A stretch of DNA of 64,000 nt from Williamsia sp. (GTDB taxonomy: Bacteria > Bacteroidota > Bacteroidia > Chitinophagales > Chitinophagaceae): assembly GCA_015069695.1 (NCBI GenBank), contig JADCRZ010000035.1, positions 1 to 64,000 on the forward strand, written 5' to 3'. The position numbers and the translations under genes were made by a program. Position 1 is the stretch's first letter; each line of letters opens with the position of its first letter. The notes under the pieces were generated by a model. It was not told the DNA's origin. It worked only from the letters and a program-made list of their open reading frames with translations, and searched no databases. Of the stretch, positions 1 to 64,000 are shown in pieces.

Positions 1-240
1 AGCTGTCACAATCCTGATAGCAAGGTGATCGGGCCTTCGTACCGGGAAGTGGCTTCCAAAAAATATTCCGTTGCGCAGATCGTGCAGCTGATCCAAAAAC
101 CAGCTGCGGCCCATTGGCCCGATTACGCGACCCGCATGCCTCCGATGGCACATGTGCCGGCAGCAGATTTGACCAGGATCGCACAATGGATCAAAACGCT
201 GGAGCCGGCAGCGAAAGGTGCTGCCGCCAGCACCAGATAA
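1..240 (+). CDS. C-terminal part of a class I cytochrome c domain (5' end outside window)
   Basis: The frame is open from the first base and reads SCHNPDSKVIGPSYREVA, the second half of a CxxCH haem-attachment site followed by the usual class I cytochrome c helix. Further on, RMPPMAHVP supplies the likely axial methionine, and the final helix ends in IAQWI. The first cysteine of the haem motif lies upstream of the window. Such a domain is either a small periplasmic electron carrier or the tail of a larger dehydrogenase or membrane protein; what is visible cannot decide. About 210 bp without a recognisable gene follow before the SusC gene. The domain call is solid, the parent protein unknown. 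Confidence 0.8.
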   Translation, partial: SCHNPDSKVIGPSYREVASKKYSVAQIVQLIQKPAAAHWPDYATRMPPMAHVPAADLTRIAQWIKTLEPAAKGAAASTR

Positions 241-452
241 CTGCAAGGACAGCAAGTATTTCCGGGCTTCCCTTTTCTCTGTATACCATGGCAGCGGGAG
301 GGGAGCCTAACTGGTTCATCAAATCTTATTACCTCACAAAACCAACGCCTGTGCATGAATAAAACGCGCTAATCCTGCCTGAGAACGATCGCTTCACTGT
401 TTAAAGAAAGGTTCGCCCCAAGGCGACTTAACACACATCTTAAAACATTGCC

Positions 453-3400
453 ATGACAAACTTTATCTCAACCAATTTCAGTCTACACAAAAAATTTCTT
501 TACAAGAATCTGTTCATCACTGTCTTCCTGATTTCCTGCATGTCAGCAAGCGCGCAAAATGGAAGCAGAAATCAAGGCGGCGCACCCACTTTCCCAATCA
601 AAGGAAGAGTGGTAGATAAAAACGGCAACGGACTGGCAGGGGCCACCGTTACCGAAAAGGGCCGCCCCGGTAATACCACCTCTACAACGGTAGACGGCAG
701 TTTCAGCATAACAGTCCAGAAACAAGAAACAGCCCTCGTGGTTACGCATGTGGGGTTTCAGTTGGGCGAGCTTCCTGTTAAAGGCGCAGCTTCCGGATTA
801 ACCGTCTCCTTGACACCTGTAGCCGGGTCGCTGGAAGACGTCGTGGTGGTAGGCTATGGTACACAAAAGAAAGCCACTGTAACCGGCGCTGTAAGCAGCG
901 TGAAAGGTGCGGAACTCGTAAAAGCACCCGTTCCCAACATATCGAACGCGGTGGTGGGCAGGGTATCAGGCGTGATCGGCCGGCAGTCGAACGGGGGCCA
1001 GCCGGGCAACGACAATACCAGCTTCTCTATCCGGGGTATCAACACAACCGGCAACAATGCGCCGCTGATTGTAGTGGACAATGTGATCCGCAACAACATC
1101 AACCAGATCGACCCCAACAGCATTGAATCGGTCACGATCCTCAAAGATGCAGCTGCCACAGCCCCCTATGGCCTGGGTGGCGCCAACGGGGTGGTGCTGA
1201 TCACGACAAAACAAGGCAAACTGGGTGCACCGTCCATTTCCCTCAACTCCTGGTACGGTGTGCAGGGCCCTACCTTTTATCCGGAAGTGCTGAGCGCACA
1301 GGATTATATGCGTTTGCGCAACGAGGCTTATTTCAACGAAAATCCAACCTCTACCACGCCGCTGTTTGCACCCAGCAGGATAGACGACTACCAGAAGTTA
1401 AATGCCCAGGATCCGGATAAAAACCCGATCGCCACACCCAAGGACATCGTGAACTTTCATGCGCCGATGACAAGTCATAGTGTACAGGTGAGCGGGGGAT
1501 CCGACCGGGTGAAGTACTATTCCAACCTGGGTTTCTTCAACCAGAAAGGCATGTTCGACCAGATCACTTACACGCGGTATAACTACAGTATGAACCTGGA
1601 GGCCAGGGTGACCAACAGCACTGTATTCTCATTGTCAATGAATGGTTCCCAGGAAAAGAACCGGAACCTGGATCCGCAGCATACTGCTTACAACCTGTTG
1701 CGGGCTACGTACAAGTACATTCCGATAGATCCGTACAGGTTCAGCAACGGGTTATGGAGTGCATCGGCCGGTTTGAGTCCTTATGCAACCATGCAGTCAG
1801 GCGGTTACACCAAGCAATACAATACGACCTTGTTGTCGACGCTGAGTATTGAGCAGAGATTGCCCATAAAGGGTCTGAGTATAAAAGGGTCCATCAGCTA
1901 TGATCCGTTCACGCAAAGCACCAAACAGTTCCATCGTCCATTCTTCTACTACAACATCAACACCGGTACAACACCTTATACCTACACCAAAGTGGCTTCT
2001 ACTGCGGAAGGCCTGGTGGCATATACTTACCTGAACCAGGCTGAATTAAAAAACCAGCAGTTCACCTACCAGGGTTACCTGAATTACCGCAACCAGTTCG
2101 GTAAACATGATGTGACCGGCCTGGTAGTGGCAGAGGCACGCAACAATACATCCGCTAACTTCAATGCAAGGATCAACAACTTTGCGCTGGTTGTGGATGA
2201 ATTTAACTTTGGCAGCTCTAACAGGAATGATTACACGATTACCGGTACATCATCAACCGGCAGCCAGGTAGGGTATGTTTACCGCGTTACAGATGCGATA
2301 GACGGAAAGTATGTTGTGGAAGTATCCGGCCGGTACGACGGGCATTATTTCTTTGCGCCCGGTAAAAGATACGCCTACTTCCCTGCCTTTTCCTTGGGCT
2401 GGGTAGCTTCGCAGGAAAAGTTCCTGAACACGGTACCCTGGCTGAACTTTCTGAAGATAAGAGGATCCTGGGGCAAATCGGGTAACCTGGCGGGCGGTGC
2501 GTTTCAGTACGTAGATGCTTACTCGCTGGCCAGCAACGCGTATGCTTTCGGAGCCGGTACGCTGGTACAAGGCACTTCGCCCACCAACCAGGCCAACCCG
2601 GGCATTACCTGGGAGCAGGCGATCAAATCTGATCTGGGATTTGAGTCAAGAATGTTTGATGGGTTGCTGAGATTGGAAGTGGATGTTTACAAGCAAAAAA
2701 GGTCGGGGATGTTGTTCACCCCGACTACCACGGTACCATCTGAATACGGCATCGGATTGTCGCAGCTGAATATCGGTGAAATGCAGGGTTCCGGCATTGA
2801 GATCACTGCCGGCTCAACGCATAAGTTCGCCAATGGTTTGCTCCTGAGCATTGACGGTACTTTCAGTTATGCCAACAACAAAACACTCAAGATATTTGAG
2901 TCTTCCGCAACCTACAACAACCTCAACAGGAGAAGGACCGGCAGGCCGCTGAACAGCCAGTTTGGTTATAAAAGCGAGGGCCTTTTCCAGAAATCAGACG
3001 ATAAGAACGGGGACGGTCTGATTGATGCAAAAGACGGTTACACCATCACCCAGTTCGGTGACCTGCATCCCGGCGATATAAAGTATGCTGATCTGTCGGG
3101 ACCCAACGGAAAACCGGATGGCAAGATAGATGCGAATGACGAAACCTATATCGGAAATGCACCGCAACCGCTGATCAATTACGGCATCAACCTGTCTGCA
3201 AACTGGAAAGGATTTGATGCAACGGTGTTCTTCCAGGGATCCGCCAAATCGGCTATCGGTACGTTGGGTTTTCTGACCCAACCGTTCAATGTAAACAACA
3301 GCAACGCAGGGTATGAGTATTTCAACAACCGCTGGACGCCTGCTACGCCCGATGCCAAATACCCGAGGGCAAACCAGGCGCCTTATTCAAACAATTCGCA

Positions 3401-3662
3401 GGCCACTGATTTCTGGATCAAGGATGCCAGCTTCCTGAAGCTGAGAACGGTTACAGTCGGTTACAGCATTCCGGGTTCTGTGATGCGTGCATTAAAGATC
3501 AAGGGGATCAGGATTTTTGCAACCGGACAAAACATCCTGACCCTGAGCAAGATCAACTGGATCGATCCGGAAGTGGCCAGCGGCACCGGCGCCAACCCGC
3601 AGGCAGAAACCGTCTTCCCCTTACAGAAGAGCCTGACCTTTGGCTTGAATGCAAATTTTTAG
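453..3662 (+). CDS. SusC/RagA-family TonB-linked outer membrane protein
   Basis: Outer-membrane barrel of a Sus-type uptake system, importing oligosaccharides with energy from TonB. The 1069-residue protein has a signal peptide ending near ASAQ (residue 35), a carboxypeptidase-regulatory-like domain at about 48-125, and the SusC signature EDVVVVGYGTQKK at about 128-140 leading into the plug. The rest is a long beta barrel with the calcium-loop-like stretch NGDGLID that is common in the family. The partner SusD follows after 24 bp, so the two form one transcription unit. The glycan cannot be read from the sequence, but the neighbouring pectin-lyase-fold and GH43 proteins point to pectic or arabinan side chains. 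Confidence 0.95.
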   Translation: MTNFISTNFSLHKKFLYKNLFITVFLISCMSASAQNGSRNQGGAPTFPIKGRVVDKNGNGLAGATVTEKGRPGNTTSTTVDGSFSITVQKQETALVVTHVGFQLGELPVKGAASGLTVSLTPVAGSLEDVVVVGYGTQKKATVTGAVSSVKGAELVKAPVPNISNAVVGRVSGVIGRQSNGGQPGNDNTSFSIRGINTTGNNAPLIVVDNVIRNNINQIDPNSIESVTILKDAAATAPYGLGGANGVVLITTKQGKLGAPSISLNSWYGVQGPTFYPEVLSAQDYMRLRNEAYFNENPTSTTPLFAPSRIDDYQKLNAQDPDKNPIATPKDIVNFHAPMTSHSVQVSGGSDRVKYYSNLGFFNQKGMFDQITYTRYNYSMNLEARVTNSTVFSLSMNGSQEKNRNLDPQHTAYNLLRATYKYIPIDPYRFSNGLWSASAGLSPYATMQSGGYTKQYNTTLLSTLSIEQRLPIKGLSIKGSISYDPFTQSTKQFHRPFFYYNINTGTTPYTYTKVASTAEGLVAYTYLNQAELKNQQFTYQGYLNYRNQFGKHDVTGLVVAEARNNTSANFNARINNFALVVDEFNFGSSNRNDYTITGTSSTGSQVGYVYRVTDAIDGKYVVEVSGRYDGHYFFAPGKRYAYFPAFSLGWVASQEKFLNTVPWLNFLKIRGSWGKSGNLAGGAFQYVDAYSLASNAYAFGAGTLVQGTSPTNQANPGITWEQAIKSDLGFESRMFDGLLRLEVDVYKQKRSGMLFTPTTTVPSEYGIGLSQLNIGEMQGSGIEITAGSTHKFANGLLLSIDGTFSYANNKTLKIFESSATYNNLNRRRTGRPLNSQFGYKSEGLFQKSDDKNGDGLIDAKDGYTITQFGDLHPGDIKYADLSGPNGKPDGKIDANDETYIGNAPQPLINYGINLSANWKGFDATVFFQGSAKSAIGTLGFLTQPFNVNNSNAGYEYFNNRWTPATPDAKYPRANQAPYSNNSQATDFWIKDASFLKLRTVTVGYSIPGSVMRALKIKGIRIFATGQNILTLSKINWIDPEVASGTGANPQAETVFPLQKSLTFGLNANF

Positions 3663-3686
3663 TTTATCAGAATAAATCAAAAAAGC

Positions 3687-5477
3687 ATGATCAACATAAA
3701 ATTCTCTAAAAGGATCGCATTTGTTGCCGTTCTTTTTACCGCCTTCTCCTGCAACAAGTACCTGGATGACAATGTGAACAAATCTACCGTGACCGAGGAA
3801 ACGCAATGGGCGTCGGAAGTAACGGCAGATATATTTCTGAACGCGGTTTACCAGCAGCTTTCCAACATGAACAACACGCCGGATTATCTGGACGATTTTA
3901 CGGATGACAATGACGGCGGTATTTACTGGCGGTCGTGGAGGTGGAAACAAGGTATTGTAGGGCCGTCGAACGATGGCGGTTTGCCCATGGGCGAAACCAA
4001 CCAGGGCCCGCATGGAAACTACGCTGATTGGTCTGCCGCATACAGTAAGATCAGGAGATGCAATGTCTTTATCCAGAAAGTAACGGAAAACAAAGCCGGT
4101 ACTTTTACAGCGGCCTGGTCAGCAAAGCGGATCGATGAGGCGAAGTTTTTACGGGCTTACTGGTATGCCATGTTGTGGCAGCATGTTGGCGGCCTGCCTG
4201 TTATTACCAAAGTGCTGAGTAATACGGACGGAAGCGAAATATACTACGCCCGGAATACATTTGAGGAAACCTTCAATTTTATCGTCAGCGAATTAGACAC
4301 TGTGATCAACAACAACAAACTGGCGGTCAAGTACAATGCAGGCAATGCCGATGCAGGCCGTGCCACGCTGGGCGCTGCACTGATGCTGAAAGGCTGGGTG
4401 CAACTGTATGGCGCCAGTCCGCTTTTCAACTCCGGTACTTACCCTTTAAGTGACCCGGGCAACCTGGTGCACTTTGCCACGGCAAGCAGCGCCAGATGGG
4501 CCACTGCAGCCGCAACGTTCAAGAAGTTCATGGACAGCTATACGCAGTACAGCCTGTTCGCCGAGCAGGATAAGCTCTGGTATACGGCCAATGAGTATAA
4601 TTCGGAGGTGATCTGGGACAGGCAGAATGTAGCGACTGCCATCCCTAATAACATCGACCAGTTTGGCGGACCCGTGTATATTTTAGGCTCTTACCATACC
4701 TGGGGAAACTACAACCCCACACAGGAACTGGTGGATGATTTCAGGATGGCAAACGGCAAAAGGATTTCTGATCCAACCTCCGGTTACGATCCGCAAAAGC
4801 CGTATGTGGGCCGGGAGAACCGCTTCTACCAGTTTGTGGTATTTGACGGTGCCACGTACAAACAGGACTGGATGCCGAGGGCAGATATTATTTATACCCG
4901 CATCAACAAGGTAAAGAAAGAAGACAACGAGATCGATTTTGCCACCGGCGATGTAAGCAATACGGCTTATTATTTTAAAAAGAAGCTGAACAACCTGGCG
5001 CCGGAAGGCGGTTCGCAAAACGGCACCAATTATATTTACTACCGCTTTGCCGAGGTGTTGCTGGGTTATGCCGAAGCGCAGAATGAGGCAGTGGGCCCCG
5101 ATGCTTCCGTGTATGCAGCCGTGAACAAGATCAGGCAGCGTACCTCCACCAACCTGCCTGCCCTGGAACCCGGCCTCACGCAGGCACAAATGCGCCAGGA
5201 GATCAGGGACCAGCGCAGGATTGAATTGTGTTTTGAAGCCAAGCGTTTCTACGACATCATCCGCTGGAAAATTGCCAAAGACGTTATGAACGTTGACCTG
5301 CACGGCATGAAGATCACCAACACAGTGCCGGCGGACAACAGCGGTGTCTGGAAATACGAACCAGTCGGGCTCAACCACCCGCATGTGTTTACGGATAAGA
5401 TGTATATGAACCCTGTTCCGCAAAGCGTGATCGACAACAATTCCAAATTGAAAACACAACAAAATCCGGGTTATTAA
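3687..5477 (+). CDS. SusD/RagB-family surface glycan-binding lipoprotein
   Basis: Lipid-anchored lid protein that captures glycan for the SusC barrel encoded just upstream. It has 596 residues, with a short signal and a relaxed Bacteroidota lipobox, AFSC, whose cysteine is residue 22. The typical start CNKYLDDNVNKSTVTEE follows, then TPR-like helical repeats and the C-terminal RagB/SusD region (RRIELCFEAKRFYDIIRWK, then MNPVPQSVIDNN close to the end). Length and order fit the family. A strong hairpin directly after the stop codon closes the unit. Confidence 0.95.
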   Translation: MINIKFSKRIAFVAVLFTAFSCNKYLDDNVNKSTVTEETQWASEVTADIFLNAVYQQLSNMNNTPDYLDDFTDDNDGGIYWRSWRWKQGIVGPSNDGGLPMGETNQGPHGNYADWSAAYSKIRRCNVFIQKVTENKAGTFTAAWSAKRIDEAKFLRAYWYAMLWQHVGGLPVITKVLSNTDGSEIYYARNTFEETFNFIVSELDTVINNNKLAVKYNAGNADAGRATLGAALMLKGWVQLYGASPLFNSGTYPLSDPGNLVHFATASSARWATAAATFKKFMDSYTQYSLFAEQDKLWYTANEYNSEVIWDRQNVATAIPNNIDQFGGPVYILGSYHTWGNYNPTQELVDDFRMANGKRISDPTSGYDPQKPYVGRENRFYQFVVFDGATYKQDWMPRADIIYTRINKVKKEDNEIDFATGDVSNTAYYFKKKLNNLAPEGGSQNGTNYIYYRFAEVLLGYAEAQNEAVGPDASVYAAVNKIRQRTSTNLPALEPGLTQAQMRQEIRDQRRIELCFEAKRFYDIIRWKIAKDVMNVDLHGMKITNTVPADNSGVWKYEPVGLNHPHVFTDKMYMNPVPQSVIDNNSKLKTQQNPGY

Positions 5478-5494
5478 CGCCCATACAGACTGAC

Positions 5495-5536
5495 CAATCA
5501 AAGGGGCTGCTTTACCTGAAGCAGCCCCTTTGATTG
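5495..5536 (+). terminator. Strong hairpin terminator after the SusC/SusD unit
   Basis: An 18-bp perfect stem (left arm 5495-5512, right arm 5519-5536) encloses a 6-nt loop and starts 17 bp after the SusD stop codon. The core is AAAGGGGCTGCTT paired with AAGCAGCCCCTTT. The following T-run is poor, so it may act partly as an mRNA-stabilising 3' end. Confidence 0.75.
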
Positions 5537-5554
5537 ATAACTTACTAAGTTATC
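5536..5554. promoter_or_regulatory. 19-bp perfect palindrome, operator-like
   Basis: GATAACTTA and TAAGTTATC flank a single central C, giving two 9-bp arms. It abuts the terminator stem and lies 100 bp upstream of the pectin-lyase-fold gene. The near-zero spacer is more typical of a dimeric repressor site than of an RNA hairpin. No binding protein can be named. Confidence 0.4.
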
Positions 5555-5654
5555 AGCATGGCTGTTCCGTACTAAACCGGCGCTCCGCATTCAGCCGGAT
5601 AACGGTCGGGTACAAACGATCATCAACGTGTATATAACAAGCTAAGCAATTGCC

Positions 5655-7301
5655 ATGAGAATCTACCTCCACTTGATAGCTGCTTTTGTTTTCTGCCTGG
5701 GCATTTGCTCAGCCAAGGCCCAGGACATGCCGCCCACCACATCACTTGTGTACCCGGGCGTAGACGGCAAGCTGGTTTACGTTGCTGACAGCCTGGGCAA
5801 TAAGATCCCGGATTTTTCCAACGCTGGGTATAAAGGTGGGGGCGTTGCTATACCCTATGTACCGGTGAAAGCAACGGTATGGCCGCGGCCGGGCGACAAT
5901 GCAGACAACATCCAGGCTGCCATCGACAAAGTGGCTGCCCTGTCTCCTGATGCTGCGGGGTTCAGAGGTGCTGTACTGCTGAAGATGGGTGCGTATGAGC
6001 TGGAAAAACCTGTTGCCATCAAGACTTCGGGCATTGTGTTGCGGGGAGAAGGCATGAGCGATGTAGGTACGATCCTGATCGGTAAAACGCCCAAGGAAAC
6101 GGCTGCACAGGGCGCACCACGCGGTGGAAGACCTGCGCTGGTCAACATCACCGGCCTTTCCGGATGGATGCCACAGGAAGAAACAAAGCAAACCATTTCA
6201 GATAAGTATGTACCCGTTGGTGCGAGAAGCTTTTCAGTTGCATCTGCAAAGGGGTTTAAAGCGGGAGACAAGGTGCTGGTGCGCCGCAATGGCAATGAAG
6301 ACTGGGTCAGGGAACTGGGACAGGATTCCCTATCCGCCGGAAGATACAGGTGGAGGCCCTTCGTGATCAGCTACGACAGGGTAGTGACTGAGGTAAAAGG
6401 CAATAACATTACCATTGACGCGCCTGTTTTTTGCGCCATAGAAAGCCGCTGGGGTGGGGGCGAGATCGTGAAATACAACGATACCGGGCGTATTGAACAG
6501 GTAGGGATCGAAAACCTCCGGGGCGTTTCAGAATACAACCCTTCGGTAAGGATGAAAGCGTATGGTAATATGGACCGGGGCAACTTTGACGGGCCTGGTT
6601 CCAAATACGAAGGAGATGAATACTACTCGGATGAAAACCACTATTTCAATTTCATCAATTTCGCCAATGTAAAGAACGGATGGGTCCGTAATATTACCGC
6701 CCTTCATTTTGGCAGCAGTGTGGTACAAACGGTTGCCAGTACAAAGTGGATCACCGTGCAGGATTGCCAATCATGGGAACCGGTTTCCATCAGGGCAGGA
6801 GCCCGGCGTTTTACCTACCAGCTGAATGGGCAGTTGTCGCTTGTGCAAAGATGTTTCTCCCAGAAGGGCAGGCATTCATTCGTGATGCAAACTTCTTCTT
6901 CCAGCGGCAATGTTTTTTTCAACAGCGAAGCCGTGAATCCCTATTCATCCAGCGAACCGCACGCCAATTGGGTGAACGGCGCCCTGTATGATAACATCAA
7001 AGCACCGCTGACAGCCCGGTTCTGGAAAGACATCACCATTGGATGGGCAGGCGCAAATATTGTATTCTGGAATTGCGAAGGAGACTTTTTGATCCAGCAA
7101 CCGCCCACGGCACAAAATTATTCTTTTGGACACCTGGGCGTCGCCTCCGTTATTTTCAACAGGGAACTGCAGGAACTGAAAAAACCGAATGGATATATTG
7201 AATCTATGGACCGGCATGTAACACCTAAAAGTCTTTACCTGACCCAGCTCAAGGAACGCCTGGGGGCAGGTGCGGTGGAAAATATCAGCAACCATTTTTG
7301 A
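5655..7301 (+). CDS. Secreted right-handed beta-helix (pectin-lyase-fold) protein
   Basis: Secreted 548-residue protein with a signal peptide ending near AKAQ (residue 23). The N-terminal part (NIQAAIDKVAAL, then GAVLLKMGAYELEKPVAIKTSGIVLRGEG) is the classic start of pectate-lyase-superfamily parallel beta helices. It is followed by repeated short strands such as NWVNGALYDNI and IVFWNCEGDFL. Members are polysaccharide lyases, glycosidases or structural binders. I cannot assign catalytic residues, so lyase activity is an inference from the fold and from the adjoining SusC/SusD pair. It is convergent with the bicupin-lactonase gene, whose stop is 33 bp away. Confidence 0.75.
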   Translation: MRIYLHLIAAFVFCLGICSAKAQDMPPTTSLVYPGVDGKLVYVADSLGNKIPDFSNAGYKGGGVAIPYVPVKATVWPRPGDNADNIQAAIDKVAALSPDAAGFRGAVLLKMGAYELEKPVAIKTSGIVLRGEGMSDVGTILIGKTPKETAAQGAPRGGRPALVNITGLSGWMPQEETKQTISDKYVPVGARSFSVASAKGFKAGDKVLVRRNGNEDWVRELGQDSLSAGRYRWRPFVISYDRVVTEVKGNNITIDAPVFCAIESRWGGGEIVKYNDTGRIEQVGIENLRGVSEYNPSVRMKAYGNMDRGNFDGPGSKYEGDEYYSDENHYFNFINFANVKNGWVRNITALHFGSSVVQTVASTKWITVQDCQSWEPVSIRAGARRFTYQLNGQLSLVQRCFSQKGRHSFVMQTSSSSGNVFFNSEAVNPYSSSEPHANWVNGALYDNIKAPLTARFWKDITIGWAGANIVFWNCEGDFLIQQPPTAQNYSFGHLGVASVIFNRELQELKKPNGYIESMDRHVTPKSLYLTQLKERLGAGAVENISNHF

Positions 7302-7334
7302 TATCGCAGCCAATACACGTCACAGGGAAAGTAG

Positions 7335-9278
7335 TTACAAGTACTGCACAAATCCTTCCATATTGGTACGGATCTTATACACCTTGCTATAGCTGACAAT
7401 GTACAGTGTTTTCATATCACTGTCGCCAAAACAAAGGCTCACGGGAAATGACGGCAGGTTGATCATGCCTATAAATAGGCCCTGCGCATTAAATATCTGT
7501 ACGCCGTAATAAGTGGCTACGTAAATATTTCCTTTCTTGTCGATGGCCATGCCATCGGCACTGGAAGACCGGCCTTTTCTGTCCATTACCTGATCGATGA
7601 GAAACAATTTGGCAAACTTCCGTCCGTTGCCGATGGTGCCATCCGGCTGCACATCGTATGCCCAGATAAAATTGTCTTTGTCGCTTTTGACAGGATACCA
7701 GGATTCGTCGTCATAACAGTTGTTGATGTAAAGCGTTTTTCCATCGGGTGAAAGCAGGATGCCGTTGGGCATGGCAAACTCATTGGGTTTGGTAAGCCTT
7801 GTTATGGGGCCTTGCGGAGAAACATAATACACGGCCCGGCCCGGTTGAAATTTTTCTTTTTCCATTGTGAACTGCGGGTCGGTAAAATAAATGCCGCCTT
7901 TGGCATCCGTGATCACGTCATTGGGCCCATCGATCGGTTTCCCCTCCCATTTATCCGCGATCGTTTTTACAATTTTTCCATCAGTCGTCATCTCCACAAG
8001 CCGGTGCCCTATCATATCGCATACAAGCAGGTGGCCGTTTTTGTAAGGATAGAGCCCGTTGGTCTGCATCTTGCCTTCTGTAATGTTCCTGTAACGGCCT
8101 GAAGGGTCCAGCTCTACGGTAGAACTCTTTTGAGGATCTGCTGTAAAGTTCTGGTCGAAGTACATATTGGAAAGATATATTTTGCCATTCAGCCACTTGG
8201 GCCCTTCGGTGAATGTGAGCAGGGGCTTTTGTTTTTGGCCATCAACAAGCAGTTCCGGTTTGGCATTTCCCGGAATAATTGCATGAAAGGCGGCCAGTCT
8301 TTGTTTTTCTTTTTCCGCGTAATCCTCCCGGGCCGGCCAGAATACGTCAAGGGCATCGCAGCCAAGGTCTCCGATCCGGGCGCCATGAACCAGGTTGGCA
8401 GGAATCCGGACAACGTTATTGGGTTTCATGCCTTGTTCGCTGTTCAGTAATATTTCATCGCAGGCGCCCCGCAACACAAACATCATTTGTTCTTCGGGAT
8501 GTATATGATGCGGAAAGCTGGAATTTGGCTCCATGGAAATAAAGCTGAGCTGGGTATTCTTTCCTGTAACCAACCTGGAGTAGGCACCAGGCAGCAACTC
8601 GGTAAGCTGAAGATCATACAAGTCGTACACCTTACCTGGCTTTACATTGGGTGTTTGGGCGGTTTCCACATCTGCCATGCCGGCCGGAAGGTTTTTGATG
8701 CCTGCTTTTTGCAGGTAATCAAGCCGCAATGGGCTGTAAGCCTCCAGCAGTTTGGCGCCGCCTGCTCCGGCAATCACTGCATGCTTTGTTCCCCTTTCCA
8801 GGTAAATAAAATCTGTTCTGGGCGTACCGCCGTGCGTTCCATCCGGGGCCTCCCTCTTCTTTGAGATCATGGTTACCGGCAAGCCGTTGACTGATTGCTC
8901 AACTGATCCTTCCAGCACAAACACAAACCGGTCTGCCGGCAGCACCTCTTCCGGAACTTGGGCGTTTGGGGCTAACCGGAGCACACTGATCATGGTGCCA
9001 CTGCCCCAGAAGAGCCGGGCAGAAACACCCGGATACAGCAGGGTGCTATCCAGCCTGGTTATATCTGTTACTTTAGCTGCTTCCAGGTTGGATGCAATGG
9101 TTGTTTGGGGCAGTCCTGAAAGCGTTCTTTCAGTTAGCTGATGTGCTGAGATCAATGCTCTATTTTCCTTTTGCCAGGCAGGTTCGGTGGGGGAACCCGG
9201 GTTGCACCGGGTCAGGCCAATCAGACCTATGGCAAGCAGGCCTTTCCACAAAAGCCTTTTCATACGGGAAGCTATCAT
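7335..9278 (-). CDS. Bicupin-SMP-30/gluconolactonase fusion, probable lipoprotein
   Basis: A 647-residue exported protein; the segment LAIGLIGLTRCNPG looks like a relaxed lipobox. Two cupin domains occupy about residues 60-330; the second carries the metal-site motif HHIHPEEQ. From about 340 on comes a six-bladed SMP-30/LRE propeller with the expected metal-ligand motifs TEGPKW (Glu), GPNDV (Asn) and SADGMAID (Asp). SMP-30 proteins hydrolyse sugar lactones such as glucono- or arabinono-lactone, and cupins of the KdgF type act on uronate intermediates. The fusion suggests sequential steps on oxidised sugars outside the cytoplasm. A second possible start is the Met five codons in, just before KRLLWK. 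Substrate is not certain. Confidence 0.8.
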   Translation of the reverse strand: MIASRMKRLLWKGLLAIGLIGLTRCNPGSPTEPAWQKENRALISAHQLTERTLSGLPQTTIASNLEAAKVTDITRLDSTLLYPGVSARLFWGSGTMISVLRLAPNAQVPEEVLPADRFVFVLEGSVEQSVNGLPVTMISKKREAPDGTHGGTPRTDFIYLERGTKHAVIAGAGGAKLLEAYSPLRLDYLQKAGIKNLPAGMADVETAQTPNVKPGKVYDLYDLQLTELLPGAYSRLVTGKNTQLSFISMEPNSSFPHHIHPEEQMMFVLRGACDEILLNSEQGMKPNNVVRIPANLVHGARIGDLGCDALDVFWPAREDYAEKEKQRLAAFHAIIPGNAKPELLVDGQKQKPLLTFTEGPKWLNGKIYLSNMYFDQNFTADPQKSSTVELDPSGRYRNITEGKMQTNGLYPYKNGHLLVCDMIGHRLVEMTTDGKIVKTIADKWEGKPIDGPNDVITDAKGGIYFTDPQFTMEKEKFQPGRAVYYVSPQGPITRLTKPNEFAMPNGILLSPDGKTLYINNCYDDESWYPVKSDKDNFIWAYDVQPDGTIGNGRKFAKLFLIDQVMDRKGRSSSADGMAIDKKGNIYVATYYGVQIFNAQGLFIGMINLPSFPVSLCFGDSDMKTLYIVSYSKVYKIRTNMEGFVQYL

Positions 9279-9334
9279 ACTAATTATCGCGTTGAGTTAG
9301 GGACTGAAAAGTAGAAGTTTTATTGCAGGAGATT

Positions 9335-9370
9335 GTACAGGATTCAACGCCGGATTATTCTTAACTTTTT
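9335..9370 (+). promoter_or_regulatory. Degenerate fourth copy of the 36-bp upstream element
   Basis: This stretch begins TGTACAGGATT, identical over 11 bases to the copies near 35.7 and 45.8 kb, and keeps CGGA and the T-rich end. By eye it matches the 45.8-kb copy at about 25 of 36 positions. Unlike the other copies it has no clear -7 box 17 bases downstream, so it may be decayed or serve another geometry. It lies in the 425-bp gap between the lactonase gene and the next secreted protein. Confidence 0.4.
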
Positions 9371-9379
9371 TCTTCCAGG

Positions 9380-9661
9380 ATGACCGGCAGGAAACTGGGG
9401 AAGTGTCGGCTTTATCAACATTTGTTCCATCTATTTCAACAAATAAACCATGCAGAAGCGGGTGCTTCCGATAGCTTTGTTCCGCCGGTTCGCACGCCTG
9501 AGGCCAGATTCATCAAACACGCCGGGAATGTGAACAGGGTTGTGCATATGGATTACTCGGTGAACCTGACCGTGCAGAACATGCTCGTGGCATCAAAGGA
9601 TACGTTGGTGATGCGTGACCGCGCGCAGTCGTTGGAAACCTTTACGCCTGTTTACAAATAA
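9380..9661 (+). other. Unrecognised open frame, possible gene remnant
   Basis: An open frame of 93 codons in the 425-bp gap 9279-9703. The second half (EARFIKHAGNVNRVVHMDYSV, continuing to FTPVYK) reads like the tail of a real protein, while the first part has unusual composition. I recognise no family. It may be the 3' end of a gene whose front was lost when the region was rearranged, or simply non-coding. Confidence 0.2.
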
Positions 9662-9703
9662 TGGTTTGCTGAAGTAATCATCCTTGTTATAAAAGAATCT
9701 ACG

Positions 9704-10462
9704 ATGCAAAGAAAGCAGAGATCCTTGTTGTCAGCAATGACATTTCTTATTTTTTCAGGATTGCAAATAGATGTCATTGCAGCTGTGGAACAAGCTCCGG
9801 GTCTGGAACAAAGATCAGTCCTGGCTCCTGCCACCCGGCCTGTCGATACCGGCAGAACACTATCCCCTTATTTTACACCGGCCACCAGGCTCAAAAAGGC
9901 GCCGGACGAAAAAGGATTTATCCAACGCTGGCTGGTGCTGGAACCTGTAAAGAAAGACATCACCAGGAACAATATATTCACGGACAATTATCTTAGAACA
10001 ACTTTTGAGAAGGATAATTTTTCCACTGATTTCGCTGTAGTCCCACGGAACAGTGAGATGGCAAAAGTGGGAGAGCAGCAACTGAAATGGTATGCCCTGG
10101 ACAGCAAGCTCTTTAACTTTAAGTTGTTCCGTTTTTCTTATGCCATCAACAAGCCCCAGTACGGTGTACTCTTCTGGGTTGTTACCGTGATCAACTGCCC
10201 GGAAGAAATCAGTAATGTACGGATGGCGGCTGGGTGTAATTCAGCAGGCATGTTTTGGCTGAATGGCAAGGAAGTCCTTATGCTTTCCGGCGACAGGGAC
10301 ATGGTTGTGGATAATTGCACATCCGCCCGGGTAACACTGCACAAAGGACAGAACATCATCCGGGGCGCAGTTATTAACGGCCCCGGCATGTGTGATTTCT
10401 GTCTTCGCTTTATCGATGAAAGGGGAAAGCCGGTAAAAAAATTCACGGTTAGTTACGAATAA
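9704..10462 (+). CDS. Secreted protein of unknown function, beta-sandwich-like
   Basis: A 252-residue protein with a probable N-terminal signal segment (SAMTFLIFSGLQIDVIAA). The body is strand-rich. Segments such as FWLNGKEVLMLSGDRDMVVD and LHKGQNIIRGAVINGPGMCDFCLRFID resemble the jelly-roll domains that accompany glycosidases and acetyl esterases in Bacteroidota. No catalytic triad is visible, so a binding or accessory role is more likely than enzyme activity. It precedes the GH43 gene by 141 bp in the same direction and may share its substrate. The family assignment is open. Confidence 0.6.
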   Translation: MQRKQRSLLSAMTFLIFSGLQIDVIAAVEQAPGLEQRSVLAPATRPVDTGRTLSPYFTPATRLKKAPDEKGFIQRWLVLEPVKKDITRNNIFTDNYLRTTFEKDNFSTDFAVVPRNSEMAKVGEQQLKWYALDSKLFNFKLFRFSYAINKPQYGVLFWVVTVINCPEEISNVRMAAGCNSAGMFWLNGKEVLMLSGDRDMVVDNCTSARVTLHKGQNIIRGAVINGPGMCDFCLRFIDERGKPVKKFTVSYE

Positions 10463-10603
10463 CTCGGGTCGTCGTTCAGTTTCAAAGTTCCGTCTGCAGA
10501 CCCCGGCGTTGTTTGAAACAAGCAACACCAATGATCCTTCTCACAGTAAAATGATGACCGGTGGCGGGTTCTATCAATCAAGTGAAAACAAGTTATCAAT
10601 CGC

Positions 10604-12049
10604 ATGAAGAATAAAATACTGGTTGCAACAATCCTGTTATCCTTGCTGGCAGCAGGCATGGTCAACGCACAGGTGGGAAAACCATTTATCCATGATCCTT
10701 CAACGATTGTGGCCTGTGACGGAAAGTATTACACATTTGGCACGGGTGGCGGCGGGTTGATTTCCGCTGACGGCTGGACATGGAACGGTGGTGCAGTGAG
10801 ACCCGGCGGTGGAGCTGCCCCCGATGCCATAAAAATCGGCGATCGCTACCTGGTGGTTTACGGTGCTACCGGGGGTGGTGCAGCAAGCGGACACAGGGGC
10901 AAGATCTATACGATGTGGAACAAAACGCTTGATCCGGCTTCACCCGACTTTAAATACACAGACACTGTTGTGGTTGCTTCATCCAATGGTAACGAAGACA
11001 ACGACGCCATTGATCCCGGCATTATGTTGGATCCTACTACGGGGCGGTTGTGGCTCACATACGGTACTTATTTCGGGTTTATCCGCATTGTGGAGCTTGA
11101 TCCTAAAACAGGCAAAAGGGTACAAGGCAATAAACCGGTTGATGTAGCCATTGTGTGTGAAGCCACCGATCTGATTTATCACGACGGTTGGTACTATCTG
11201 CTGGCTACGCACGGCACCTGTTGCGATGGCGCCAACTCTACCTACAACATCGTTGTGGGAAGGTCGAAAAAAGTAACCGGTCCTTACCTGGATAATGTGG
11301 GAAGAAACATGTTGGAAGGTGGCGGAAAAATGGTGTCGGCAACCAGCAGAAATTTGATAGGTCCCGGACATTTTGGGCGGTTGGTGCTGGAAGCGGGTAT
11401 TGAAAAAATGTCTTGTCATTATGAAGCAGATCTGGACCAGGGCGGCCGCAGCGTACTGGGCATCCGTCCCTTGCTGTGGAAAAACGGATGGCCCGTTGCA
11501 GGAGACAATTTCAGGGAAGGAACCTATGAAATTGAATCTGAGAGAAGAGGCTATAGTTTGGAGCTGGAGGTTGATTTCACGAGGATGGCAGGCGGCCTAC
11601 GCGGATTTGGGCGTAACACGGATGAACCCGTCAAACCGGTTCCTCCGCAGCAATTAGCCGATGTTGTAAAAAACTGGCCCACCGGAAATATCGACGCAAG
11701 AATAGGCGATTACATGGGGCGCCCCCATCAGAAATGGACCATAACGGCTGTTGCCGAGGCAGGCGGATACCTGGGTGGTCCCTATTACAAAATACAAATT
11801 GCCGGGACAGAGCGAACATTGGCAGCCACGGCAGACGCTGAAGTAGTAACGTTTCCGGCATTTACCGGCGCACCGGAACAATTATGGCAAATAGACCAAC
11901 TGACCGACGGAACATACCGGATCATGCCGAAGGTAGTTCCTGCAGTAAAAAAGCAATTAGCGTTGGTGTCTTCGGGAGATAGCAGGCCCACACTTGCGAA
12001 CTTCGATATGAACAGTGACAATTCCAAATGGAACTTCAAGGCGCAGTAG
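10604..12049 (+). CDS. Secreted GH43-family glycosidase with C-terminal ricin-like domain
   Basis: A 481-residue secreted enzyme (signal peptide to VNAQ, residue 23). The five-bladed GH43 propeller starts with HDPS, giving the general base Asp31. Asp137 in AIDPG is the likely pKa modulator and Glu186 in CEATD the likely general acid; the GPGH segment is also typical. Family members include arabinanases and arabinofuranosidases acting on arabinan or arabinoxylan. From about residue 350 a ricin-type beta-trefoil is suggested by the repeated QKWTI, EQLWQI and SKWNF motifs, which would bind carbohydrate. The exact GH43 subfamily is not resolved. Confidence 0.85.
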   Translation: MKNKILVATILLSLLAAGMVNAQVGKPFIHDPSTIVACDGKYYTFGTGGGGLISADGWTWNGGAVRPGGGAAPDAIKIGDRYLVVYGATGGGAASGHRGKIYTMWNKTLDPASPDFKYTDTVVVASSNGNEDNDAIDPGIMLDPTTGRLWLTYGTYFGFIRIVELDPKTGKRVQGNKPVDVAIVCEATDLIYHDGWYYLLATHGTCCDGANSTYNIVVGRSKKVTGPYLDNVGRNMLEGGGKMVSATSRNLIGPGHFGRLVLEAGIEKMSCHYEADLDQGGRSVLGIRPLLWKNGWPVAGDNFREGTYEIESERRGYSLELEVDFTRMAGGLRGFGRNTDEPVKPVPPQQLADVVKNWPTGNIDARIGDYMGRPHQKWTITAVAEAGGYLGGPYYKIQIAGTERTLAATADAEVVTFPAFTGAPEQLWQIDQLTDGTYRIMPKVVPAVKKQLALVSSGDSRPTLANFDMNSDNSKWNFKAQ

Positions 12050-12054
12050 TAGCT

Positions 12055-12243
12055 TTCGTTGACTAAGAACAACCGTAAACATCCCTCAACCACAAAATAA
12101 TTATACTTGCAAACCTTTCCTTCTACGAGCAGGTTTTGTTTTTTGGCAGCATTGAAAACAGCAAAGTATGGTAACATTTCAGCATAATCCTGTTCGCTGA
12201 TCTCAACAAATCTTGCTATATGGTTTTGTAATCTCTCCGACAT
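12055..12243 (-). pseudogene. Truncated Crp/Fnr-family regulator (N-terminal fragment)
   Basis: The first 63 codons read LQNHIARFVEISEQDYAEML and then VCKYNYFVVEGCLRLFLVNE, the characteristic opening of Bacteroidota Crp/Fnr cAMP-binding-domain regulators. Homology stops abruptly at about 12055, six bases from the GH43 stop codon, and the frame then runs on antisense to the GH43 gene. The rest of the effector domain and the helix-turn-helix are missing. It diverges from the YdcZ-type transporter gene, a common pairing. The break point against the GH43 gene suggests that a deletion or insertion joined the two loci. Confidence 0.7.
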
Positions 12244-12353
12244 GCTATCCGGTAAGTGTTGGCCTGAAAACTTGCCGATCGTGGCTACGCCTGCGGCAGG
12301 GTTGTTGTTCAGTTTGTCTTATCATGTAAATTTGGTCAGCAAATAGCTTACGC

Positions 12354-12803
12354 ATGAAAAACGACCTGATTTTTCTTGTCCTTGCATTCATTACAGGTGC
12401 ATTGATCCCTATCCAAGCTGCTACAAACGCTGCATTCAGCAAAAGTATCGGAAATCCGCTATTCACCGGTTTAATGGTTTTTGTCGTCGGATTAGCAGGA
12501 ATGATCTTCTTTATTTTATTGTCAAAAACCCCTTTCCCTGCAAGACAGCAAATAACATCGGCTCCCTTATACGGCTATCTTGGCGGGATCATCGTTGCTA
12601 CATACGTAGTGATGATCACCGTGTTGGTTCCCAGGATAGGTGTTGGAACAGCCATCGGACTGATTGTGACCGGTCAGATCATTTGTGCCGTTCTCATAGA
12701 TCACTTTGGATTTTTTCATGTTGCTGTGCGTTCTATTGATTTAACGCGCACAACCGGAATTGTTTTAATGATCGGAGGCGTTTATTTGGTAATGAAAAAA
12801 TAA
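12354..12803 (+). CDS. YdcZ-type DMT-superfamily membrane protein
   Basis: A 149-residue integral membrane protein with about five hydrophobic segments (LIFLVLAFITGALIPIQAATN at the start, VYLVMKK at the end). The pattern GALIPIQAATNAAFSKSIGNPLFTGLMVF is typical of the short YdcZ half-transporters of the drug/metabolite superfamily. Substrate is unknown. It diverges from the broken Crp/Fnr gene, so its usual local regulator appears to have been lost. Confidence 0.85.
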   Translation: MKNDLIFLVLAFITGALIPIQAATNAAFSKSIGNPLFTGLMVFVVGLAGMIFFILLSKTPFPARQQITSAPLYGYLGGIIVATYVVMITVLVPRIGVGTAIGLIVTGQIICAVLIDHFGFFHVAVRSIDLTRTTGIVLMIGGVYLVMKK

Positions 12804-13082
12804 GATCATTGCCGAAACGCGTATTGTCTTTGCTGTGTTCTTCATGCCAGGTGGAATGGTCACCAGTTGATGGTGTTAGCCGGTGAAAACTTCCCAGGTC
12901 ATTGATCCAATAGTTCTCCAAGTTTCACGTGTCAACAGGTTGGTATTATACTGAATGCGGGATCATTTGGTGCGCAAGCTTGTTTATATTTTCCCGGATC
13001 ATTTTTAAGATTGTGCGTACATGCCAGGATCGGCAAGAAAATTTAATTCACCGGTGATAAAAACCTCCCTAATTTACTCTTT

Positions 13083-16000
13083 GTGAATTTTATATCATCC
13101 GCAGCAATAGGGAAAGACTGTCGAAACATCCACCAGGGAATGCAGGCATTTCTGATTGGCTGCGTATCTATTCCGGTATTGCTTATGCCAGGAAACCGGG
13201 TGTACAGCCAATCTGGTTTTGCAAACAAGGACCCGGCGTATACCATCACCAAAAAAGTGCTTTCTATTGAAGACGGGCTTGCATCGCACGAAGTCTTTTG
13301 CGGATTGCAGGATCAGGCCGGTTTTATGTGGTTCGGCACGCGCAATGGGCTGAACCGGTATGACGGTGAAAAATGCCTGCTTTTCACCCGACAGCGCAAC
13401 AATCTCCAGGAAAATAAAGTCGTGCAGCTGGCAAAGGATGACGCCGATAACCTTTTTATCGAATATGGCAGTACAGGTTTTCAACTCACCACAAATGGAA
13501 AAGTAGACGTAATGAACGTGAATACGCAAAGAGTAACCACCCTTACTGCTGCATTTCCCAACATGCCCTTTAAAGAAAGGGATGTTTACTGGTTGGCGGA
13601 TGACGGTACGGGCGACGTAAATTTTCTCACCGCTCATCCTTTCAGGTTCTGGAAGTACAATGCGAAAAGGGGATTTACGCTTCGCCTTGAAATGAAGGAC
13701 TGGAGCCCGGAGGATGTCTTTCCGTTCAATGAATACCGCAGTACGGGGCCTTTGTGCATGTTTGGGAATGGAACGTCGCTGCTGAAAGTATTCAACCAGG
13801 CTACGCAATACCTGGTTGCCAAAGATAAAGTAGTTGCATTCAAGCAGGCAGATGCGCTCAGGTCCCTGCCGGTCGGCTTTACAGATCAAAGCAGGCTCCT
13901 GATTACATACAACACCAAAACCGCTTCAAATGCGTTTGCTGTTGCACAGCTAACAGACAAAGGCTACCTGGACCCTGCTGTGGATCTAAAACAAAATAAT
14001 TTAAACCGGGTAAAAGGCAGGTATTGGTACCAGGTAGTCAGCGATGCCAACCATTCTTCCAGTATGTTTTATGATGCGTCAGATGCTTTATACCTTTGGA
14101 ATCGGGACGCTTTTCTGAAGGTAATCTCCAAGTCAGAATTAAAATCCTTTGAAAATTTATTCATGTATGAGCTTGTTTCAGACAATTTCGGAAACCGCTG
14201 GTTGTGCACTTCCATCGGAGTTGTGAAGCTGAAGATAGAAAAAAACCGGTTTGTCCATTATTTTACAAGCGAACAGCAATCCATCCAGAAAAACAGCCAG
14301 GCAAGAGGCATCTATGCTGATGAGAACGGAGAAGTGGGGGCAAACATCTGGACGCATACCTTTTTACAAATGCAGGATAGAATACACTATACATATACAG
14401 CTGATGAAATAAAATATGCCCTAACCAGCCATCATGCAACGCTGTTTTGCGGGGGGTACAATCTTTTTGATTTTGATAATAAAAAAAACAACCTGACAAT
14501 ATGCCCGGGTGGGGAAGGAAGCGAAATATGGTCGATGTATTCCCTGAACGACAGCCTGTTGTTGCTGGGAAGAACAAACGGCTTCTACCTGTTCAATTCA
14601 AATACCAAACGCTTTGATTCGGTTCACTATTCCGGTAAGTCTACCCCTGAAGCAAAATTTGTATACCGCTTTTTTAACCGGCATAACGATACCATATGGG
14701 CCATCGCAGAGAACGGATTGTATAGGATTGAACGGAACAAGGGGGGCCAGTGGTCAATCGCAGGTGAACAACCCCCGTTTATAAAAGATCTTAACCTGCT
14801 CGACGCATACGCCGGAGAAAACGGAACGTATTGGCTCGCCACCAACGGCGAAGGTTTATACCGGTGGGATGGCAAAGCCCGTTCATTCCGGCAATTTACG
14901 ATCACTTCTGGGTTTCCGTCGGATGTGCTGTACCGGATCGAGCCGGACGACTATGGCAACATTTGGATCAGTTCAGACAACGGCCTCGTTCGTTTCAATA
15001 CGAAAACTTTTGCCACGAACACTTATACTACCAGTGACGGCATTTCCCACAACGAATTTAACAGGACATCTTCCTTCAGGGCGACTGATGGAAGACTTTT
15101 TTTCGGGGGCATAGATGGGGTCAATGCCTTTTATCCGAAAGATTTCCTGACCGATACCAATGCATTGAACGCGCCCCTGCGGATCATTGCCTTTAACCAG
15201 TTTGTGGGGGCAAAAAACCAGCTCGTCAGCAAAACGACCGGCCTGTCGGATGCGTTGCACATTGTACTGGCGCCGGAGGATAAATTCTTTACGCTTGAAT
15301 TCCAGTTACTGGATTTTGCAAATGATTATGCACGTCATTTTGCTTACCAGATCGAAGGGGTGGATAAGGGCTGGAACTATTTTGATGAAAATTCCCTGCG
15401 CATCAGCGGTTTGCCATACGGGACATTCAATCTGCGAATCAAAGCGCAAACCTGCGAAGGTGCCTGGAGTAAAAAGGAATTACAGATCCCTGTGACGGTG
15501 TTAAAGCCTTTTTACCTGAAATGGTGGTTTATCCTGTCAGAAGTGATCGTGTTCCTGCTGGTGGTTTACCTCATCATCTATTTCAGGATAAAACAGCTCG
15601 CGGCAGATAAAAAAAGGCTGGAGGAAATGGTCAATGAAAAAACAGCGCAATTAAAGCAATCTGTCGTTGAGCAGTCGGCTTTACTGGAAGAAAAAGACAT
15701 ACTGATGAAGGAAATTCATCACCGGGTAAAGAATAACTTGCAGGTGATTTCCGGCTTGCTGGAGCTGCAAAGCAAAGCTTTGGTTGACGAAAAGGCCAGG
15801 AACGCACTAAGAGAAGGTCGGAACCGCGTAAGAAGCATTGCCTTGATACACCAGAATCTCTACCAATTTGAAAACATCAGTACAATTGAGGTGGAAAGGT
15901 TTGTAAAAGATCTTTGCAGGCAGGTTGATACCGTGTTTGACAAGCACACAAAGGTGCAGATGAACATAGAAGTGCCCTCTTTTTACCTGGATATTGACAC

Positions 16001-16313
16001 AGCCGTTCCCCTTGGATTGATCATGAATGAGCTGCTATCCAATTCCTTTAAATATGCCTTTCAAGATGCAGGCGAAGGAAGGATAGATATAAAAATAAAC
16101 ACGACCGGGGAGGGAACGTACCAGTTGGTTTATGCGGATAACGGCCCCGGTCTTCCGGCTTATTTTGACCTTCGTACGGCAACTACACTGGGCATCCAGT
16201 TGATCAATGATCTCGCCAGGCAAATTGGCGGCCATGTGAAATGCGAGAACAGGAACGGTGCCATGTTCATCATCAACTTTACCAACCGCAACATACGTAA
16301 AAGCAAAGATTGA
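13083..16313 (+). CDS. Hybrid propeller sensor: Reg_prop/Y_Y_Y extracellular sensor with HisKA_2-type histidine kinase
   Basis: A 1076-residue membrane sensor kinase. A signal sequence is followed by a large periplasmic region of two-component-propeller repeats (SIEDGLASHEVFCGLQDQAG, then FMWFGTRNGLNRYDG) and a Y_Y_Y domain around 740-800. One transmembrane helix lies at about 813-835, then a short coiled coil. The kinase core is of HisKA_2 type: EIHHRVKNNLQVISGLL has its phospho-acceptor at His880, followed by the ATPase N-box NELLSNSFKYAF. The start used is GTG; an ATG 19 codons in (13140) also leaves a good signal peptide. The LytTR regulator begins 4 bp downstream. The ligand is unknown, often a glycan in this class. 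Confidence 0.9.
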   Translation: MNFISSAAIGKDCRNIHQGMQAFLIGCVSIPVLLMPGNRVYSQSGFANKDPAYTITKKVLSIEDGLASHEVFCGLQDQAGFMWFGTRNGLNRYDGEKCLLFTRQRNNLQENKVVQLAKDDADNLFIEYGSTGFQLTTNGKVDVMNVNTQRVTTLTAAFPNMPFKERDVYWLADDGTGDVNFLTAHPFRFWKYNAKRGFTLRLEMKDWSPEDVFPFNEYRSTGPLCMFGNGTSLLKVFNQATQYLVAKDKVVAFKQADALRSLPVGFTDQSRLLITYNTKTASNAFAVAQLTDKGYLDPAVDLKQNNLNRVKGRYWYQVVSDANHSSSMFYDASDALYLWNRDAFLKVISKSELKSFENLFMYELVSDNFGNRWLCTSIGVVKLKIEKNRFVHYFTSEQQSIQKNSQARGIYADENGEVGANIWTHTFLQMQDRIHYTYTADEIKYALTSHHATLFCGGYNLFDFDNKKNNLTICPGGEGSEIWSMYSLNDSLLLLGRTNGFYLFNSNTKRFDSVHYSGKSTPEAKFVYRFFNRHNDTIWAIAENGLYRIERNKGGQWSIAGEQPPFIKDLNLLDAYAGENGTYWLATNGEGLYRWDGKARSFRQFTITSGFPSDVLYRIEPDDYGNIWISSDNGLVRFNTKTFATNTYTTSDGISHNEFNRTSSFRATDGRLFFGGIDGVNAFYPKDFLTDTNALNAPLRIIAFNQFVGAKNQLVSKTTGLSDALHIVLAPEDKFFTLEFQLLDFANDYARHFAYQIEGVDKGWNYFDENSLRISGLPYGTFNLRIKAQTCEGAWSKKELQIPVTVLKPFYLKWWFILSEVIVFLLVVYLIIYFRIKQLAADKKRLEEMVNEKTAQLKQSVVEQSALLEEKDILMKEIHHRVKNNLQVISGLLELQSKALVDEKARNALREGRNRVRSIALIHQNLYQFENISTIEVERFVKDLCRQVDTVFDKHTKVQMNIEVPSFYLDIDTAVPLGLIMNELLSNSFKYAFQDAGEGRIDIKINTTGEGTYQLVYADNGPGLPAYFDLRTATTLGIQLINDLARQIGGHVKCENRNGAMFIINFTNRNIRKSKD

Positions 16314-16317
16314 AAAC

Positions 16318-17058
16318 ATGCCCCTGTTAAAAATCGGAATCGTAGAAGATGAGATCGTGATCGCCAGAACGATCATGAGCACATTGAATGAATTAGGCTA
16401 TTCGCATTGCGGGCCAGCCATCAACTTTACCGAGGCCATGGAGATGGTTGCCGAAGGCAAACCCGACCTGCTATTGCTCGACATCCAGTTGTCGGGTAAA
16501 AAGGATGGTATAGATGTGGCGGAAAAAATCAACCAGCTGTACCGGATGCCCTTTATTTTTTTAACGGCTAACAGTGATGCGGACACGATCGAGCGCGCGA
16601 AAAAAGTAAAGCCCCATGCTTATATCGTGAAACCGTTCAGCAAAGAAGAGCTGTTTGCCGCCATTGAGATTGCCATCAGCAATTTTACCAGCAGCGGTTC
16701 CGGCACAAAGCCAGGGCAGACACCGGCCCATCATACAAAGGATTTTATGTTTGTGAAAGATGGTTATGTGTTCCGCAAACTGCTGTTTACTGAAATACTC
16801 TACCTGGAAAGCGACGCCAATTACGTGACCATTCACCTCAGATCGAATAAGAAAATCATGGTCCGGTCTACCCTGAACGACATAGCCGAACAGATCGATC
16901 AACCTATCTTTATCCGCGTGCACAGAAGTTACGCGGTGAATGTAAAGGAACTGGATGAAATTACGCCGGCAGAGATAACCATAAGCGGAGCGAAGATACC
17001 TATCGGAAAATCATACAAAGAAGAATTGTTCAGGATATTGGGCATAAAGTACGATTGA
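16318..17058 (+). CDS. LytTR-family response regulator
   Basis: A 246-residue cytoplasmic partner of the upstream sensor kinase. The receiver domain (residues 1-120) has the acidic pocket VEDE, phospho-acceptor Asp55 in LLLLDIQL, the conserved Thr in FLTAN and Lys in IVKPF. The LytTR DNA-binding domain fills about 140-246 (LYLESDANYVTIHL, then RVHRSYAVNV). The ATG at 16318 was chosen because it lies 4 bp after the kinase stop and starts exactly at the receiver fold; an upstream in-frame extension would overlap the kinase. Confidence 0.93.
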   Translation: MPLLKIGIVEDEIVIARTIMSTLNELGYSHCGPAINFTEAMEMVAEGKPDLLLLDIQLSGKKDGIDVAEKINQLYRMPFIFLTANSDADTIERAKKVKPHAYIVKPFSKEELFAAIEIAISNFTSSGSGTKPGQTPAHHTKDFMFVKDGYVFRKLLFTEILYLESDANYVTIHLRSNKKIMVRSTLNDIAEQIDQPIFIRVHRSYAVNVKELDEITPAEITISGAKIPIGKSYKEELFRILGIKYD

Positions 17059-17181
17059 GGATACCCGTTATCCTGTTCCCTTTTGTCCAAACTTCCCCAA
17101 TTACCCTGCATTCGTCCCTAAACCGCTTTTTTCATCCCATATATTTTTTAACGGGCGGCAGCAACCTCATTTTTACGGCGT

Positions 17182-17379
17182 ATGGGATTGCTGGATTTAG
17201 ATAAGATCATCATCAAGCGCACAGTTATCGGCATCCGCTGCACCTCCTGCGGAGGGAATCTGCTAACCACGAAAAGAAAGTCCATTGCCGGCCGCTTTAT
17301 AAAGGGAATCTCCCTGGGAGCCATCAAGCCTGCATATTACGAATGCGAAAATTGCAAGAAGCGCTTTGTTCTGCTTTAA
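17182..17379 (+). CDS. Small zinc-ribbon protein
   Basis: A 65-residue protein with two CxxC pairs (CTSC near residue 20 and CENC near 57) separated by a basic stretch, as in a zinc ribbon. It ends KKRFVLL. Function unknown; such proteins may bind nucleic acid or serve as small adaptors. It stands alone between the LytTR gene and the peroxiredoxin gene. Confidence 0.6.
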   Translation: MGLLDLDKIIIKRTVIGIRCTSCGGNLLTTKRKSIAGRFIKGISLGAIKPAYYECENCKKRFVLL

Positions 17380-17518
17380 TGAAGTCGCAAAGTAGTCCGG
17401 CTTTTTTGAGCCGCAGCTGCCAGCAAAACCATATTGCCCCGATGTATCGTGACAGAAAAAGACCAGTATTTATCTTATTGCACCCAACATTCACTATAAA
17501 CAACAAAAATCACACGCT

Positions 17519-18184
17519 ATGAGTCTCAGATTAAACGACACCGCTCCTGACTTCCAGGCTGAAACAACACAAGGCACCATCAATTTTCATGATTGGATCG
17601 GGAACGGCTGGGCCATTCTTTTTTCCCATCCCAAGGATTTCACCCCGGTTTGTACGACCGAACTTGGCTATATGGCTAAGCTGGCGCCCGAATTCCAGCA
17701 GAAAAACTGCAAGGTCATCGGCCTGAGCGTAGACCCTGTAGAGAGCCACCTGAGATGGGAGAAAGATATTGAAGAAACGCAGGGTTATACAGTGAACTTC
17801 CCGATGATCGGTGACCCCACACTGGCGATTGCAAAATTGTACGACATGCTTCCTGCTGAGGAAACAGGTACTTCAGAGGGCAGAACAGCCGCTACCAACC
17901 AAACCGTCCGTTCTGTTTTCGTGATCGGTCCGGACAAAAAAATCAAACTGCAACTGACCTATCCAATGACCACCGGCCGCAACTTCCATGAAATACTCCG
18001 CGTACTGGAGTCTATGCAACTCACTGCCGCTCACCGGGTGGCGACACCAGCAAACTGGACCGACGGGGAAGATGTGATCATTGTTCCTGCCGTATCGGAC
18101 GCAGAAGCAAAAGAGAAATATCCTGCCGGCTGGAAAACCGTCAAACCCTACCTGCGCATCGTGCCACAGCCGGGAAAAAATTGA
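17519..18184 (+). CDS. 1-Cys peroxiredoxin (Prx6-like)
   Basis: A 221-residue cytosolic thiol peroxidase that reduces hydrogen peroxide and alkyl hydroperoxides. The peroxidatic cysteine is Cys45 in DFTPVCTTEL, and there is no resolving CP motif further on. The long C-terminal extension (DGEDVIIVPAVSDAEAKEKYP, ending KPYLRIV) marks the Prx6/1-Cys group. No signal peptide. The downstream SQR-like flavoprotein, 95 bp away, may share a redox-stress role. Confidence 0.93.
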   Translation: MSLRLNDTAPDFQAETTQGTINFHDWIGNGWAILFSHPKDFTPVCTTELGYMAKLAPEFQQKNCKVIGLSVDPVESHLRWEKDIEETQGYTVNFPMIGDPTLAIAKLYDMLPAEETGTSEGRTAATNQTVRSVFVIGPDKKIKLQLTYPMTTGRNFHEILRVLESMQLTAAHRVATPANWTDGEDVIIVPAVSDAEAKEKYPAGWKTVKPYLRIVPQPGKN

Positions 18185-18279
18185 TCCGCTGTTTTACAGC
18201 GGCACCCGTGTGCAGAGGCCTGACCGGGCACAAGGGTGAAAAACAAGGGCCAGCGGGTCATTCATCTTAAAACAATCAT

Positions 18280-19407
18280 ATGAAACTACGCATATTGGTG
18301 CTGGGAGCCGGTTTTGGCGGGCTGGAGCTCACTTCCATTCTTTCCGAAACCATCGGCGACCGCCTGGATCTTACATTGATCGATCAGAACGATTCTTTTT
18401 ATTTCGGCTTTTCAAAACTGGATGTCATGTTCGGGCGAAAATCAACCGATGCGATCATGATTCCTTACAAAAGCATCGAAAAGCCCGGTGTGCAATTCCG
18501 CCAGGAAACCATCCTGGAAATTGATCCGCTGAAAAAATGCGTCAAGACAAGCAGGGCGACTTACGAGGCCGATGTGCTGGTGGTGGCAATGGGTGCCAAT
18601 TATGATATAAATGCGACCCCCGGCCTGGCGGAAGCGAATGAATACTATAGCCTGGCCGGTGCTGAAAAGCTGCGGGAAGCGATCCCTGCGTTTACAAAAG
18701 GCCATGCAGTTGTAGGCGTATGCGGTGCACCTTTTAAATGTCCCCCTGCGCCGAGCGAAGCAGCCTTGATGTTGCATGATTACCTTGTCAGAGCTGGCGT
18801 GCGTGATGCGTGTACCATCAGCCTGGTAATACCTTACGCGTCTCCCATTCCTCCTTCGCCCGATTCCTCTAAGGCTTTGATCAAGGCTTTTGAAGAAAGA
18901 GGTATCAAGTTTATACCGCAGCGGAAGGTCCGTTCTATTGACCCGTCGGCAAAAACTGCGGTGCTTGATGACGGAACGGAATTGCCCTTCGATCTGTTCC
19001 TGGGTATTCCCAAGCATGTTGCGCCCGATGTGGTACTGCAAAGCGGCCTGGCGGAGAATGGATGGATACCTGTTGACAAGGATCATCTCCTGACAAAATT
19101 TGCCAACGTTTACGCGATCGGAGACGTTACCAGTGTAGGAACGCCCAAGGCAGGCGTATTTGCCGAAGGCGCAGCCAAGATCGCCGCTACTTCTATTATT
19201 GCTGCTTTTACCGGGAGTGAAAGTCATGCCACCTACACGGGTGCGGGTTCCTGTTATATTGAGTTTGGCGAGGGTAAGGTAGGAAGAGTTGATGTTGACT
19301 TCTTTTCAGGCCCCAAGCCGTTTGGAATTCACCAGGAAGCCTCTGAGATGCTGGTTGAAGCCAAAGAATATTTTGGCTCAAGCAGAAAAAAAAGATGGTT
19401 TGAATGA
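18280..19407 (+). CDS. FAD-dependent NAD(P)/disulfide oxidoreductase, sulfide:quinone reductase-like
   Basis: A 375-residue flavoprotein. The N-terminal dinucleotide fold is ILVLGAGFGGLE (GxGxxG at 9-14) and the second FAD motif is NVYAIGDVTSVGTPKAG. The segment GAPFKCPPAPSE places a cysteine in the position seen in sulfide:quinone reductases and flavocytochrome c sulfide dehydrogenases. I see no clear full set of three SQR cysteines, so sulfide oxidation is only possible. It follows the peroxiredoxin gene in the same direction. Confidence 0.8.
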   Translation: MKLRILVLGAGFGGLELTSILSETIGDRLDLTLIDQNDSFYFGFSKLDVMFGRKSTDAIMIPYKSIEKPGVQFRQETILEIDPLKKCVKTSRATYEADVLVVAMGANYDINATPGLAEANEYYSLAGAEKLREAIPAFTKGHAVVGVCGAPFKCPPAPSEAALMLHDYLVRAGVRDACTISLVIPYASPIPPSPDSSKALIKAFEERGIKFIPQRKVRSIDPSAKTAVLDDGTELPFDLFLGIPKHVAPDVVLQSGLAENGWIPVDKDHLLTKFANVYAIGDVTSVGTPKAGVFAEGAAKIAATSIIAAFTGSESHATYTGAGSCYIEFGEGKVGRVDVDFFSGPKPFGIHQEASEMLVEAKEYFGSSRKKRWFE

Positions 19408-19696
19408 CAGCCGGAAAATGCGCATCCTGGCTTGGGGCGCCGACACCGGCCGCCGATCGCCGATCGCCTGATCATCGTGCTGCCAGGCTTTCGCAAGAAG
19501 GCTTCTGCGTGTTCATGGATCAGTTTAGTGAGCAGGATGGGAATGGTGTAGCCGCAGACTGTTGGTACGAAATGACATTCCGGAGTACGGGTGAACTGTA
19601 AAAGCTTCAAGCGAAGTTTTAGTATCCAATCCACCAAAGTCCGGTAACAGCTAAACCGGTCATCGCGCCCGGATAAAAATTTTTTTCTAAAACGTT
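19408..19696. other. Gap without a recognisable gene
   Basis: Between the flavoprotein and the ArsR operators I see no gene. The open frames here have compositions unlike their neighbours and match no family known to me. Confidence 0.5.
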
Positions 19697-19716
19697 GCGT
19701 AAGTGGATGCTTACGC
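19697..19716. promoter_or_regulatory. ArsR operator-like inverted repeat 1
   Basis: Perfect 7-bp arms GCGTAAG and CTTACGC surround the 6-bp spacer TGGATG. It lies 31 bp upstream of the ArsR start codon and is nearly repeated by a second site. This is the shape expected of a self-controlling ArsR dimer site. Confidence 0.65.
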
Positions 19717-19724
19717 TTACATTT

Positions 19725-19744
19725 GTGTAAGTAAAAGCTTACGC
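19725..19744. promoter_or_regulatory. ArsR operator-like inverted repeat 2
   Basis: GTGTAAG and CTTACGC with a 6-bp spacer, one mismatch from a perfect palindrome. It is 28 bp (centre to centre) from the first site and ends three bases before the ATG of the ArsR gene. A bound repressor would block both transcription and access to the start region. Confidence 0.65.
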
Positions 19745-19747
19745 AAT

Positions 19748-20098
19748 ATGCCTATTGATGCCCGCAGGGATGTATTTCAAGCCATTGCCGATCCAACAAG
19801 GAGACAGATCATCGCCCTGATAGCCAGGGAGTCGATGAACCTGAATGCCATTGCTGAAAAATTTGAGATCAGCCGGCCTGCTATTTCGCAGCAAATCAAG
19901 ATCCTCACGGAGTGCGGGCTGGTGATTGTCAGGCAACAGGGGAGGGAACGGATCTGTGAAGCACAGCTGTCTGCCCTGGCGCAAGTGTCGGACTGGGTAG
20001 AACAGTACAGGGTTCTTTGGGAAGCAAGAATGGACAAATTGGGCGATCTGTTGAAAGACGTCCAGCAGGAAAAAAGAACAAAACGAAAACATAAATAG
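19748..20098 (+). CDS. ArsR-family winged-helix repressor
   Basis: A 116-residue regulator beginning MPIDARRDVFQAIADPTRRQIIALI, the standard start of ArsR proteins that pair with SRPBCC (AHSA1) genes. The recognition helix lies in FEISRPAISQQIKILTECGLV. No metal-binding cysteine motif is seen, so the signal is probably not arsenic. The start at 19748 is preferred because a longer version would run through both operator repeats. The stop codon directly abuts the ATG of the SRPBCC gene. Confidence 0.92.
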   Translation: MPIDARRDVFQAIADPTRRQIIALIARESMNLNAIAEKFEISRPAISQQIKILTECGLVIVRQQGRERICEAQLSALAQVSDWVEQYRVLWEARMDKLGDLLKDVQQEKRTKRKHK

Positions 20099-20578
20099 AT
20101 GGAAAATAGAATTGTCACCAAACGTATCTATCAAGCCCCTGTAACGCTGGTTTGGAAAGCATGGACAGATCCTGAACTGGTGAAGAAATGGTGGGGACCG
20201 GACAAGTTTAGCTGTCACCATGCAACAATTGACTTTCGGGAAGGTGGTGTGTCAGTGGTTTCCATGAAAGCACCTGCTGAATTTGGCGGCAAGGAATGGT
20301 TTAATCACTGGGAATACCGGAAAATTGTTCCGCTTGAACGCATCGAATTCGATCAAAGCTTTTGCGATAAAGAAGGAAAAAAGATCCGGCCTGCAGAGGC
20401 AGGCATGCCGCCTGATTTTCCTGCGATTGTATTTACCGTTGTAACGTTTAAAGACCTGGGGAACGGAAAGACCGAAACGACCGTTATCCAGCATGCCGAT
20501 ATGGGACAAATGACCAGAAACGCAAAAATGGGCATGGAACAAAGCCTTGGCAAAATGGACCGTCTGTTCAACAATTGA
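20099..20578 (+). CDS. SRPBCC/AHSA1-domain protein
   Basis: A 159-residue START-like protein. IYQAPVTLVWKAWTDPELVKKWWGP is the hallmark opening of the AHSA1 (activator of Hsp90 ATPase-like) subgroup. These bind small hydrophobic ligands; precise roles are mostly unknown. It starts at the base after the ArsR stop, so the two are translated together and presumably share the ArsR operators. Confidence 0.92.
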   Translation: MENRIVTKRIYQAPVTLVWKAWTDPELVKKWWGPDKFSCHHATIDFREGGVSVVSMKAPAEFGGKEWFNHWEYRKIVPLERIEFDQSFCDKEGKKIRPAEAGMPPDFPAIVFTVVTFKDLGNGKTETTVIQHADMGQMTRNAKMGMEQSLGKMDRLFNN

Positions 20579-20613
20579 TCTACGAACTATTTACATATTT
20601 AAAACAGCAAAAA

Positions 20614-21057
20614 ATGCAAATCACGAAAATCACCCCCTTTCTTTGGTTTAATGACCAGGCAGAAGAGGCAGCCCGCTTATACTGCACCATCTTTAAAAAT
20701 TCAGATATCATTCAACTTTCGCCCATGATGGCCATTTTCGAACTTGAAGGACAGCGGTTTATGGCCGGTAACTTTGGCCCGCAGTTCAAGTTCACGGAAG
20801 CTACCTCTTTCTTCGTGAGCTGCGACAGCCAGGAAGAAGTAGACTATTACTGGGATAAATTGACGGCTGATGGCGGACAGGAGGGGCGCTGCGGCTGGTT
20901 AAAAGACAAGTTTGGCTTGTCCTGGCAGATTATTCCTGCAGCATTTGGCCAGCTCGTCAGCGGCCCCGATCCCCGCAGGTCGCAAAAGGTCTTTGCCGCC
21001 ATGCAGCAAATGAACAAGCTGGACATCAGAAAATTGCAGGAAGCGTATGACTTTTGA
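20614..21057 (+). CDS. VOC-superfamily (PhnB-like) protein
   Basis: A 147-residue protein of the vicinal-oxygen-chelate fold. ITPFLWFNDQAEEAARLYCTIFKNS and the ending WQIIPAAFGQL, then KLQEAYDF, are typical of PhnB-like members. Enzymatic role is not known. The ATG at 20614 is used because the family begins at MQITKITPFLWF. It is the third gene of the ArsR cluster, 35 bp after the SRPBCC gene. Confidence 0.9.
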   Translation: MQITKITPFLWFNDQAEEAARLYCTIFKNSDIIQLSPMMAIFELEGQRFMAGNFGPQFKFTEATSFFVSCDSQEEVDYYWDKLTADGGQEGRCGWLKDKFGLSWQIIPAAFGQLVSGPDPRRSQKVFAAMQQMNKLDIRKLQEAYDF

Positions 21058-21247
21058 AATGTCTTCTTCTTTGAAAAAGTTGTCCGAGAGTACCGGAAAG
21101 ATTCAAAGCAACGACATCCCTCTCCCCAAATTATAGTATTCAGTCAACCGGTTCAAACCACTAAAGCCGGGTTGTCTAATCGTAAGTGAAGGCGTAATCA
21201 TGGTTAAAGTCGGCAAATTGTACTAAGCAAGAACCTGCTCCAGGGTG

Positions 21248-21352
21248 ACAATTCGGTATAAGACTCAACTTCAGCAGTTGCCGGCTGGCCCTTATGTGTT
21301 CAAGATTGCCACAGCCTATGGAAAAGTTGATAAAAGCTTCTACAAACTGTAG
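21248..21352 (+). pseudogene. Possible remnant of a secreted protein's C-terminal sorting tail
   Basis: In the 587-bp gap 21058-21644 one frame reads LQQLPAGPYVFKIATAYGKVDKSFYKL before a stop. This resembles the end of a type IX secretion C-terminal domain (LPAG-Y-x-hydrophobic pattern). A stop codon interrupts the frame 24 bases upstream and no gene body is left. I see nothing else in the gap except the terminator at its end. Weak evidence. Confidence 0.2.
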
Positions 21353-21420
21353 GCAGTGGCGTGATGCGTCTTGGTGTTCGACAACCGAGAGACAATTCAA
21401 ACGCTTGGATACCGATAAGG

Positions 21421-21460
21421 AGCCGGAACGAATGCAACTTTGATCGTTCCGGCTTTTTTA
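21421..21460 (+). terminator. Rho-independent terminator
   Basis: An 11-bp perfect stem (AGCCGGAACGA with TCGTTCCGGCT) is followed directly by a run of six T. It faces rightward and lies 69 bp beyond the remnant tail at 21248-21352, which suggests that a longer gene once ended here. Confidence 0.8.
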
Positions 21461-21644
21461 TTTTGATACATACTTACTTCATTGTAATTAAGCGCGATAA
21501 AAGTGCTGGTTTTCACGGCTTCACGCTATCTGCATCACCTCATTTCAGTGTCCGGCTTCAGCAAAGCAAACAACTGCACACACTCTCGTCAGTTTTTCTT
21601 CAAAATTGGTATGTACGTTTGTGGCCCACGAGATTATTTATGAT

Positions 21645-24137
21645 ATGATGATGAACAGAAATTTAGCCGTCCTGGTATGCTTACTTTTTTCTTTTTTTTC
21701 TTACGCACAAAATTCTTCAGACGGCCCGGGTAAGATCCGCGGGCGGGTAATCGATTCAATTACTTCTTTGCCAATAGAGTATGCGACCATTACTTTGAAA
21801 TCAACAGGCACTGGTAAGGTGGTCACCGGTAACACAAGCGATAGCTTGGGAAATTTTACCATCCAGGGTATAAAGGAAGGGGCCTATGATTTGTCTGTTG
21901 AGTTCATCGGCTTTAAAACCAGAACACTGAACAATGTAACAATCAGTAAAAAACAGGCAAATCTTCCGGTATATACTTTTTTGCTGCAGGGCGCGGGCAC
22001 CAGCTTGCAGGAGGTAACTGTAACGGCCAGGGCAAAGCTGATCGATAACCGAATTGATAAGATGGTCTTTAATGCAGAAGCAGATCTTACCGGGCAGACG
22101 GGCGTTGCAACCGATATTTTGAAGAAAATACCCCAGGTGTCCGTTGACCCGGATGGAAATGTTGAGTTGGCGGGTACCGGGGGCATCCGCTTTTTAATAA
22201 ACGGAAAGCCATCGGCCGTATTCGGAAACAATGTGGCTGATGTACTTCAATCTATTCCTGCCAGCCAGATAAAGAGCATTGAGGTGATCACCAATCCGGG
22301 GGCCCGCTATGATGCGCAAGGCATGGGCGGCATCATCAACATCATTCTCAAGCAAACAAAGGTAAAAGGCATCAGTGGCAATATGGCACTTACGGCCGGT
22401 ACGCGGGCGGAAAACGGTTCGCTCAACCTGGCCTTGCGGCAAAACAACTTTGGATTGAATGCATTTGTAAGCGGCAACAGCCGGCTTGCAGTCAATACAC
22501 CATCCACAAGCGACCGCAAATCGGTCGATACTTCCAGCCAGCAAAGCGTAGCGTTCCGGCAGAATGGTGTCAACCGTTTTCACAGGTATGGAGTAGAATC
22601 CGGAATCGGTTTCGACTGGACCGTAAAGAAGCACAATAATTTTTCAGGCAACGTAAATTATGACCACTTTGGAAATGGTGGCAGCGGGGTGATCAACCAG
22701 CAACAACAAGTTTTTGCAAACCACACCGGGAACATCATTTCCGACTTGCTCACGATCAATCATCTCAACAACAGATCTGCCTCTCATGCCGTAGATGCAA
22801 GCTTAAATTACAAAAGGACTTTCGAAAGGGAAGACCAGGAACTGGAAATAAGCGCCAACACGAGCGTCGATAACAGAAACGCTCGCGCAGACAATTTCCA
22901 GGCATTGCTTCCACAAGACTCCATTTACTATGGAATAAACAACCATAACAGGGGTAAAGAAGGAGAGACCCAACTATCGGTGGATTATTCACAACCGCTT
23001 GCAAAAAATGTTATGCTGGGAGTGGGCGGCCGCATAACTTTTAACGACATCCACAGCAATGCTGATGTATTTGCACTTCAGCCAATAACCAAAGGCTACT
23101 TATTTGATAGCTCGGTATCAAACTACCTGGACTACCACCAGAAAGTATACGCCGGGTATGCGGAATTGACGCTGCCGGTAAGTAATTGGTTTGATATAAA
23201 AGCAGGTACCCGGTATGAGCGGACCCAGATCAACTCTTTTTACTCGAATGCACAGCAGCAAGTAAAAAATCCCGGATACAATACCTGGGTTCCTTCCGTA
23301 TATGTCTCCAGAAAGCTATCCGACGACCAGAGCATTAAACTCAGTTATTCCAAGCGTATTGAGCGCCCGGATTATGGCGACCTGAATCCATTTGTCAATA
23401 CAACCGATCCCAAAAATATTACTGCCGGCAATCCTTATCTCCTTCCGGAACTGGGTATGCGGTACGAGCTTACTTACAACCATGATTTTGGCAGTTTCGG
23501 TTCTTTGATGGCCACCCTTTTTTACCGGATCAACAAAAATGACATCCAGCCTTATGTTGCCTTTTATCCTTCCTTGCAGGTAGGTGACTCTACATACACC
23601 AATGTTTCCGTGAGCACGCGGGAAAATATAGGCACTGAAAAAAATATGGGTGTTAACCTGTTCTTTGATATGCACCCAACACGGAAATTAGGCATCAGAA
23701 CGAACCTGTTCAGTTTCAGAAGGCATATCATCAACGGGATCGATCTGGGGCACAACCCTACCAGCTTTAATTACAGGGCCAACATCAACATGACCTATGA
23801 GTTCAGCAAAACGCTCATCACAGAATTTTTTGGCAATTTTAATTCTGCCCGCAATGAGCTGCAAGGAAAGTATCCTTCGTTTACTACATACAGTTTGGCC
23901 GTGCGCAAACAATTCTGGAATAAAAACGGCAGTCTTGCTTTGGTGGCTACAAACTTTTTCAAGGAATATGTGAACCAGCCAACTATTCTATATGGCACCA
24001 ATTTTACGACGAATAGCCAACGAAAAATTCCATTCAGGTCAATTGGCCTGAACTTCACCTGGAAGTTCGGCAAGCTGGAATTCAAGAAAAGAGACGACAA
24101 CCAGCCGGACTCGTTCTTACCCGAAGGGCAGGGATAA
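21645..24137 (+). CDS. TonB-dependent receptor of the outer-membrane beta-barrel (OMP_b-brl_3) type
   Basis: An 830-residue outer membrane protein. A signal peptide ends near FFSYAQ, followed by a carboxypeptidase-regulatory-like domain (GKIRGRVIDSITSLPIEYATITL) and a plug-like domain (DILKKIPQVSVDPDGNVEL, later IKSIEVITNPGARYDAQGMGGIINI). A barrel with no SusC signature follows. Such proteins lack a SusD partner and their ligands are largely unknown. Three ATG codons in a row (21645, 21648, 21651) can start it; an upstream extension would add non-signal residues. The PepSY-like gene follows in the same direction after 132 bp. Confidence 0.88.
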   Translation: MMMNRNLAVLVCLLFSFFSYAQNSSDGPGKIRGRVIDSITSLPIEYATITLKSTGTGKVVTGNTSDSLGNFTIQGIKEGAYDLSVEFIGFKTRTLNNVTISKKQANLPVYTFLLQGAGTSLQEVTVTARAKLIDNRIDKMVFNAEADLTGQTGVATDILKKIPQVSVDPDGNVELAGTGGIRFLINGKPSAVFGNNVADVLQSIPASQIKSIEVITNPGARYDAQGMGGIINIILKQTKVKGISGNMALTAGTRAENGSLNLALRQNNFGLNAFVSGNSRLAVNTPSTSDRKSVDTSSQQSVAFRQNGVNRFHRYGVESGIGFDWTVKKHNNFSGNVNYDHFGNGGSGVINQQQQVFANHTGNIISDLLTINHLNNRSASHAVDASLNYKRTFEREDQELEISANTSVDNRNARADNFQALLPQDSIYYGINNHNRGKEGETQLSVDYSQPLAKNVMLGVGGRITFNDIHSNADVFALQPITKGYLFDSSVSNYLDYHQKVYAGYAELTLPVSNWFDIKAGTRYERTQINSFYSNAQQQVKNPGYNTWVPSVYVSRKLSDDQSIKLSYSKRIERPDYGDLNPFVNTTDPKNITAGNPYLLPELGMRYELTYNHDFGSFGSLMATLFYRINKNDIQPYVAFYPSLQVGDSTYTNVSVSTRENIGTEKNMGVNLFFDMHPTRKLGIRTNLFSFRRHIINGIDLGHNPTSFNYRANINMTYEFSKTLITEFFGNFNSARNELQGKYPSFTTYSLAVRKQFWNKNGSLALVATNFFKEYVNQPTILYGTNFTTNSQRKIPFRSIGLNFTWKFGKLEFKKRDDNQPDSFLPEGQG

Positions 24138-24269
24138 CCATCTTCCGCATAACCGGGCTTGATAGAAAGAGGTGGATTTTTGGTATAGGAGGGTAGGAGG
24201 AACCAGGCTACAGATTTCCTACAAGGTTTACTTCTAATTTGAAGCATTAAAAACAGTAAACTAATTATC

Positions 24270-24698
24270 ATGAAGAAGATTGCAACGTCCTTGTTATTTT
24301 TCTCCACATTGTTTCTCGTAACTGCTTACGGCCAGGATATAAAAGCGGATAAGGTTCCTGCACCTGTTAAATCTGCCCTTGTAAAAAAGTATCCTGAAGC
24401 AAAAGGCGTGTCATGGGAAAAAGAAGACGGAAACTACGAGGCCAATTGGGGCGGTAAGTCAGGTGAGGACAATTCAGTTCAATTTACACCTTCAGGAGAT
24501 TTTATAGAGATTGTACATGCGATAACAGTAAATCAGTTGCCTCCTGCGGCACTAACATATATTAAAAGCAATTACAAAGGGGCAAAGATCAAAGAGGCGG
24601 GAAAAGTTACAGATGCCAAAGGAAAAATAACTTATGAGGCGGAGGTAAATAAAAAGGAATTGGTTTTTGACGAGAATGGAAATTTTGTAAAGAAATAA
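24270..24698 (+). CDS. Periplasmic PepSY-like protein
   Basis: A 142-residue exported protein with a signal peptide ending near AYGQ. Two copies of the PepSY-like unit follow: VPAPVKSALVKKYPEAKGVSWEKEDGNYEA and LPPAALTYIKSNYKGAKIKEAGKV. This family resembles beta-lactamase-inhibitor folds and often neighbours outer-membrane barrels or two-component systems, but its role is unproven. Confidence 0.85.
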   Translation: MKKIATSLLFFSTLFLVTAYGQDIKADKVPAPVKSALVKKYPEAKGVSWEKEDGNYEANWGGKSGEDNSVQFTPSGDFIEIVHAITVNQLPPAALTYIKSNYKGAKIKEAGKVTDAKGKITYEAEVNKKELVFDENGNFVKK

Positions 24699-24782
24699 GG
24701 CAAGTAAAGATTTCCCGGTATTTAACAAGTATCTCCTCTGTATCCGTCAACGCGTTATTATTTACATACATCGATGTCCGGG

Positions 24783-24821
24783 AAGGAAGCTGTCTATCAA
24801 AAAACAGCTTCCTTCTTTTTT
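24783..24821 (+). terminator. Terminator embedded in the 3' end of the convergent RND gene
   Basis: An 11-bp stem, AAGGAAGCTGT with ACAGCTTCCTT, ends in a T-run on the + strand and so serves the PepSY-like gene. It overlaps the last codons of the opposite-strand efflux gene (stop at 24797), whose final residues KKEAVF are encoded within it. Confidence 0.75.
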
Positions 24822-27800
24822 GTAACCATCCTTAACATGGTTGGTAATACAATGAGTAACAAGGGAAGTGCGGCAACAAATCCGCCTATTACAGCAATGG
24901 CCAAAGGCTGGTGCAGCTGGGCTCCCGTTCCGATCCCCAGCGCCAGGGGCATCAGCGCAATGATCGCACCCAAGGCGGTCATGAGCTTGGGACGTAAACG
25001 CGTGGAAATAGAAAAGATAATGGAATCGTCTATATTTTTTTCGTGCAGGGATTCCTGAAACTGCAGATAGGTGAATATGGCATTCTCTCCAATGATCCCT
25101 ACGATCATGATGAGTCCGGTATAGCTGCCTACATTCAGGGGGGTATTGGTGAGATAGAGCGCGATGTAACTTCCTGCAATACCTAAAACAGCAATCATCA
25201 ATATAAGGAGCGCTACCAGGAAATCCTTGAACAAAAACAAGATGATGCCAAAGACCAGCAAACTCGATGTGACCAGGATCATCAGCAATTCATTAAAAGA
25301 CTGTTGTTGCTCAGCGTAAGCTCCTCCATACGCTATATGATAGCCTTGTGGTAATGCGACTTGTCCGGCCACCTTGTTTTGAATTTCCCTGATCGTGCTG
25401 CCCAGGTCCCGGTTTTCCAGCCGGCCCGTCACAACGCCCATGGATTGCAGGTTTTCTCTTTCTACTTCAGCATCCCCCGCGTTCACACGGATCTGTGCCA
25501 CGCTGCTGATGGGGATCAGCTTGGCGGAAGGCAAAAACAACTGCATGTCTTTTAATCCGGCAATATTTTGTGTCTGGCTGTTTGGGTAGATCAGCCGTAC
25601 AACGGAGAACTGTTCTTTTTCCAGTATCCCGCTGCCCGCCTGGTTGCCTTGCAAGGCCAGTTGCAATTGGCTTTGTAACATGGACGGCGTCAATCCAAAC
25701 TGGGCCAGCCTGGTATTATCCGGTGTGATGCTGACGGACGGCCCTGCAATGACCACGCCGTTAAACACATCGGCCGTTCCGGTTACACTGCTCACTACAT
25801 CAGACACCTGGGTGGAAAGATCATGAAGCTTGCTGATGTCATCACCGAAAATCTTGATCTCAATAGGTTGTACAGAAGTCATCAGGTCGCCGAGCATGTC
25901 TCCGATTACCTGTCCGAAATCTACGCGCAAGGCAGGCTGTGTCGATTCAATCTGGCTTCTGATAGCTGCAATCACTTCATCCGTTGAGCGCGAACGGTTT
26001 TTTTTCAGCTGGATCAGGTAATCACCCGTATTGGGCTCTGTAATAAAAAAGCCCATTTGGGTACCTGTTCTTCTGGAATAAGCCTGCACTTCGGGTACCT
26101 TGATGATCCCCTTTTCAATCTGTTGAAGCATCCTGTCTGTTTCCTGCAGGGAAGTGCCAGGAGGTGACGCATAGTCCAGTACGATGCTGCCCTCATCCAT
26201 TTCAGGCAAAAAGCCGGTTTCCAGTTGGGGCAAAATCAGCCAGATCGCTGCAGCGAGTCCGGCCATGATAATTATGCTGATATAAGGTCTGCGAATAAAA
26301 AATTGAACCCAGCGCTGTTGCCTTACCGCATGCGGTTGTTCAGCTTTCTGCTGCCGGGCCGGGGTTTTTTTGTTGCGTGTAAGCAGCAGGTAAACCACCG
26401 GCAGGCAGATCCAGGTAACGAAGAAAGAGGAAACCAGGGCAATGATCATTGTATTGGTCATGACCTTAAAATAAGCACCCGCCACCCCACTCATCATTTC
26501 AAAGGGGATAAATATAACGATGGTGCTCAGGGAAGAACCGACCATGGCCGGCAGCAGGTAGTGCAGGGCTTTTTGTACAACAGAGGTAGTCGGTTCATCG
26601 GGATGTTCTTCGTGGGAGCGGTGGATCTGTTCAACTACAACGATCGCGTCGTCGATAACAAGGCCGATGGCAGCGGCTATTGCACCCAGGGTCATGATGT
26701 TCAGCGTATAACCGATGGCATATGCTGCAATCAGGGTCAGGCAGATGGTAACAGGGATCGTTATCAGGATGGTAGCGCTGGCTTTGAGGGAGCGCAGAAA
26801 GATGATGGCTACCAGGATGGCCAAAGCCAGTCCGATCCATAAACTGTCGGTGACACTCTTGATAGAATCATGGACAAAGTCGGCTTGTATGTAATAGGGT
26901 TTGATAAAGACCCCTTGAGGCAGCACCCGCTTCAGCTCTTCCACCTTTTTCTCCATCTCAGTGGAAAGGGAGATGAGGTTTGCATTGGGTTGTTTGATGA
27001 TGGCAACCAGAATACCTTCCCGGCCGTTGGCATTGATCTTTGTATACTCTACACCCGGCTTGATGCTGACCTCCGCAATATCTTTCACCTGCACAATCCG
27101 TTTGCCATTGTTGGCAACGATGAGATCTTTTACATCTTCGATCGTGTGAACGGTGGCATCTGTAACCGTTAAGTACAAAAAGCGGTAATCGACCATATAG
27201 CCGTTAGACTGGATAAAGTTTGTCTGGTTGAGCGTGTTCGTCAGCATGTCCGGCGTGATGCCGAGTGTGCTCATTTTTTGAGACTGCAGGGTAAGCCAGT
27301 ATTCTTTTTGCTTGCCACCGATGATCCGCACTTCGGATACACCCTGTACCTGTGAAAGAAAAGGCTTTACAGTATACAGGGCGAGCATCTTCATATCGAT
27401 GGGTGTCCTGCTGTTGCTGTTTGTTTCCAGTGTATATCCAATCACCGGCAGGATGGAGGGGTTCATTCTTTCTGCGGTGATCTGTACGCCCGGCGGCAGC
27501 GTGCCCGCTATTTCGGCCATCTTTGCCTGGATGCGCTGAAGGCTGAGGTCTATATTGGCATCCCAGCTCATAAAGGCAGAGATTTCACAGCTGCCCCTGC
27601 TCGTGATGCTGCGCACGGTTAAAAGATCCGGCACCTGCTTGATGGCGTTTTCCAGGGGCTTGGTAACCGTTACCATCATCTTATCAACAGGTTGTAACCC
27701 TGCATCGGCAATGATCTTGATCTTGGGAAAGGTGATTTCAGGAAATAAGGAGACCGGCAGTCTGTTATAAGCAAATAGCCCCCCCATGATCAGGATAACC

Positions 27801-27847
27801 GTTAGGACCGTTAACGGATTTTTATAAGAGACAAAGGAATTTTTCAT
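24797..27847 (-). CDS. RND-family efflux transporter permease (HAE-like)
   Basis: A 1016-residue inner-membrane proton-driven exporter. The N-terminal helix (NPLTVLTVILIMGGLFAYNRLPVSLFPEI) and two large periplasmic loops are typical. The segment IGLVIDDAIVVVEQIHRSHEEHP holds the paired aspartates of the proton relay seen in hydrophobe/amphiphile exporters rather than metal exporters. Its start codon overlaps the stop of the adaptor gene (ATGA), so all three genes of this set are co-expressed. Substrates are unknown. Confidence 0.93.
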   Translation of the reverse strand: MKNSFVSYKNPLTVLTVILIMGGLFAYNRLPVSLFPEITFPKIKIIADAGLQPVDKMMVTVTKPLENAIKQVPDLLTVRSITSRGSCEISAFMSWDANIDLSLQRIQAKMAEIAGTLPPGVQITAERMNPSILPVIGYTLETNSNSRTPIDMKMLALYTVKPFLSQVQGVSEVRIIGGKQKEYWLTLQSQKMSTLGITPDMLTNTLNQTNFIQSNGYMVDYRFLYLTVTDATVHTIEDVKDLIVANNGKRIVQVKDIAEVSIKPGVEYTKINANGREGILVAIIKQPNANLISLSTEMEKKVEELKRVLPQGVFIKPYYIQADFVHDSIKSVTDSLWIGLALAILVAIIFLRSLKASATILITIPVTICLTLIAAYAIGYTLNIMTLGAIAAAIGLVIDDAIVVVEQIHRSHEEHPDEPTTSVVQKALHYLLPAMVGSSLSTIVIFIPFEMMSGVAGAYFKVMTNTMIIALVSSFFVTWICLPVVYLLLTRNKKTPARQQKAEQPHAVRQQRWVQFFIRRPYISIIIMAGLAAAIWLILPQLETGFLPEMDEGSIVLDYASPPGTSLQETDRMLQQIEKGIIKVPEVQAYSRRTGTQMGFFITEPNTGDYLIQLKKNRSRSTDEVIAAIRSQIESTQPALRVDFGQVIGDMLGDLMTSVQPIEIKIFGDDISKLHDLSTQVSDVVSSVTGTADVFNGVVIAGPSVSITPDNTRLAQFGLTPSMLQSQLQLALQGNQAGSGILEKEQFSVVRLIYPNSQTQNIAGLKDMQLFLPSAKLIPISSVAQIRVNAGDAEVERENLQSMGVVTGRLENRDLGSTIREIQNKVAGQVALPQGYHIAYGGAYAEQQQSFNELLMILVTSSLLVFGIILFLFKDFLVALLILMIAVLGIAGSYIALYLTNTPLNVGSYTGLIMIVGIIGENAIFTYLQFQESLHEKNIDDSIIFSISTRLRPKLMTALGAIIALMPLALGIGTGAQLHQPLAIAVIGGFVAALPLLLIVLPTMLRMVTKKKEAVF

Positions 27848-28779
27848 TGTTCGCCTTTTATGATTTGAACTTTGGCCGTGTCTGGCAAACCATAGTTTCC
27901 GGTGAGCAGTATCTTGTCGGAAAGCGAGAAACGGGGAGTGGTGATTTCTACCCGTTCACCGGTTTCCATTCCTTTTACGACAGGCACTTTTATGGCTGTT
28001 ACTGAATCGATCATTTTCATGACCCAAAAACTGCTTTGTGCTTCATCAGTGAGGATGGCTTCTTTGGGCAGCGAAATGACATTGTCCTTCGAGCGGGTGA
28101 CGATCCGCACTTTGGCAATCAGGTTCTCCGGAATAGGGGCAGTTGCTCCCACCCTGATCAACACATTTTGTGTTTGTGATACGGAATCGATGGTGGGCAT
28201 GATCCGGTCTACCGTACCGGTAAGCTGCGTCCCATCCGGCAACATGACCTGCACGCTTTTGCCGGGAGGGACATAGGTGCGCAGTTCATAGGGCAGGTTG
28301 AGGATAAATCCAAAGCTGTTGGCATTGCTCAGCACGGCCAGTTGTTCGCCATCCTGTACATAATCGCCTATCTGGTGGTTGAGCTGCGTGATATACCCCG
28401 GTTGAATGGCCTTGATCTTTATGGTATTTGAAAAGTGGAAAGACGAGTCCAGTGCATTGATGGTATTTCCCAATGCCTGAGCTTCTTTGGTTTTCAGCGT
28501 AAAAGCCAGCTGATCTTGTTTGACGTACTCTCCGATCCGTACATCTACCGAGTTGATATACCCGCCGGCAATGGCTTTGATATAATTGTTTTGCAAAAAG
28601 CTGGAAGAGGCATTCAGTTCAACCCAGTCGCTCATATCGCCAGTGGTGATTTCTGTAACTGTAACCGGCGTGCGTATGGACGCAGGATCCACTTCGGCTT
28701 CTTCGGTTGCAGGTTTGGCATGGCATGCTGCCAGAAAAAGGAGAGAAGTAAAGAAGAAGTTGATTCTTGATGGGCGCAT
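27844..28779 (-). CDS. RND periplasmic adaptor lipoprotein (HlyD/AcrA-like)
   Basis: A 311-residue membrane-fusion protein. Lipobox LFLAAC (Cys19), then a barrel-sandwich half motif (YIKAIAGGYINSVDVRIGEYVKQDQ) and a second lipoyl-like half (IKAIQPGYITQLNHQIGDYVQDGEQL), with beta-barrel and membrane-proximal domains after that. The hairpin between the lipoyl halves is short. It lies 10 bp after the TolC-like gene and overlaps the permease gene by 4 bp. Confidence 0.92.
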   Translation of the reverse strand: MRPSRINFFFTSLLFLAACHAKPATEEAEVDPASIRTPVTVTEITTGDMSDWVELNASSSFLQNNYIKAIAGGYINSVDVRIGEYVKQDQLAFTLKTKEAQALGNTINALDSSFHFSNTIKIKAIQPGYITQLNHQIGDYVQDGEQLAVLSNANSFGFILNLPYELRTYVPPGKSVQVMLPDGTQLTGTVDRIMPTIDSVSQTQNVLIRVGATAPIPENLIAKVRIVTRSKDNVISLPKEAILTDEAQSSFWVMKMIDSVTAIKVPVVKGMETGERVEITTPRFSLSDKILLTGNYGLPDTAKVQIIKGEQ

Positions 28780-28789
28780 AAAGATAAGG

Positions 28790-30022
28790 TTATCGGTTCC
28801 AATAGCTGAGCTGGTTTACAATGCGGAGCCGGTTGATGTTGTTTTGGTTCAGCAGATTCTGGATCGACAGGTAATTGTTGAGCGCTAATACATAATCTGT
28901 GATACGGATATCACCGGCTGCCAGTAGTTTGCTGTTGGCTGTTATCAGGGTGTTGGCATAAGTGATCTGCTGTTGTATGGAGCTCACCAGGGCATCGGTG
29001 GCCCGCAATTGCTGGTTGAGCTGTGCAACCAGCTGCCTGTACTGGTTCACAAAATATTCCCGCTGGGCCAGCCGCGTATCTTCAGCAATGCCTACCTTCC
29101 TTAACTGCATGGCACGCTGGTGCGCGTCGTAAATAGGCACTACCAGGCTCACGCCAAAACTAAAACCAAAGTTCCTGGCTGCACCTGTTGCCAGCGATGA
29201 AACATATCCTGCATCTGTATAGGCACCGATGCGGGGTTTGTAGCTGTAATTGATCAGCACCTTTTGATTGACGAGCAGCAGGCTGTCGTGTACAAATTTT
29301 TGGTAGAACACGGAGTGATACAGTTCCATCTGCGAAGCACCGTTGAGCAGGGGTGCCTGTACGCGGTACACGGTTGTATCTACGATGCCGGCCAGGTAAT
29401 TGAGGGTCAGATAATCTGCATTGTACTGGGCCTGGGCCTGTGAAAGCGTGAGGGCCTGTTGCTGCAGGGTGACGTAAAAGGTGAGGTAATCTGTTTGCTT
29501 GTAAATACCCGATTGGGTAAGCTTTTTCAGGGCCCCTTCTTCTTTTTGCAGCAGCGCATAAACGTCCTTGTTAAAGTCAAGCGTCACCTGATCGCCGTAA
29601 GCAGTGATGTACCAGTCGATCACGGCTCTTTTTATATCCTGTTCTGAAATGCTGATTGAATCGGCAAGCGCCAGGTTCTGCAGGGTAATGGTTCTGTATT
29701 GTGCAGCCATGTTGGCGGGCGTAAAAAAACTCCGGCTGGCTTGCACGAGCGCAGAGATGTTGGCTCCATTGGTAATAGCGCCGTCATACCCATATCCTTT
29801 TACTACCGGGGAGTAACTATTGCTGGTAATAAAATTAACCTGCGTTTTAAACGTTGCCCGCAGGATCATGCTGTCCAGCCTGTTGGAGCTGATCTGATTG
29901 CTGAACTCCTTCAACACAGGGCTGTTCTGCTGTGCTTCCCGCACGAAATCTTCCAGTGTACGGGATTGTGACAGGGCTGCAAAACGGATACAAGCAAAAG
30001 CGATGATAAAAATATACCTCAT
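28790..30022 (-). CDS. TolC-family outer membrane efflux protein
   Basis: A 410-residue outer-membrane channel. Signal peptide to ALSQ, then SRTLEDFVREAQQNSPVLKEFSNQI, the usual start of the outer-membrane factor fold, with long helical repeats. It is the first gene of the three-gene efflux operon (channel, adaptor, permease). The 100 bp upstream are AT-rich and contain a short perfect palindrome at 30070-30083, probably part of its promoter region. Confidence 0.9.
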   Translation of the reverse strand: MRYIFIIAFACIRFAALSQSRTLEDFVREAQQNSPVLKEFSNQISSNRLDSMILRATFKTQVNFITSNSYSPVVKGYGYDGAITNGANISALVQASRSFFTPANMAAQYRTITLQNLALADSISISEQDIKRAVIDWYITAYGDQVTLDFNKDVYALLQKEEGALKKLTQSGIYKQTDYLTFYVTLQQQALTLSQAQAQYNADYLTLNYLAGIVDTTVYRVQAPLLNGASQMELYHSVFYQKFVHDSLLLVNQKVLINYSYKPRIGAYTDAGYVSSLATGAARNFGFSFGVSLVVPIYDAHQRAMQLRKVGIAEDTRLAQREYFVNQYRQLVAQLNQQLRATDALVSSIQQQITYANTLITANSKLLAAGDIRITDYVLALNNYLSIQNLLNQNNINRLRIVNQLSYWNR

Positions 30023-30151
30023 TTAGAGTTCAGGAGTTTTCAGGTGTGGCCAGGCTCTTGGCGTTTTTCATTTTAATTAAAATATTTAAGCGCTTTGAAC
30101 TTAGCTGAATTGTGTTGGCAGCAAAAATTTTCCTGCCAGTTCCTGTTATGA

Positions 30152-30553
30152 ATGATTTTACTTCGGATCTCTTTACGTTTCATCACATCCTTTTTTTACA
30201 AAACGCAGGGCAAACCTATTTGTGAATTCTGTTTGAAATTGGAAGCCGGCACAAAGGGCCATCAGTTTTTTTTAAGGTTCCGGCTACAACTTCTTGCAGT
30301 GAGCCAGCTTTGCATTGCTTCAGTAGGGTTTGCTTTGAATCCCAGCCCAGGGACTATCATTAAGGAGCTTCAGTTTCAGTCAACTTCAAATTATCTCCAG
30401 AATCTAATATTAGCTTGCGCGGCAGCAGATCTGACTTTTCTTGCATGTATAGCTTGGGGCATAAAAGTTCGGAATTTAAAAAGAGCAGGGAAGAAGGCTC
30501 AAACAAACAAAACGCGCCTGTTCAAACTGTTAAATAATTATAGAAGCATATGA
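30152..30553 (+). CDS. Doubtful small membrane protein
   Basis: A 133-codon open frame in the 527-bp gap between the efflux operon and the YncE-like gene. It contains two hydrophobic stretches (LQLLAVSQLCIASVGFAL and LILACAAADLTFLACIAWGI) and a basic tail, and its stop overlaps the next start as ATGA. No family is recognised and the first third has poor composition. It may be a real two-helix protein or chance. Confidence 0.25.
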   Translation: MILLRISLRFITSFFYKTQGKPICEFCLKLEAGTKGHQFFLRFRLQLLAVSQLCIASVGFALNPSPGTIIKELQFQSTSNYLQNLILACAAADLTFLACIAWGIKVRNLKRAGKKAQTNKTRLFKLLNNYRSI

Positions 30554-31539
30554 AACAGCTCTTTCTTCTAAGTGGCTTGCTGGTGGGCCTGCTTTCTTTC
30601 GGACAGAAAGCCAGGGAGTACAAAGTAGTCAAATCATATCCCATAGCCAGTACAGGCGGCTGGGACTACATAGCCGTTCACGATGGAAAGCTGTATGTGT
30701 CTCATGCTACGCAGGTAAATATACTGGATGAATACACCGGAGATTCACTTGGAATCATCCCCAATACGGCCGGTGTGCACGGTATTGCTTTCAATGATGC
30801 ATTGAACAGGGGATACACCAGCAACGGAAGGGCTAACAATGTGACCGTATTTGACCTCAGATCAAGAGAAACAGTCACCCGGATAGCCACAGGTGAAAAT
30901 CCTGATGCAATCATGTACGAGCCGTTTACAAAATCAATCATTACCTGTAACGGTCGCAGTAAAAATCTCAGTGTTATCAATCCTGCTACCAACCAGGTAA
31001 CGGCAACGATTGATGTGGGTGGAAAACCGGAAACGGCAGTTTCTGATGGAACAGGGATGTTGTTTGTAAACGTGGAGGATAAAAACGAAATCGTTGCGGT
31101 AGATCTGAAAAGCAATGCGGTAAAGTCACATTGGCCGCTGGGTGGTGCAGAAGGTCCGACCGGCTTGTCATTCGACAAAACAAGCAGACGGCTTTTTGCC
31201 GGATGTGACAAGCAGCTTGTTGTAGTAGATGCATCAAACGGAAAAATAATCTCGAAGTTGCCCATTGGTGAGGGCTGCGATGGGGTCGCATTTTCTGCCA
31301 AGGATCAAATCATCTACACCTCGAATGGTGGCGATGGAACGATGACTGCGGTTAAGGAAGACAGGGATAAGTATACTGTGCTGGGCAACTATCCAACCAG
31401 TCGCGGAGGCCGTACCATTACAATTGATGACAAAGATGGTACAGTGTTTATACCCGCTGCAGAATACGAAGCAGCAAATGACGCCAACGGAAGGCCACAT
31501 GTGAAACCAGGAAGCTTCAAAATACTGGTTGTAAAGTAA
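30550..31539 (+). CDS. Secreted YncE-like beta-propeller protein
   Basis: A 329-residue exported protein with a signal peptide ending near LLSFGQ. The body consists of about seven 40-residue propeller blades of the YVTN/YncE type (KLYVSHATQVNILDEYTGD, RGYTSNGRANNVTVFDL, IITCNGRSKNLSVINPATN and so on). Such propellers are usually binding proteins; enzymatic activity is not evident. It is convergent with the PAP2 gene. Confidence 0.88.
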   Translation: MKQLFLLSGLLVGLLSFGQKAREYKVVKSYPIASTGGWDYIAVHDGKLYVSHATQVNILDEYTGDSLGIIPNTAGVHGIAFNDALNRGYTSNGRANNVTVFDLRSRETVTRIATGENPDAIMYEPFTKSIITCNGRSKNLSVINPATNQVTATIDVGGKPETAVSDGTGMLFVNVEDKNEIVAVDLKSNAVKSHWPLGGAEGPTGLSFDKTSRRLFAGCDKQLVVVDASNGKIISKLPIGEGCDGVAFSAKDQIIYTSNGGDGTMTAVKEDRDKYTVLGNYPTSRGGRTITIDDKDGTVFIPAAEYEAANDANGRPHVKPGSFKILVVK

Positions 31540-31602
31540 ATACCCCACGAAACAAGAGTATATCTAAAAATATCGTGCTGTATTCCTGAATGAAAAAGGA
31601 TC

Positions 31603-32412
31603 TCAAAAGGTATGGATGGCACCGATGCTTAAGGTTCCGTGCTGGTAAGCCGGTAAGATAATCGTTGAAGAGATCCGATCCTTTTGAGAAAAGATTTTCT
31701 TGATAGTTGGATAAATTAGGTACGCAGCATTGGTAGAGATGATGCCAATGCCTGCCCCTGCCATCACATCACTCAACCAGTGCTTGTTGTTGTACATTCT
31801 CAGGTAACCGGTAAGTGTTGCTGCAGCATACCCTCCAATGCCATACCATACAGAAACATCCTTGTACTCCTGGCGCATGAACTCTGCTGTGGCAAATGCA
31901 TTGGCTGTATGGCCGGAAGGAAATGAGTAAAGATCCGAGCCGTCAGGGCGCCTTTCCTTGCTTACCCTTTTTACTTCAAATATGGTGGAACTCATAAGGA
32001 TAGTAGAGATGCCATAAATTATAGTACGCTCTTTAAAATTGTGTTTTCCTTTAATGCCAGCCAGGTTCAAACCATATACTGCTACTGCAGGAGCCCATTG
32101 CAGGTAGTTATCAACATGAAATAGCTTATGCGGATTTTCCGCCCACAATTCTTCCTGTACTTCTTCATTTGCTGCCTGTAGTCTGTGACTTCTCAATCCG
32201 ATGACTCCATACGCAACCATGGCAGACGGAACAATCAGGTTTTTATAATTGAGTGGTATCCTGGTAAGCAATTCCCTGTACTCAGCGGAAAGCCTTGATC
32301 CCTCGGATGGGACCTCAGGATGAGTAGAAACTGAATCCTTGTTTTGACTGTAAAGCAGCTGTCCGCTAAAAAGCTGAACGATAAGAAAAATTTTTATGAT
32401 ATGTTGTCGCAT
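31603..32412 (-). CDS. PAP2-family lipid phosphatase
   Basis: A 269-residue membrane phosphatase. The three active-site motifs are visible: KRVSKERRP, SFPSGHTANAF, and GYLRMYNNKHWLSDV (the Arg-x5-His-x3-Asp motif). An N-terminal signal or anchor (IIKIFLIVQLFSGQLLYSQ) and several hydrophobic segments place it at the membrane. The family dephosphorylates phosphatidate, undecaprenyl diphosphate or lipid A; which applies here is not clear. Confidence 0.92.
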   Translation of the reverse strand: MRQHIIKIFLIVQLFSGQLLYSQNKDSVSTHPEVPSEGSRLSAEYRELLTRIPLNYKNLIVPSAMVAYGVIGLRSHRLQAANEEVQEELWAENPHKLFHVDNYLQWAPAVAVYGLNLAGIKGKHNFKERTIIYGISTILMSSTIFEVKRVSKERRPDGSDLYSFPSGHTANAFATAEFMRQEYKDVSVWYGIGGYAAATLTGYLRMYNNKHWLSDVMAGAGIGIISTNAAYLIYPTIKKIFSQKDRISSTIILPAYQHGTLSIGAIHTF

Positions 32413-32493
32413 AAATAAAATAAAGCCACAAACATGCGGTCTGATTCTGGAGGAATTCTATACTTCGCTGACCGGGAGAAAGAATAAGCATCT

Positions 32494-32575
32494 ATACCAA
32501 ATTGAATTTAAGCGCATGGTATCCTATGTTCCGGTAGGAACATGGAATACAATACTCTTTAATTCAATTTGATAT
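32494..32575. repeat. 82-bp nested palindrome
   Basis: Outer arms (32494-32511 and 32558-32575, core CAAATTGAATT with AATTCAATTTG) pair with two mismatches. An inner stem (32519-32532 with 32537-32550, ending ATGTTCC/GGAACAT around the loop GGTA) pairs with two mismatches. The whole would fold into one long hairpin. It lies in the 364-bp gap 32413-32776, in which I see no gene. It is shaped like a REP-type or MITE-type element rather than a simple terminator, having no T-run. Confidence 0.55.
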
Positions 32576-32776
32576 TATTCATTGTAATGGTGATAACAGG
32601 TAGAATAACTGCTCAATTCACATCTTTCAACAAGAATAGCCGGTCCTTGGAGAAATTGATGAAGCCACCAAGCGGTTTGTTGCCGGTAAGCTTTGTTCTG
32701 TAGCTGGTTTAGAATGAGTTGGCTTTTCATGAGGGAGCAGCACATTCCCCTTTCCCAATGGGGATTTTCTCCGGTT

Positions 32777-33274
32777 TCAAAACTTGATTGGAAACAGTTG
32801 CTTGTTGGGTACGCTGTTTGGTATCTTGATGCTCCTGATCACAAGTATCTTTCTCAGATTGACAATAATCCAGAATTGCGAATGGATAAGACCTGAATAC
32901 GCGGCCTGGTTATGCTCCAGCAGAACCATGCATGCGGTGCAGTTGAACAGGATCGCCCTTTCCACTGCCGAATCAACGACTGTATACAAAAAAAGCAACA
33001 GTAAAAGGGATGCAGCAGCGGCCAGGTACCTGGAGCGGCGGATGAATTGCGGCCAAAGCCGGTACATCAAAAGATAGTAAACAAGGGCTGTCAGCGCAGT
33101 ATTGTACAAGCTCAATAGCAGTAGAACTGAGGCCGGGAAACTGCTGTAAACGTTAAAGGTTATCCGCAAAAGATAGAACAGGATCAGGAATAGTGCCATC
33201 CAGAATACAAGGTGCAACAACAAGCGCCCGGTGACAGTTGGGTGAAGAAATGGGTTTTCCTTTGCTTTCTGCAT
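32777..33274 (-). pseudogene. Truncated LytS/YesM-type sensor kinase (membrane part only)
   Basis: The first ~135 codons read TGRLLLHLVFWMALFLILFYLL, then TALTALVYYLLMYRLWPQFIRRSRYL and FLYTVVDSAVERAILFNC, the typical four-helix membrane module of Bacteroidota LytS-like histidine kinases. The frame then becomes unrelated and ends; the His box and ATPase domain are absent in every frame down to the palindrome. The gene was cut off by a frameshift or deletion near 32830. Its usual LytTR partner is not next to it. Confidence 0.5.
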
Positions 33275-33552
33275 GCCGTAATTTTCAAGTTTTCTGCTTT
33301 ATTACTAAAATCCGCCGACGAATGGAGCCGGATTGGGCACGAACAATGGATTTTGGAAAACAAACGTCAACGGAACAAACAATCGTGTTTGAACGTAACT
33401 AAGATCAGGGGACTGCGGTGATGGTATGAAGAATATGTCAGGCTTTGGCATCCGGGTGCCCCATCGAGGATGCATCATGCAGGGCTGCACGCAAGGAGAG
33501 GGTTCTGACAAGTGCATGGGCCGGAACAGAAGCTCCCTGCAAGGCAGGGAAG

Positions 33553-34419
33553 CTATTCAATCTTCATGAAGTGCAGCAGTGCCTGGTGGAGCGCTGATTG
33601 TGGATCTACAATTGTTTCAACAATGGAATAATGATTTTGTCCCGGCAATACTAAAAGCTGAATATCTATTCCTTTGTGTTTCCAGCATGCATACAATTCC
33701 TTGCTCTGGTCGTTGAATTCTGCCGTTTCTGCTTCGCCAACAGCAACAATGAAAGGGCATGGGTTCAAAGGCTCAAGTCTTACTGGACTATTTGATTCGG
33801 CAGTTTCTATGTCCATCTGTAAAACCCTGTTGAGATAAGAGAGATGGATGGGGACCAGATCAAACAAGCCGCTTACAACACAAACTCCTTTCAGCAGATT
33901 GACCGGAAGGCCGGGAGCAAAAGTGGGCCAGTCGGTGGCCATCAGCATAGCAGCCAGGTGCCCTCCGGCACTGTGGCCTGCAACATACATCTGCTGAGGA
34001 TCTCCGTTAAACGCAGAAAGATTGTTGTACAACCACCCAATTGCCTTTCTGCATGAAAATACAATTTGATCGATGGACGCTTCCGGTGCAAGCGGGTAGG
34101 TTAACAACACAGTGGTAACGGGGTATGAATGGAAGCCATTTGCAATAAACTGAAACGGAGATTTATCCAGCATGTGCCAATAGCCTCCATGTAAAAAGAC
34201 CAGGGTTTTAGCGTGGGGGAGCAACGAGGGGTAAATATCTAATCTTTCCCGGGGTAAATCGCCATACCGAAGATCTTTTATAACCGGTAACTCTTGTTCT
34301 GTTTGCCTGCTTAGCCGTTCCCACCTGTTAAAATAATCAGCATACTCGGGGACGTGCAGCCTGTTGTTATACTGGATGTCAAGCGACTCCTGGTCGTATT
34401 GTTTGTAAACAAACATCAA
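33553..34419 (-). CDS. Alpha/beta hydrolase, kynurenine-formamidase/BD-FAE-like
   Basis: A 288-residue cytosolic hydrolase. The oxyanion motif HGGYW and the nucleophile elbow GHSAGGHLA are clear, and the catalytic His lies in GQNHYSIVE. The closest family type is small carbamoyl or ester hydrolases such as arylformamidase. It follows the DJ-1-like gene by 6 bp in the same direction, so they form an operon. The substrate is unknown. Confidence 0.85.
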   Translation of the reverse strand: MMFVYKQYDQESLDIQYNNRLHVPEYADYFNRWERLSRQTEQELPVIKDLRYGDLPRERLDIYPSLLPHAKTLVFLHGGYWHMLDKSPFQFIANGFHSYPVTTVLLTYPLAPEASIDQIVFSCRKAIGWLYNNLSAFNGDPQQMYVAGHSAGGHLAAMLMATDWPTFAPGLPVNLLKGVCVVSGLFDLVPIHLSYLNRVLQMDIETAESNSPVRLEPLNPCPFIVAVGEAETAEFNDQSKELYACWKHKGIDIQLLVLPGQNHYSIVETIVDPQSALHQALLHFMKIE

Positions 34420-34425
34420 CGGCGG

Positions 34426-35025
34426 TTAATGTGCAACGGTCTCTGGTTGCGGTTGGGCCTCTTCTGTCTTTTCAAGACATTTAAATACAAGCTTGTAAAA
34501 TTCAGGGTGCGACTGCCATGTTTTGCCGGTAATGATTTTCCCGTCCTGGACAGCCTGATCAGGCGTCACATAAATCCCCCCGCATGATTCGACTTCAAAT
34601 TTTACATGTTCATAGCAGGCGATCTTCCGGCCATCTACCAGGCCGGCCGTTACCAGGATCTGAACGCCATGGCAAATGGCAAAGATGTATTTATTGCTGT
34701 TGTAAAATTCTTTCGCAATATTGATCACCCGTTGATCATTGCGCAGAAATTCAGGCGCTCTGCCGCCGGGGATAAGCAGGGAATGATAATCACCGGGGTT
34801 TACCTCGTCAAATGAGAGGTCAGATTTTATCAGGTACCCGGGACGCTCTATGTATGTGTCCCAGCCTGGTTCAAAATCATGCATAACCAGGTTCATCCGC
34901 TTGGCCGAAGGTGCTGCAATCACAGGCTGATAGCCGGCTTCCAGCAGGCGGTGCAATGCATAAAGGATTTCAAAACTTTCTCCTGCATCGCCGGTTACAA
35001 TAAGAATTTTTTTACTTGCATTCAT
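34426..35025 (-). CDS. DJ-1/PfpI-family protein
   Basis: A protein of about 199 residues with the DJ-1/PfpI fold. ILIVTGDAGESFEILYALHRLLEAGYQP opens the domain, with the nucleophile elbow cysteine in FAICHGVQIL and the following glutamate/histidine context. Members act as proteases, deglycases, chaperones or glyoxalases. The Met at 35025 (MNASKKILIV) is preferred to one seven codons upstream because the fold starts there. Confidence 0.88.
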   Translation of the reverse strand: MNASKKILIVTGDAGESFEILYALHRLLEAGYQPVIAAPSAKRMNLVMHDFEPGWDTYIERPGYLIKSDLSFDEVNPGDYHSLLIPGGRAPEFLRNDQRVINIAKEFYNSNKYIFAICHGVQILVTAGLVDGRKIACYEHVKFEVESCGGIYVTPDQAVQDGKIITGKTWQSHPEFYKLVFKCLEKTEEAQPQPETVAH

Positions 35026-35152
35026 AAAACTGATTAAGGGTAACAATGGTTTAAATATCTATCATATTGTATAAATAGAAAATTATAAAAGAGAGACAAT
35101 GAGAAAATGCTGCCATTCGTCGCTCTACTTCCTGCCGGAAGATTAAAGTCTT

Positions 35153-35575
35153 TTACCGGTTCACTATTACCAATATATACGAAACAAGGTAACACCCCAG
35201 TACAATACATACGCCAATAAGTGGCTTGCTGAACCAGTATTTGCTCGCCAGAAAAACATAAAACAGCATGGTGGCTATGTTCAGCAAAAAGTAAAAATCC
35301 TTTTTTTGAAATACCGGAAAAAGGATGAGGCCGATATAGATATTCAGGACGCTTATAAAGATAATACCTATGCTGTGACTCCCGTTAAATCCCACCCAGG
35401 CGTTCCACATCGTAAGATCCCTGGAAATCACCGGGCTTGTTTTTTTCATTTCTTCCATGAGCTGTCCATTGCGGGGAAGAAACTTGTTGCTGAAAAATGT
35501 ATATAGCAAGTGAATGCTTCCAAGGGCACCAGCCACTGCAGATCCTGCAAGCCATAAATATTTTGCCAGGTTCAT
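35153..35575 (-). CDS. Four-helix integral membrane protein (LIC_13387-like)
   Basis: A 140-residue membrane protein with four predicted helices. The central motif DLTMWNAWVGFNGSHSIGIIF is shared by an uncharacterised family of small membrane proteins. Function unknown. It stands alone, in the same direction as the DJ-1 pair but 127 bp upstream of it. Confidence 0.75.
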   Translation of the reverse strand: MNLAKYLWLAGSAVAGALGSIHLLYTFFSNKFLPRNGQLMEEMKKTSPVISRDLTMWNAWVGFNGSHSIGIIFISVLNIYIGLILFPVFQKKDFYFLLNIATMLFYVFLASKYWFSKPLIGVCIVLGCYLVSYILVIVNR

Positions 35576-35719
35576 TTGGGTTCAGGTTTTATATTTATCA
35601 ATAGAATAAGTTGCTCATGGCTTCTTTAAGCTACGGGGTGTGAGCTGTCCGGAACATCTTCCACTTGTTTAGCTGTTCTTATAGGTTGTGATCGCAAAGT
35701 TCATAAAATCTTTGAGTAG

Positions 35720-37081
<1,362 letters not shown>

Positions 37082-37210
37082 CAGGTGCCGGTAAATCGGC
37101 AGTACCATTCAGCTATTTCCTTTCTGTTGTTTTAGTAAGTTGCCTTCATGCTTTGAAAAATACGTGGGGCACCCCTATCGATCCCCAGGTATTATCATAA
37201 AATCGCACGT

Positions 37211-38140
37211 GTGATACCAAAAATTTTAAAGGCCCTTTCTTTCAAAACAACCAGCACAAGCAGATCCATTTTGATGATCTGCCTGCTTTTTTCCGGAATG
37301 GCAAATGCCCAGGAGACCATGCCTCTTTACACCGGTCCCATCCCCGATGCAAAGAGATCGGAGAAAAAAGAAGTGTTCAGCTCGGGCATGTACCGCGGCG
37401 TAACCAGTCCAACGCTGGAGGTCTATCTTCCTGAAAAAGAAAAAGCAACCGGAACAGCGGTGATCATTATTCCGGGCGGCAGTTATGCCGTGGTCGTTTA
37501 CCAGGGTGAAGGGGTTAACAACGCAAAGCAATTTGCCAGGAACGGGATCGCAGCCTTCGTGCTGAAATACAGGTTGCCGGATGATTCTGTCATGCTGCAC
37601 AAATGGACAGGACCCCTGGCAGATGCACAGCAGGCGATCAGGCTTGTACGGGAAAACGCCGCCAGATGGGGGATCGATACCGGCAGGATCGGCGTTGTCG
37701 GATTTTCTGCCGGTGGCCACCTGGCGTCCACCGCCGCTACACATTTTCTGGGGCCTGTGATTGAAAACCCAAAACACACCAACCTCCGGCCTGATTTTCA
37801 GGTGGTGGTTTATCCCGTCATCAGCATGCAGGATAGCCTGACGCACCGGGATTCCCGGAACAACCTGCTGGGCAAAAACCCCTCCCTTGAACTGGTTGAC
37901 CTTTACTCGAATGAATTGCAGGTTACGGCCCAAACACCCCCGGCCTACATCACCCATGCAGCGGACGACAATGTGGTGGATGTAGACAACAGCATTGCCT
38001 ATTTTGAAAGTTTGCGGCACCACCACGTGGACGCAGAAATGCATATTTACCCGAAAGGCGGTCATGGTTTTATCTTCCGGCAGCCTGACTGGATCGAGCC
38101 CCTGCTCCTGTGGATGAAAAAAAACAAATGGGTCCCGTAA
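37211..38140 (+). CDS. Secreted alpha/beta-hydrolase esterase (acetyl-esterase-like)
   Basis: A 309-residue exported hydrolase with signal GMANAQ. Motifs are IIPGGSYAVVV (oxyanion region), nucleophile VGFSAGGHLAS, the acid in HAADDNVVDV and His in KGGHGFIF. Family members include xylan acetyl-esterases and BD-FAE feruloyl esterases. The start is a GTG; an ATG 21 codons in would leave a weak signal. It is followed by two CE1 esterases and likely helps strip ester groups from the same polymer. Confidence 0.85.
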   Translation: MIPKILKALSFKTTSTSRSILMICLLFSGMANAQETMPLYTGPIPDAKRSEKKEVFSSGMYRGVTSPTLEVYLPEKEKATGTAVIIIPGGSYAVVVYQGEGVNNAKQFARNGIAAFVLKYRLPDDSVMLHKWTGPLADAQQAIRLVRENAARWGIDTGRIGVVGFSAGGHLASTAATHFLGPVIENPKHTNLRPDFQVVVYPVISMQDSLTHRDSRNNLLGKNPSLELVDLYSNELQVTAQTPPAYITHAADDNVVDVDNSIAYFESLRHHHVDAEMHIYPKGGHGFIFRQPDWIEPLLLWMKKNKWVP

Positions 38141-38198
38141 CCGCTGTCCCTGTTGGCTGCATTACACTCACCCAACCAACCCTTTAAAGAAAGTGTTC

Positions 38199-40458
<2,260 letters not shown>

Positions 40459-40665
40459 GGTGAGGTTAGCTATCTCCTCTCGTTTGCCTGCAGGCTTGCC
40501 GCATCGCCCGGGTTGTTTTCTGAAAGCCATCGTTGAAAGCAATTTACCAGGTCACAAATATCCTGAATATTGGATTCAGATGCTGACCAGCAGCGGGAGA
40601 GACTGGTGGGAAAAAATGCCGTTCCCAAATCTGCCTGTTTCAGGGATGATATTCAGAGAAGGTAA

Positions 40666-41121
40666 ACATTTATTCTATCATTTTCAACAAACATACTACC
40701 CCTGAAATCCACCGTATCAGTAGTTTTACACGGCCAGACGGGAACGACGCCCAGAAATGCATGGATAAACGCACCAACAGTTGACTGCCAACCTGATCCA
40801 GAACGAGTCGTGATATCTGATGCAAACCTGGCGGGTTCTGCATTTGGGGAGGCAGGCTTAAAGGTGTTTGAGCGGGAACTGAAAGAGGCCATCATTCCTT
40901 TTGTAGAGAAATCATACCGCGTAAAAGCGGGTGCCGGCAACCGGGCCCTCGCCGGTTTATCAATGAGCGGGATCCATACGCTGTATACGGGGTCGAAAAA
41001 CACCGATCTGTTCTCTTACCTCGGCGTATTCAGTTCAGGTTGGAGCGTGCCCGCGCAAACAGGCGGCCCGGGTGATTTTGATTATTTCCATATCACAAAT
41101 ACGATCGCTGACAAAAAATAA
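40666..41121 (+). pseudogene. Decayed CE1-type esterase
   Basis: An open stretch with no proper start reads VSVVLHGQTGT, then KVFERELKEAIIPFVEKSYRVKAG and GNRALAGLSMSGIHTLYTGSKNTDLFSYLGVFSSGW, unmistakably CE1. The nucleophile elbow GLSMSG remains. The signal peptide, the E-set domain and much of the first half are missing, and the frame stops before the catalytic His. Between 40459 and 40665 lies sequence I cannot assign. It is a dead fourth copy in the esterase array. Confidence 0.7.
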
Positions 41122-41161
41122 GCCTGCTCCATCAGCGTGAAATTTATCAAACAGATCTTTT

Positions 41162-42496
41162 ATGCAAAGACATTTCCTGTTGTTGCTGGCTTTGGGCATA
41201 ACAACTATTCTTTTTGCGCAAAACCCGCTTATCCTATCCCAGTATACGGCTGATCCCTCTGCAAGGGTGTTTGGCGACAGGGTGTATGTTTATCCCTCAC
41301 ACGATATACTTGCCACACCCGGGCATGGGCGTGCAGGCTGGTTTTGCATGGAAGATTATCACGTGTTTTCTTCTGCCAACCTTACCGAATGGACCGATCA
41401 CGGGATGATCGTAACCCAGAACAAGGTTCCCTGGGTAAAGCCCGACAGCTACAGCATGTGGGCGCCTGATTGCATGTACAGGAACGGCAAATATTATTTT
41501 TATTTTCCATCCACACCCAAAGACAGTACGATGGGCCGCGGATTTGCGATCGGGGTGGCCATCGCCGATAAACCGACCGGTCCTTTTGTACCGCAATCCC
41601 TGCCCATCAAAGGCGTGCATGGCATCGATCCCAACGTTTTTATCGACAAGGACGGACAGGCTTACCTGTACTGGTCGCAGGGCAATATATACGCTGCCAA
41701 GCTGAAAGAAAATGGGCTGGAACTGGCTTCCGAACCCACTGTGCTGGCCAATCTGCCAACACAGGGATTAAAGGAAGGACCTTACCTGTTTGAACGCAAC
41801 GGTCTTTACTACTTAACATTTCCGCACGTTGAGAACAAGACCGAACGGCTGGAATATTCAATCGGCAACAACCCGCTTGGTCCGTTCAAAATGACCGGCG
41901 TGATCATGGACGAGTCGGCTTCAGGCTGCTGGACAAATCACCACTCCGTCATCCGGTTCAAAGATCAATGGTATCTCTTTTACCACAATGATGACCTCTC
42001 ACCAAATTTTGACAAGAGCCGCTCTATCCGGCTGGACAGTTTGTTTTTTAATACAGACGGAACGATCAGGAAAGTGGTGCAAACGCTCAGGGGCGTAGGC
42101 ATAACAAATGCTGCCAAGCCCATCCAGCTCGACCGGTACAGCAACATCAGCGACAAGGGCGCAACAGTTGCCTTTCTGGACACGGCTGACAGGTTCAAAG
42201 GCTGGAAAACAATCTTTGAAGCGCCGGGAGCCTGGGTTCAGTACAACAGCGTTGGGTTTGGAAAAAAAGCCTACAGGTCGGTAATAGCAAAAGCAAGATC
42301 AGCCACCGGAGGTACGATCCAGATCAGGGACAAGGATGCAAACGGACCTGTACTCGCAGAAATCAAATTGCCGAAAGGAGAGGAGTGGAATGAGCAAAAG
42401 GCGGCTGTCGCGAAGTTGTCAGCAGGCACACACAACCTCTGTGCCGTTTTAAAGGGAGGAGGCAGGGCAGAGATCGACTGGATCAGTTTTCAATAA
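41162..42496 (+). CDS. Secreted GH43-family glycosidase with C-terminal CBM6-like domain
   Basis: A 444-residue secreted enzyme (signal to LFAQ). The propeller carries Asp31 in YTADPSA (general base), Asp156 in HGIDPNVF (pKa modulator) and Glu205 in KEGPYLF (general acid), the three GH43 residues in normal spacing. From about 320 a CBM6-like jelly roll follows (WVQYNSVGFGKKAYRSVIAKA, ending AEIDWISFQ). Typical activities are xylosidase or arabinofuranosidase. The RraA-like gene starts 29 bp downstream. Confidence 0.9.
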   Translation: MQRHFLLLLALGITTILFAQNPLILSQYTADPSARVFGDRVYVYPSHDILATPGHGRAGWFCMEDYHVFSSANLTEWTDHGMIVTQNKVPWVKPDSYSMWAPDCMYRNGKYYFYFPSTPKDSTMGRGFAIGVAIADKPTGPFVPQSLPIKGVHGIDPNVFIDKDGQAYLYWSQGNIYAAKLKENGLELASEPTVLANLPTQGLKEGPYLFERNGLYYLTFPHVENKTERLEYSIGNNPLGPFKMTGVIMDESASGCWTNHHSVIRFKDQWYLFYHNDDLSPNFDKSRSIRLDSLFFNTDGTIRKVVQTLRGVGITNAAKPIQLDRYSNISDKGATVAFLDTADRFKGWKTIFEAPGAWVQYNSVGFGKKAYRSVIAKARSATGGTIQIRDKDANGPVLAEIKLPKGEEWNEQKAAVAKLSAGTHNLCAVLKGGGRAEIDWISFQ

Positions 42497-42525
42497 CCTT
42501 TGCAGCAACTCAAATCAACCAACGC

Positions 42526-43449
42526 ATGAGACGCAAGCTTACGGTACTGTTTATATTGCTCAACTTGTTCGTTGCAGGTTCCTTGTCTGCGCAAACGACA
42601 TCGAAAGAAGAATTGATCTTTCTTACTTCGGCATGGAAGGGAGAAAGGTTTGCAGATGGAAGGCCAAAGATAGCAGATGACCTGCTGCAAAGGGCAAAGC
42701 GGATCATGATCGACGATGCCTGGACCGTACTCAAAAACGAAGGTTACCTGAACCAGTTTGAAGGCGGATGGAAAACCCTGAATGATACCTTGATGACCGG
42801 CCGCGCAGTAACGGCTATGTACATGCCCAGCCGGCCGGATGTAGAAAAGAACATCAAGGAAAGAGGTGCCCGGCAGGGAAGAAAAGGCAACACCAATTCA
42901 TGGCCGATAGATATACTGGCCAGGGGTGATCTTTATGTGGCCGATGCTTTTGGAAAAATAAGCGGCGGCGGGATCATGGGAGCTACCCTCGCCAATTCAA
43001 TTTACAGCAAATCGGGCAACGGGGTTGTGTTTGACGGGGCGGCCAGAGACTGGCAGGAGATAAGAAATATAAAAGGATTCAACGCCTTTGTGCGTGACTT
43101 CCATCCTTCATTTACAGAAGAGATGGTGCTGATGGGCCTGAACACACCTGTTCGCATAGGAAGTGCCATCGTGCTACCCGGCGATCTGGTCATTGCTACA
43201 GGGGAAGGGGTTCTTTTTGTGCCCGCACACCTGGCAGAAGAAGTGGTGAGTACATCGGAATTTGTTATCCGCAAAGACCAGTTTGGGTTTGAGATGGTGC
43301 GTTCCGGCAAGTACAGCACCGGCGACATCGACAGCCAGTGGACAGATGCCATCAAGACCGAATTTTTAAGCTGGCTGGAAAAGCATCCTGCATTGGGCAG
43401 GATGACCCGTGCGGAACTGGACAATGTGATGAGCAAAAGAACCTGGTAG
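42526..43449 (+). CDS. Exported RraA-like protein (HMG/CHA-aldolase fold), paralogue 1
   Basis: A 307-residue protein with a clear signal peptide (AGSLSAQ, residue 23). The fold is that of RraA and 4-hydroxy-4-methyl-2-oxoglutarate aldolases: DILARGDLYVADAFGKISGGGIMG, then GNGVVFDGAARDWQEI. The Arg174-Asp175 pair needed for metal-dependent keto-acid aldol chemistry is kept, so it could be an aldolase or decarboxylase rather than an RNase E regulator, whose role would be impossible outside the cytoplasm. A second paralogue lies at 61154. It sits between GH43 and GH51 genes. Activity not proven. Confidence 0.8.
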   Translation: MRRKLTVLFILLNLFVAGSLSAQTTSKEELIFLTSAWKGERFADGRPKIADDLLQRAKRIMIDDAWTVLKNEGYLNQFEGGWKTLNDTLMTGRAVTAMYMPSRPDVEKNIKERGARQGRKGNTNSWPIDILARGDLYVADAFGKISGGGIMGATLANSIYSKSGNGVVFDGAARDWQEIRNIKGFNAFVRDFHPSFTEEMVLMGLNTPVRIGSAIVLPGDLVIATGEGVLFVPAHLAEEVVSTSEFVIRKDQFGFEMVRSGKYSTGDIDSQWTDAIKTEFLSWLEKHPALGRMTRAELDNVMSKRTW

Positions 43450-43575
43450 GCTTGTGCCGGAAGAGGAGCAGGGAGGATTGCTGACGGCAAAAGAAACATC
43501 TTACTGCCTGATAAATATTTATTAAACCGGTTGCTGATGCAAGCACAAGAACATCTATTTAAAACAAAATCATTG

Positions 43576-45717
43576 ATGAGAAGAAACTTGTTTAAAAACT
43601 GCATTTCAAAGAGGGGTTTTCTTGCAGCAGGCTTGCTGTTTTTCCTGACTGCCGGCACGAACGCGCAAACAACCAAACTCACCCTGGACCTGACAAAACC
43701 CGGCGCCTCCGTGAGCCCGATGTTGTATGGATTGATGACGGAAGAGATCAACCATTCCTACGATGGCGGTTTGTATGCAGAGTTGATCCGCAACAGGATC
43801 TTCAAAGACAACCCAACCAGGCCGGAAGCATGGAGCCTGGTGCAGGACGATTCTGCCGGCTCCAAAGCCACTATCAGGCTCATCGCAGCAAACCCGGATA
43901 ACGTGCCTTTTGATGAGCGCAGGCACGCCATCAATGCTGCGCTGCAAACATGCTTGAGGCTGGCGGTGGAAAAAGCAGGCAGCCGCGTGGGCGTTGCCAA
44001 TGAAGGTTACTGGGGTATTCCGGTAAAGCCCGGCACCACGTACAGGGCATCTTTCTATCTCAAGGGAGGCGGCAGCTTTCAGCCGCCCAGACGGCCCGGA
44101 GCCGCGCAGCCGGTACAACCCTCCGGTCCTGTAATTGACGACAATACAGCCGGCCCTATCACCGTCACCATCGAGAGCCCGGACGGAAAAACAGTTTATG
44201 CAAAGGGAACGGTCGACCTTGCCAAGAGCCAGTTCTGGAAAAAGTATGAGCTCAACTTAACCACCGGCGCTGATGTAAAACCCACAGCCGATGCGCGTTT
44301 CGTGATCTCGACCAACCGCACAGGTCTTTATTACTTCAATTTGGTTTCTCTCTTTCCTCCAACGTACAAGGATAGACGAAATGGAAATAGACCGGATCTC
44401 ATGAAGATGATGGCTGATATGAAGCCCAAGTTCCTGCGTTTTCCCGGCGGCAACTTCCTGGAAGGTCCGCTCCTTACCGATGCCTTTCCCTGGAAAACAA
44501 CCTTGGGGCCCTTGGAAAACAGGCCTGGTCACAAAGGCTCCTGGGGCTATCGCCCTACTGACGGCATGGGATTGCTGGAGTTTTTGCTCTGGTGCGAGGA
44601 TACGGGCGCAGAGCCGCTTTTAGGCGTATATGCAGGTTATTCCCTTAACGGAGATCATGTTGATGCCGGTCCGCTCCTGAAGCCTTTTGTTGATGATGCG
44701 CTCGACGAGATCGAGTATGTGACCGGTGATGCAAAAACCTACTGGGGCGCCAAGCGTGCTGCTGACGGTCATCCTGCCCCTTTCAAACTCAGGTATATTG
44801 AAGTGGGCAATGAAGATTGGTTCGACAGAACAAACAGCTATGACGGGCGGTTCAACCAGTTCCGCACGGCCATCGAAGCCAGGTATCCGCAGCTGGTTTG
44901 TATTTCCACCATCGCCGATGCGCAATATCCGAATCAAAAAATCACGACCGGCAAAAAAGTGGCCGTGCTGGACGAGCACTATTACCGCAACTCATGGGCC
45001 ATGTGGGAGAACGCTTCCCAGTATGATAATTACGACCGCAAAGGACCCAAGATCTTTGTAGGAGAATGGGCCACCCGGGAAGGCGCACCGACCACCAACC
45101 TGAATGCTGCCCTGGGCGATGCTGCCTGGATGACGGGCATGGAGCGCAATGCAGACATCGTGATCATGTCGTGCTATGCCCCCCTGTTTGTGAATGTAAA
45201 CACGGCAACTGCCACAGCCCCCAAAGCCTGGCAATGGGATTCGGATCTGATCGGGTACAATGCCCTCTCCAGTTACGGATCGCCGTCTTACTATGTACAG
45301 AAACTATTCAGCCAGTATCTGGGAGACAGGATTGTGGCCATGACAGCAGAAAACATTCCTACGCAGAACAGGCCGCTTACCCGGAGAGACAGTGCAGAGA
45401 ACATAACACCCAAACCAGTTCCCATGGTATTCTATGCTGCTACAAAGGATGCAAAAACAGGCGCTGTGTATCTGAAGGTGGTGAACACATCCGGGAAGCA
45501 GCAACCGGTTGAAATAAATCTAAAGGGGGCAGGCAAACTATCAGCGGGTGCCACCATAGTCGTGATCAAGGGGAACAAACCCGAGGATACGAACACCATT
45601 TCGGATCCTGAAAAGATCATTCCTTCCACATCAAAAATCAGCGGTGTTGCACCGGTCTTTACCAGAAACCTCGATCCTTATTCTGTAACAATACTGCAAT
45701 TGCAAACCGGACAATAG
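43576..45717 (+). CDS. Secreted GH51 alpha-L-arabinofuranosidase
   Basis: A 713-residue secreted enzyme with signal peptide to GTNAQ. A carbohydrate-binding-like insert (about 120-260) precedes the (beta/alpha)8 barrel. The acid/base is Glu413 in YIEVGNEDWFD and the nucleophile Glu497 in FVGEWATREG, followed by the C-terminal beta-sandwich (TKDAKTGAVYLKVVNTSG). GH51 removes arabinofuranose from arabinan, arabinoxylan and arabinogalactan. The ATG at 43576 gives a basic n-region, MRRNLFKN, better than one 15 codons upstream. Confidence 0.93.
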   Translation: MRRNLFKNCISKRGFLAAGLLFFLTAGTNAQTTKLTLDLTKPGASVSPMLYGLMTEEINHSYDGGLYAELIRNRIFKDNPTRPEAWSLVQDDSAGSKATIRLIAANPDNVPFDERRHAINAALQTCLRLAVEKAGSRVGVANEGYWGIPVKPGTTYRASFYLKGGGSFQPPRRPGAAQPVQPSGPVIDDNTAGPITVTIESPDGKTVYAKGTVDLAKSQFWKKYELNLTTGADVKPTADARFVISTNRTGLYYFNLVSLFPPTYKDRRNGNRPDLMKMMADMKPKFLRFPGGNFLEGPLLTDAFPWKTTLGPLENRPGHKGSWGYRPTDGMGLLEFLLWCEDTGAEPLLGVYAGYSLNGDHVDAGPLLKPFVDDALDEIEYVTGDAKTYWGAKRAADGHPAPFKLRYIEVGNEDWFDRTNSYDGRFNQFRTAIEARYPQLVCISTIADAQYPNQKITTGKKVAVLDEHYYRNSWAMWENASQYDNYDRKGPKIFVGEWATREGAPTTNLNAALGDAAWMTGMERNADIVIMSCYAPLFVNVNTATATAPKAWQWDSDLIGYNALSSYGSPSYYVQKLFSQYLGDRIVAMTAENIPTQNRPLTRRDSAENITPKPVPMVFYAATKDAKTGAVYLKVVNTSGKQQPVEINLKGAGKLSAGATIVVIKGNKPEDTNTISDPEKIIPSTSKISGVAPVFTRNLDPYSVTILQLQTGQ

Positions 45718-45779
45718 AAAAAATATGCAGGAAAAAAGATGATGTGAGTCATCTTCTTCAGCGGGAACATGGGCCTGAA

Positions 45780-45840
45780 TGTACAGGATTTCTCGACGGA
45801 GGATTTTGGAAGTTTTCTGAACAGGCTTCCCTTATTTTTA
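45780..45840 (+). promoter_or_regulatory. 36-bp regulatory element plus -7 box upstream of the quinoprotein gene
   Basis: The element (45780-45815) matches the 35.7-kb copy at 35 of 36 positions. It ends AAGTTT, and TATTTTTA (45833-45840) follows at the same 17-base distance. The similarity continues upstream (nine more bases with three changes) and, more weakly, past the -7 box. The gene start at 45878 lies 37 bases beyond, a normal leader length. Confidence 0.7.
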
Positions 45841-45877
45841 ATTGTTTCTGATTCTGTATTCAACCACTTGCCATTTT

Positions 45878-48142
45878 ATGATACCAAAAGGATTGCCTGC
45901 CAAAACCATCAGTGCTGTTGTTGTACTGTCTTTATTTTTTATTTATGCCACATTCAACGCCGATCCGGTCGATGAAGGCCATTCATCCTGGAAGCAGTAT
46001 GGCGGCGGGCCTGACCAGTCGAAGTATTTTGATGCTTCCCAGATCACAAAAGAAAATGTTTCACAGCTAAAAGTTGCCTGGGTGTATCCAACGCGCGATT
46101 CATCCTTTAATTTTTTCAGTCCCATCGTTGTTGATACCATCATGTACGTGATGGCAAAGAACTCTTCGCTGGTGGCCGTGAACGCCGTCACCGGAACGGA
46201 AATCTGGATCCACGCAAACCTGCAGGGGCTTACCCGCAGGGGCATCAATTACTGGGAAAGCAAAGACCGGAAAGACCGCCGCCTCCTCTTTACCCTCAAC
46301 AACTCCTTGCAGGCAATTGATGCACTGACCGGAAAATCTGTGATGACCTTTGGCTCTAACGGTTATGTAGATATGCGCAAAGGCTTGGACCGTGATCCTA
46401 CCTCTATCAGACGGATGCAGTCTATGATGCCGGGTGTTGTATTCGAAGACCTGATCATCATGGGCTCGGCACCGGGGGAAGGATATTTTTCTCCGCCCGG
46501 ATATGTAAGGGCATACAATGTTGTGAGCGGTAAATTGGTATGGACCTTCCATACCATTCCCCATCCGGGTGAGTTCGGGTACGAAACCTGGCCAAAGGAT
46601 GCATACAAATATGTGGGCGGCGTGAATGTATGGAGTGAGATCTCGATCGATGCAAAAAGAGGCATTGCTTACCTGCCCATCGGTTCACCTACGTATGATT
46701 TTTATGGAGCTGACCGCCTGGGCAGCAACTTATTCGGAAACAGCCTGGTTGCCCTGAATGTCCGCACCGGAAAACGGATCTGGCATTTCCAGACAGTACA
46801 CCATGATCTCTGGGATTATGACCTTGCTTCGGCTCCGCAGCTGATCACCGTGAACAGGAACGGTCGCCAGATAGATGCAGTAGCAGTGGCTACCAAGCAC
46901 GGACTGATGTTTGTATTCGACCGGGTTACAGGCAAGCCGGTATTCCCCGTTGTCGAGAAACCTTTTCCAGCGAGTAAAATGCCGGGCGAGAAAGCCTGGG
47001 CTACCCAGCCGATCCCGACCGTGGTGCCTGATTTTACGCGGCACAAGGTTACCAAGGATATGATCAATCCTTATTATTCTGATGAGGAAAAGCAGAAATG
47101 GTACAAGCGGATCGATTCGGCCAAATCAGGTTTGTACGTACCGCCTTCCGACAAGTACGAGACCATCATGCTGCCAGGCGCATTGGGCGGCGTGAATTTC
47201 GGCAATACGGCTTCCAATCCAACCAAGGGCATGGTGTATATCCTCACGCAGGAGTATCCTTCCGTGTATAAGCTGGAAAGGGTCAAAAGGCCCCAGGAGC
47301 TGATGTCGGCAGATGAGGTAGACAAGGCAAAAAAAGTATTTACATCTATTTGCAAATCCTGCCACGGGGATGATATGAAGGGGAGGGGCATTGCGCCAAA
47401 TATCGTGAATGCCGGTCAGCGCATCGGCTTTGATGATTTTAAAACCCTGCTGGCCGTGGGCCGGGGACAGATGCCCGGCTTTGCCCACATCGATGAAGCA
47501 AGCGTGAACTCTATCTACCGTTACCTGGGCGGTAACCCGGCCATGCGGTTTGCGTTTGGCGGAAGAAGGAATCAACCGCCGCTTATGCCCGATGGTCCTG
47601 TAGTGGCCTCCGGTGGTGCACCGGTTGAACCTGATGCAAAGCTCGCTCCGCCCATGAGCGATTACCCCCAAAATGTAGCGCACCCGGTGAACCGCTACAA
47701 CACGGATTACGGTACGGCATGGCCCAATATGCTCGGGCCCACCTGGGCATGGGTGATGGCTTACGACCTCAACACCGGCACGGTGAAATGGAAACAACCG
47801 CTCGGTGAAGATGCAGTGGCTTCTGCAAAGGGAGAGAAAACCACCGGCGCCGTCAACGGCTCGCAGCGCAAGGGAATTGTTGTTACCTCCACGGGCTTGT
47901 TGTTCTGCACGGGCAAAGGCGGAAAGTTAACGGCCTACGATGCCGACAACGGAAAGCTGTTGTGGGAAACAAACCTGAGCCATGAATCCAATGCCCAGCC
48001 CATCATGTATGAACTGAATGGCAAGCAATACCTGGTGGTGAATGCAACAAACAATTTCACCCGGGATAGTTTTGATCACGCCAAATACGAAGGCGCATTG
48101 CCAAGAGGGTATGTGGTGTATGCACTTCCTGACAAGAAATAA
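45878..48142 (+). CDS. PQQ-dependent dehydrogenase with inserted cytochrome c domain
   Basis: A 754-residue exported quinoprotein. The signal or anchor is TISAVVVLSLFFIYATFNA. Propeller W-motifs recur (KLVWTFHTIPHPGEFGYETW, KRIWHFQTVHHDLWDYDLASAP), as in glucose/sugar quinoprotein dehydrogenases. A class I cytochrome c domain, C492-K-S-C-H496, is spliced into the late blades, with ligand Met in GRGQMPGF; the propeller then resumes (VKWKQPLGEDAV, ending KLLWETNLSHESN). It would oxidise a sugar in the periplasm and pass electrons through its own haem. The start at 45878 keeps the promoter free. Confidence 0.88.
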   Translation: MIPKGLPAKTISAVVVLSLFFIYATFNADPVDEGHSSWKQYGGGPDQSKYFDASQITKENVSQLKVAWVYPTRDSSFNFFSPIVVDTIMYVMAKNSSLVAVNAVTGTEIWIHANLQGLTRRGINYWESKDRKDRRLLFTLNNSLQAIDALTGKSVMTFGSNGYVDMRKGLDRDPTSIRRMQSMMPGVVFEDLIIMGSAPGEGYFSPPGYVRAYNVVSGKLVWTFHTIPHPGEFGYETWPKDAYKYVGGVNVWSEISIDAKRGIAYLPIGSPTYDFYGADRLGSNLFGNSLVALNVRTGKRIWHFQTVHHDLWDYDLASAPQLITVNRNGRQIDAVAVATKHGLMFVFDRVTGKPVFPVVEKPFPASKMPGEKAWATQPIPTVVPDFTRHKVTKDMINPYYSDEEKQKWYKRIDSAKSGLYVPPSDKYETIMLPGALGGVNFGNTASNPTKGMVYILTQEYPSVYKLERVKRPQELMSADEVDKAKKVFTSICKSCHGDDMKGRGIAPNIVNAGQRIGFDDFKTLLAVGRGQMPGFAHIDEASVNSIYRYLGGNPAMRFAFGGRRNQPPLMPDGPVVASGGAPVEPDAKLAPPMSDYPQNVAHPVNRYNTDYGTAWPNMLGPTWAWVMAYDLNTGTVKWKQPLGEDAVASAKGEKTTGAVNGSQRKGIVVTSTGLLFCTGKGGKLTAYDADNGKLLWETNLSHESNAQPIMYELNGKQYLVVNATNNFTRDSFDHAKYEGALPRGYVVYALPDKK

Positions 48143-48172
48143 AAAAAGGCAGCCACAACAGGCTGCAAGTAC

Positions 48173-48204
48173 AAAAAAGACAGCCGGTCATGGCTGTCTT
48201 TTTT
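48173..48204. terminator. Bidirectional terminator
   Basis: A perfect 13-bp stem (AAAAAAGACAGCC with GGCTGTCTTTTTT) around a 6-nt loop lies between the convergent quinoprotein and bicupin genes. A-rich and T-rich ends let it work on both strands. Confidence 0.85.
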
Positions 48205-48303
48205 TATGTAGAAGGATTAGTAAGATCTTGTAGAAAGATACCATACCAGCCCATTGAACCTGGCATAAGCCCTGCCGGAAGGTTATCTCAACAACCGGAA
48301 TGA

Positions 48304-49530
48304 TCACTGGCTGTTGTTGTTTTCCCCCAGCACATCATAGCCGCGCCATTTGTATTCTTTGGCAAGGGCGGTTGCGGCGGGCCAGGCTTTGAGGTGCTGG
48401 GGACTGGCCACCCATTTTCTCCGGTTTTCTTCCGTGTCAAAAGAAATCTGGATCTGGTAGTTGTATGTTGTTGCCTCTGCCTGTATTTCTTTGGCTAGGT
48501 TGTCCGGATAAAGGCGCAGCAGCTTGGAATGCAGGTATCCGGGTTGCACAAGCATGGCAGGCACGTAAACAGTGCTGTACATCTTCTCAAATGCTTCTGC
48601 GTTTTCTTTTGTTACAACAAAGTCCATCTGCAAGGCCATGGCTTTTTTTGCGGCGGCCCTGTTTGCGTTCATACGGGACTGATCCCGCTGTTTGGAAGCT
48701 GCAATGCCGATCACAAGCAGTTCAAGGTCTTCCTTGCCGGTATTGGAGATCCGGATAGATTCTCCGAGTGAGCCGTAAAGTGCGTCGTCAGCCTTGATGG
48801 GCGTAGAGTCTGCAGCATTCATGGCCATCGTGCCGGAACCTTTGATCACATAATACACTTCTTCCATTCCCTCCAGGGACCGGGGACCGGCCACGCTGCC
48901 CGCCTGGATGACTACATGGTCTACATGATCCCAGGTGGTGGTGAAAATATCCGGTCCCAACACGCGGCGGTACAGGACGCCGTTTCCCGGATAAGCCGGG
49001 TTGTTGGGCCGCAGGGCCTCCCTTTTCAGCTGCCCGGAAACAAACTGCGGGATGGGTTCGATCGTGGCGCCCACCCGGGTATCACCGAGGTCGAAATTGT
49101 CGCCCCGGCCTTTGGTGGTGCTCACGGCAAAGTTGAGCCAGCGCAGCGTTTGACCGCTGGCGTTGTAAATGCCATGCGCATCGCCCATCTTGCAGGGCAC
49201 AAGGGCCGGGCCTTTTATCCGGGATGTCCGTCCGTTCACCGTAAACTCTGCTTCGCCATCCAGGATCACATACATTTCTTCAATGGTGTGGTGAAAATGC
49301 TCGCCGATGCCGGCCTTGTCGGGGATCTCGCCTGCATGGAGGTAAAGGAAGTTGGTGGCGAATGGCTGGCTGCCCAGCAGGCCGGTAAATTTCATTGATC
49401 CCGCTCCTGCATGTACGGCAGGCAGCACCCGGTAGTTGGAAGGGCTGTTGTGGATAACACGTTTGCCGGCAGCTTGTGGAAAGGCAGTCAGCGATAACAT
49501 CATCAGCAGAAAAGACACGGTTTGCTTCAT
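48304..49530 (-). CDS. Exported bicupin protein with C-terminal ABM-like domain
   Basis: A 408-residue protein with a signal peptide (TAFPQAAG). The first cupin carries HFHHTIEEMYVILDGEAEF and the second VYYVIKGSGTMAMNAAD. From about residue 290 there is a ferredoxin-like ABM/Dabb-type domain (MDFVVTKENAEAFEKMYSTVYVPAML, later YQIQISFDTEENRRKWVASPQ). Cupins of this sort isomerise or linearise uronates and other sugar acids, or act as dioxygenases. The fusion is not familiar to me. It lies 210 bp downstream of the FAH gene on the same strand. Confidence 0.8.
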   Translation of the reverse strand: MKQTVSFLLMMLSLTAFPQAAGKRVIHNSPSNYRVLPAVHAGAGSMKFTGLLGSQPFATNFLYLHAGEIPDKAGIGEHFHHTIEEMYVILDGEAEFTVNGRTSRIKGPALVPCKMGDAHGIYNASGQTLRWLNFAVSTTKGRGDNFDLGDTRVGATIEPIPQFVSGQLKREALRPNNPAYPGNGVLYRRVLGPDIFTTTWDHVDHVVIQAGSVAGPRSLEGMEEVYYVIKGSGTMAMNAADSTPIKADDALYGSLGESIRISNTGKEDLELLVIGIAASKQRDQSRMNANRAAAKKAMALQMDFVVTKENAEAFEKMYSTVYVPAMLVQPGYLHSKLLRLYPDNLAKEIQAEATTYNYQIQISFDTEENRRKWVASPQHLKAWPAATALAKEYKWRGYDVLGENNNSQ

Positions 49531-49740
49531 AAAAAATGATTGCTAAGGTTGGTAATTGTTTGACAGGTCAGCTCCTGCACTTTTTGCACAAACAAACATG
49601 TGCAGGAAGCGGGAACCGGCAGTCCGCAACGTCCTTGTAGGTCCTTGCAGGCTGCCGGTAAAAAAGGGTTGAGGAACAGGAACATCTTATTGCGGAGCCT
49701 TACCCCGGTGCGTAACCGCCGTGTAAGGTTCTGCTAAGGG

Positions 49741-50568
49741 TTACATTACCCTGTTTACAAGCGTGCCGATGCCATCGATCGAAATCCTGATCTCATCGCC
49801 GCTCTTCAAGGTAAAATCGTTCTCCGGTACGATGCCGGTGCCGGTCATGATGAGACAGCCATGCGGAAAGCTGCATTCACGAAACACAAAAGACACCAGT
49901 TCTTCAGGTGAGCGCTTCATCTGGTCGATGGCGATCGAGCCGGTAAAAGCGTTGCTGTTGTCTCGGAAGATTTCCAGCCGGATGCGGGTGCTTTTGTCCA
50001 GGGGTTGTTCGGTGAGATAGATGCAAGGGCCTACCGAAGCGCAGCCATCGTAGGTTTTGGCCTGCGGCAGGTACAGCGGGTTCTCGCCTTCGATGCTGCG
50101 GCTGCTCATATCGTTGCCGATGGTATAGCCGATGATTTTACCTGAGTAGGTGACGGCCAGCGTAAGCTCAGGTTCCGGTACGTCCCAGGTAGAGTCCCTG
50201 CGGATCCTGACTTCCTTGTTGGGCCCTGAAACGCGGTGGGCGGTTGATTTGAAAAATACTTCCGGTCTGTCGGCCTCGTATACGCGGGCATAAAAATCGC
50301 CGCCGCCGGCGTCCTTGCTTTCTTCCTGCCTGCCTATTTTGCTGCGCAGGTAGGTAACGCCGCAGGCCCATAGTTCCTGGTTCTCCATGGGAGCAATTAC
50401 ATCGTTGATAAGCTCGCTGCTGCCGGGTGTACCTGTTGCAACCAGCCTCCGGGCTTTTTCCAAAAGCTGGTCGTCGTTAAAAAAATCGTCCCAGCTTTGA
50501 TCTTCTACCAGCACGAATTTTTCTTCTTCCTGCAATACAATGCCTGATGTTGTCTTATAAATTTTCAT
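49741..50568 (-). CDS. FAH-family 2-keto-3-deoxy-sugar-acid dehydratase, KdaD/XylX-like
   Basis: A 275-residue cytosolic enzyme of the fumarylacetoacetate-hydrolase superfamily. The Mg ligands are Glu132 and Glu134 in VPEPELT and Asp153 in GYTIGNDMSSRSIEGENPLYLPQAK. The Glu-x-Glu to Asp spacing of 19 and the SRSIEGENPLYLPQAK motif fit 2-keto-3-deoxy-arabinonate/xylonate dehydratases, which give 2-oxoglutarate semialdehyde. The adjoining IlvD-type sugar-acid dehydratase would make its substrate. The semialdehyde dehydrogenase that normally follows is not in the window. Confidence 0.82.
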   Translation of the reverse strand: MKIYKTTSGIVLQEEEKFVLVEDQSWDDFFNDDQLLEKARRLVATGTPGSSELINDVIAPMENQELWACGVTYLRSKIGRQEESKDAGGGDFYARVYEADRPEVFFKSTAHRVSGPNKEVRIRRDSTWDVPEPELTLAVTYSGKIIGYTIGNDMSSRSIEGENPLYLPQAKTYDGCASVGPCIYLTEQPLDKSTRIRLEIFRDNSNAFTGSIAIDQMKRSPEELVSFVFRECSFPHGCLIMTGTGIVPENDFTLKSGDEIRISIDGIGTLVNRVM

Positions 50569-50619
50569 GTCAGTTGGTTTGTCTCTTTCCCTTGGTTCAA
50601 TAGGAGGAAGTGCTGCCCG

Positions 50620-52362
50620 TCAGTGCAGGTCTCTTGTTACCTCGCTTCCGGAGCCGCCCTGCAAAAGGTCCAGGTCGGCGCCCAGGTGAGCCTGTTGTAC
50701 GTGCTCGATATAGATCCTCACATATCCCCGCTTTGCTACCGGGGCCGGTGCTTTCCAGGATACCCTTCTTTTTTGCAGTTCTTCTTCGCTCACGTCCAGG
50801 TGTAAACGCCGTTGCTCCACATCCAGCTCGATCCGGTCGCCATCCTTTACCAGGGCCAGGGTGCCGCCTACGGCGCTTTCGGGTGCTACATGCAGCACAA
50901 CAGTGCCCGCTGCCGTGCCGCTCATGCGGCCGTCAGAAATCCGGATCATGTCTTTGATGCCTTTGCGCAGCAGCTTTTCCGGCAGGTCTACATTGCCCAC
51001 CTCAGGCATGCCGGGATAGCCCACCGGCCCTACGTTCTTCAGTACAATTACACAATCTGCGTCGATGTCCAGATCCGGATCATCGATGCGGGCGTGGTAA
51101 TCTTCCATGGTCTCGAATACGACGGCCCGTCCACCATGTTTCATGAGTTCCACCGTCGCAGCGGAAGGTTTGATGACGGCCCCCTGTTCACATAAATTCC
51201 CTTTTAGCACGGCGATGCCTGCATTTGTTTGCAGGGGTTCATCGATGGTCGTGATTACTTTGCGGTCGTAACATACAGGCTTGCTGTTGTTTTCTCCGAG
51301 TGTTAGTCCGTTTACGGTTATAGCATGGTTGTGCAGGTGGTTTTTCAGCTCGTTGATCACCACCGGCAATCCCCCTGCATAAAAAAAATCTTCCATCAGG
51401 TATTTACCGGAAGGTTTGAGGTTGACCAGCAGGGGGATTTTGCTGCCCACCGCATCAAAATCATCCAGCTTCAGCTCCACACCGATCCTGCCTGCGATGG
51501 CCAGCAGGTGGACGATAAAATTGGTAGAGCCTCCAATAGCGGCATTTACCACGATGGCATTTTCAAATGCTTCCCTGTTCAGGATTTTTGAAAGCTTCAT
51601 GTTTTCCTTTACCATCTGCACGATGCGCCGGCCGGAGAGCTGCGCCATCAGTTTCTTACGGGCATCTACAGCCGGAATGGCTGCTGCACCGGGCAGGGTT
51701 AATCCCAATGCCTCTACCATGCAGGCCATCGTAGAAGCGGTACCCATGGTCATGCAATGTCCTGCGCTGCGTGCCACACCGATCTCGGCTTCCAGTATGT
51801 CTTCGGCCGTATAGTTTTCCACGAGGGTTTTTTCTTTTACCATCCAGTTGAACGAACCGCTGCCCAGGCATTCCCCTTTGAAGCGCCCGTTGAGCATCGG
51901 TCCGCCAGGTACCACAATGGTAGGCAGGTCCACGCTGCAAGCACCCATCAGGGTGGAAGGGGTGGTTTTATCGCAGCCTGTCAGCAGGACAACGCCGTCG
52001 AGCGGATTGGCCCGGATGGTTTCTTCCGTATCCATCGCGGCCAGGTTGCGGAACAGCATGGTAGTAGGGCGCATGATGGTTTCACCCAGGGAGGTGACGG
52101 GGAATTCAAGCGGAAACCCGCCTGCTTCCATGACGCCTTTTTTCACTACTTCGGCAAAATCACGCAAGTGGCCGTTGCAGGGGGTGAGCTCACTCCAGGT
52201 ATTGCAGATGCCGATCACCGGCTTGCCCTGGAAATAATCATCCGGATAGCCCTGGTTGCGCAGCCAGGACCGGTGTACAAAACCCATCTTGTCGCTTTTG
52301 CCAAACCACTCGGCACTCCGGGATGTGGGGCTTTTTACAGAATTGTCGTTGATTTCTTTCAT
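50620..52362 (-). CDS. IlvD/Edd-family sugar-acid (arabinonate/xylonate-type) dehydratase
   Basis: A 580-residue cytosolic Fe-S dehydratase. Candidate [2Fe-2S] ligands are Cys62 (TPCNGH), Cys130 (TGCDKTTPS) and Cys203 (GHCMTMG); the spacing 68/73 agrees with my recollection of L-arabinonate dehydratase. Lys132 and the Ser in SDGRMSGT complete the site. The opening GYPDDYFQGKPVIGICNTWSELTPCN is typical of pentonate dehydratases rather than biosynthetic dihydroxyacid dehydratase. Start 52362 matches the family; a start 23 codons further up is also possible. It lies 51 bp upstream of the KdaD-like gene. Confidence 0.88.
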   Translation of the reverse strand: MKEINDNSVKSPTSRSAEWFGKSDKMGFVHRSWLRNQGYPDDYFQGKPVIGICNTWSELTPCNGHLRDFAEVVKKGVMEAGGFPLEFPVTSLGETIMRPTTMLFRNLAAMDTEETIRANPLDGVVLLTGCDKTTPSTLMGACSVDLPTIVVPGGPMLNGRFKGECLGSGSFNWMVKEKTLVENYTAEDILEAEIGVARSAGHCMTMGTASTMACMVEALGLTLPGAAAIPAVDARKKLMAQLSGRRIVQMVKENMKLSKILNREAFENAIVVNAAIGGSTNFIVHLLAIAGRIGVELKLDDFDAVGSKIPLLVNLKPSGKYLMEDFFYAGGLPVVINELKNHLHNHAITVNGLTLGENNSKPVCYDRKVITTIDEPLQTNAGIAVLKGNLCEQGAVIKPSAATVELMKHGGRAVVFETMEDYHARIDDPDLDIDADCVIVLKNVGPVGYPGMPEVGNVDLPEKLLRKGIKDMIRISDGRMSGTAAGTVVLHVAPESAVGGTLALVKDGDRIELDVEQRRLHLDVSEEELQKRRVSWKAPAPVAKRGYVRIYIEHVQQAHLGADLDLLQGGSGSEVTRDLH

Positions 52363-52525
52363 TGGATTCTCTTGTTGTTGCTTTGAGCCAGCTGTACTTG
52401 ATGGCAGCTGGTATGTTCCGCTCTTTTTCATTGGCCCGGATCATATGACCATGTGTAAAGGATCTCTTCCGGCGCTGTTTTGTGAACTTGAATAAAGGGT
52501 GTTGGCGGAAGGTACATAAACGGGT

Positions 52526-54112
52526 TTATGGCTTATCCCAGAATACCTGGGTGGTCAGGTCGTCTTTCCCACCGATGCTCGTTACTGCCTGGGTGTAATT
52601 GGCTTCATTTGCACTTACTTCCCGCAAGGGGTAAGCAAATCTTCTGATAAAACCACCGTTCAGGTTGTTGTTAAACTTGTTGGGCAAAAGCACCGGGAAC
52701 CCGCTTCTTCTCCAGTTCGACCAGGCTTCGTAGCCGTTGTTAAAGCTGGCTATCCAGTACTGGGTATTGATCTGGTTCAGGGCATCGGCATTGTTCCAGC
52801 TTACGCCCGGCACGGTCAGGTACTGATCCTGCAGGTTCGTGGGAACAGCTTTGGGTTTGATGGTGCTTGGATAAACATCATACTCATCCATGGAAGCTTT
52901 GATGCCTGCTTCATAATACTGCTGCGCGGTAAGGGCGCCCGCCAGGCCGGTGAGCCAGCCTTTATAAGCAGCTTCCGCCAGCAGCAGCTTTGTTTGTGCG
53001 TTGGTAATGATGGGCATGGGGGCAGTGGAGTTCCCGGCCACATTGAAATTGATCTGAGAATAATCCTGTCCCTGTCCTGCGGAAGGCCTGTACCCAGGCA
53101 GGGTGCTCAGGGTGGCATCGCTGTAGCCGATGGGAAAACCGTACTGGTTGGCCAGGGTCGTATCAGGATTGGTTACCGAAGGTGCCGTGTTCTGATTGGG
53201 GGTATACCGGGCAGAGATATATTTCAGCCGGGGGTCAGTGTAACTCTTCAGCTTGGTAACAAGCGGTTCGGCGAGGTAGTAGTTGAACGGGTTCACAGTG
53301 CGGATCGTATTGTTTACAGCACTGTTGTAGCCGGTGATGGGAAGGCCCGCGTCATCCATGTTTCTAACGATCGCATTGTCTGCGTTGGATTGCATCACAC
53401 CACCGTTGAAAGCATCCTGCACGATAGATTTGGCCTTGTTCGCATCCAGTTTGGAATAGCGCATGCCGAGGCGGAGCAGGAGAGAATTGCCCAGTTTTTT
53501 CCAGAACAGGTTTTCGTTGGCGGTGCTGGTACCGATCGCAACAAAGATGTCGAAATTGCTTGTGTTGTCGCCGCTGGCATTCAGGGCCTGTGTCGCTTCT
53601 TTGAGCTCTTTGTACAGGTCTGTATAGATCGCGTCTGCCTTGTCGTATTTGGGTTTGAGCGCGCCGGTAAGCCCTTTCCCCGCTTCTGTGTACGGTAGGT
53701 CTCCATAGTGATCCACCAGCCACATGTAATTATACGCCCGCCAGATCCTGGTTTCGTTGTACAGATTCTTCCGTGCTGCGTTGTCTTTGACCACGCTGAT
53801 AACCTGCTCCAGGTATTTGATGGAGCCTGTATACGCGTTCCAGGGCCCGTTGTTCAGGCCGTCCACGTTTTCATTGAACTGGTATCCTGAAGTCGTTCCC
53901 AGGTTGTAGGGAAGAACAAACTGCTGGACGATCGTAGACTCACCCATCCAGTTGAATGCAGGTGTGTTGCGCAGGGCATTGGTGAACAGATACCCGGGAT
54001 CCACGTTGTTGATCTGCTGGGGATTGGTATTGATTTCCTTGAAGTTCTTGTCGCACCCGGCCAGGAACAAAAAGGCGGGCGTGACCAGTATGAGGCGAAA
54101 GATCTTTTTCAT
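52526..54112 (-). CDS. SusD-like (SusD_2 type) surface lipoprotein
   Basis: A 528-residue lipoprotein with a good lipobox, LFLAGC (Cys20), followed by DKNFKEINTNPQQINNVDPGYLFTNAL, the mark of the SusD_2 subgroup. Helical repeats include IWRAYNYMWLVDHYGDLPYTEAG, and the C-terminus ends GGKDDLTTQVFWDKP. It works with the SusC encoded 13 bp upstream. The 163-bp gap to the IlvD gene (52363-52525) contains only the IlvD leader region. Confidence 0.93.
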   Translation of the reverse strand: MKKIFRLILVTPAFLFLAGCDKNFKEINTNPQQINNVDPGYLFTNALRNTPAFNWMGESTIVQQFVLPYNLGTTSGYQFNENVDGLNNGPWNAYTGSIKYLEQVISVVKDNAARKNLYNETRIWRAYNYMWLVDHYGDLPYTEAGKGLTGALKPKYDKADAIYTDLYKELKEATQALNASGDNTSNFDIFVAIGTSTANENLFWKKLGNSLLLRLGMRYSKLDANKAKSIVQDAFNGGVMQSNADNAIVRNMDDAGLPITGYNSAVNNTIRTVNPFNYYLAEPLVTKLKSYTDPRLKYISARYTPNQNTAPSVTNPDTTLANQYGFPIGYSDATLSTLPGYRPSAGQGQDYSQINFNVAGNSTAPMPIITNAQTKLLLAEAAYKGWLTGLAGALTAQQYYEAGIKASMDEYDVYPSTIKPKAVPTNLQDQYLTVPGVSWNNADALNQINTQYWIASFNNGYEAWSNWRRSGFPVLLPNKFNNNLNGGFIRRFAYPLREVSANEANYTQAVTSIGGKDDLTTQVFWDKP

Positions 54113-54125
54113 ATAAAACCGCTGT

Positions 54126-57100
54126 TTAGAATTTCACGTTTAAGTTCAGGCTGTAATTGCGGGTGGTAGGGAGTGATACGGCTTCGTATCCCGTTCTGAA
54201 ATCACCGGAGGAGGCTACGGCTTCCGGATCAACATCGGGAACGTATTTTTTGAGGATGGCCACATTGCGGCAAGCAGCCGATAAGGTCAGGCCTTTTACG
54301 AATTTTACGTTGGAGCTAACCAGCTTTGAAAAATCGTAGGTCAAAGTAATATTCCTGAGTTTGATATAATCCGATTTGTAGATGAACGGATCTGCGATCT
54401 GGAGGGTGCGGTAATTGGCATAGAACTGCTGGCCAAATACAGGCGTTGAATTTGTTTTTCCGGCGTCGGTGCCGCTGGCGTAAATACCAGGCAATATAAC
54501 GCCGGTTTCACCCGGTCTGCGGCCTACGAGAGAAGCCTGGGAATGGCCTTGCCGCAGGGAGTTCAGGGCACTGCCTGAGAGCATGTATCCACCTGTCTTG
54601 TAATCAAAATGAACCAGCAGGCTTAAGTTTTTGTACCGGAATGTGTTGTTCCATCCGCCGGTGAATTTAGGGAGGGCACTGCCGAACAGCACATCGGTGG
54701 CTGATGCCAGCAATTGCCCTTTGGAGCTGCCAGCCGTTCCGTTTACAAGGATCTGCCCGTTGTTGTCTCTCAGGTATGTTTTGGCAGCGATCTGGTTCAG
54801 GGGCTTGCCCACTTCATACACCAGCTTGCCGATAAACTCATTGCTTGCCCCGCCATTGTACCAGTCTGCCACAATATAACGGGTTATGCCCGGGCCCATG
54901 GACAGGACCTTGCTGGTGTTGTAGGCTGTGTTAAAGGAGCTGCTCCAGCTAAAGCCGCGTGTTCTGAACGGAACCACTTCCAGCATCACTTCCGCGCCAC
55001 GGTTCTGCAAAGAGCCGATGTTCAGCAGCGTGTTGTTGTAGCCGGAAGAACTGGATACCTGCGCAGGCATGATCTGGTCGGTGGTGCGCTTGTCGTAAAC
55101 AGATAGATCCAGGTTCAGTCTGCTTCTCAGCATTTTCAGTTCCAGGCCGATCTCTTTTTCTTTTACGCTGAACGGCCTTAGGAAAGCATTGGGTGCATCT
55201 GTCTGGTTGATGTTGCCCACGGTGCGTCCCAGGTATTGTTGCGTGTTAAAGCCATAGCTCAGATTGCCGTAGGCATAGGTCAGGCCAGGTCCGTTTGCGC
55301 TTCCTACGTCGGCCCATGATCCACGGAGCTTTCCGTATTCCAGCCAGGACAGTTTTTCTTTCAGCAGTTCAGAGAACACAAAGCTGCCGCTCACGGAAGG
55401 ATAGGTATACGTGTTGGAGCTGGGGTTCAGGATAGAGAACCAGTCCTGGCGGATTGTACCATCTACGAACAGCATGTTTTTGTAACCCAGCGACACCTGG
55501 CCATACAATGAATTGATCTGGGTTTTTGAATAGGTGTATCCCTGGGTAAAGACGGTACCGTTGCCAATGGAATAAACATCCCTTACTACAAATCCCGTAG
55601 AGGTGGCGTTCACGTTGCGGTTGATGGTGATCTGCGAGTTGCCGCCCACAAATGCATCGAGCGAGAGGTCTCCGAAATTGTGGTTGCCGCCCAGGATAAA
55701 ATCATAGTTCATATCCTTGCTGCTTCCTTCGCTTACATTGTAAGAGCCGTTGTAGGTGGTTCTTGTATTGTCGTAATAAATACCGTTGTTTGATGTGCCG
55801 TAACTTCCTGCACCAGTGGGGTTGTTTTGCTCATTGAACGACCTGTTGTAGTTCATGTTGACGCGGCCCTGCAGGTACAGCCATTTTGCGAACTGATATT
55901 TGGCACTTACGGTACCCAGCAGCCGGTCGTTGTTGTTTTTATAGAACTGTCTGGGTATATAGAAATAGGGGTTCAGAACGGTTGTTCCAAAACCGTTTGT
56001 AGTGGTTTCTGCGCCAAAGCTGTTGACTGCCTTTTGCTCAAACACAGAGAGGGGAGTAGTGGGAGACATGCGCACAACAAAGTTCATGTATCCCTGGCCC
56101 TGCACGCCTACCTGCGGCGGGTTCTGGCTCTGGTCATTTGTATAGTTCATGTTCACCTGAACAGAGAGCTTATCGTTCAGGTTCTGGTTTACGCCAAGGT
56201 TGAAGATCTTTCTCTGGTAGGTATTGCCTGGTGTAATGCCCTTTGATTCGAGGTTGGAAAAAGAAGCCCTGAAATTTCCTCTTGCATTGCCACCGGAAAC
56301 TGCGATGGTATTGGTAAGGGACGTGCCTGTTTGAAAGAATTTCTTAAGCCGGTTTTTTTCGGGTGTGTAAGGGCGTGACTCCCCATCGAACTGGATCGTG
56401 GATGCGCCGTCGTAGCGCTCGCCCCAGCCAAATTGCGCGGTGTTCACCGCTTCTCCGACGTTGCGGGGGCGTACGCCTGTAGTAACACCATTTACTGCCA
56501 GGCCCTGTCCCTGTCCGAATTCATACTGGTAATTTGTATAGTCCAGCACTTCGTCGCTTGAATAGTTGGCGGTATATTCTACGCCGATCCCGGTGTTTTT
56601 AGCGCCCGTCTTGGTGGTGATCACGATGGCGCCGTTGGCAGCCCTTGATCCGTACAGTGCAGCGGCGGTCGCACCTTTCAGTACAGTCATGCTTTCGACA
56701 TCGTCCGGATTAAATAACAGGAGGTTATCCCCATTGTCCCGGCTGTCGTTCCCGTTGGCGCCGTTGGCGCCCTGGCTCATAGGCAAACCATTCACGACGA
56801 GCAAAGGCGAATTGGTGGCACCGGCAAAAGAAGACTGGCCGCGCAGGCGGATCTTTGTACTGGCACCCGCACCGGCAGAGGGGGGAGAGATGTCCAGGCC
56901 TGCGATCTTGCCTTCCAGTGATGCCATGATATTGGTGGTGCGGTTTTGCTGCAGCTCGCTCACCTTCACGGTTTCAGCGGAATAGCCCAGCTTCCTGGCC
57001 TCGCGTTTCAACCCGAGGGCTGTAACTACAACACCTTCCATGTTGCGTACATCGGTGTTCATTGTAATGTTGATGGTACGCTGCCCTTTTATTTCTACTT

Positions 57101-57362
57101 CCTGGGGGGCCAGTCCCACATAGGTAAAAACAAGGACATCGTTCCCGGTTGCGCTGATGCTGAACTTTCCTTCGTCATTGGTAAGGGTTGTGCGTGTCTT
57201 TCCTTTTACCTGCACGGTCACTTTACTCACCGGGCGGTTGTCTGCATCTGATACGGTGCCTGAAATGGCTTGGGAAAAGACTGCAATCGAGGATAGGAGA
57301 AATAAGAGAATAAGAAAGGGGTGCTTCAGATAGGCTGAAGCCATCCGTAAAGATTTTTTCAT
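54126..57362 (-). CDS. SusC/RagA-family TonB-linked outer membrane protein
   Basis: A 1078-residue outer-membrane importer. Signal peptide to AVFSQ, carboxypeptidase-regulatory-like domain (ISGTVSDADNRPVSKVTVQVKG), SusC signature MEGVVVTALGLKREARKLGYS, plug (SLEGKIAGLDISPPSAGAG) and barrel. It is the first gene of the reverse-strand SusC-SusD unit, which may extend into the sugar-acid genes. The 36-bp element and -7 box lie about 65-125 bp upstream. The ligand is unknown; the context suggests pentose-rich oligosaccharides. Confidence 0.95.
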   Translation of the reverse strand: MKKSLRMASAYLKHPFLILLFLLSSIAVFSQAISGTVSDADNRPVSKVTVQVKGKTRTTLTNDEGKFSISATGNDVLVFTYVGLAPQEVEIKGQRTINITMNTDVRNMEGVVVTALGLKREARKLGYSAETVKVSELQQNRTTNIMASLEGKIAGLDISPPSAGAGASTKIRLRGQSSFAGATNSPLLVVNGLPMSQGANGANGNDSRDNGDNLLLFNPDDVESMTVLKGATAAALYGSRAANGAIVITTKTGAKNTGIGVEYTANYSSDEVLDYTNYQYEFGQGQGLAVNGVTTGVRPRNVGEAVNTAQFGWGERYDGASTIQFDGESRPYTPEKNRLKKFFQTGTSLTNTIAVSGGNARGNFRASFSNLESKGITPGNTYQRKIFNLGVNQNLNDKLSVQVNMNYTNDQSQNPPQVGVQGQGYMNFVVRMSPTTPLSVFEQKAVNSFGAETTTNGFGTTVLNPYFYIPRQFYKNNNDRLLGTVSAKYQFAKWLYLQGRVNMNYNRSFNEQNNPTGAGSYGTSNNGIYYDNTRTTYNGSYNVSEGSSKDMNYDFILGGNHNFGDLSLDAFVGGNSQITINRNVNATSTGFVVRDVYSIGNGTVFTQGYTYSKTQINSLYGQVSLGYKNMLFVDGTIRQDWFSILNPSSNTYTYPSVSGSFVFSELLKEKLSWLEYGKLRGSWADVGSANGPGLTYAYGNLSYGFNTQQYLGRTVGNINQTDAPNAFLRPFSVKEKEIGLELKMLRSRLNLDLSVYDKRTTDQIMPAQVSSSSGYNNTLLNIGSLQNRGAEVMLEVVPFRTRGFSWSSSFNTAYNTSKVLSMGPGITRYIVADWYNGGASNEFIGKLVYEVGKPLNQIAAKTYLRDNNGQILVNGTAGSSKGQLLASATDVLFGSALPKFTGGWNNTFRYKNLSLLVHFDYKTGGYMLSGSALNSLRQGHSQASLVGRRPGETGVILPGIYASGTDAGKTNSTPVFGQQFYANYRTLQIADPFIYKSDYIKLRNITLTYDFSKLVSSNVKFVKGLTLSAACRNVAILKKYVPDVDPEAVASSGDFRTGYEAVSLPTTRNYSLNLNVKF

Positions 57363-57426
57363 AATAGCAAGAGTTAATTAGTGAATGGCAGTCACCAAAA
57401 AGAGATGTGTCGTTTACACAGTCTTA

Positions 57427-57487
57427 CAAAGTATCTAAAAAATATTCCGGCAAACTTCCAAAATTGTGCGCCGAAGGATATTGTACA
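57427..57487 (-). promoter_or_regulatory. 36-bp regulatory element plus -7 box upstream of reverse-strand SusC
   Basis: Read on the minus strand, the element (57487 down to 57452) begins TGTACA and ends ATTTTGGAAGTTT, about 27 of 36 positions identical to the 45.8-kb copy. ATACTTTG (57434-57427) follows after the same 17 bases. It sits in the 190-bp divergent gap shared with the AraC gene, so it could also influence that gene. Confidence 0.65.
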
Positions 57488-57552
57488 AATTGGTTGATAT
57501 TTCTTAGTAATATCGCCCAAGAAATTTTGCTAACGCAGGAATCAACGATTGC

Positions 57553-58443
57553 ATGAACCAACACTTTTTAAAAAAGGATTGTAAAGAGCTTCATGCCTTT
57601 CCCCATATCATTGAGTATGCGCTAAAGAAAAATGCCACCATCCAATTTGATTCGCTGAAAAAAGAAATCTCATCCTGCTTGCGCTTCTATTATGTAATAG
57701 ATGGCCGTTTTGATTGGGTTATCAATGGACAAAGCCATATCCTCTACCCGGGCGACCTGGCGATTGTTGCGCCCGGGCAAAGCTTTGGCGGTGAAAAGGA
57801 TTTTCTTGACATCGGCACCGTTTCATGGCTCTGTCTGGGTATCCAGCAATGGGATAGTGATGGCGGTATGACGATGGGCGGATGGAGCCAGCTTACCGAC
57901 AGCGAATGCAGTGCCATCGGTAAATTCATGCTGGTGAACGGATCGCCTATTGTTTCCAAATTAAATGAAGCAGGGAACTTGTTTGTTACGATGCACAATG
58001 AATTCACGAACCAGGAAATCGGTTATGTTGTCCGCATCAATCAGTTGATAGATGAGTTGTTTATTTTAATCATACGCCACCTGATGCGGCAGAATAATTT
58101 CCGGAGAGATTTTCCGCAGGCTTTCCTGCAACTCGAGAAAACGCTGCGTGAGAACCTGTCTCATCAATGGACGGTAGAAGAAATGGCAGCCCTGGTCGGA
58201 TTGGGCAATACGGCATTTTCAGAAAGGGTAAAACTCTTCACCGGCTTTTCACCCCTGAATTACCTGATCAACATCCGCATTTCTGAAGCGATCAAATTAT
58301 TAAACCTGTCTGATATGCACGTAACAGATGTTGCCCTGGAAGTAGGTTTTTATTCATCGCAGCATTTTTCAACAACTTTCAAAAAACTGACCGGGTATAC
58401 ACCCAGGGAATTCAGAAAGAAAAACATACCTATAGAGGACTAA
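57553..58443 (+). CDS. AraC-family transcriptional regulator
   Basis: A 296-residue regulator. An N-terminal cupin-like sensing domain (FYYVIDGRFDWVINGQSHILYPGDLAIVAPGQ) precedes the double helix-turn-helix at about 195-292 (QWTVEEMAALVGLGNTAFSERVKLFTGFSPLNYL, later VTDVALEVGFYSSQHFSTTFKKLTGYTPREFRKK). It diverges from the SusC-SusD operon and leads the kinase-transporter-aldolase run, 10 bp before the kinase. It probably activates both in response to a sugar or sugar acid. Confidence 0.92.
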   Translation: MNQHFLKKDCKELHAFPHIIEYALKKNATIQFDSLKKEISSCLRFYYVIDGRFDWVINGQSHILYPGDLAIVAPGQSFGGEKDFLDIGTVSWLCLGIQQWDSDGGMTMGGWSQLTDSECSAIGKFMLVNGSPIVSKLNEAGNLFVTMHNEFTNQEIGYVVRINQLIDELFILIIRHLMRQNNFRRDFPQAFLQLEKTLRENLSHQWTVEEMAALVGLGNTAFSERVKLFTGFSPLNYLINIRISEAIKLLNLSDMHVTDVALEVGFYSSQHFSTTFKKLTGYTPREFRKKNIPIED

Positions 58444-58453
58444 ATATTTTATC

Positions 58454-59980
58454 ATGGAGTGCATCATCACCATTGAAATAGGTACCGGCGCCATCAGAGT
58501 AGTGGCCTTTGATCTGAGTGGAGCCTTGCTCGGCTCTTCGGCCGGCTCTTATCCTACTTTTCATGAAAGGCCGGACTTCAGTGAGCAGGATCCGGAGCAG
58601 ATCTTTATCACCATGCTTTATATCCTCAAGAATTTTTTGAATGAAAAGATTCATTCCAAAAGGATCAAAGTGGTGAGCATTTGTTTTAACTCGGCGATGC
58701 ACAGTGTGTTGCCGATTGATAAAAAAGGCATCCCGATCGGGAATGCGATCGCCTGGTCAGACAACCGGGCAAAACGGGAAGCGGCTTACCTGAAAAGCTC
58801 CGGCCTCGGCGAATCTCTGTACAAGGCTACCGGTACTCCCATCCATCCCATGTCGCCGCTCAACAAGATTACCTGGTTAAAAAACAATGACAAAGACCGG
58901 TTCGCCGCATCAAAGAAGTTTTTATCCATCAAAACCTATATCATCCAGCAGCTGACAGGTGAATACATCATCGATCACAGCATTGCTTCCGCGACGGGCC
59001 TGTTAAACATCCATACGGTTCAGTGGGAAGAAGAAGCCCTGAACCATGCTGGCATTGTAAGGGGACAGCTCCCTGAGCTGGTTCCTGTTTTTTATACACC
59101 CAAAGGGTTGAAAAAGGAATACCAGACCTCCCTCGGCCTGCATGACAAGGTAAAGATCATCGCCGGTTCGAGTGATGGTTGCATGGCAACACTGGGCGCC
59201 GGCGTCTGGGGAAACGGGAAGGCAACCGTTACGCTGGAAGAAAGCGGTGCGGTAAGGATCGTCGGCAAAGAAGTACTGCAGGATAAGAAGCAAAGATTGT
59301 TCAACTACCTGCTTACGGAAGGAAACTATGTGAGCGGCGGTCCTACCAACAATGCAGGTTCTGTGTTTGAATGGTATGCCAAGCAGTTCGGTGATTTTAA
59401 AAGGGTCTTCGACCTGGAAGGTTGTATGGAGAACCTGATCAAGGACGCAGGCAATGTGCCGGCAGGTTCGCAGGGACTGATCTTTCTTCCTTACCTGCAG
59501 GGAGAAAGGGCCCCTATCTGGAACGCCGATGCGCGCGGTGTTTACTTTGGCCTGAACATAAAACACGGACAGCATCATTTTACGCGGGCCACCATCGAAG
59601 GTATCATCTATGCCTTTTACAGCATCGGAAAAACGGTGCAGGAGCATCGCAATTTCACCAGCCTTTCTGCCAACGGAACATTTGCTTCCTATCCTTTCTG
59701 GACACAACTGATGGCGGATGTGTTCAATATGACAGTTCATATCAAGCAAAACGCGGGACCGGACAGTGTTGCCTGCGGTGGGTTTCTGGTCAGCGTTACC
59801 GAACTGGGTATGTATAAAGATCTGGAGCACGCGGCGCAGAAAGTAAAACTGGTCGATATGTTTTTGCCAAGAAAACAGGACCATGCTGTTTACATGAAGC
59901 ACTACCCCATTTTCGAACGGCTAAGCGCAAAACTGTCTGAAGAGTTTGCCCTGATCGCAGATTTGCAACAGGATGACTGA
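58454..59980 (+). CDS. FGGY-family carbohydrate kinase, gluconokinase-like
   Basis: A 508-residue cytosolic kinase. The N-terminal phosphate loop is TIEIGTGAIRVVAFD; further motifs are AIAWSDNRAKREA, the ATP-binding region GGPTNNAGSVFEWYAKQF and the late ACGGFLVSVTELGMY. Overall it resembles FGGY gluconate kinases more than xylulo- or glycerol kinases (IHPMSPLNKITWLK). It would phosphorylate a sugar acid such as gluconate. It follows the AraC gene closely and precedes the BASS transporter. Confidence 0.85.
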   Translation: MECIITIEIGTGAIRVVAFDLSGALLGSSAGSYPTFHERPDFSEQDPEQIFITMLYILKNFLNEKIHSKRIKVVSICFNSAMHSVLPIDKKGIPIGNAIAWSDNRAKREAAYLKSSGLGESLYKATGTPIHPMSPLNKITWLKNNDKDRFAASKKFLSIKTYIIQQLTGEYIIDHSIASATGLLNIHTVQWEEEALNHAGIVRGQLPELVPVFYTPKGLKKEYQTSLGLHDKVKIIAGSSDGCMATLGAGVWGNGKATVTLEESGAVRIVGKEVLQDKKQRLFNYLLTEGNYVSGGPTNNAGSVFEWYAKQFGDFKRVFDLEGCMENLIKDAGNVPAGSQGLIFLPYLQGERAPIWNADARGVYFGLNIKHGQHHFTRATIEGIIYAFYSIGKTVQEHRNFTSLSANGTFASYPFWTQLMADVFNMTVHIKQNAGPDSVACGGFLVSVTELGMYKDLEHAAQKVKLVDMFLPRKQDHAVYMKHYPIFERLSAKLSEEFALIADLQQDD

Positions 59981-60006
59981 TAACACCAAAACGCTAATTA
60001 CTTGCT

Positions 60007-61122
60007 ATGAATAAAAAATCATTCTTCTATGTTGTTTCTGCTGTTCTCCTCCTTGCCTGGGTCTTTGTAACGTTCAGGCATATGCACAACTGGGGAGGCT
60101 GGCTGCTGATGTTGTTTTATTTCAGCCTGGCCCTTGCATTCAGGAGCAACAAATTTCTGAAAGGCCTGTCGTATACCGTTGTGATCATCGGCATTGTATG
60201 TTTTGCCCTGTATGAACCGCAGTATTTTATCAGTTTGGGCAGCTTTAAATTTTCCACGCTTATCATCCCCTTGCTTCAGATCATTATGTTTGGCATGGGC
60301 ACGGAGCTGAGCCTGAAAGATTTTGCCAATGTCGTCCGCATGCCGAAAGGCATTGTTGTGGGGGTTGTATTCCATTACCTCATCATGCCGCTGGTTGGTT
60401 TTGGCGTGGCAAACCTGTTCCACTTTCCCAACGAGATCGCAGCGGGAATCATCCTGGTAGGATGCTGCCCGAGTGGCCTTGCGTCGAACGTGATGGCTTA
60501 CCTCGCAAGGGCAAACCTCGCGCTGTCTGTGTCTGTAACCACCATCTCCACCCTGCTGGCTCCTTTTTTAACCCCGCTGCTGTTGCAATGGCTAGGAGGC
60601 AATTTTGTGCAGATTGATTTCTGGACAATGGTATGGGATATTACAAAGATCGTGATCATCCCCATCGTTGCGGGACTGTCTTTTCATTACCTGCTCCGGG
60701 GCAGGTTCGGCTGGCTGGACAAGGTACTGCCCCTTGTATCCATGGGTGGTATTGCCATTATTCTGGCCATCATGGTTGCATCCGGAAGAGACAACCTGTT
60801 GAAGGTAGGCTTGTTGTTGCTGGCCGCTACATTTCTTCACAATGTAGCCGGATTTTTCCTGGGGTATTGGTCTGCCCGGTTGCTCCGGTTTCAGGAAAGG
60901 GATTGCCGCACCATCGCCCTGGAGGTAGGCATGCAAAACGCCGGACTGGCCACCGGCCTGGCTTTGACGATGGGAAAAATTGCCACAGCGGGCTTGGCAC
61001 CAGCCATCTTCGGACCTGTTATGAACGTGAACGGTTCTTCACTGGCAAGCTGGTGGCACAATCACCTGCCGCCAGATGAGGTTGCCGAACCTGAGAAGGT
61101 AGAGGAAGTAAGTCTTACCTGA
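60007..61122 (+). CDS. BASS-family (bile acid:sodium symporter-like) transporter
   Basis: A 371-residue inner-membrane protein with about ten helices. Family signatures include FGMGTELSLKDF, GCCPSGLASNVMAYLARANLALSVSVT and IALEVGMQNAGLATGLA, where the crossing sodium-site helices lie. BASS proteins carry organic acids, for example pantoate or pyruvate as well as bile acids. Between a sugar-acid kinase and an exported aldolase-like protein it may import a keto acid or sugar acid from the periplasm. Confidence 0.9.
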   Translation: MNKKSFFYVVSAVLLLAWVFVTFRHMHNWGGWLLMLFYFSLALAFRSNKFLKGLSYTVVIIGIVCFALYEPQYFISLGSFKFSTLIIPLLQIIMFGMGTELSLKDFANVVRMPKGIVVGVVFHYLIMPLVGFGVANLFHFPNEIAAGIILVGCCPSGLASNVMAYLARANLALSVSVTTISTLLAPFLTPLLLQWLGGNFVQIDFWTMVWDITKIVIIPIVAGLSFHYLLRGRFGWLDKVLPLVSMGGIAIILAIMVASGRDNLLKVGLLLLAATFLHNVAGFFLGYWSARLLRFQERDCRTIALEVGMQNAGLATGLALTMGKIATAGLAPAIFGPVMNVNGSSLASWWHNHLPPDEVAEPEKVEEVSLT

Positions 61123-61153
61123 ATCATATCAACCAACGTAAACAAACAAATAC

Positions 61154-62110
61154 ATGTCAACAATGAAACGATTGCTATTACTCTTTACAATGGCATTGAC
61201 GCTTACCCGTGTAAACGCCCAGTCGGTGCAGATCACCAGAGAACATCTGATTGCCCTCACGCCTGATTGGAAGGGAGAGCGTTTCCCGGACGGGCGCCCC
61301 AAGGTGCCGGACAATATCATCAAACGGATGAAGGCTGTGAGTGTGGAAGAAGCCTGGGCCACCCTGAGCAATGCAGGCTACCGGTACCAGATAGCCGAAG
61401 ACTGGCAAATGATCAACCCTGACAGTGTATTGGTTGGCCGGGCGGTGACCGCAACGTTTATGCCTGGCCGTCCTGACGTTTGGAAGGCTGTTGATTCCAT
61501 CGGCAGAAAAGAAGGAAGAAGGGCGCAGAATGTATGGGCAGTCGAAATGCTGGTAAAAGGCGATGTGTATGTGGCCGACCAGTTCGGGGCAAAGAAAAAC
61601 GGTCCTACCATCGGTGACAATGTAGGCAATGCCATCTATGCAAGAACAGGCAATGGCATTGTTTATGACGGTGCGTTGAGAGACCTGGAAGGGCTGAAAG
61701 AAATCGGCGGCTTTACTTCTTACTACACCAGCTACGATCCATCTTATCACAACCCTGGCATGGGTGCCAGCAGGGATCTGACCACCATGATCGTCGGGAT
61801 CAACCAGCCCACCCGCATCAGAACGGTGACCGTGATGCCTGGCGATGTTGTACTGGGCAAGATGGGGGTTGTTGTATTTATCCCACCGCACCTGGCTGAA
61901 AGGATCGTAACTACTTCAGAGATCGTGCGTTTGCGTGATATGTTCGGCCACCAGCGGTTGCGGGAAGGAAAATATACGGCCGGGCAAATAGACACGCGCT
62001 GGGCAGATGAGATAGAAAAGGATTTTTCCAAATGGCTCAACGATCACCTGAACGAGCTGCCTGTTCCAAAAGAGACCATTCAGCAATTTTTAAAAGACCG
62101 CACCTGGTAA
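61154..62110 (+). CDS. Exported RraA-like protein, paralogue 2
   Basis: A 318-residue exported relative of the protein at 42526 (signal TRVNAQ, residue 23). The two share WKGERFxDGRPK, GRAVTAxxMPxRPDV and the C-terminal RTW. The aldolase pair is Arg176-Asp177 in GIVYDGALRDLEGL, and the preceding metal-site region is VKGDVYVADQFGAKKNGPTIG. It lies between a BASS transporter and a Tat-exported dehydratase, which favours a role in keto-acid cleavage outside the cytoplasm. The exact reaction is unproven. Confidence 0.8.
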   Translation: MSTMKRLLLLFTMALTLTRVNAQSVQITREHLIALTPDWKGERFPDGRPKVPDNIIKRMKAVSVEEAWATLSNAGYRYQIAEDWQMINPDSVLVGRAVTATFMPGRPDVWKAVDSIGRKEGRRAQNVWAVEMLVKGDVYVADQFGAKKNGPTIGDNVGNAIYARTGNGIVYDGALRDLEGLKEIGGFTSYYTSYDPSYHNPGMGASRDLTTMIVGINQPTRIRTVTVMPGDVVLGKMGVVVFIPPHLAERIVTTSEIVRLRDMFGHQRLREGKYTAGQIDTRWADEIEKDFSKWLNDHLNELPVPKETIQQFLKDRTW

Positions 62111-62200
62111 CAAAGAAATCACTCAACACCTACAGTTGCCATCAGCATATTAAGCCAATAGTTTACTACGAACCCAATCATCAATACTAAAATAATTCTT

Positions 62201-63478
62201 ATGTCAAGTTCGAGAAGATCGTTCCTCGGTAAAGCAGCGCTTGCTGCAGCGATGACGCCATTCGCCACTGTTTCCAGCACCTTCGGACAGGGCCTTACAG
62301 ATGCACTGGAAAGAACACCCAAAGTATCTCCACCGTCTGACCTGAAGATCACCGATGTGAAATGTGCTTATTCAGGTGGTGGTTTGTTTGTGAAAATTTA
62401 CACTGATCAGAATATATGGGGCAGCGGAGAGGCTGTGGACGCCGTAGGCGGTACATATTACCTGGTTCAGCGTCTTGGAAGGCAGCTGCGGGGAAGAAGT
62501 CCCCTGGCCCCCAACCGGATCTTTGAGGAACTGCGCAAGGGGGCTTTCTTCGGTGGTGCCCAGTCCGGCGTATATGTAGCTGTATTAAGCGCTATTGATG
62601 CGGCGCTCTGGGACCTGTGCGGCAAGGCCCTGGGCCTGCCCGTTTACCAGCTGCTGGGGGGCAAGTTCCGCGACAAGGTGCGCGTTTACTGCGATACGGA
62701 ATTGTACGCTGTGCGCAATCCCGGACCCGATGAATATGCCAAAGCGGCAAAAGACGCTGTGAGCAGAGGGTATACGGCCGTCAAGTTCGACATCGACTCC
62801 GCCACAGACCCCAACAAATACGACCGGTATAACTGGACGGCCAGCCTCGCCGAACTGGAAAGAATGTATAATTCCATTGAGGCTGTCCGCAAGGCCGTTG
62901 GCCCGCACATCGACATCTGCGTAGACATGCACGGTAGATATGATGCGCCTACCGGCAGGAAAGTGGCCAAGATGATGGAGCCCCTGAACCTGATGTGGCT
63001 TGAAGAACCCGTACCGGCCGACAATGTGGATGCATACAAGAGCATCACGCAGGAAACCAGCACACCCATCTGCGGCGGTGAAAATTTTTATTTGGGTTAC
63101 GGATTTACCCGTTTGCTGGCCGAGTCGGCCGTAGACCTGATCATGCCTGATCTGCAGAAATGCGGCGGACTGGGTGAAGGACAGCGCATCGCCAACCTCG
63201 CCAATTGCTTTTACACACCGTTCTCTCCCCATATGGTAGGTTCGTTCCTGGCTGCGATGGCCTCTGCGCATGTGTGTGCATCGGTTCCCAACTTTCACAT
63301 CCTTGAATGGCAGACCTTGAGCGATACCGAACCCAGGTGGAAGGAAATCGTCACCTACGACAAGCCTTTTATCGAAAAAGGTTTTCTGGTGGTGTCAGAC
63401 AAACCAGGCATCGGGGTGGAAATAAATGAAGAAGGATTAAAGAAATATGCAACGCCCGGCGTGCCGTTTTTTGCCTGA
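62201..63478 (+). CDS. Tat-exported enolase-superfamily sugar-acid dehydratase
   Basis: A 425-residue protein with a twin-arginine signal (SSSRRSFLGKAALAAAM). The enolase-superfamily fold follows: Lys195 in AVKFDID, Asp242-x-His244 in VDMHGR, metal ligands around Glu268 (LEEPVP) and Glu294 (CGGEN), and His344 in SPHMVGS. The DMHG motif resembles the mannonate/galactonate dehydratase groups rather than racemases. It would dehydrate an aldonic acid to a 2-keto-3-deoxy acid, here apparently in the periplasm, where its metal-dependent chemistry is unusual. Confidence 0.85.
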   Translation: MSSSRRSFLGKAALAAAMTPFATVSSTFGQGLTDALERTPKVSPPSDLKITDVKCAYSGGGLFVKIYTDQNIWGSGEAVDAVGGTYYLVQRLGRQLRGRSPLAPNRIFEELRKGAFFGGAQSGVYVAVLSAIDAALWDLCGKALGLPVYQLLGGKFRDKVRVYCDTELYAVRNPGPDEYAKAAKDAVSRGYTAVKFDIDSATDPNKYDRYNWTASLAELERMYNSIEAVRKAVGPHIDICVDMHGRYDAPTGRKVAKMMEPLNLMWLEEPVPADNVDAYKSITQETSTPICGGENFYLGYGFTRLLAESAVDLIMPDLQKCGGLGEGQRIANLANCFYTPFSPHMVGSFLAAMASAHVCASVPNFHILEWQTLSDTEPRWKEIVTYDKPFIEKGFLVVSDKPGIGVEINEEGLKKYATPGVPFFA

Positions 63479-63619
63479 GCTGCTGAATGGGTCCACACGT
63501 AAGATGAAAATCTTCTTGCAGGAAATCAGGCAGTTGGATCTGTACATTACATGATCAAGAAAACTGAAAACGATGCTATTCACCATTTACACATTTTAAA
63601 AACCATCTAATTACTTGCT

Positions 63620-64000
63620 ATGAAAAAGATTGCTTTCCTTTTGTCGGCCTTGTGTGCCGGTTGCTTTGCATCGGCCCAGTTTGCAGGCGTGATGCGCGCT
63701 CCCCAGGAAGAACCGCTTCCGGAAGGCTTTAAGCCTGCTTCCACCAACACGTTTATCTCCCAGTACCCGGCGGTGAACGCGCAAACCCGCCAGGCCATGT
63801 TCAAGGTGATCGCCCCTTATGCACAGAACGTAACCCTGCAGCTCAGCGGAAAACATGCCATGAAAAAAGACGACAAGGGCGTATGGTGGTATACCACTGA
63901 TCCGCTTGTTGTCGGCTTCCACTACTATGCCATCATGATCGACAGCGCCGCCGTTATGGACAGGGGCAGCGAAGCTTATTTTGGCAGCAACTGGGAATCT
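63620..64000 (+). CDS. N-terminal part of a secreted CE1-type esterase (3' end outside window)
   Basis: The 127 visible codons begin MKKIAFLLSALCAG with signal ending SAQ. An E-set domain follows (ISQYPAVNAQTRQAMFKVIAPYAQNVTLQLSG, then HYYAIMIDSAAVMD), nearly the layout of the protein at 35951. No hydrolase domain is seen yet. It would be a further copy of the esterase family scattered through the window. The 17 bases before its ATG match those before the BASS gene. Confidence 0.82.
   Translation, partial: MKKIAFLLSALCAGCFASAQFAGVMRAPQEEPLPEGFKPASTNTFISQYPAVNAQTRQAMFKVIAPYAQNVTLQLSGKHAMKKDDKGVWWYTTDPLVVGFHYYAIMIDSAAVMDRGSEAYFGSNWES

Follow-up and report, generated by a model that had tools for sequence, protein, structure and literature searches.

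RhaR (BT3768) is the sole AraC-family entry in the monosaccharide table for Bacteroides thetaiotaomicron, as given in the available part of PMC3878776, where its regulon is described as a single operon. The motif of the RhaR group is presented in the accessible text of PMC3870299 as a direct repeat with a 21-bp period. AraC-type DNA-binding domains also occur in hybrid two-component systems, which control SusC/D operons according to the available sections of PMC3878776 and PMC10766802. The arabinose or xylose regulons of Bacteroides are assigned to AraR and XylR, members of the NrtR family, in the accessible portions of PMC3878776 and PMC4666351, and the AraR regulon also includes SusC/D pairs. 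We analysed a stretch of 64,000 nucleotides of a bacterial genome (the window) that carries a recurring 36-bp element, which is very probably the activator operator of the AraC-family regulator encoded at 57553–58443 on the forward strand, and which would serve an oxidative L-arabinose regulon. Among the open-access papers that literature searches listed, we recognised no description of this regulator or motif.

A 36-bp element and the adjacent AraC-family gene

The preliminary description reported three widely separated copies of an element, and exact searching bears this out. The pattern TGTACA-N17-ATTTTGGAAGTTT matches exactly three places in the window, 5′ of esterase, GH43 and GH51 genes (operator A; 35734–35769, forward strand), of a PQQ dehydrogenase gene (operator B; 45780–45815, forward) and of susC (operator C; 57452–57487, reverse), and is absent from shuffled sequence (0/100). 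The exact 13-mer ATTTTGGAAGTTT occurs four times in the whole genome compared with once for its reversed control, and the degenerate 36-mer, at up to three mismatches, occurs four times in the 7.66-Mb genome (control, 0), the extra copy (operator D) being on contig C188. At up to three mismatches, the 13-mer by itself shows no enrichment in the window (23 occurrences versus 32 expected), so the signal resides in the full element. A scan of the genome, which the preliminary description had suggested as a check, was made with a sequence-only model of 50 sites drawn from 76 non-redundant ones, and returned five full-length sites (E < 0.002), four of them in the model's training set: A (E = 3.8 × 10−4, in the set), B (E = 0.0017, outside it), C (E = 2.8 × 10−6, in the set, and conserved beside orthologues of the regulator), D and one on contig C143. 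All five are located at genes of the proposed pathway or at a paralogous araC/susC pair; beyond the window, one is 5′ of an SMP-30 lactonase gene and one is beside that pair. Seven weaker matches in the same genome (E = 0.32–8.9, all partial) were discarded as noise.

The boundaries of the element are sharp. In an alignment of 15 sites, conservation extends from base 1 to base 36, with 15 invariant positions and little information in the flanks, and the second conserved island, outside the 36 bp, is the −7 box. The matrix built from these 15 sites gives 43–46 bits for A–D, all four of which are in its training set; over 10 Mb of Markov-1 sequence its top score is 17.8 bits, so that no match reaches 18. 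The promoter-proximal TTGGAAG is nearly invariant in the 50 sites. The best of 51 symmetries, an inverted repeat centred on base 17 (AACGnCGTT; z = 3.1, P = 0.004, uncorrected), is suggestive only. A direct-repeat architecture is unsupported by the same test, in which a 17-bp direct repeat reached z = 1.85 and a 21-bp direct repeat was not among the best eight symmetries. No known structured RNA is matched at the Rfam gathering threshold in the 12144 bases of the four loci surrounding operators A–D.

The araC gene divergent from susC encodes a one-component protein of 296 residues that has the features of AraC/XylS membership, namely two C-terminal HTHs (HTH_AraC, PF00165, E = 1.9 × 10−20 over two stretches; HTH_18, PF12833, E = 2 × 10−19, residues 211–289) and a cupin-type N-terminal sensor (Cupin_2, E = 5 × 10−5, at 23.3 bits under the Pfam cut-off of 27.2). 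Its AlphaFold model (mean pLDDT, 80.6; pTM, 0.57) superposes poorly (r.m.s.d. about 21) on the full-length AraC-family proteins that it matches, such as Rns, and parts of the model separately match the sensor domains of BgaR, RhaR and AraC and the HTH domains of AraC type. Of 27 NCBIfam families, the 25 listed all score the protein under their curated cut-off (RhaS, 60.5 versus 288 bits; AraC, 48.7 versus 208 bits). The HTH2 sequence GFYSSQHF is invariant in 12 orthologues and may recognise TTGGAAG.

Joint occurrence of site and regulator

An initial search gave ten orthologues (48–70% identity) from nine relatives as well as a paralogue (64% identity) in the same genome, and in 11 of 11 upstream regions the 36 bp occur on the opposite strand, starting 89–263 bp before araC. 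A distant homologue (L055; 34% identity) lacks the site. We then considered the best 80 of 182 named loci, which include Chitinophagales, Cytophagales and Sphingobacteriales (Chitinophagaceae, Arcicella and Mucilaginibacter among the names); at least 5 of the 80 repeat loci of the matrix training set. A divergent site of at least 18 bits is present within 600 bp of araC in 73, the site is on the araC strand 2.46–2.55 kb past the araC start in six (L083, L093, L097, L099, L115 and L135), and the remaining locus (L074) is cut at a contig end. The weakest site counted among these best 80 of 182 has 18.6 bits (L117).

Across 294 genomes of the family, the regulator has 47 matches at E ≤ 1 × 10−50, of which 46 were kept as close orthologues (all at least 424 bits) and L055 (34%, 247.7 bits) was dropped. 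An adjacent divergent site (E ≤ 0.002) accompanies 44 of the 46, and the other two (G142 and G208) have weaker sites of about 30 bits in place. Such counts of adjacent sites are partly circular, because the sites were collected beside araC and four of the five in the genome of the window helped to train the model; co-occurrence by genome and distal targets are much less so. Forty-four of the 294 genomes carry an orthologue (E ≤ 1 × 10−50), a single close one in 42 of them, and a site at E ≤ 0.001 is found in 43 of these 44 genomes compared with 1 of the 250 that have no regulator (both, 43; regulator only, 1; site only, 1; neither, 249; Fisher P = 2 × 10−49, uncorrected for phylogeny). The exceptions are G142, with the regulator only, and G244, with a site only, which is a partial match. 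Relaxing the threshold to E ≤ 0.05 brings the family genomes with a match to 99 of 294, the extra 55 being weak and mostly partial. In a draw of 395 genomes from the class, the regulator is present in three, a site (E ≤ 0.001) in three and both in two, including the genome of the window; G568 pairs the regulator with a site of 19.9 bits, and G714 has a partial site and no orthologue. The preliminary description had proposed, with some hesitation, the divergent AraC protein as the regulator, and this proposal is strengthened: the site tracks the AraC orthologue in the 294 family genomes and in named genomes of three orders.

Some loci show variations of their own. Four Mucilaginibacter loci (L090, L106, L114 and L124) have an araC-side operator that ends in TAATGGTATTTT (TAATGGTATCTT in L124) with an RraA-like gene behind it and, at a distance of about 3.7 kb, a second site of the same orientation. 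The paralogue in the genome of the window (G000:C143:52117-52995; L045 9618-10496; 64% identity) has its own FGGY kinase, a divergent SusC/D pair and its own operator (a TATTGG variant), which suggests a second, parallel regulon. That GFYSSQHF is nearly invariant across the 80 loci is uninformative, as this sequence served as a search word for them. Sites ending in ATGAAAGTTT are paired with SSTF in HTH2, not STTF or ATTF, at L108, L120, L122 and L123, a count that covers sites of at least 24 bits and in which four rows were unreadable. SSTF is present in exactly 5 of the 80 loci, the fifth being L117, whose weaker site also ends in ATGAAAGTTT. These five are three loci named Arcicella and two Cytophagales bins, and probably reflect one event; we therefore did not count this as co-variation of HTH2 and site.

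Target genes, promoter geometry and possibly copied leaders

Operator C precedes, on the reverse strand, genes for a SusC-like TonB-dependent receptor (54126–57362), a SusD-like lipoprotein (52526–54112), an IlvD/EDD dehydratase close to L-arabinonate dehydratase (50620–52431; NCBIfam PRK13016, 840.9 bits, cut-off 882; PDB 8ej0, 9evv and others), a FAH-fold protein like 2-keto-3-deoxy-D-arabinonate dehydratase (49741–50568; PDB 2q18, E = 3 × 10−51) and a cupin protein (48304–49530) that, from its position, may end the susC operon; the SusC, SusD and cupin assignments come from domain searches. On the forward strand, operator A precedes a CE1-type esterase gene (35951–37081) followed by candidate members of the same operon (37211–45717), which encode BD-FAE and CE1-type esterases and then GH43-CBM6, RraA-like and GH51-like arabinofuranosidase proteins. 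Operator B precedes the gene for a PQQ-dependent dehydrogenase with a cytochrome domain (45878–48142, forward), and operator D that for an SMP-30 protein. The element had been placed at gene starts, and all three window copies do precede genes; the mechanical reading-frame starts at 35723 and 45842 are probably wrong. The former is doubtful because its frame would include the operator, and the real starts are likely to be 35951 (CE1 esterase) and 45878 (PQQ dehydrogenase), both of which are followed by signal-peptide-like sequence. Codirectional with araC are genes for an FGGY kinase, an SBF transporter, an RraA-like protein and an MR_MLE dehydratase (58454–63478, forward); the 50-site model finds no full site 5′ of these genes in this genome. 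The FGGY gene follows araC in 11 of the 11 neighbourhoods compared, often with SBF, RraA and MR_MLE genes, and the FGGY kinase of the window has its top score with a gluconokinase model, under the cut-off of that model.

The same classes of gene recur behind the site elsewhere. In 60 of the best 80 of 182 loci (55 divergent and 5 on the araC strand), susC comes first among the window-like genes behind the site; this place is taken by an RraA-like gene in 5, IlvD/EDD in 2, FAH in 2 and SMP-30, SBF or FGGY in 1 each; 6 have no such gene within 1.2 kb, 1 reaches a contig end and 1 has no site. As susC lies behind the site in these 60 loci, and directly behind five of the six araC-strand sites (an SBF transporter gene in L115), the site belongs to the target operon and not to araC. 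At E ≤ 0.002, the family genomes contain 77 matches, 44 adjacent and divergent to araC and 33 distal. The distal matches comprise A, B, D, one each in G244 and G265, and 28 that were fetched; with one from G036 (E = 0.0041) added, 29 were classified by BLASTP against the proteins of the window and C188 (Pfam for 7 of the 29). The first gene encodes an SMP-30 protein in 13 (eight genera; those matched are only 25–30% identical to the protein behind D), SusC in 8 (six genera), an esterase in 5 (two genera), a GH51-like protein in 1 (L174) and an aldehyde dehydrogenase in 1 (L180), and there is none in 1 (L190). The distal site of G265 is followed by an unscanned 567-amino-acid frame and then a cupin homologue, and in G049 the gene divergent from araC encodes a GH51-like arabinofuranosidase, with a CE1-type esterase next. 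The view of the downstream genes as parts of one carbohydrate response is supported, with the five sites of this genome at pathway genes or beside the paralogous araC/susC pair and distal sites of other genomes at the same gene classes.

The enzyme set favours a Weimberg-type route of oxidative L-arabinose use, to judge from the IlvD/EDD protein near L-arabinonate dehydratase, the FAH-type protein and, in one relative, the aldehyde dehydrogenase. The arabinofuranosidases and esterases point to the L-arabinose of arabinoxylan as the source. Around operator D, where domains were scanned for the SMP-30 protein only, the stretch L009 284–11941 (C188) also encodes what we take to be a second PQQ dehydrogenase, two GH97-like proteins and one GH95-like protein.

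The −7 boxes TAGTTTTA (35787–35794, forward) and TATTTTTA (45833–45840, forward) begin 17 bases after operators A and B. A spacing of exactly 17 had been claimed for all three copies; in the third, TACTTTG (57427–57433, reverse), the TA of TAnnTTTR follows operator C after 18 bases, and the apparent distance of 17 arose from a one-base shift in the way the box had been written. The collection of 103 sites comprises 96 distinct 36-mers and draws in part on near-duplicate genomes; 61 of the 103 have a strict TAnnTT[TAG] box at offset 17 (43 sites) or 18 (18 sites), 42 lack one at these offsets, and any other offset has at most 3. This box corresponds to the −7 feature TAnnTTTG of sigma-ABfr promoters. 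Their consensus −33 box is TTTG in the available text of PMC7366714 and PMC6847099; in the accessible sections of the latter, the T of the −7 box is at −12 in Flavobacterium johnsoniae numbering, and Bacteroidota as a whole have a weak −33 motif. When the sites were aligned and inspected by eye, TTTG was not found near −33, and GGAAGTTT of the operator occupies those positions. The site spans about −65 to −30 in that numbering, and the earlier remark that the end of the element overlaps −33 is upheld, as either spacing puts the operator over it. Judged from the sequence, this layout is that of a promoter-overlapping activator, and activation itself we infer. In L063 (9770–9835), the 17-base spacer before a TAAATTG box holds a reversed half-site, AAACTTCCAATA, so a second protein molecule may bind that promoter.

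From these features we infer binding, a dimer, a ligand and the sugar as follows. Probably dimeric, and probably with arabinose or one of its oxidation products as ligand, the regulator would cover about −65 to −30 of each promoter, replace the missing −33 contact and recruit RNA polymerase to the TAnnTTTR box 17–18 bases downstream. It would thereby switch on, in a coordinated manner, the release of arabinose (esterases, GH43 and GH51), uptake (SusC/D), oxidation (PQQ dehydrogenase), lactone opening (SMP-30, on contig C188) and two dehydrations (IlvD/EDD and FAH-type) of a Weimberg-like pathway.

The sequences downstream of some sites are themselves alike. Likeness is strong between B and D (z = 18), lower between A and D (z = 9–10) and lower still between A and B (z about 3); C resembles A, B or D at z of at most 2.6, and the upstream flanks of the sites are not alike (|z| ≤ 1.1). 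Between B and D, the likeness spans the leader and about the first ten codons (identities per 15-base block of 12, 10, then 4 and 8) though the protein families differ. Comparison of 14 sites from four genomes with one another (91 pairs) gives a median z of 0.4, and three further pairs reach 4.1–7.8, two of them between genomes. We offer tentatively, as a reading that falls slightly short of an even chance and rests mainly on one genome, that the regulon grew by promoter capture, with an operator–promoter–leader cassette copied before unrelated genes and the oxidative arabinose pathway thereby wired to one AraC regulator of at least three Bacteroidota orders. Such a cassette would have its sharply defined left border at the operator and extend about ten codons into the gene, with copies before the PQQ dehydrogenase and the SMP-30 lactonase and a decayed form before the CE1 esterase. 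A 38-codon open frame (MVQKNLRK...) at 35830–35946, about where B and D have start codons, may be the remnant of a captured leader in A. The cassette, if real, would be a clear example of a gene joining a regulon.

Alternative explanations and comparison with known systems

The two weightier alternatives keep a regulator of this family. The same protein and operator might repress, with a ligand releasing the protein so that the promoter fires; the site does overlap −33, where repressors also sit, and the argument from the missing TTTG is not strong, given the generally weak −33 motif of Bacteroidota in the available part of PMC6847099. We nevertheless regard repression as improbable, since conserved letters of the operator fill the −33 positions, as expected of activator-dependent promoters, and since RhaS and RhaR of Escherichia coli are described as positive factors in the accessible text of PMC3870299. 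Similarly unlikely is that the paralogue on C143, rather than the protein of the window, acts on some or all of the window sites. It shares 64% identity with that protein and is accompanied by a site; however, 42 of 44 family genomes contain a single close orthologue, which associates the motif with the entire clade, and operator C adjoins the araC gene of the window.

That the window copies are mere repeats or duplicated DNA with no regulatory role is hardly credible, even though the likeness of B and D, and to a smaller degree that of A and D, continues downstream of the site, because past the 36 bp and the −7 box there is little in common between operator C and the sites of other species, the upstream flanks share nothing and the site tracks the regulator across genomes. 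Equally implausible is that the element is coding sequence. A 15-residue frame, within which A and B differ only synonymously, is open through both and also through D, where it has no ATG; but in several conserved sites from other species that frame runs into a stop (TGTATAA), and a −7 box follows the element. We rejected a coding origin on the grounds of these stops and the missing start codon of D. The preferred reading, an activator operator of the window's AraC-family protein, brings together a regulator, an operator defined to the base, the geometry of the promoters and a limited set of targets, open to testing in culturable relatives such as Chitinophaga or Niastella. It links a SusC/D locus with PQQ oxidation and an SMP-30 lactonase, such that an oxidative arabinose route would be controlled as a unit, and it provides a candidate inducible promoter.

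Among the systems described, AraR and XylR of Bacteroides belong, as far as the available accounts go, to another protein family, and a domain search found no Nudix-like NrtR domain in the window regulator. The Bacteroides AraR and XylR regulons serve the isomerase pathway and are not known to serve an oxidative one. Hybrid two-component systems resemble the present case, in their available descriptions, in the AraC-type DNA-binding domain and the control of SusC/D operons; in the 296 residues of the window regulator, only HTH and cupin domains were found, and no kinase or receiver. The one-component sugar activators AraC, RhaS and RhaR of the AraC/XylS family share with it the cupin-like N-terminal domain, the two HTHs and a long site adjoining the promoter, and differ in that the window regulator falls under their NCBIfam cut-offs and its site has no 21-bp direct repeat among the best symmetries. 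Bacteroides RhaR (BT3768) is likewise an AraC-family protein of Bacteroidota that regulates sugar use, whereas the system described here differs from the accessible description of RhaR in its motif and in serving several operons, SusC/D among them.
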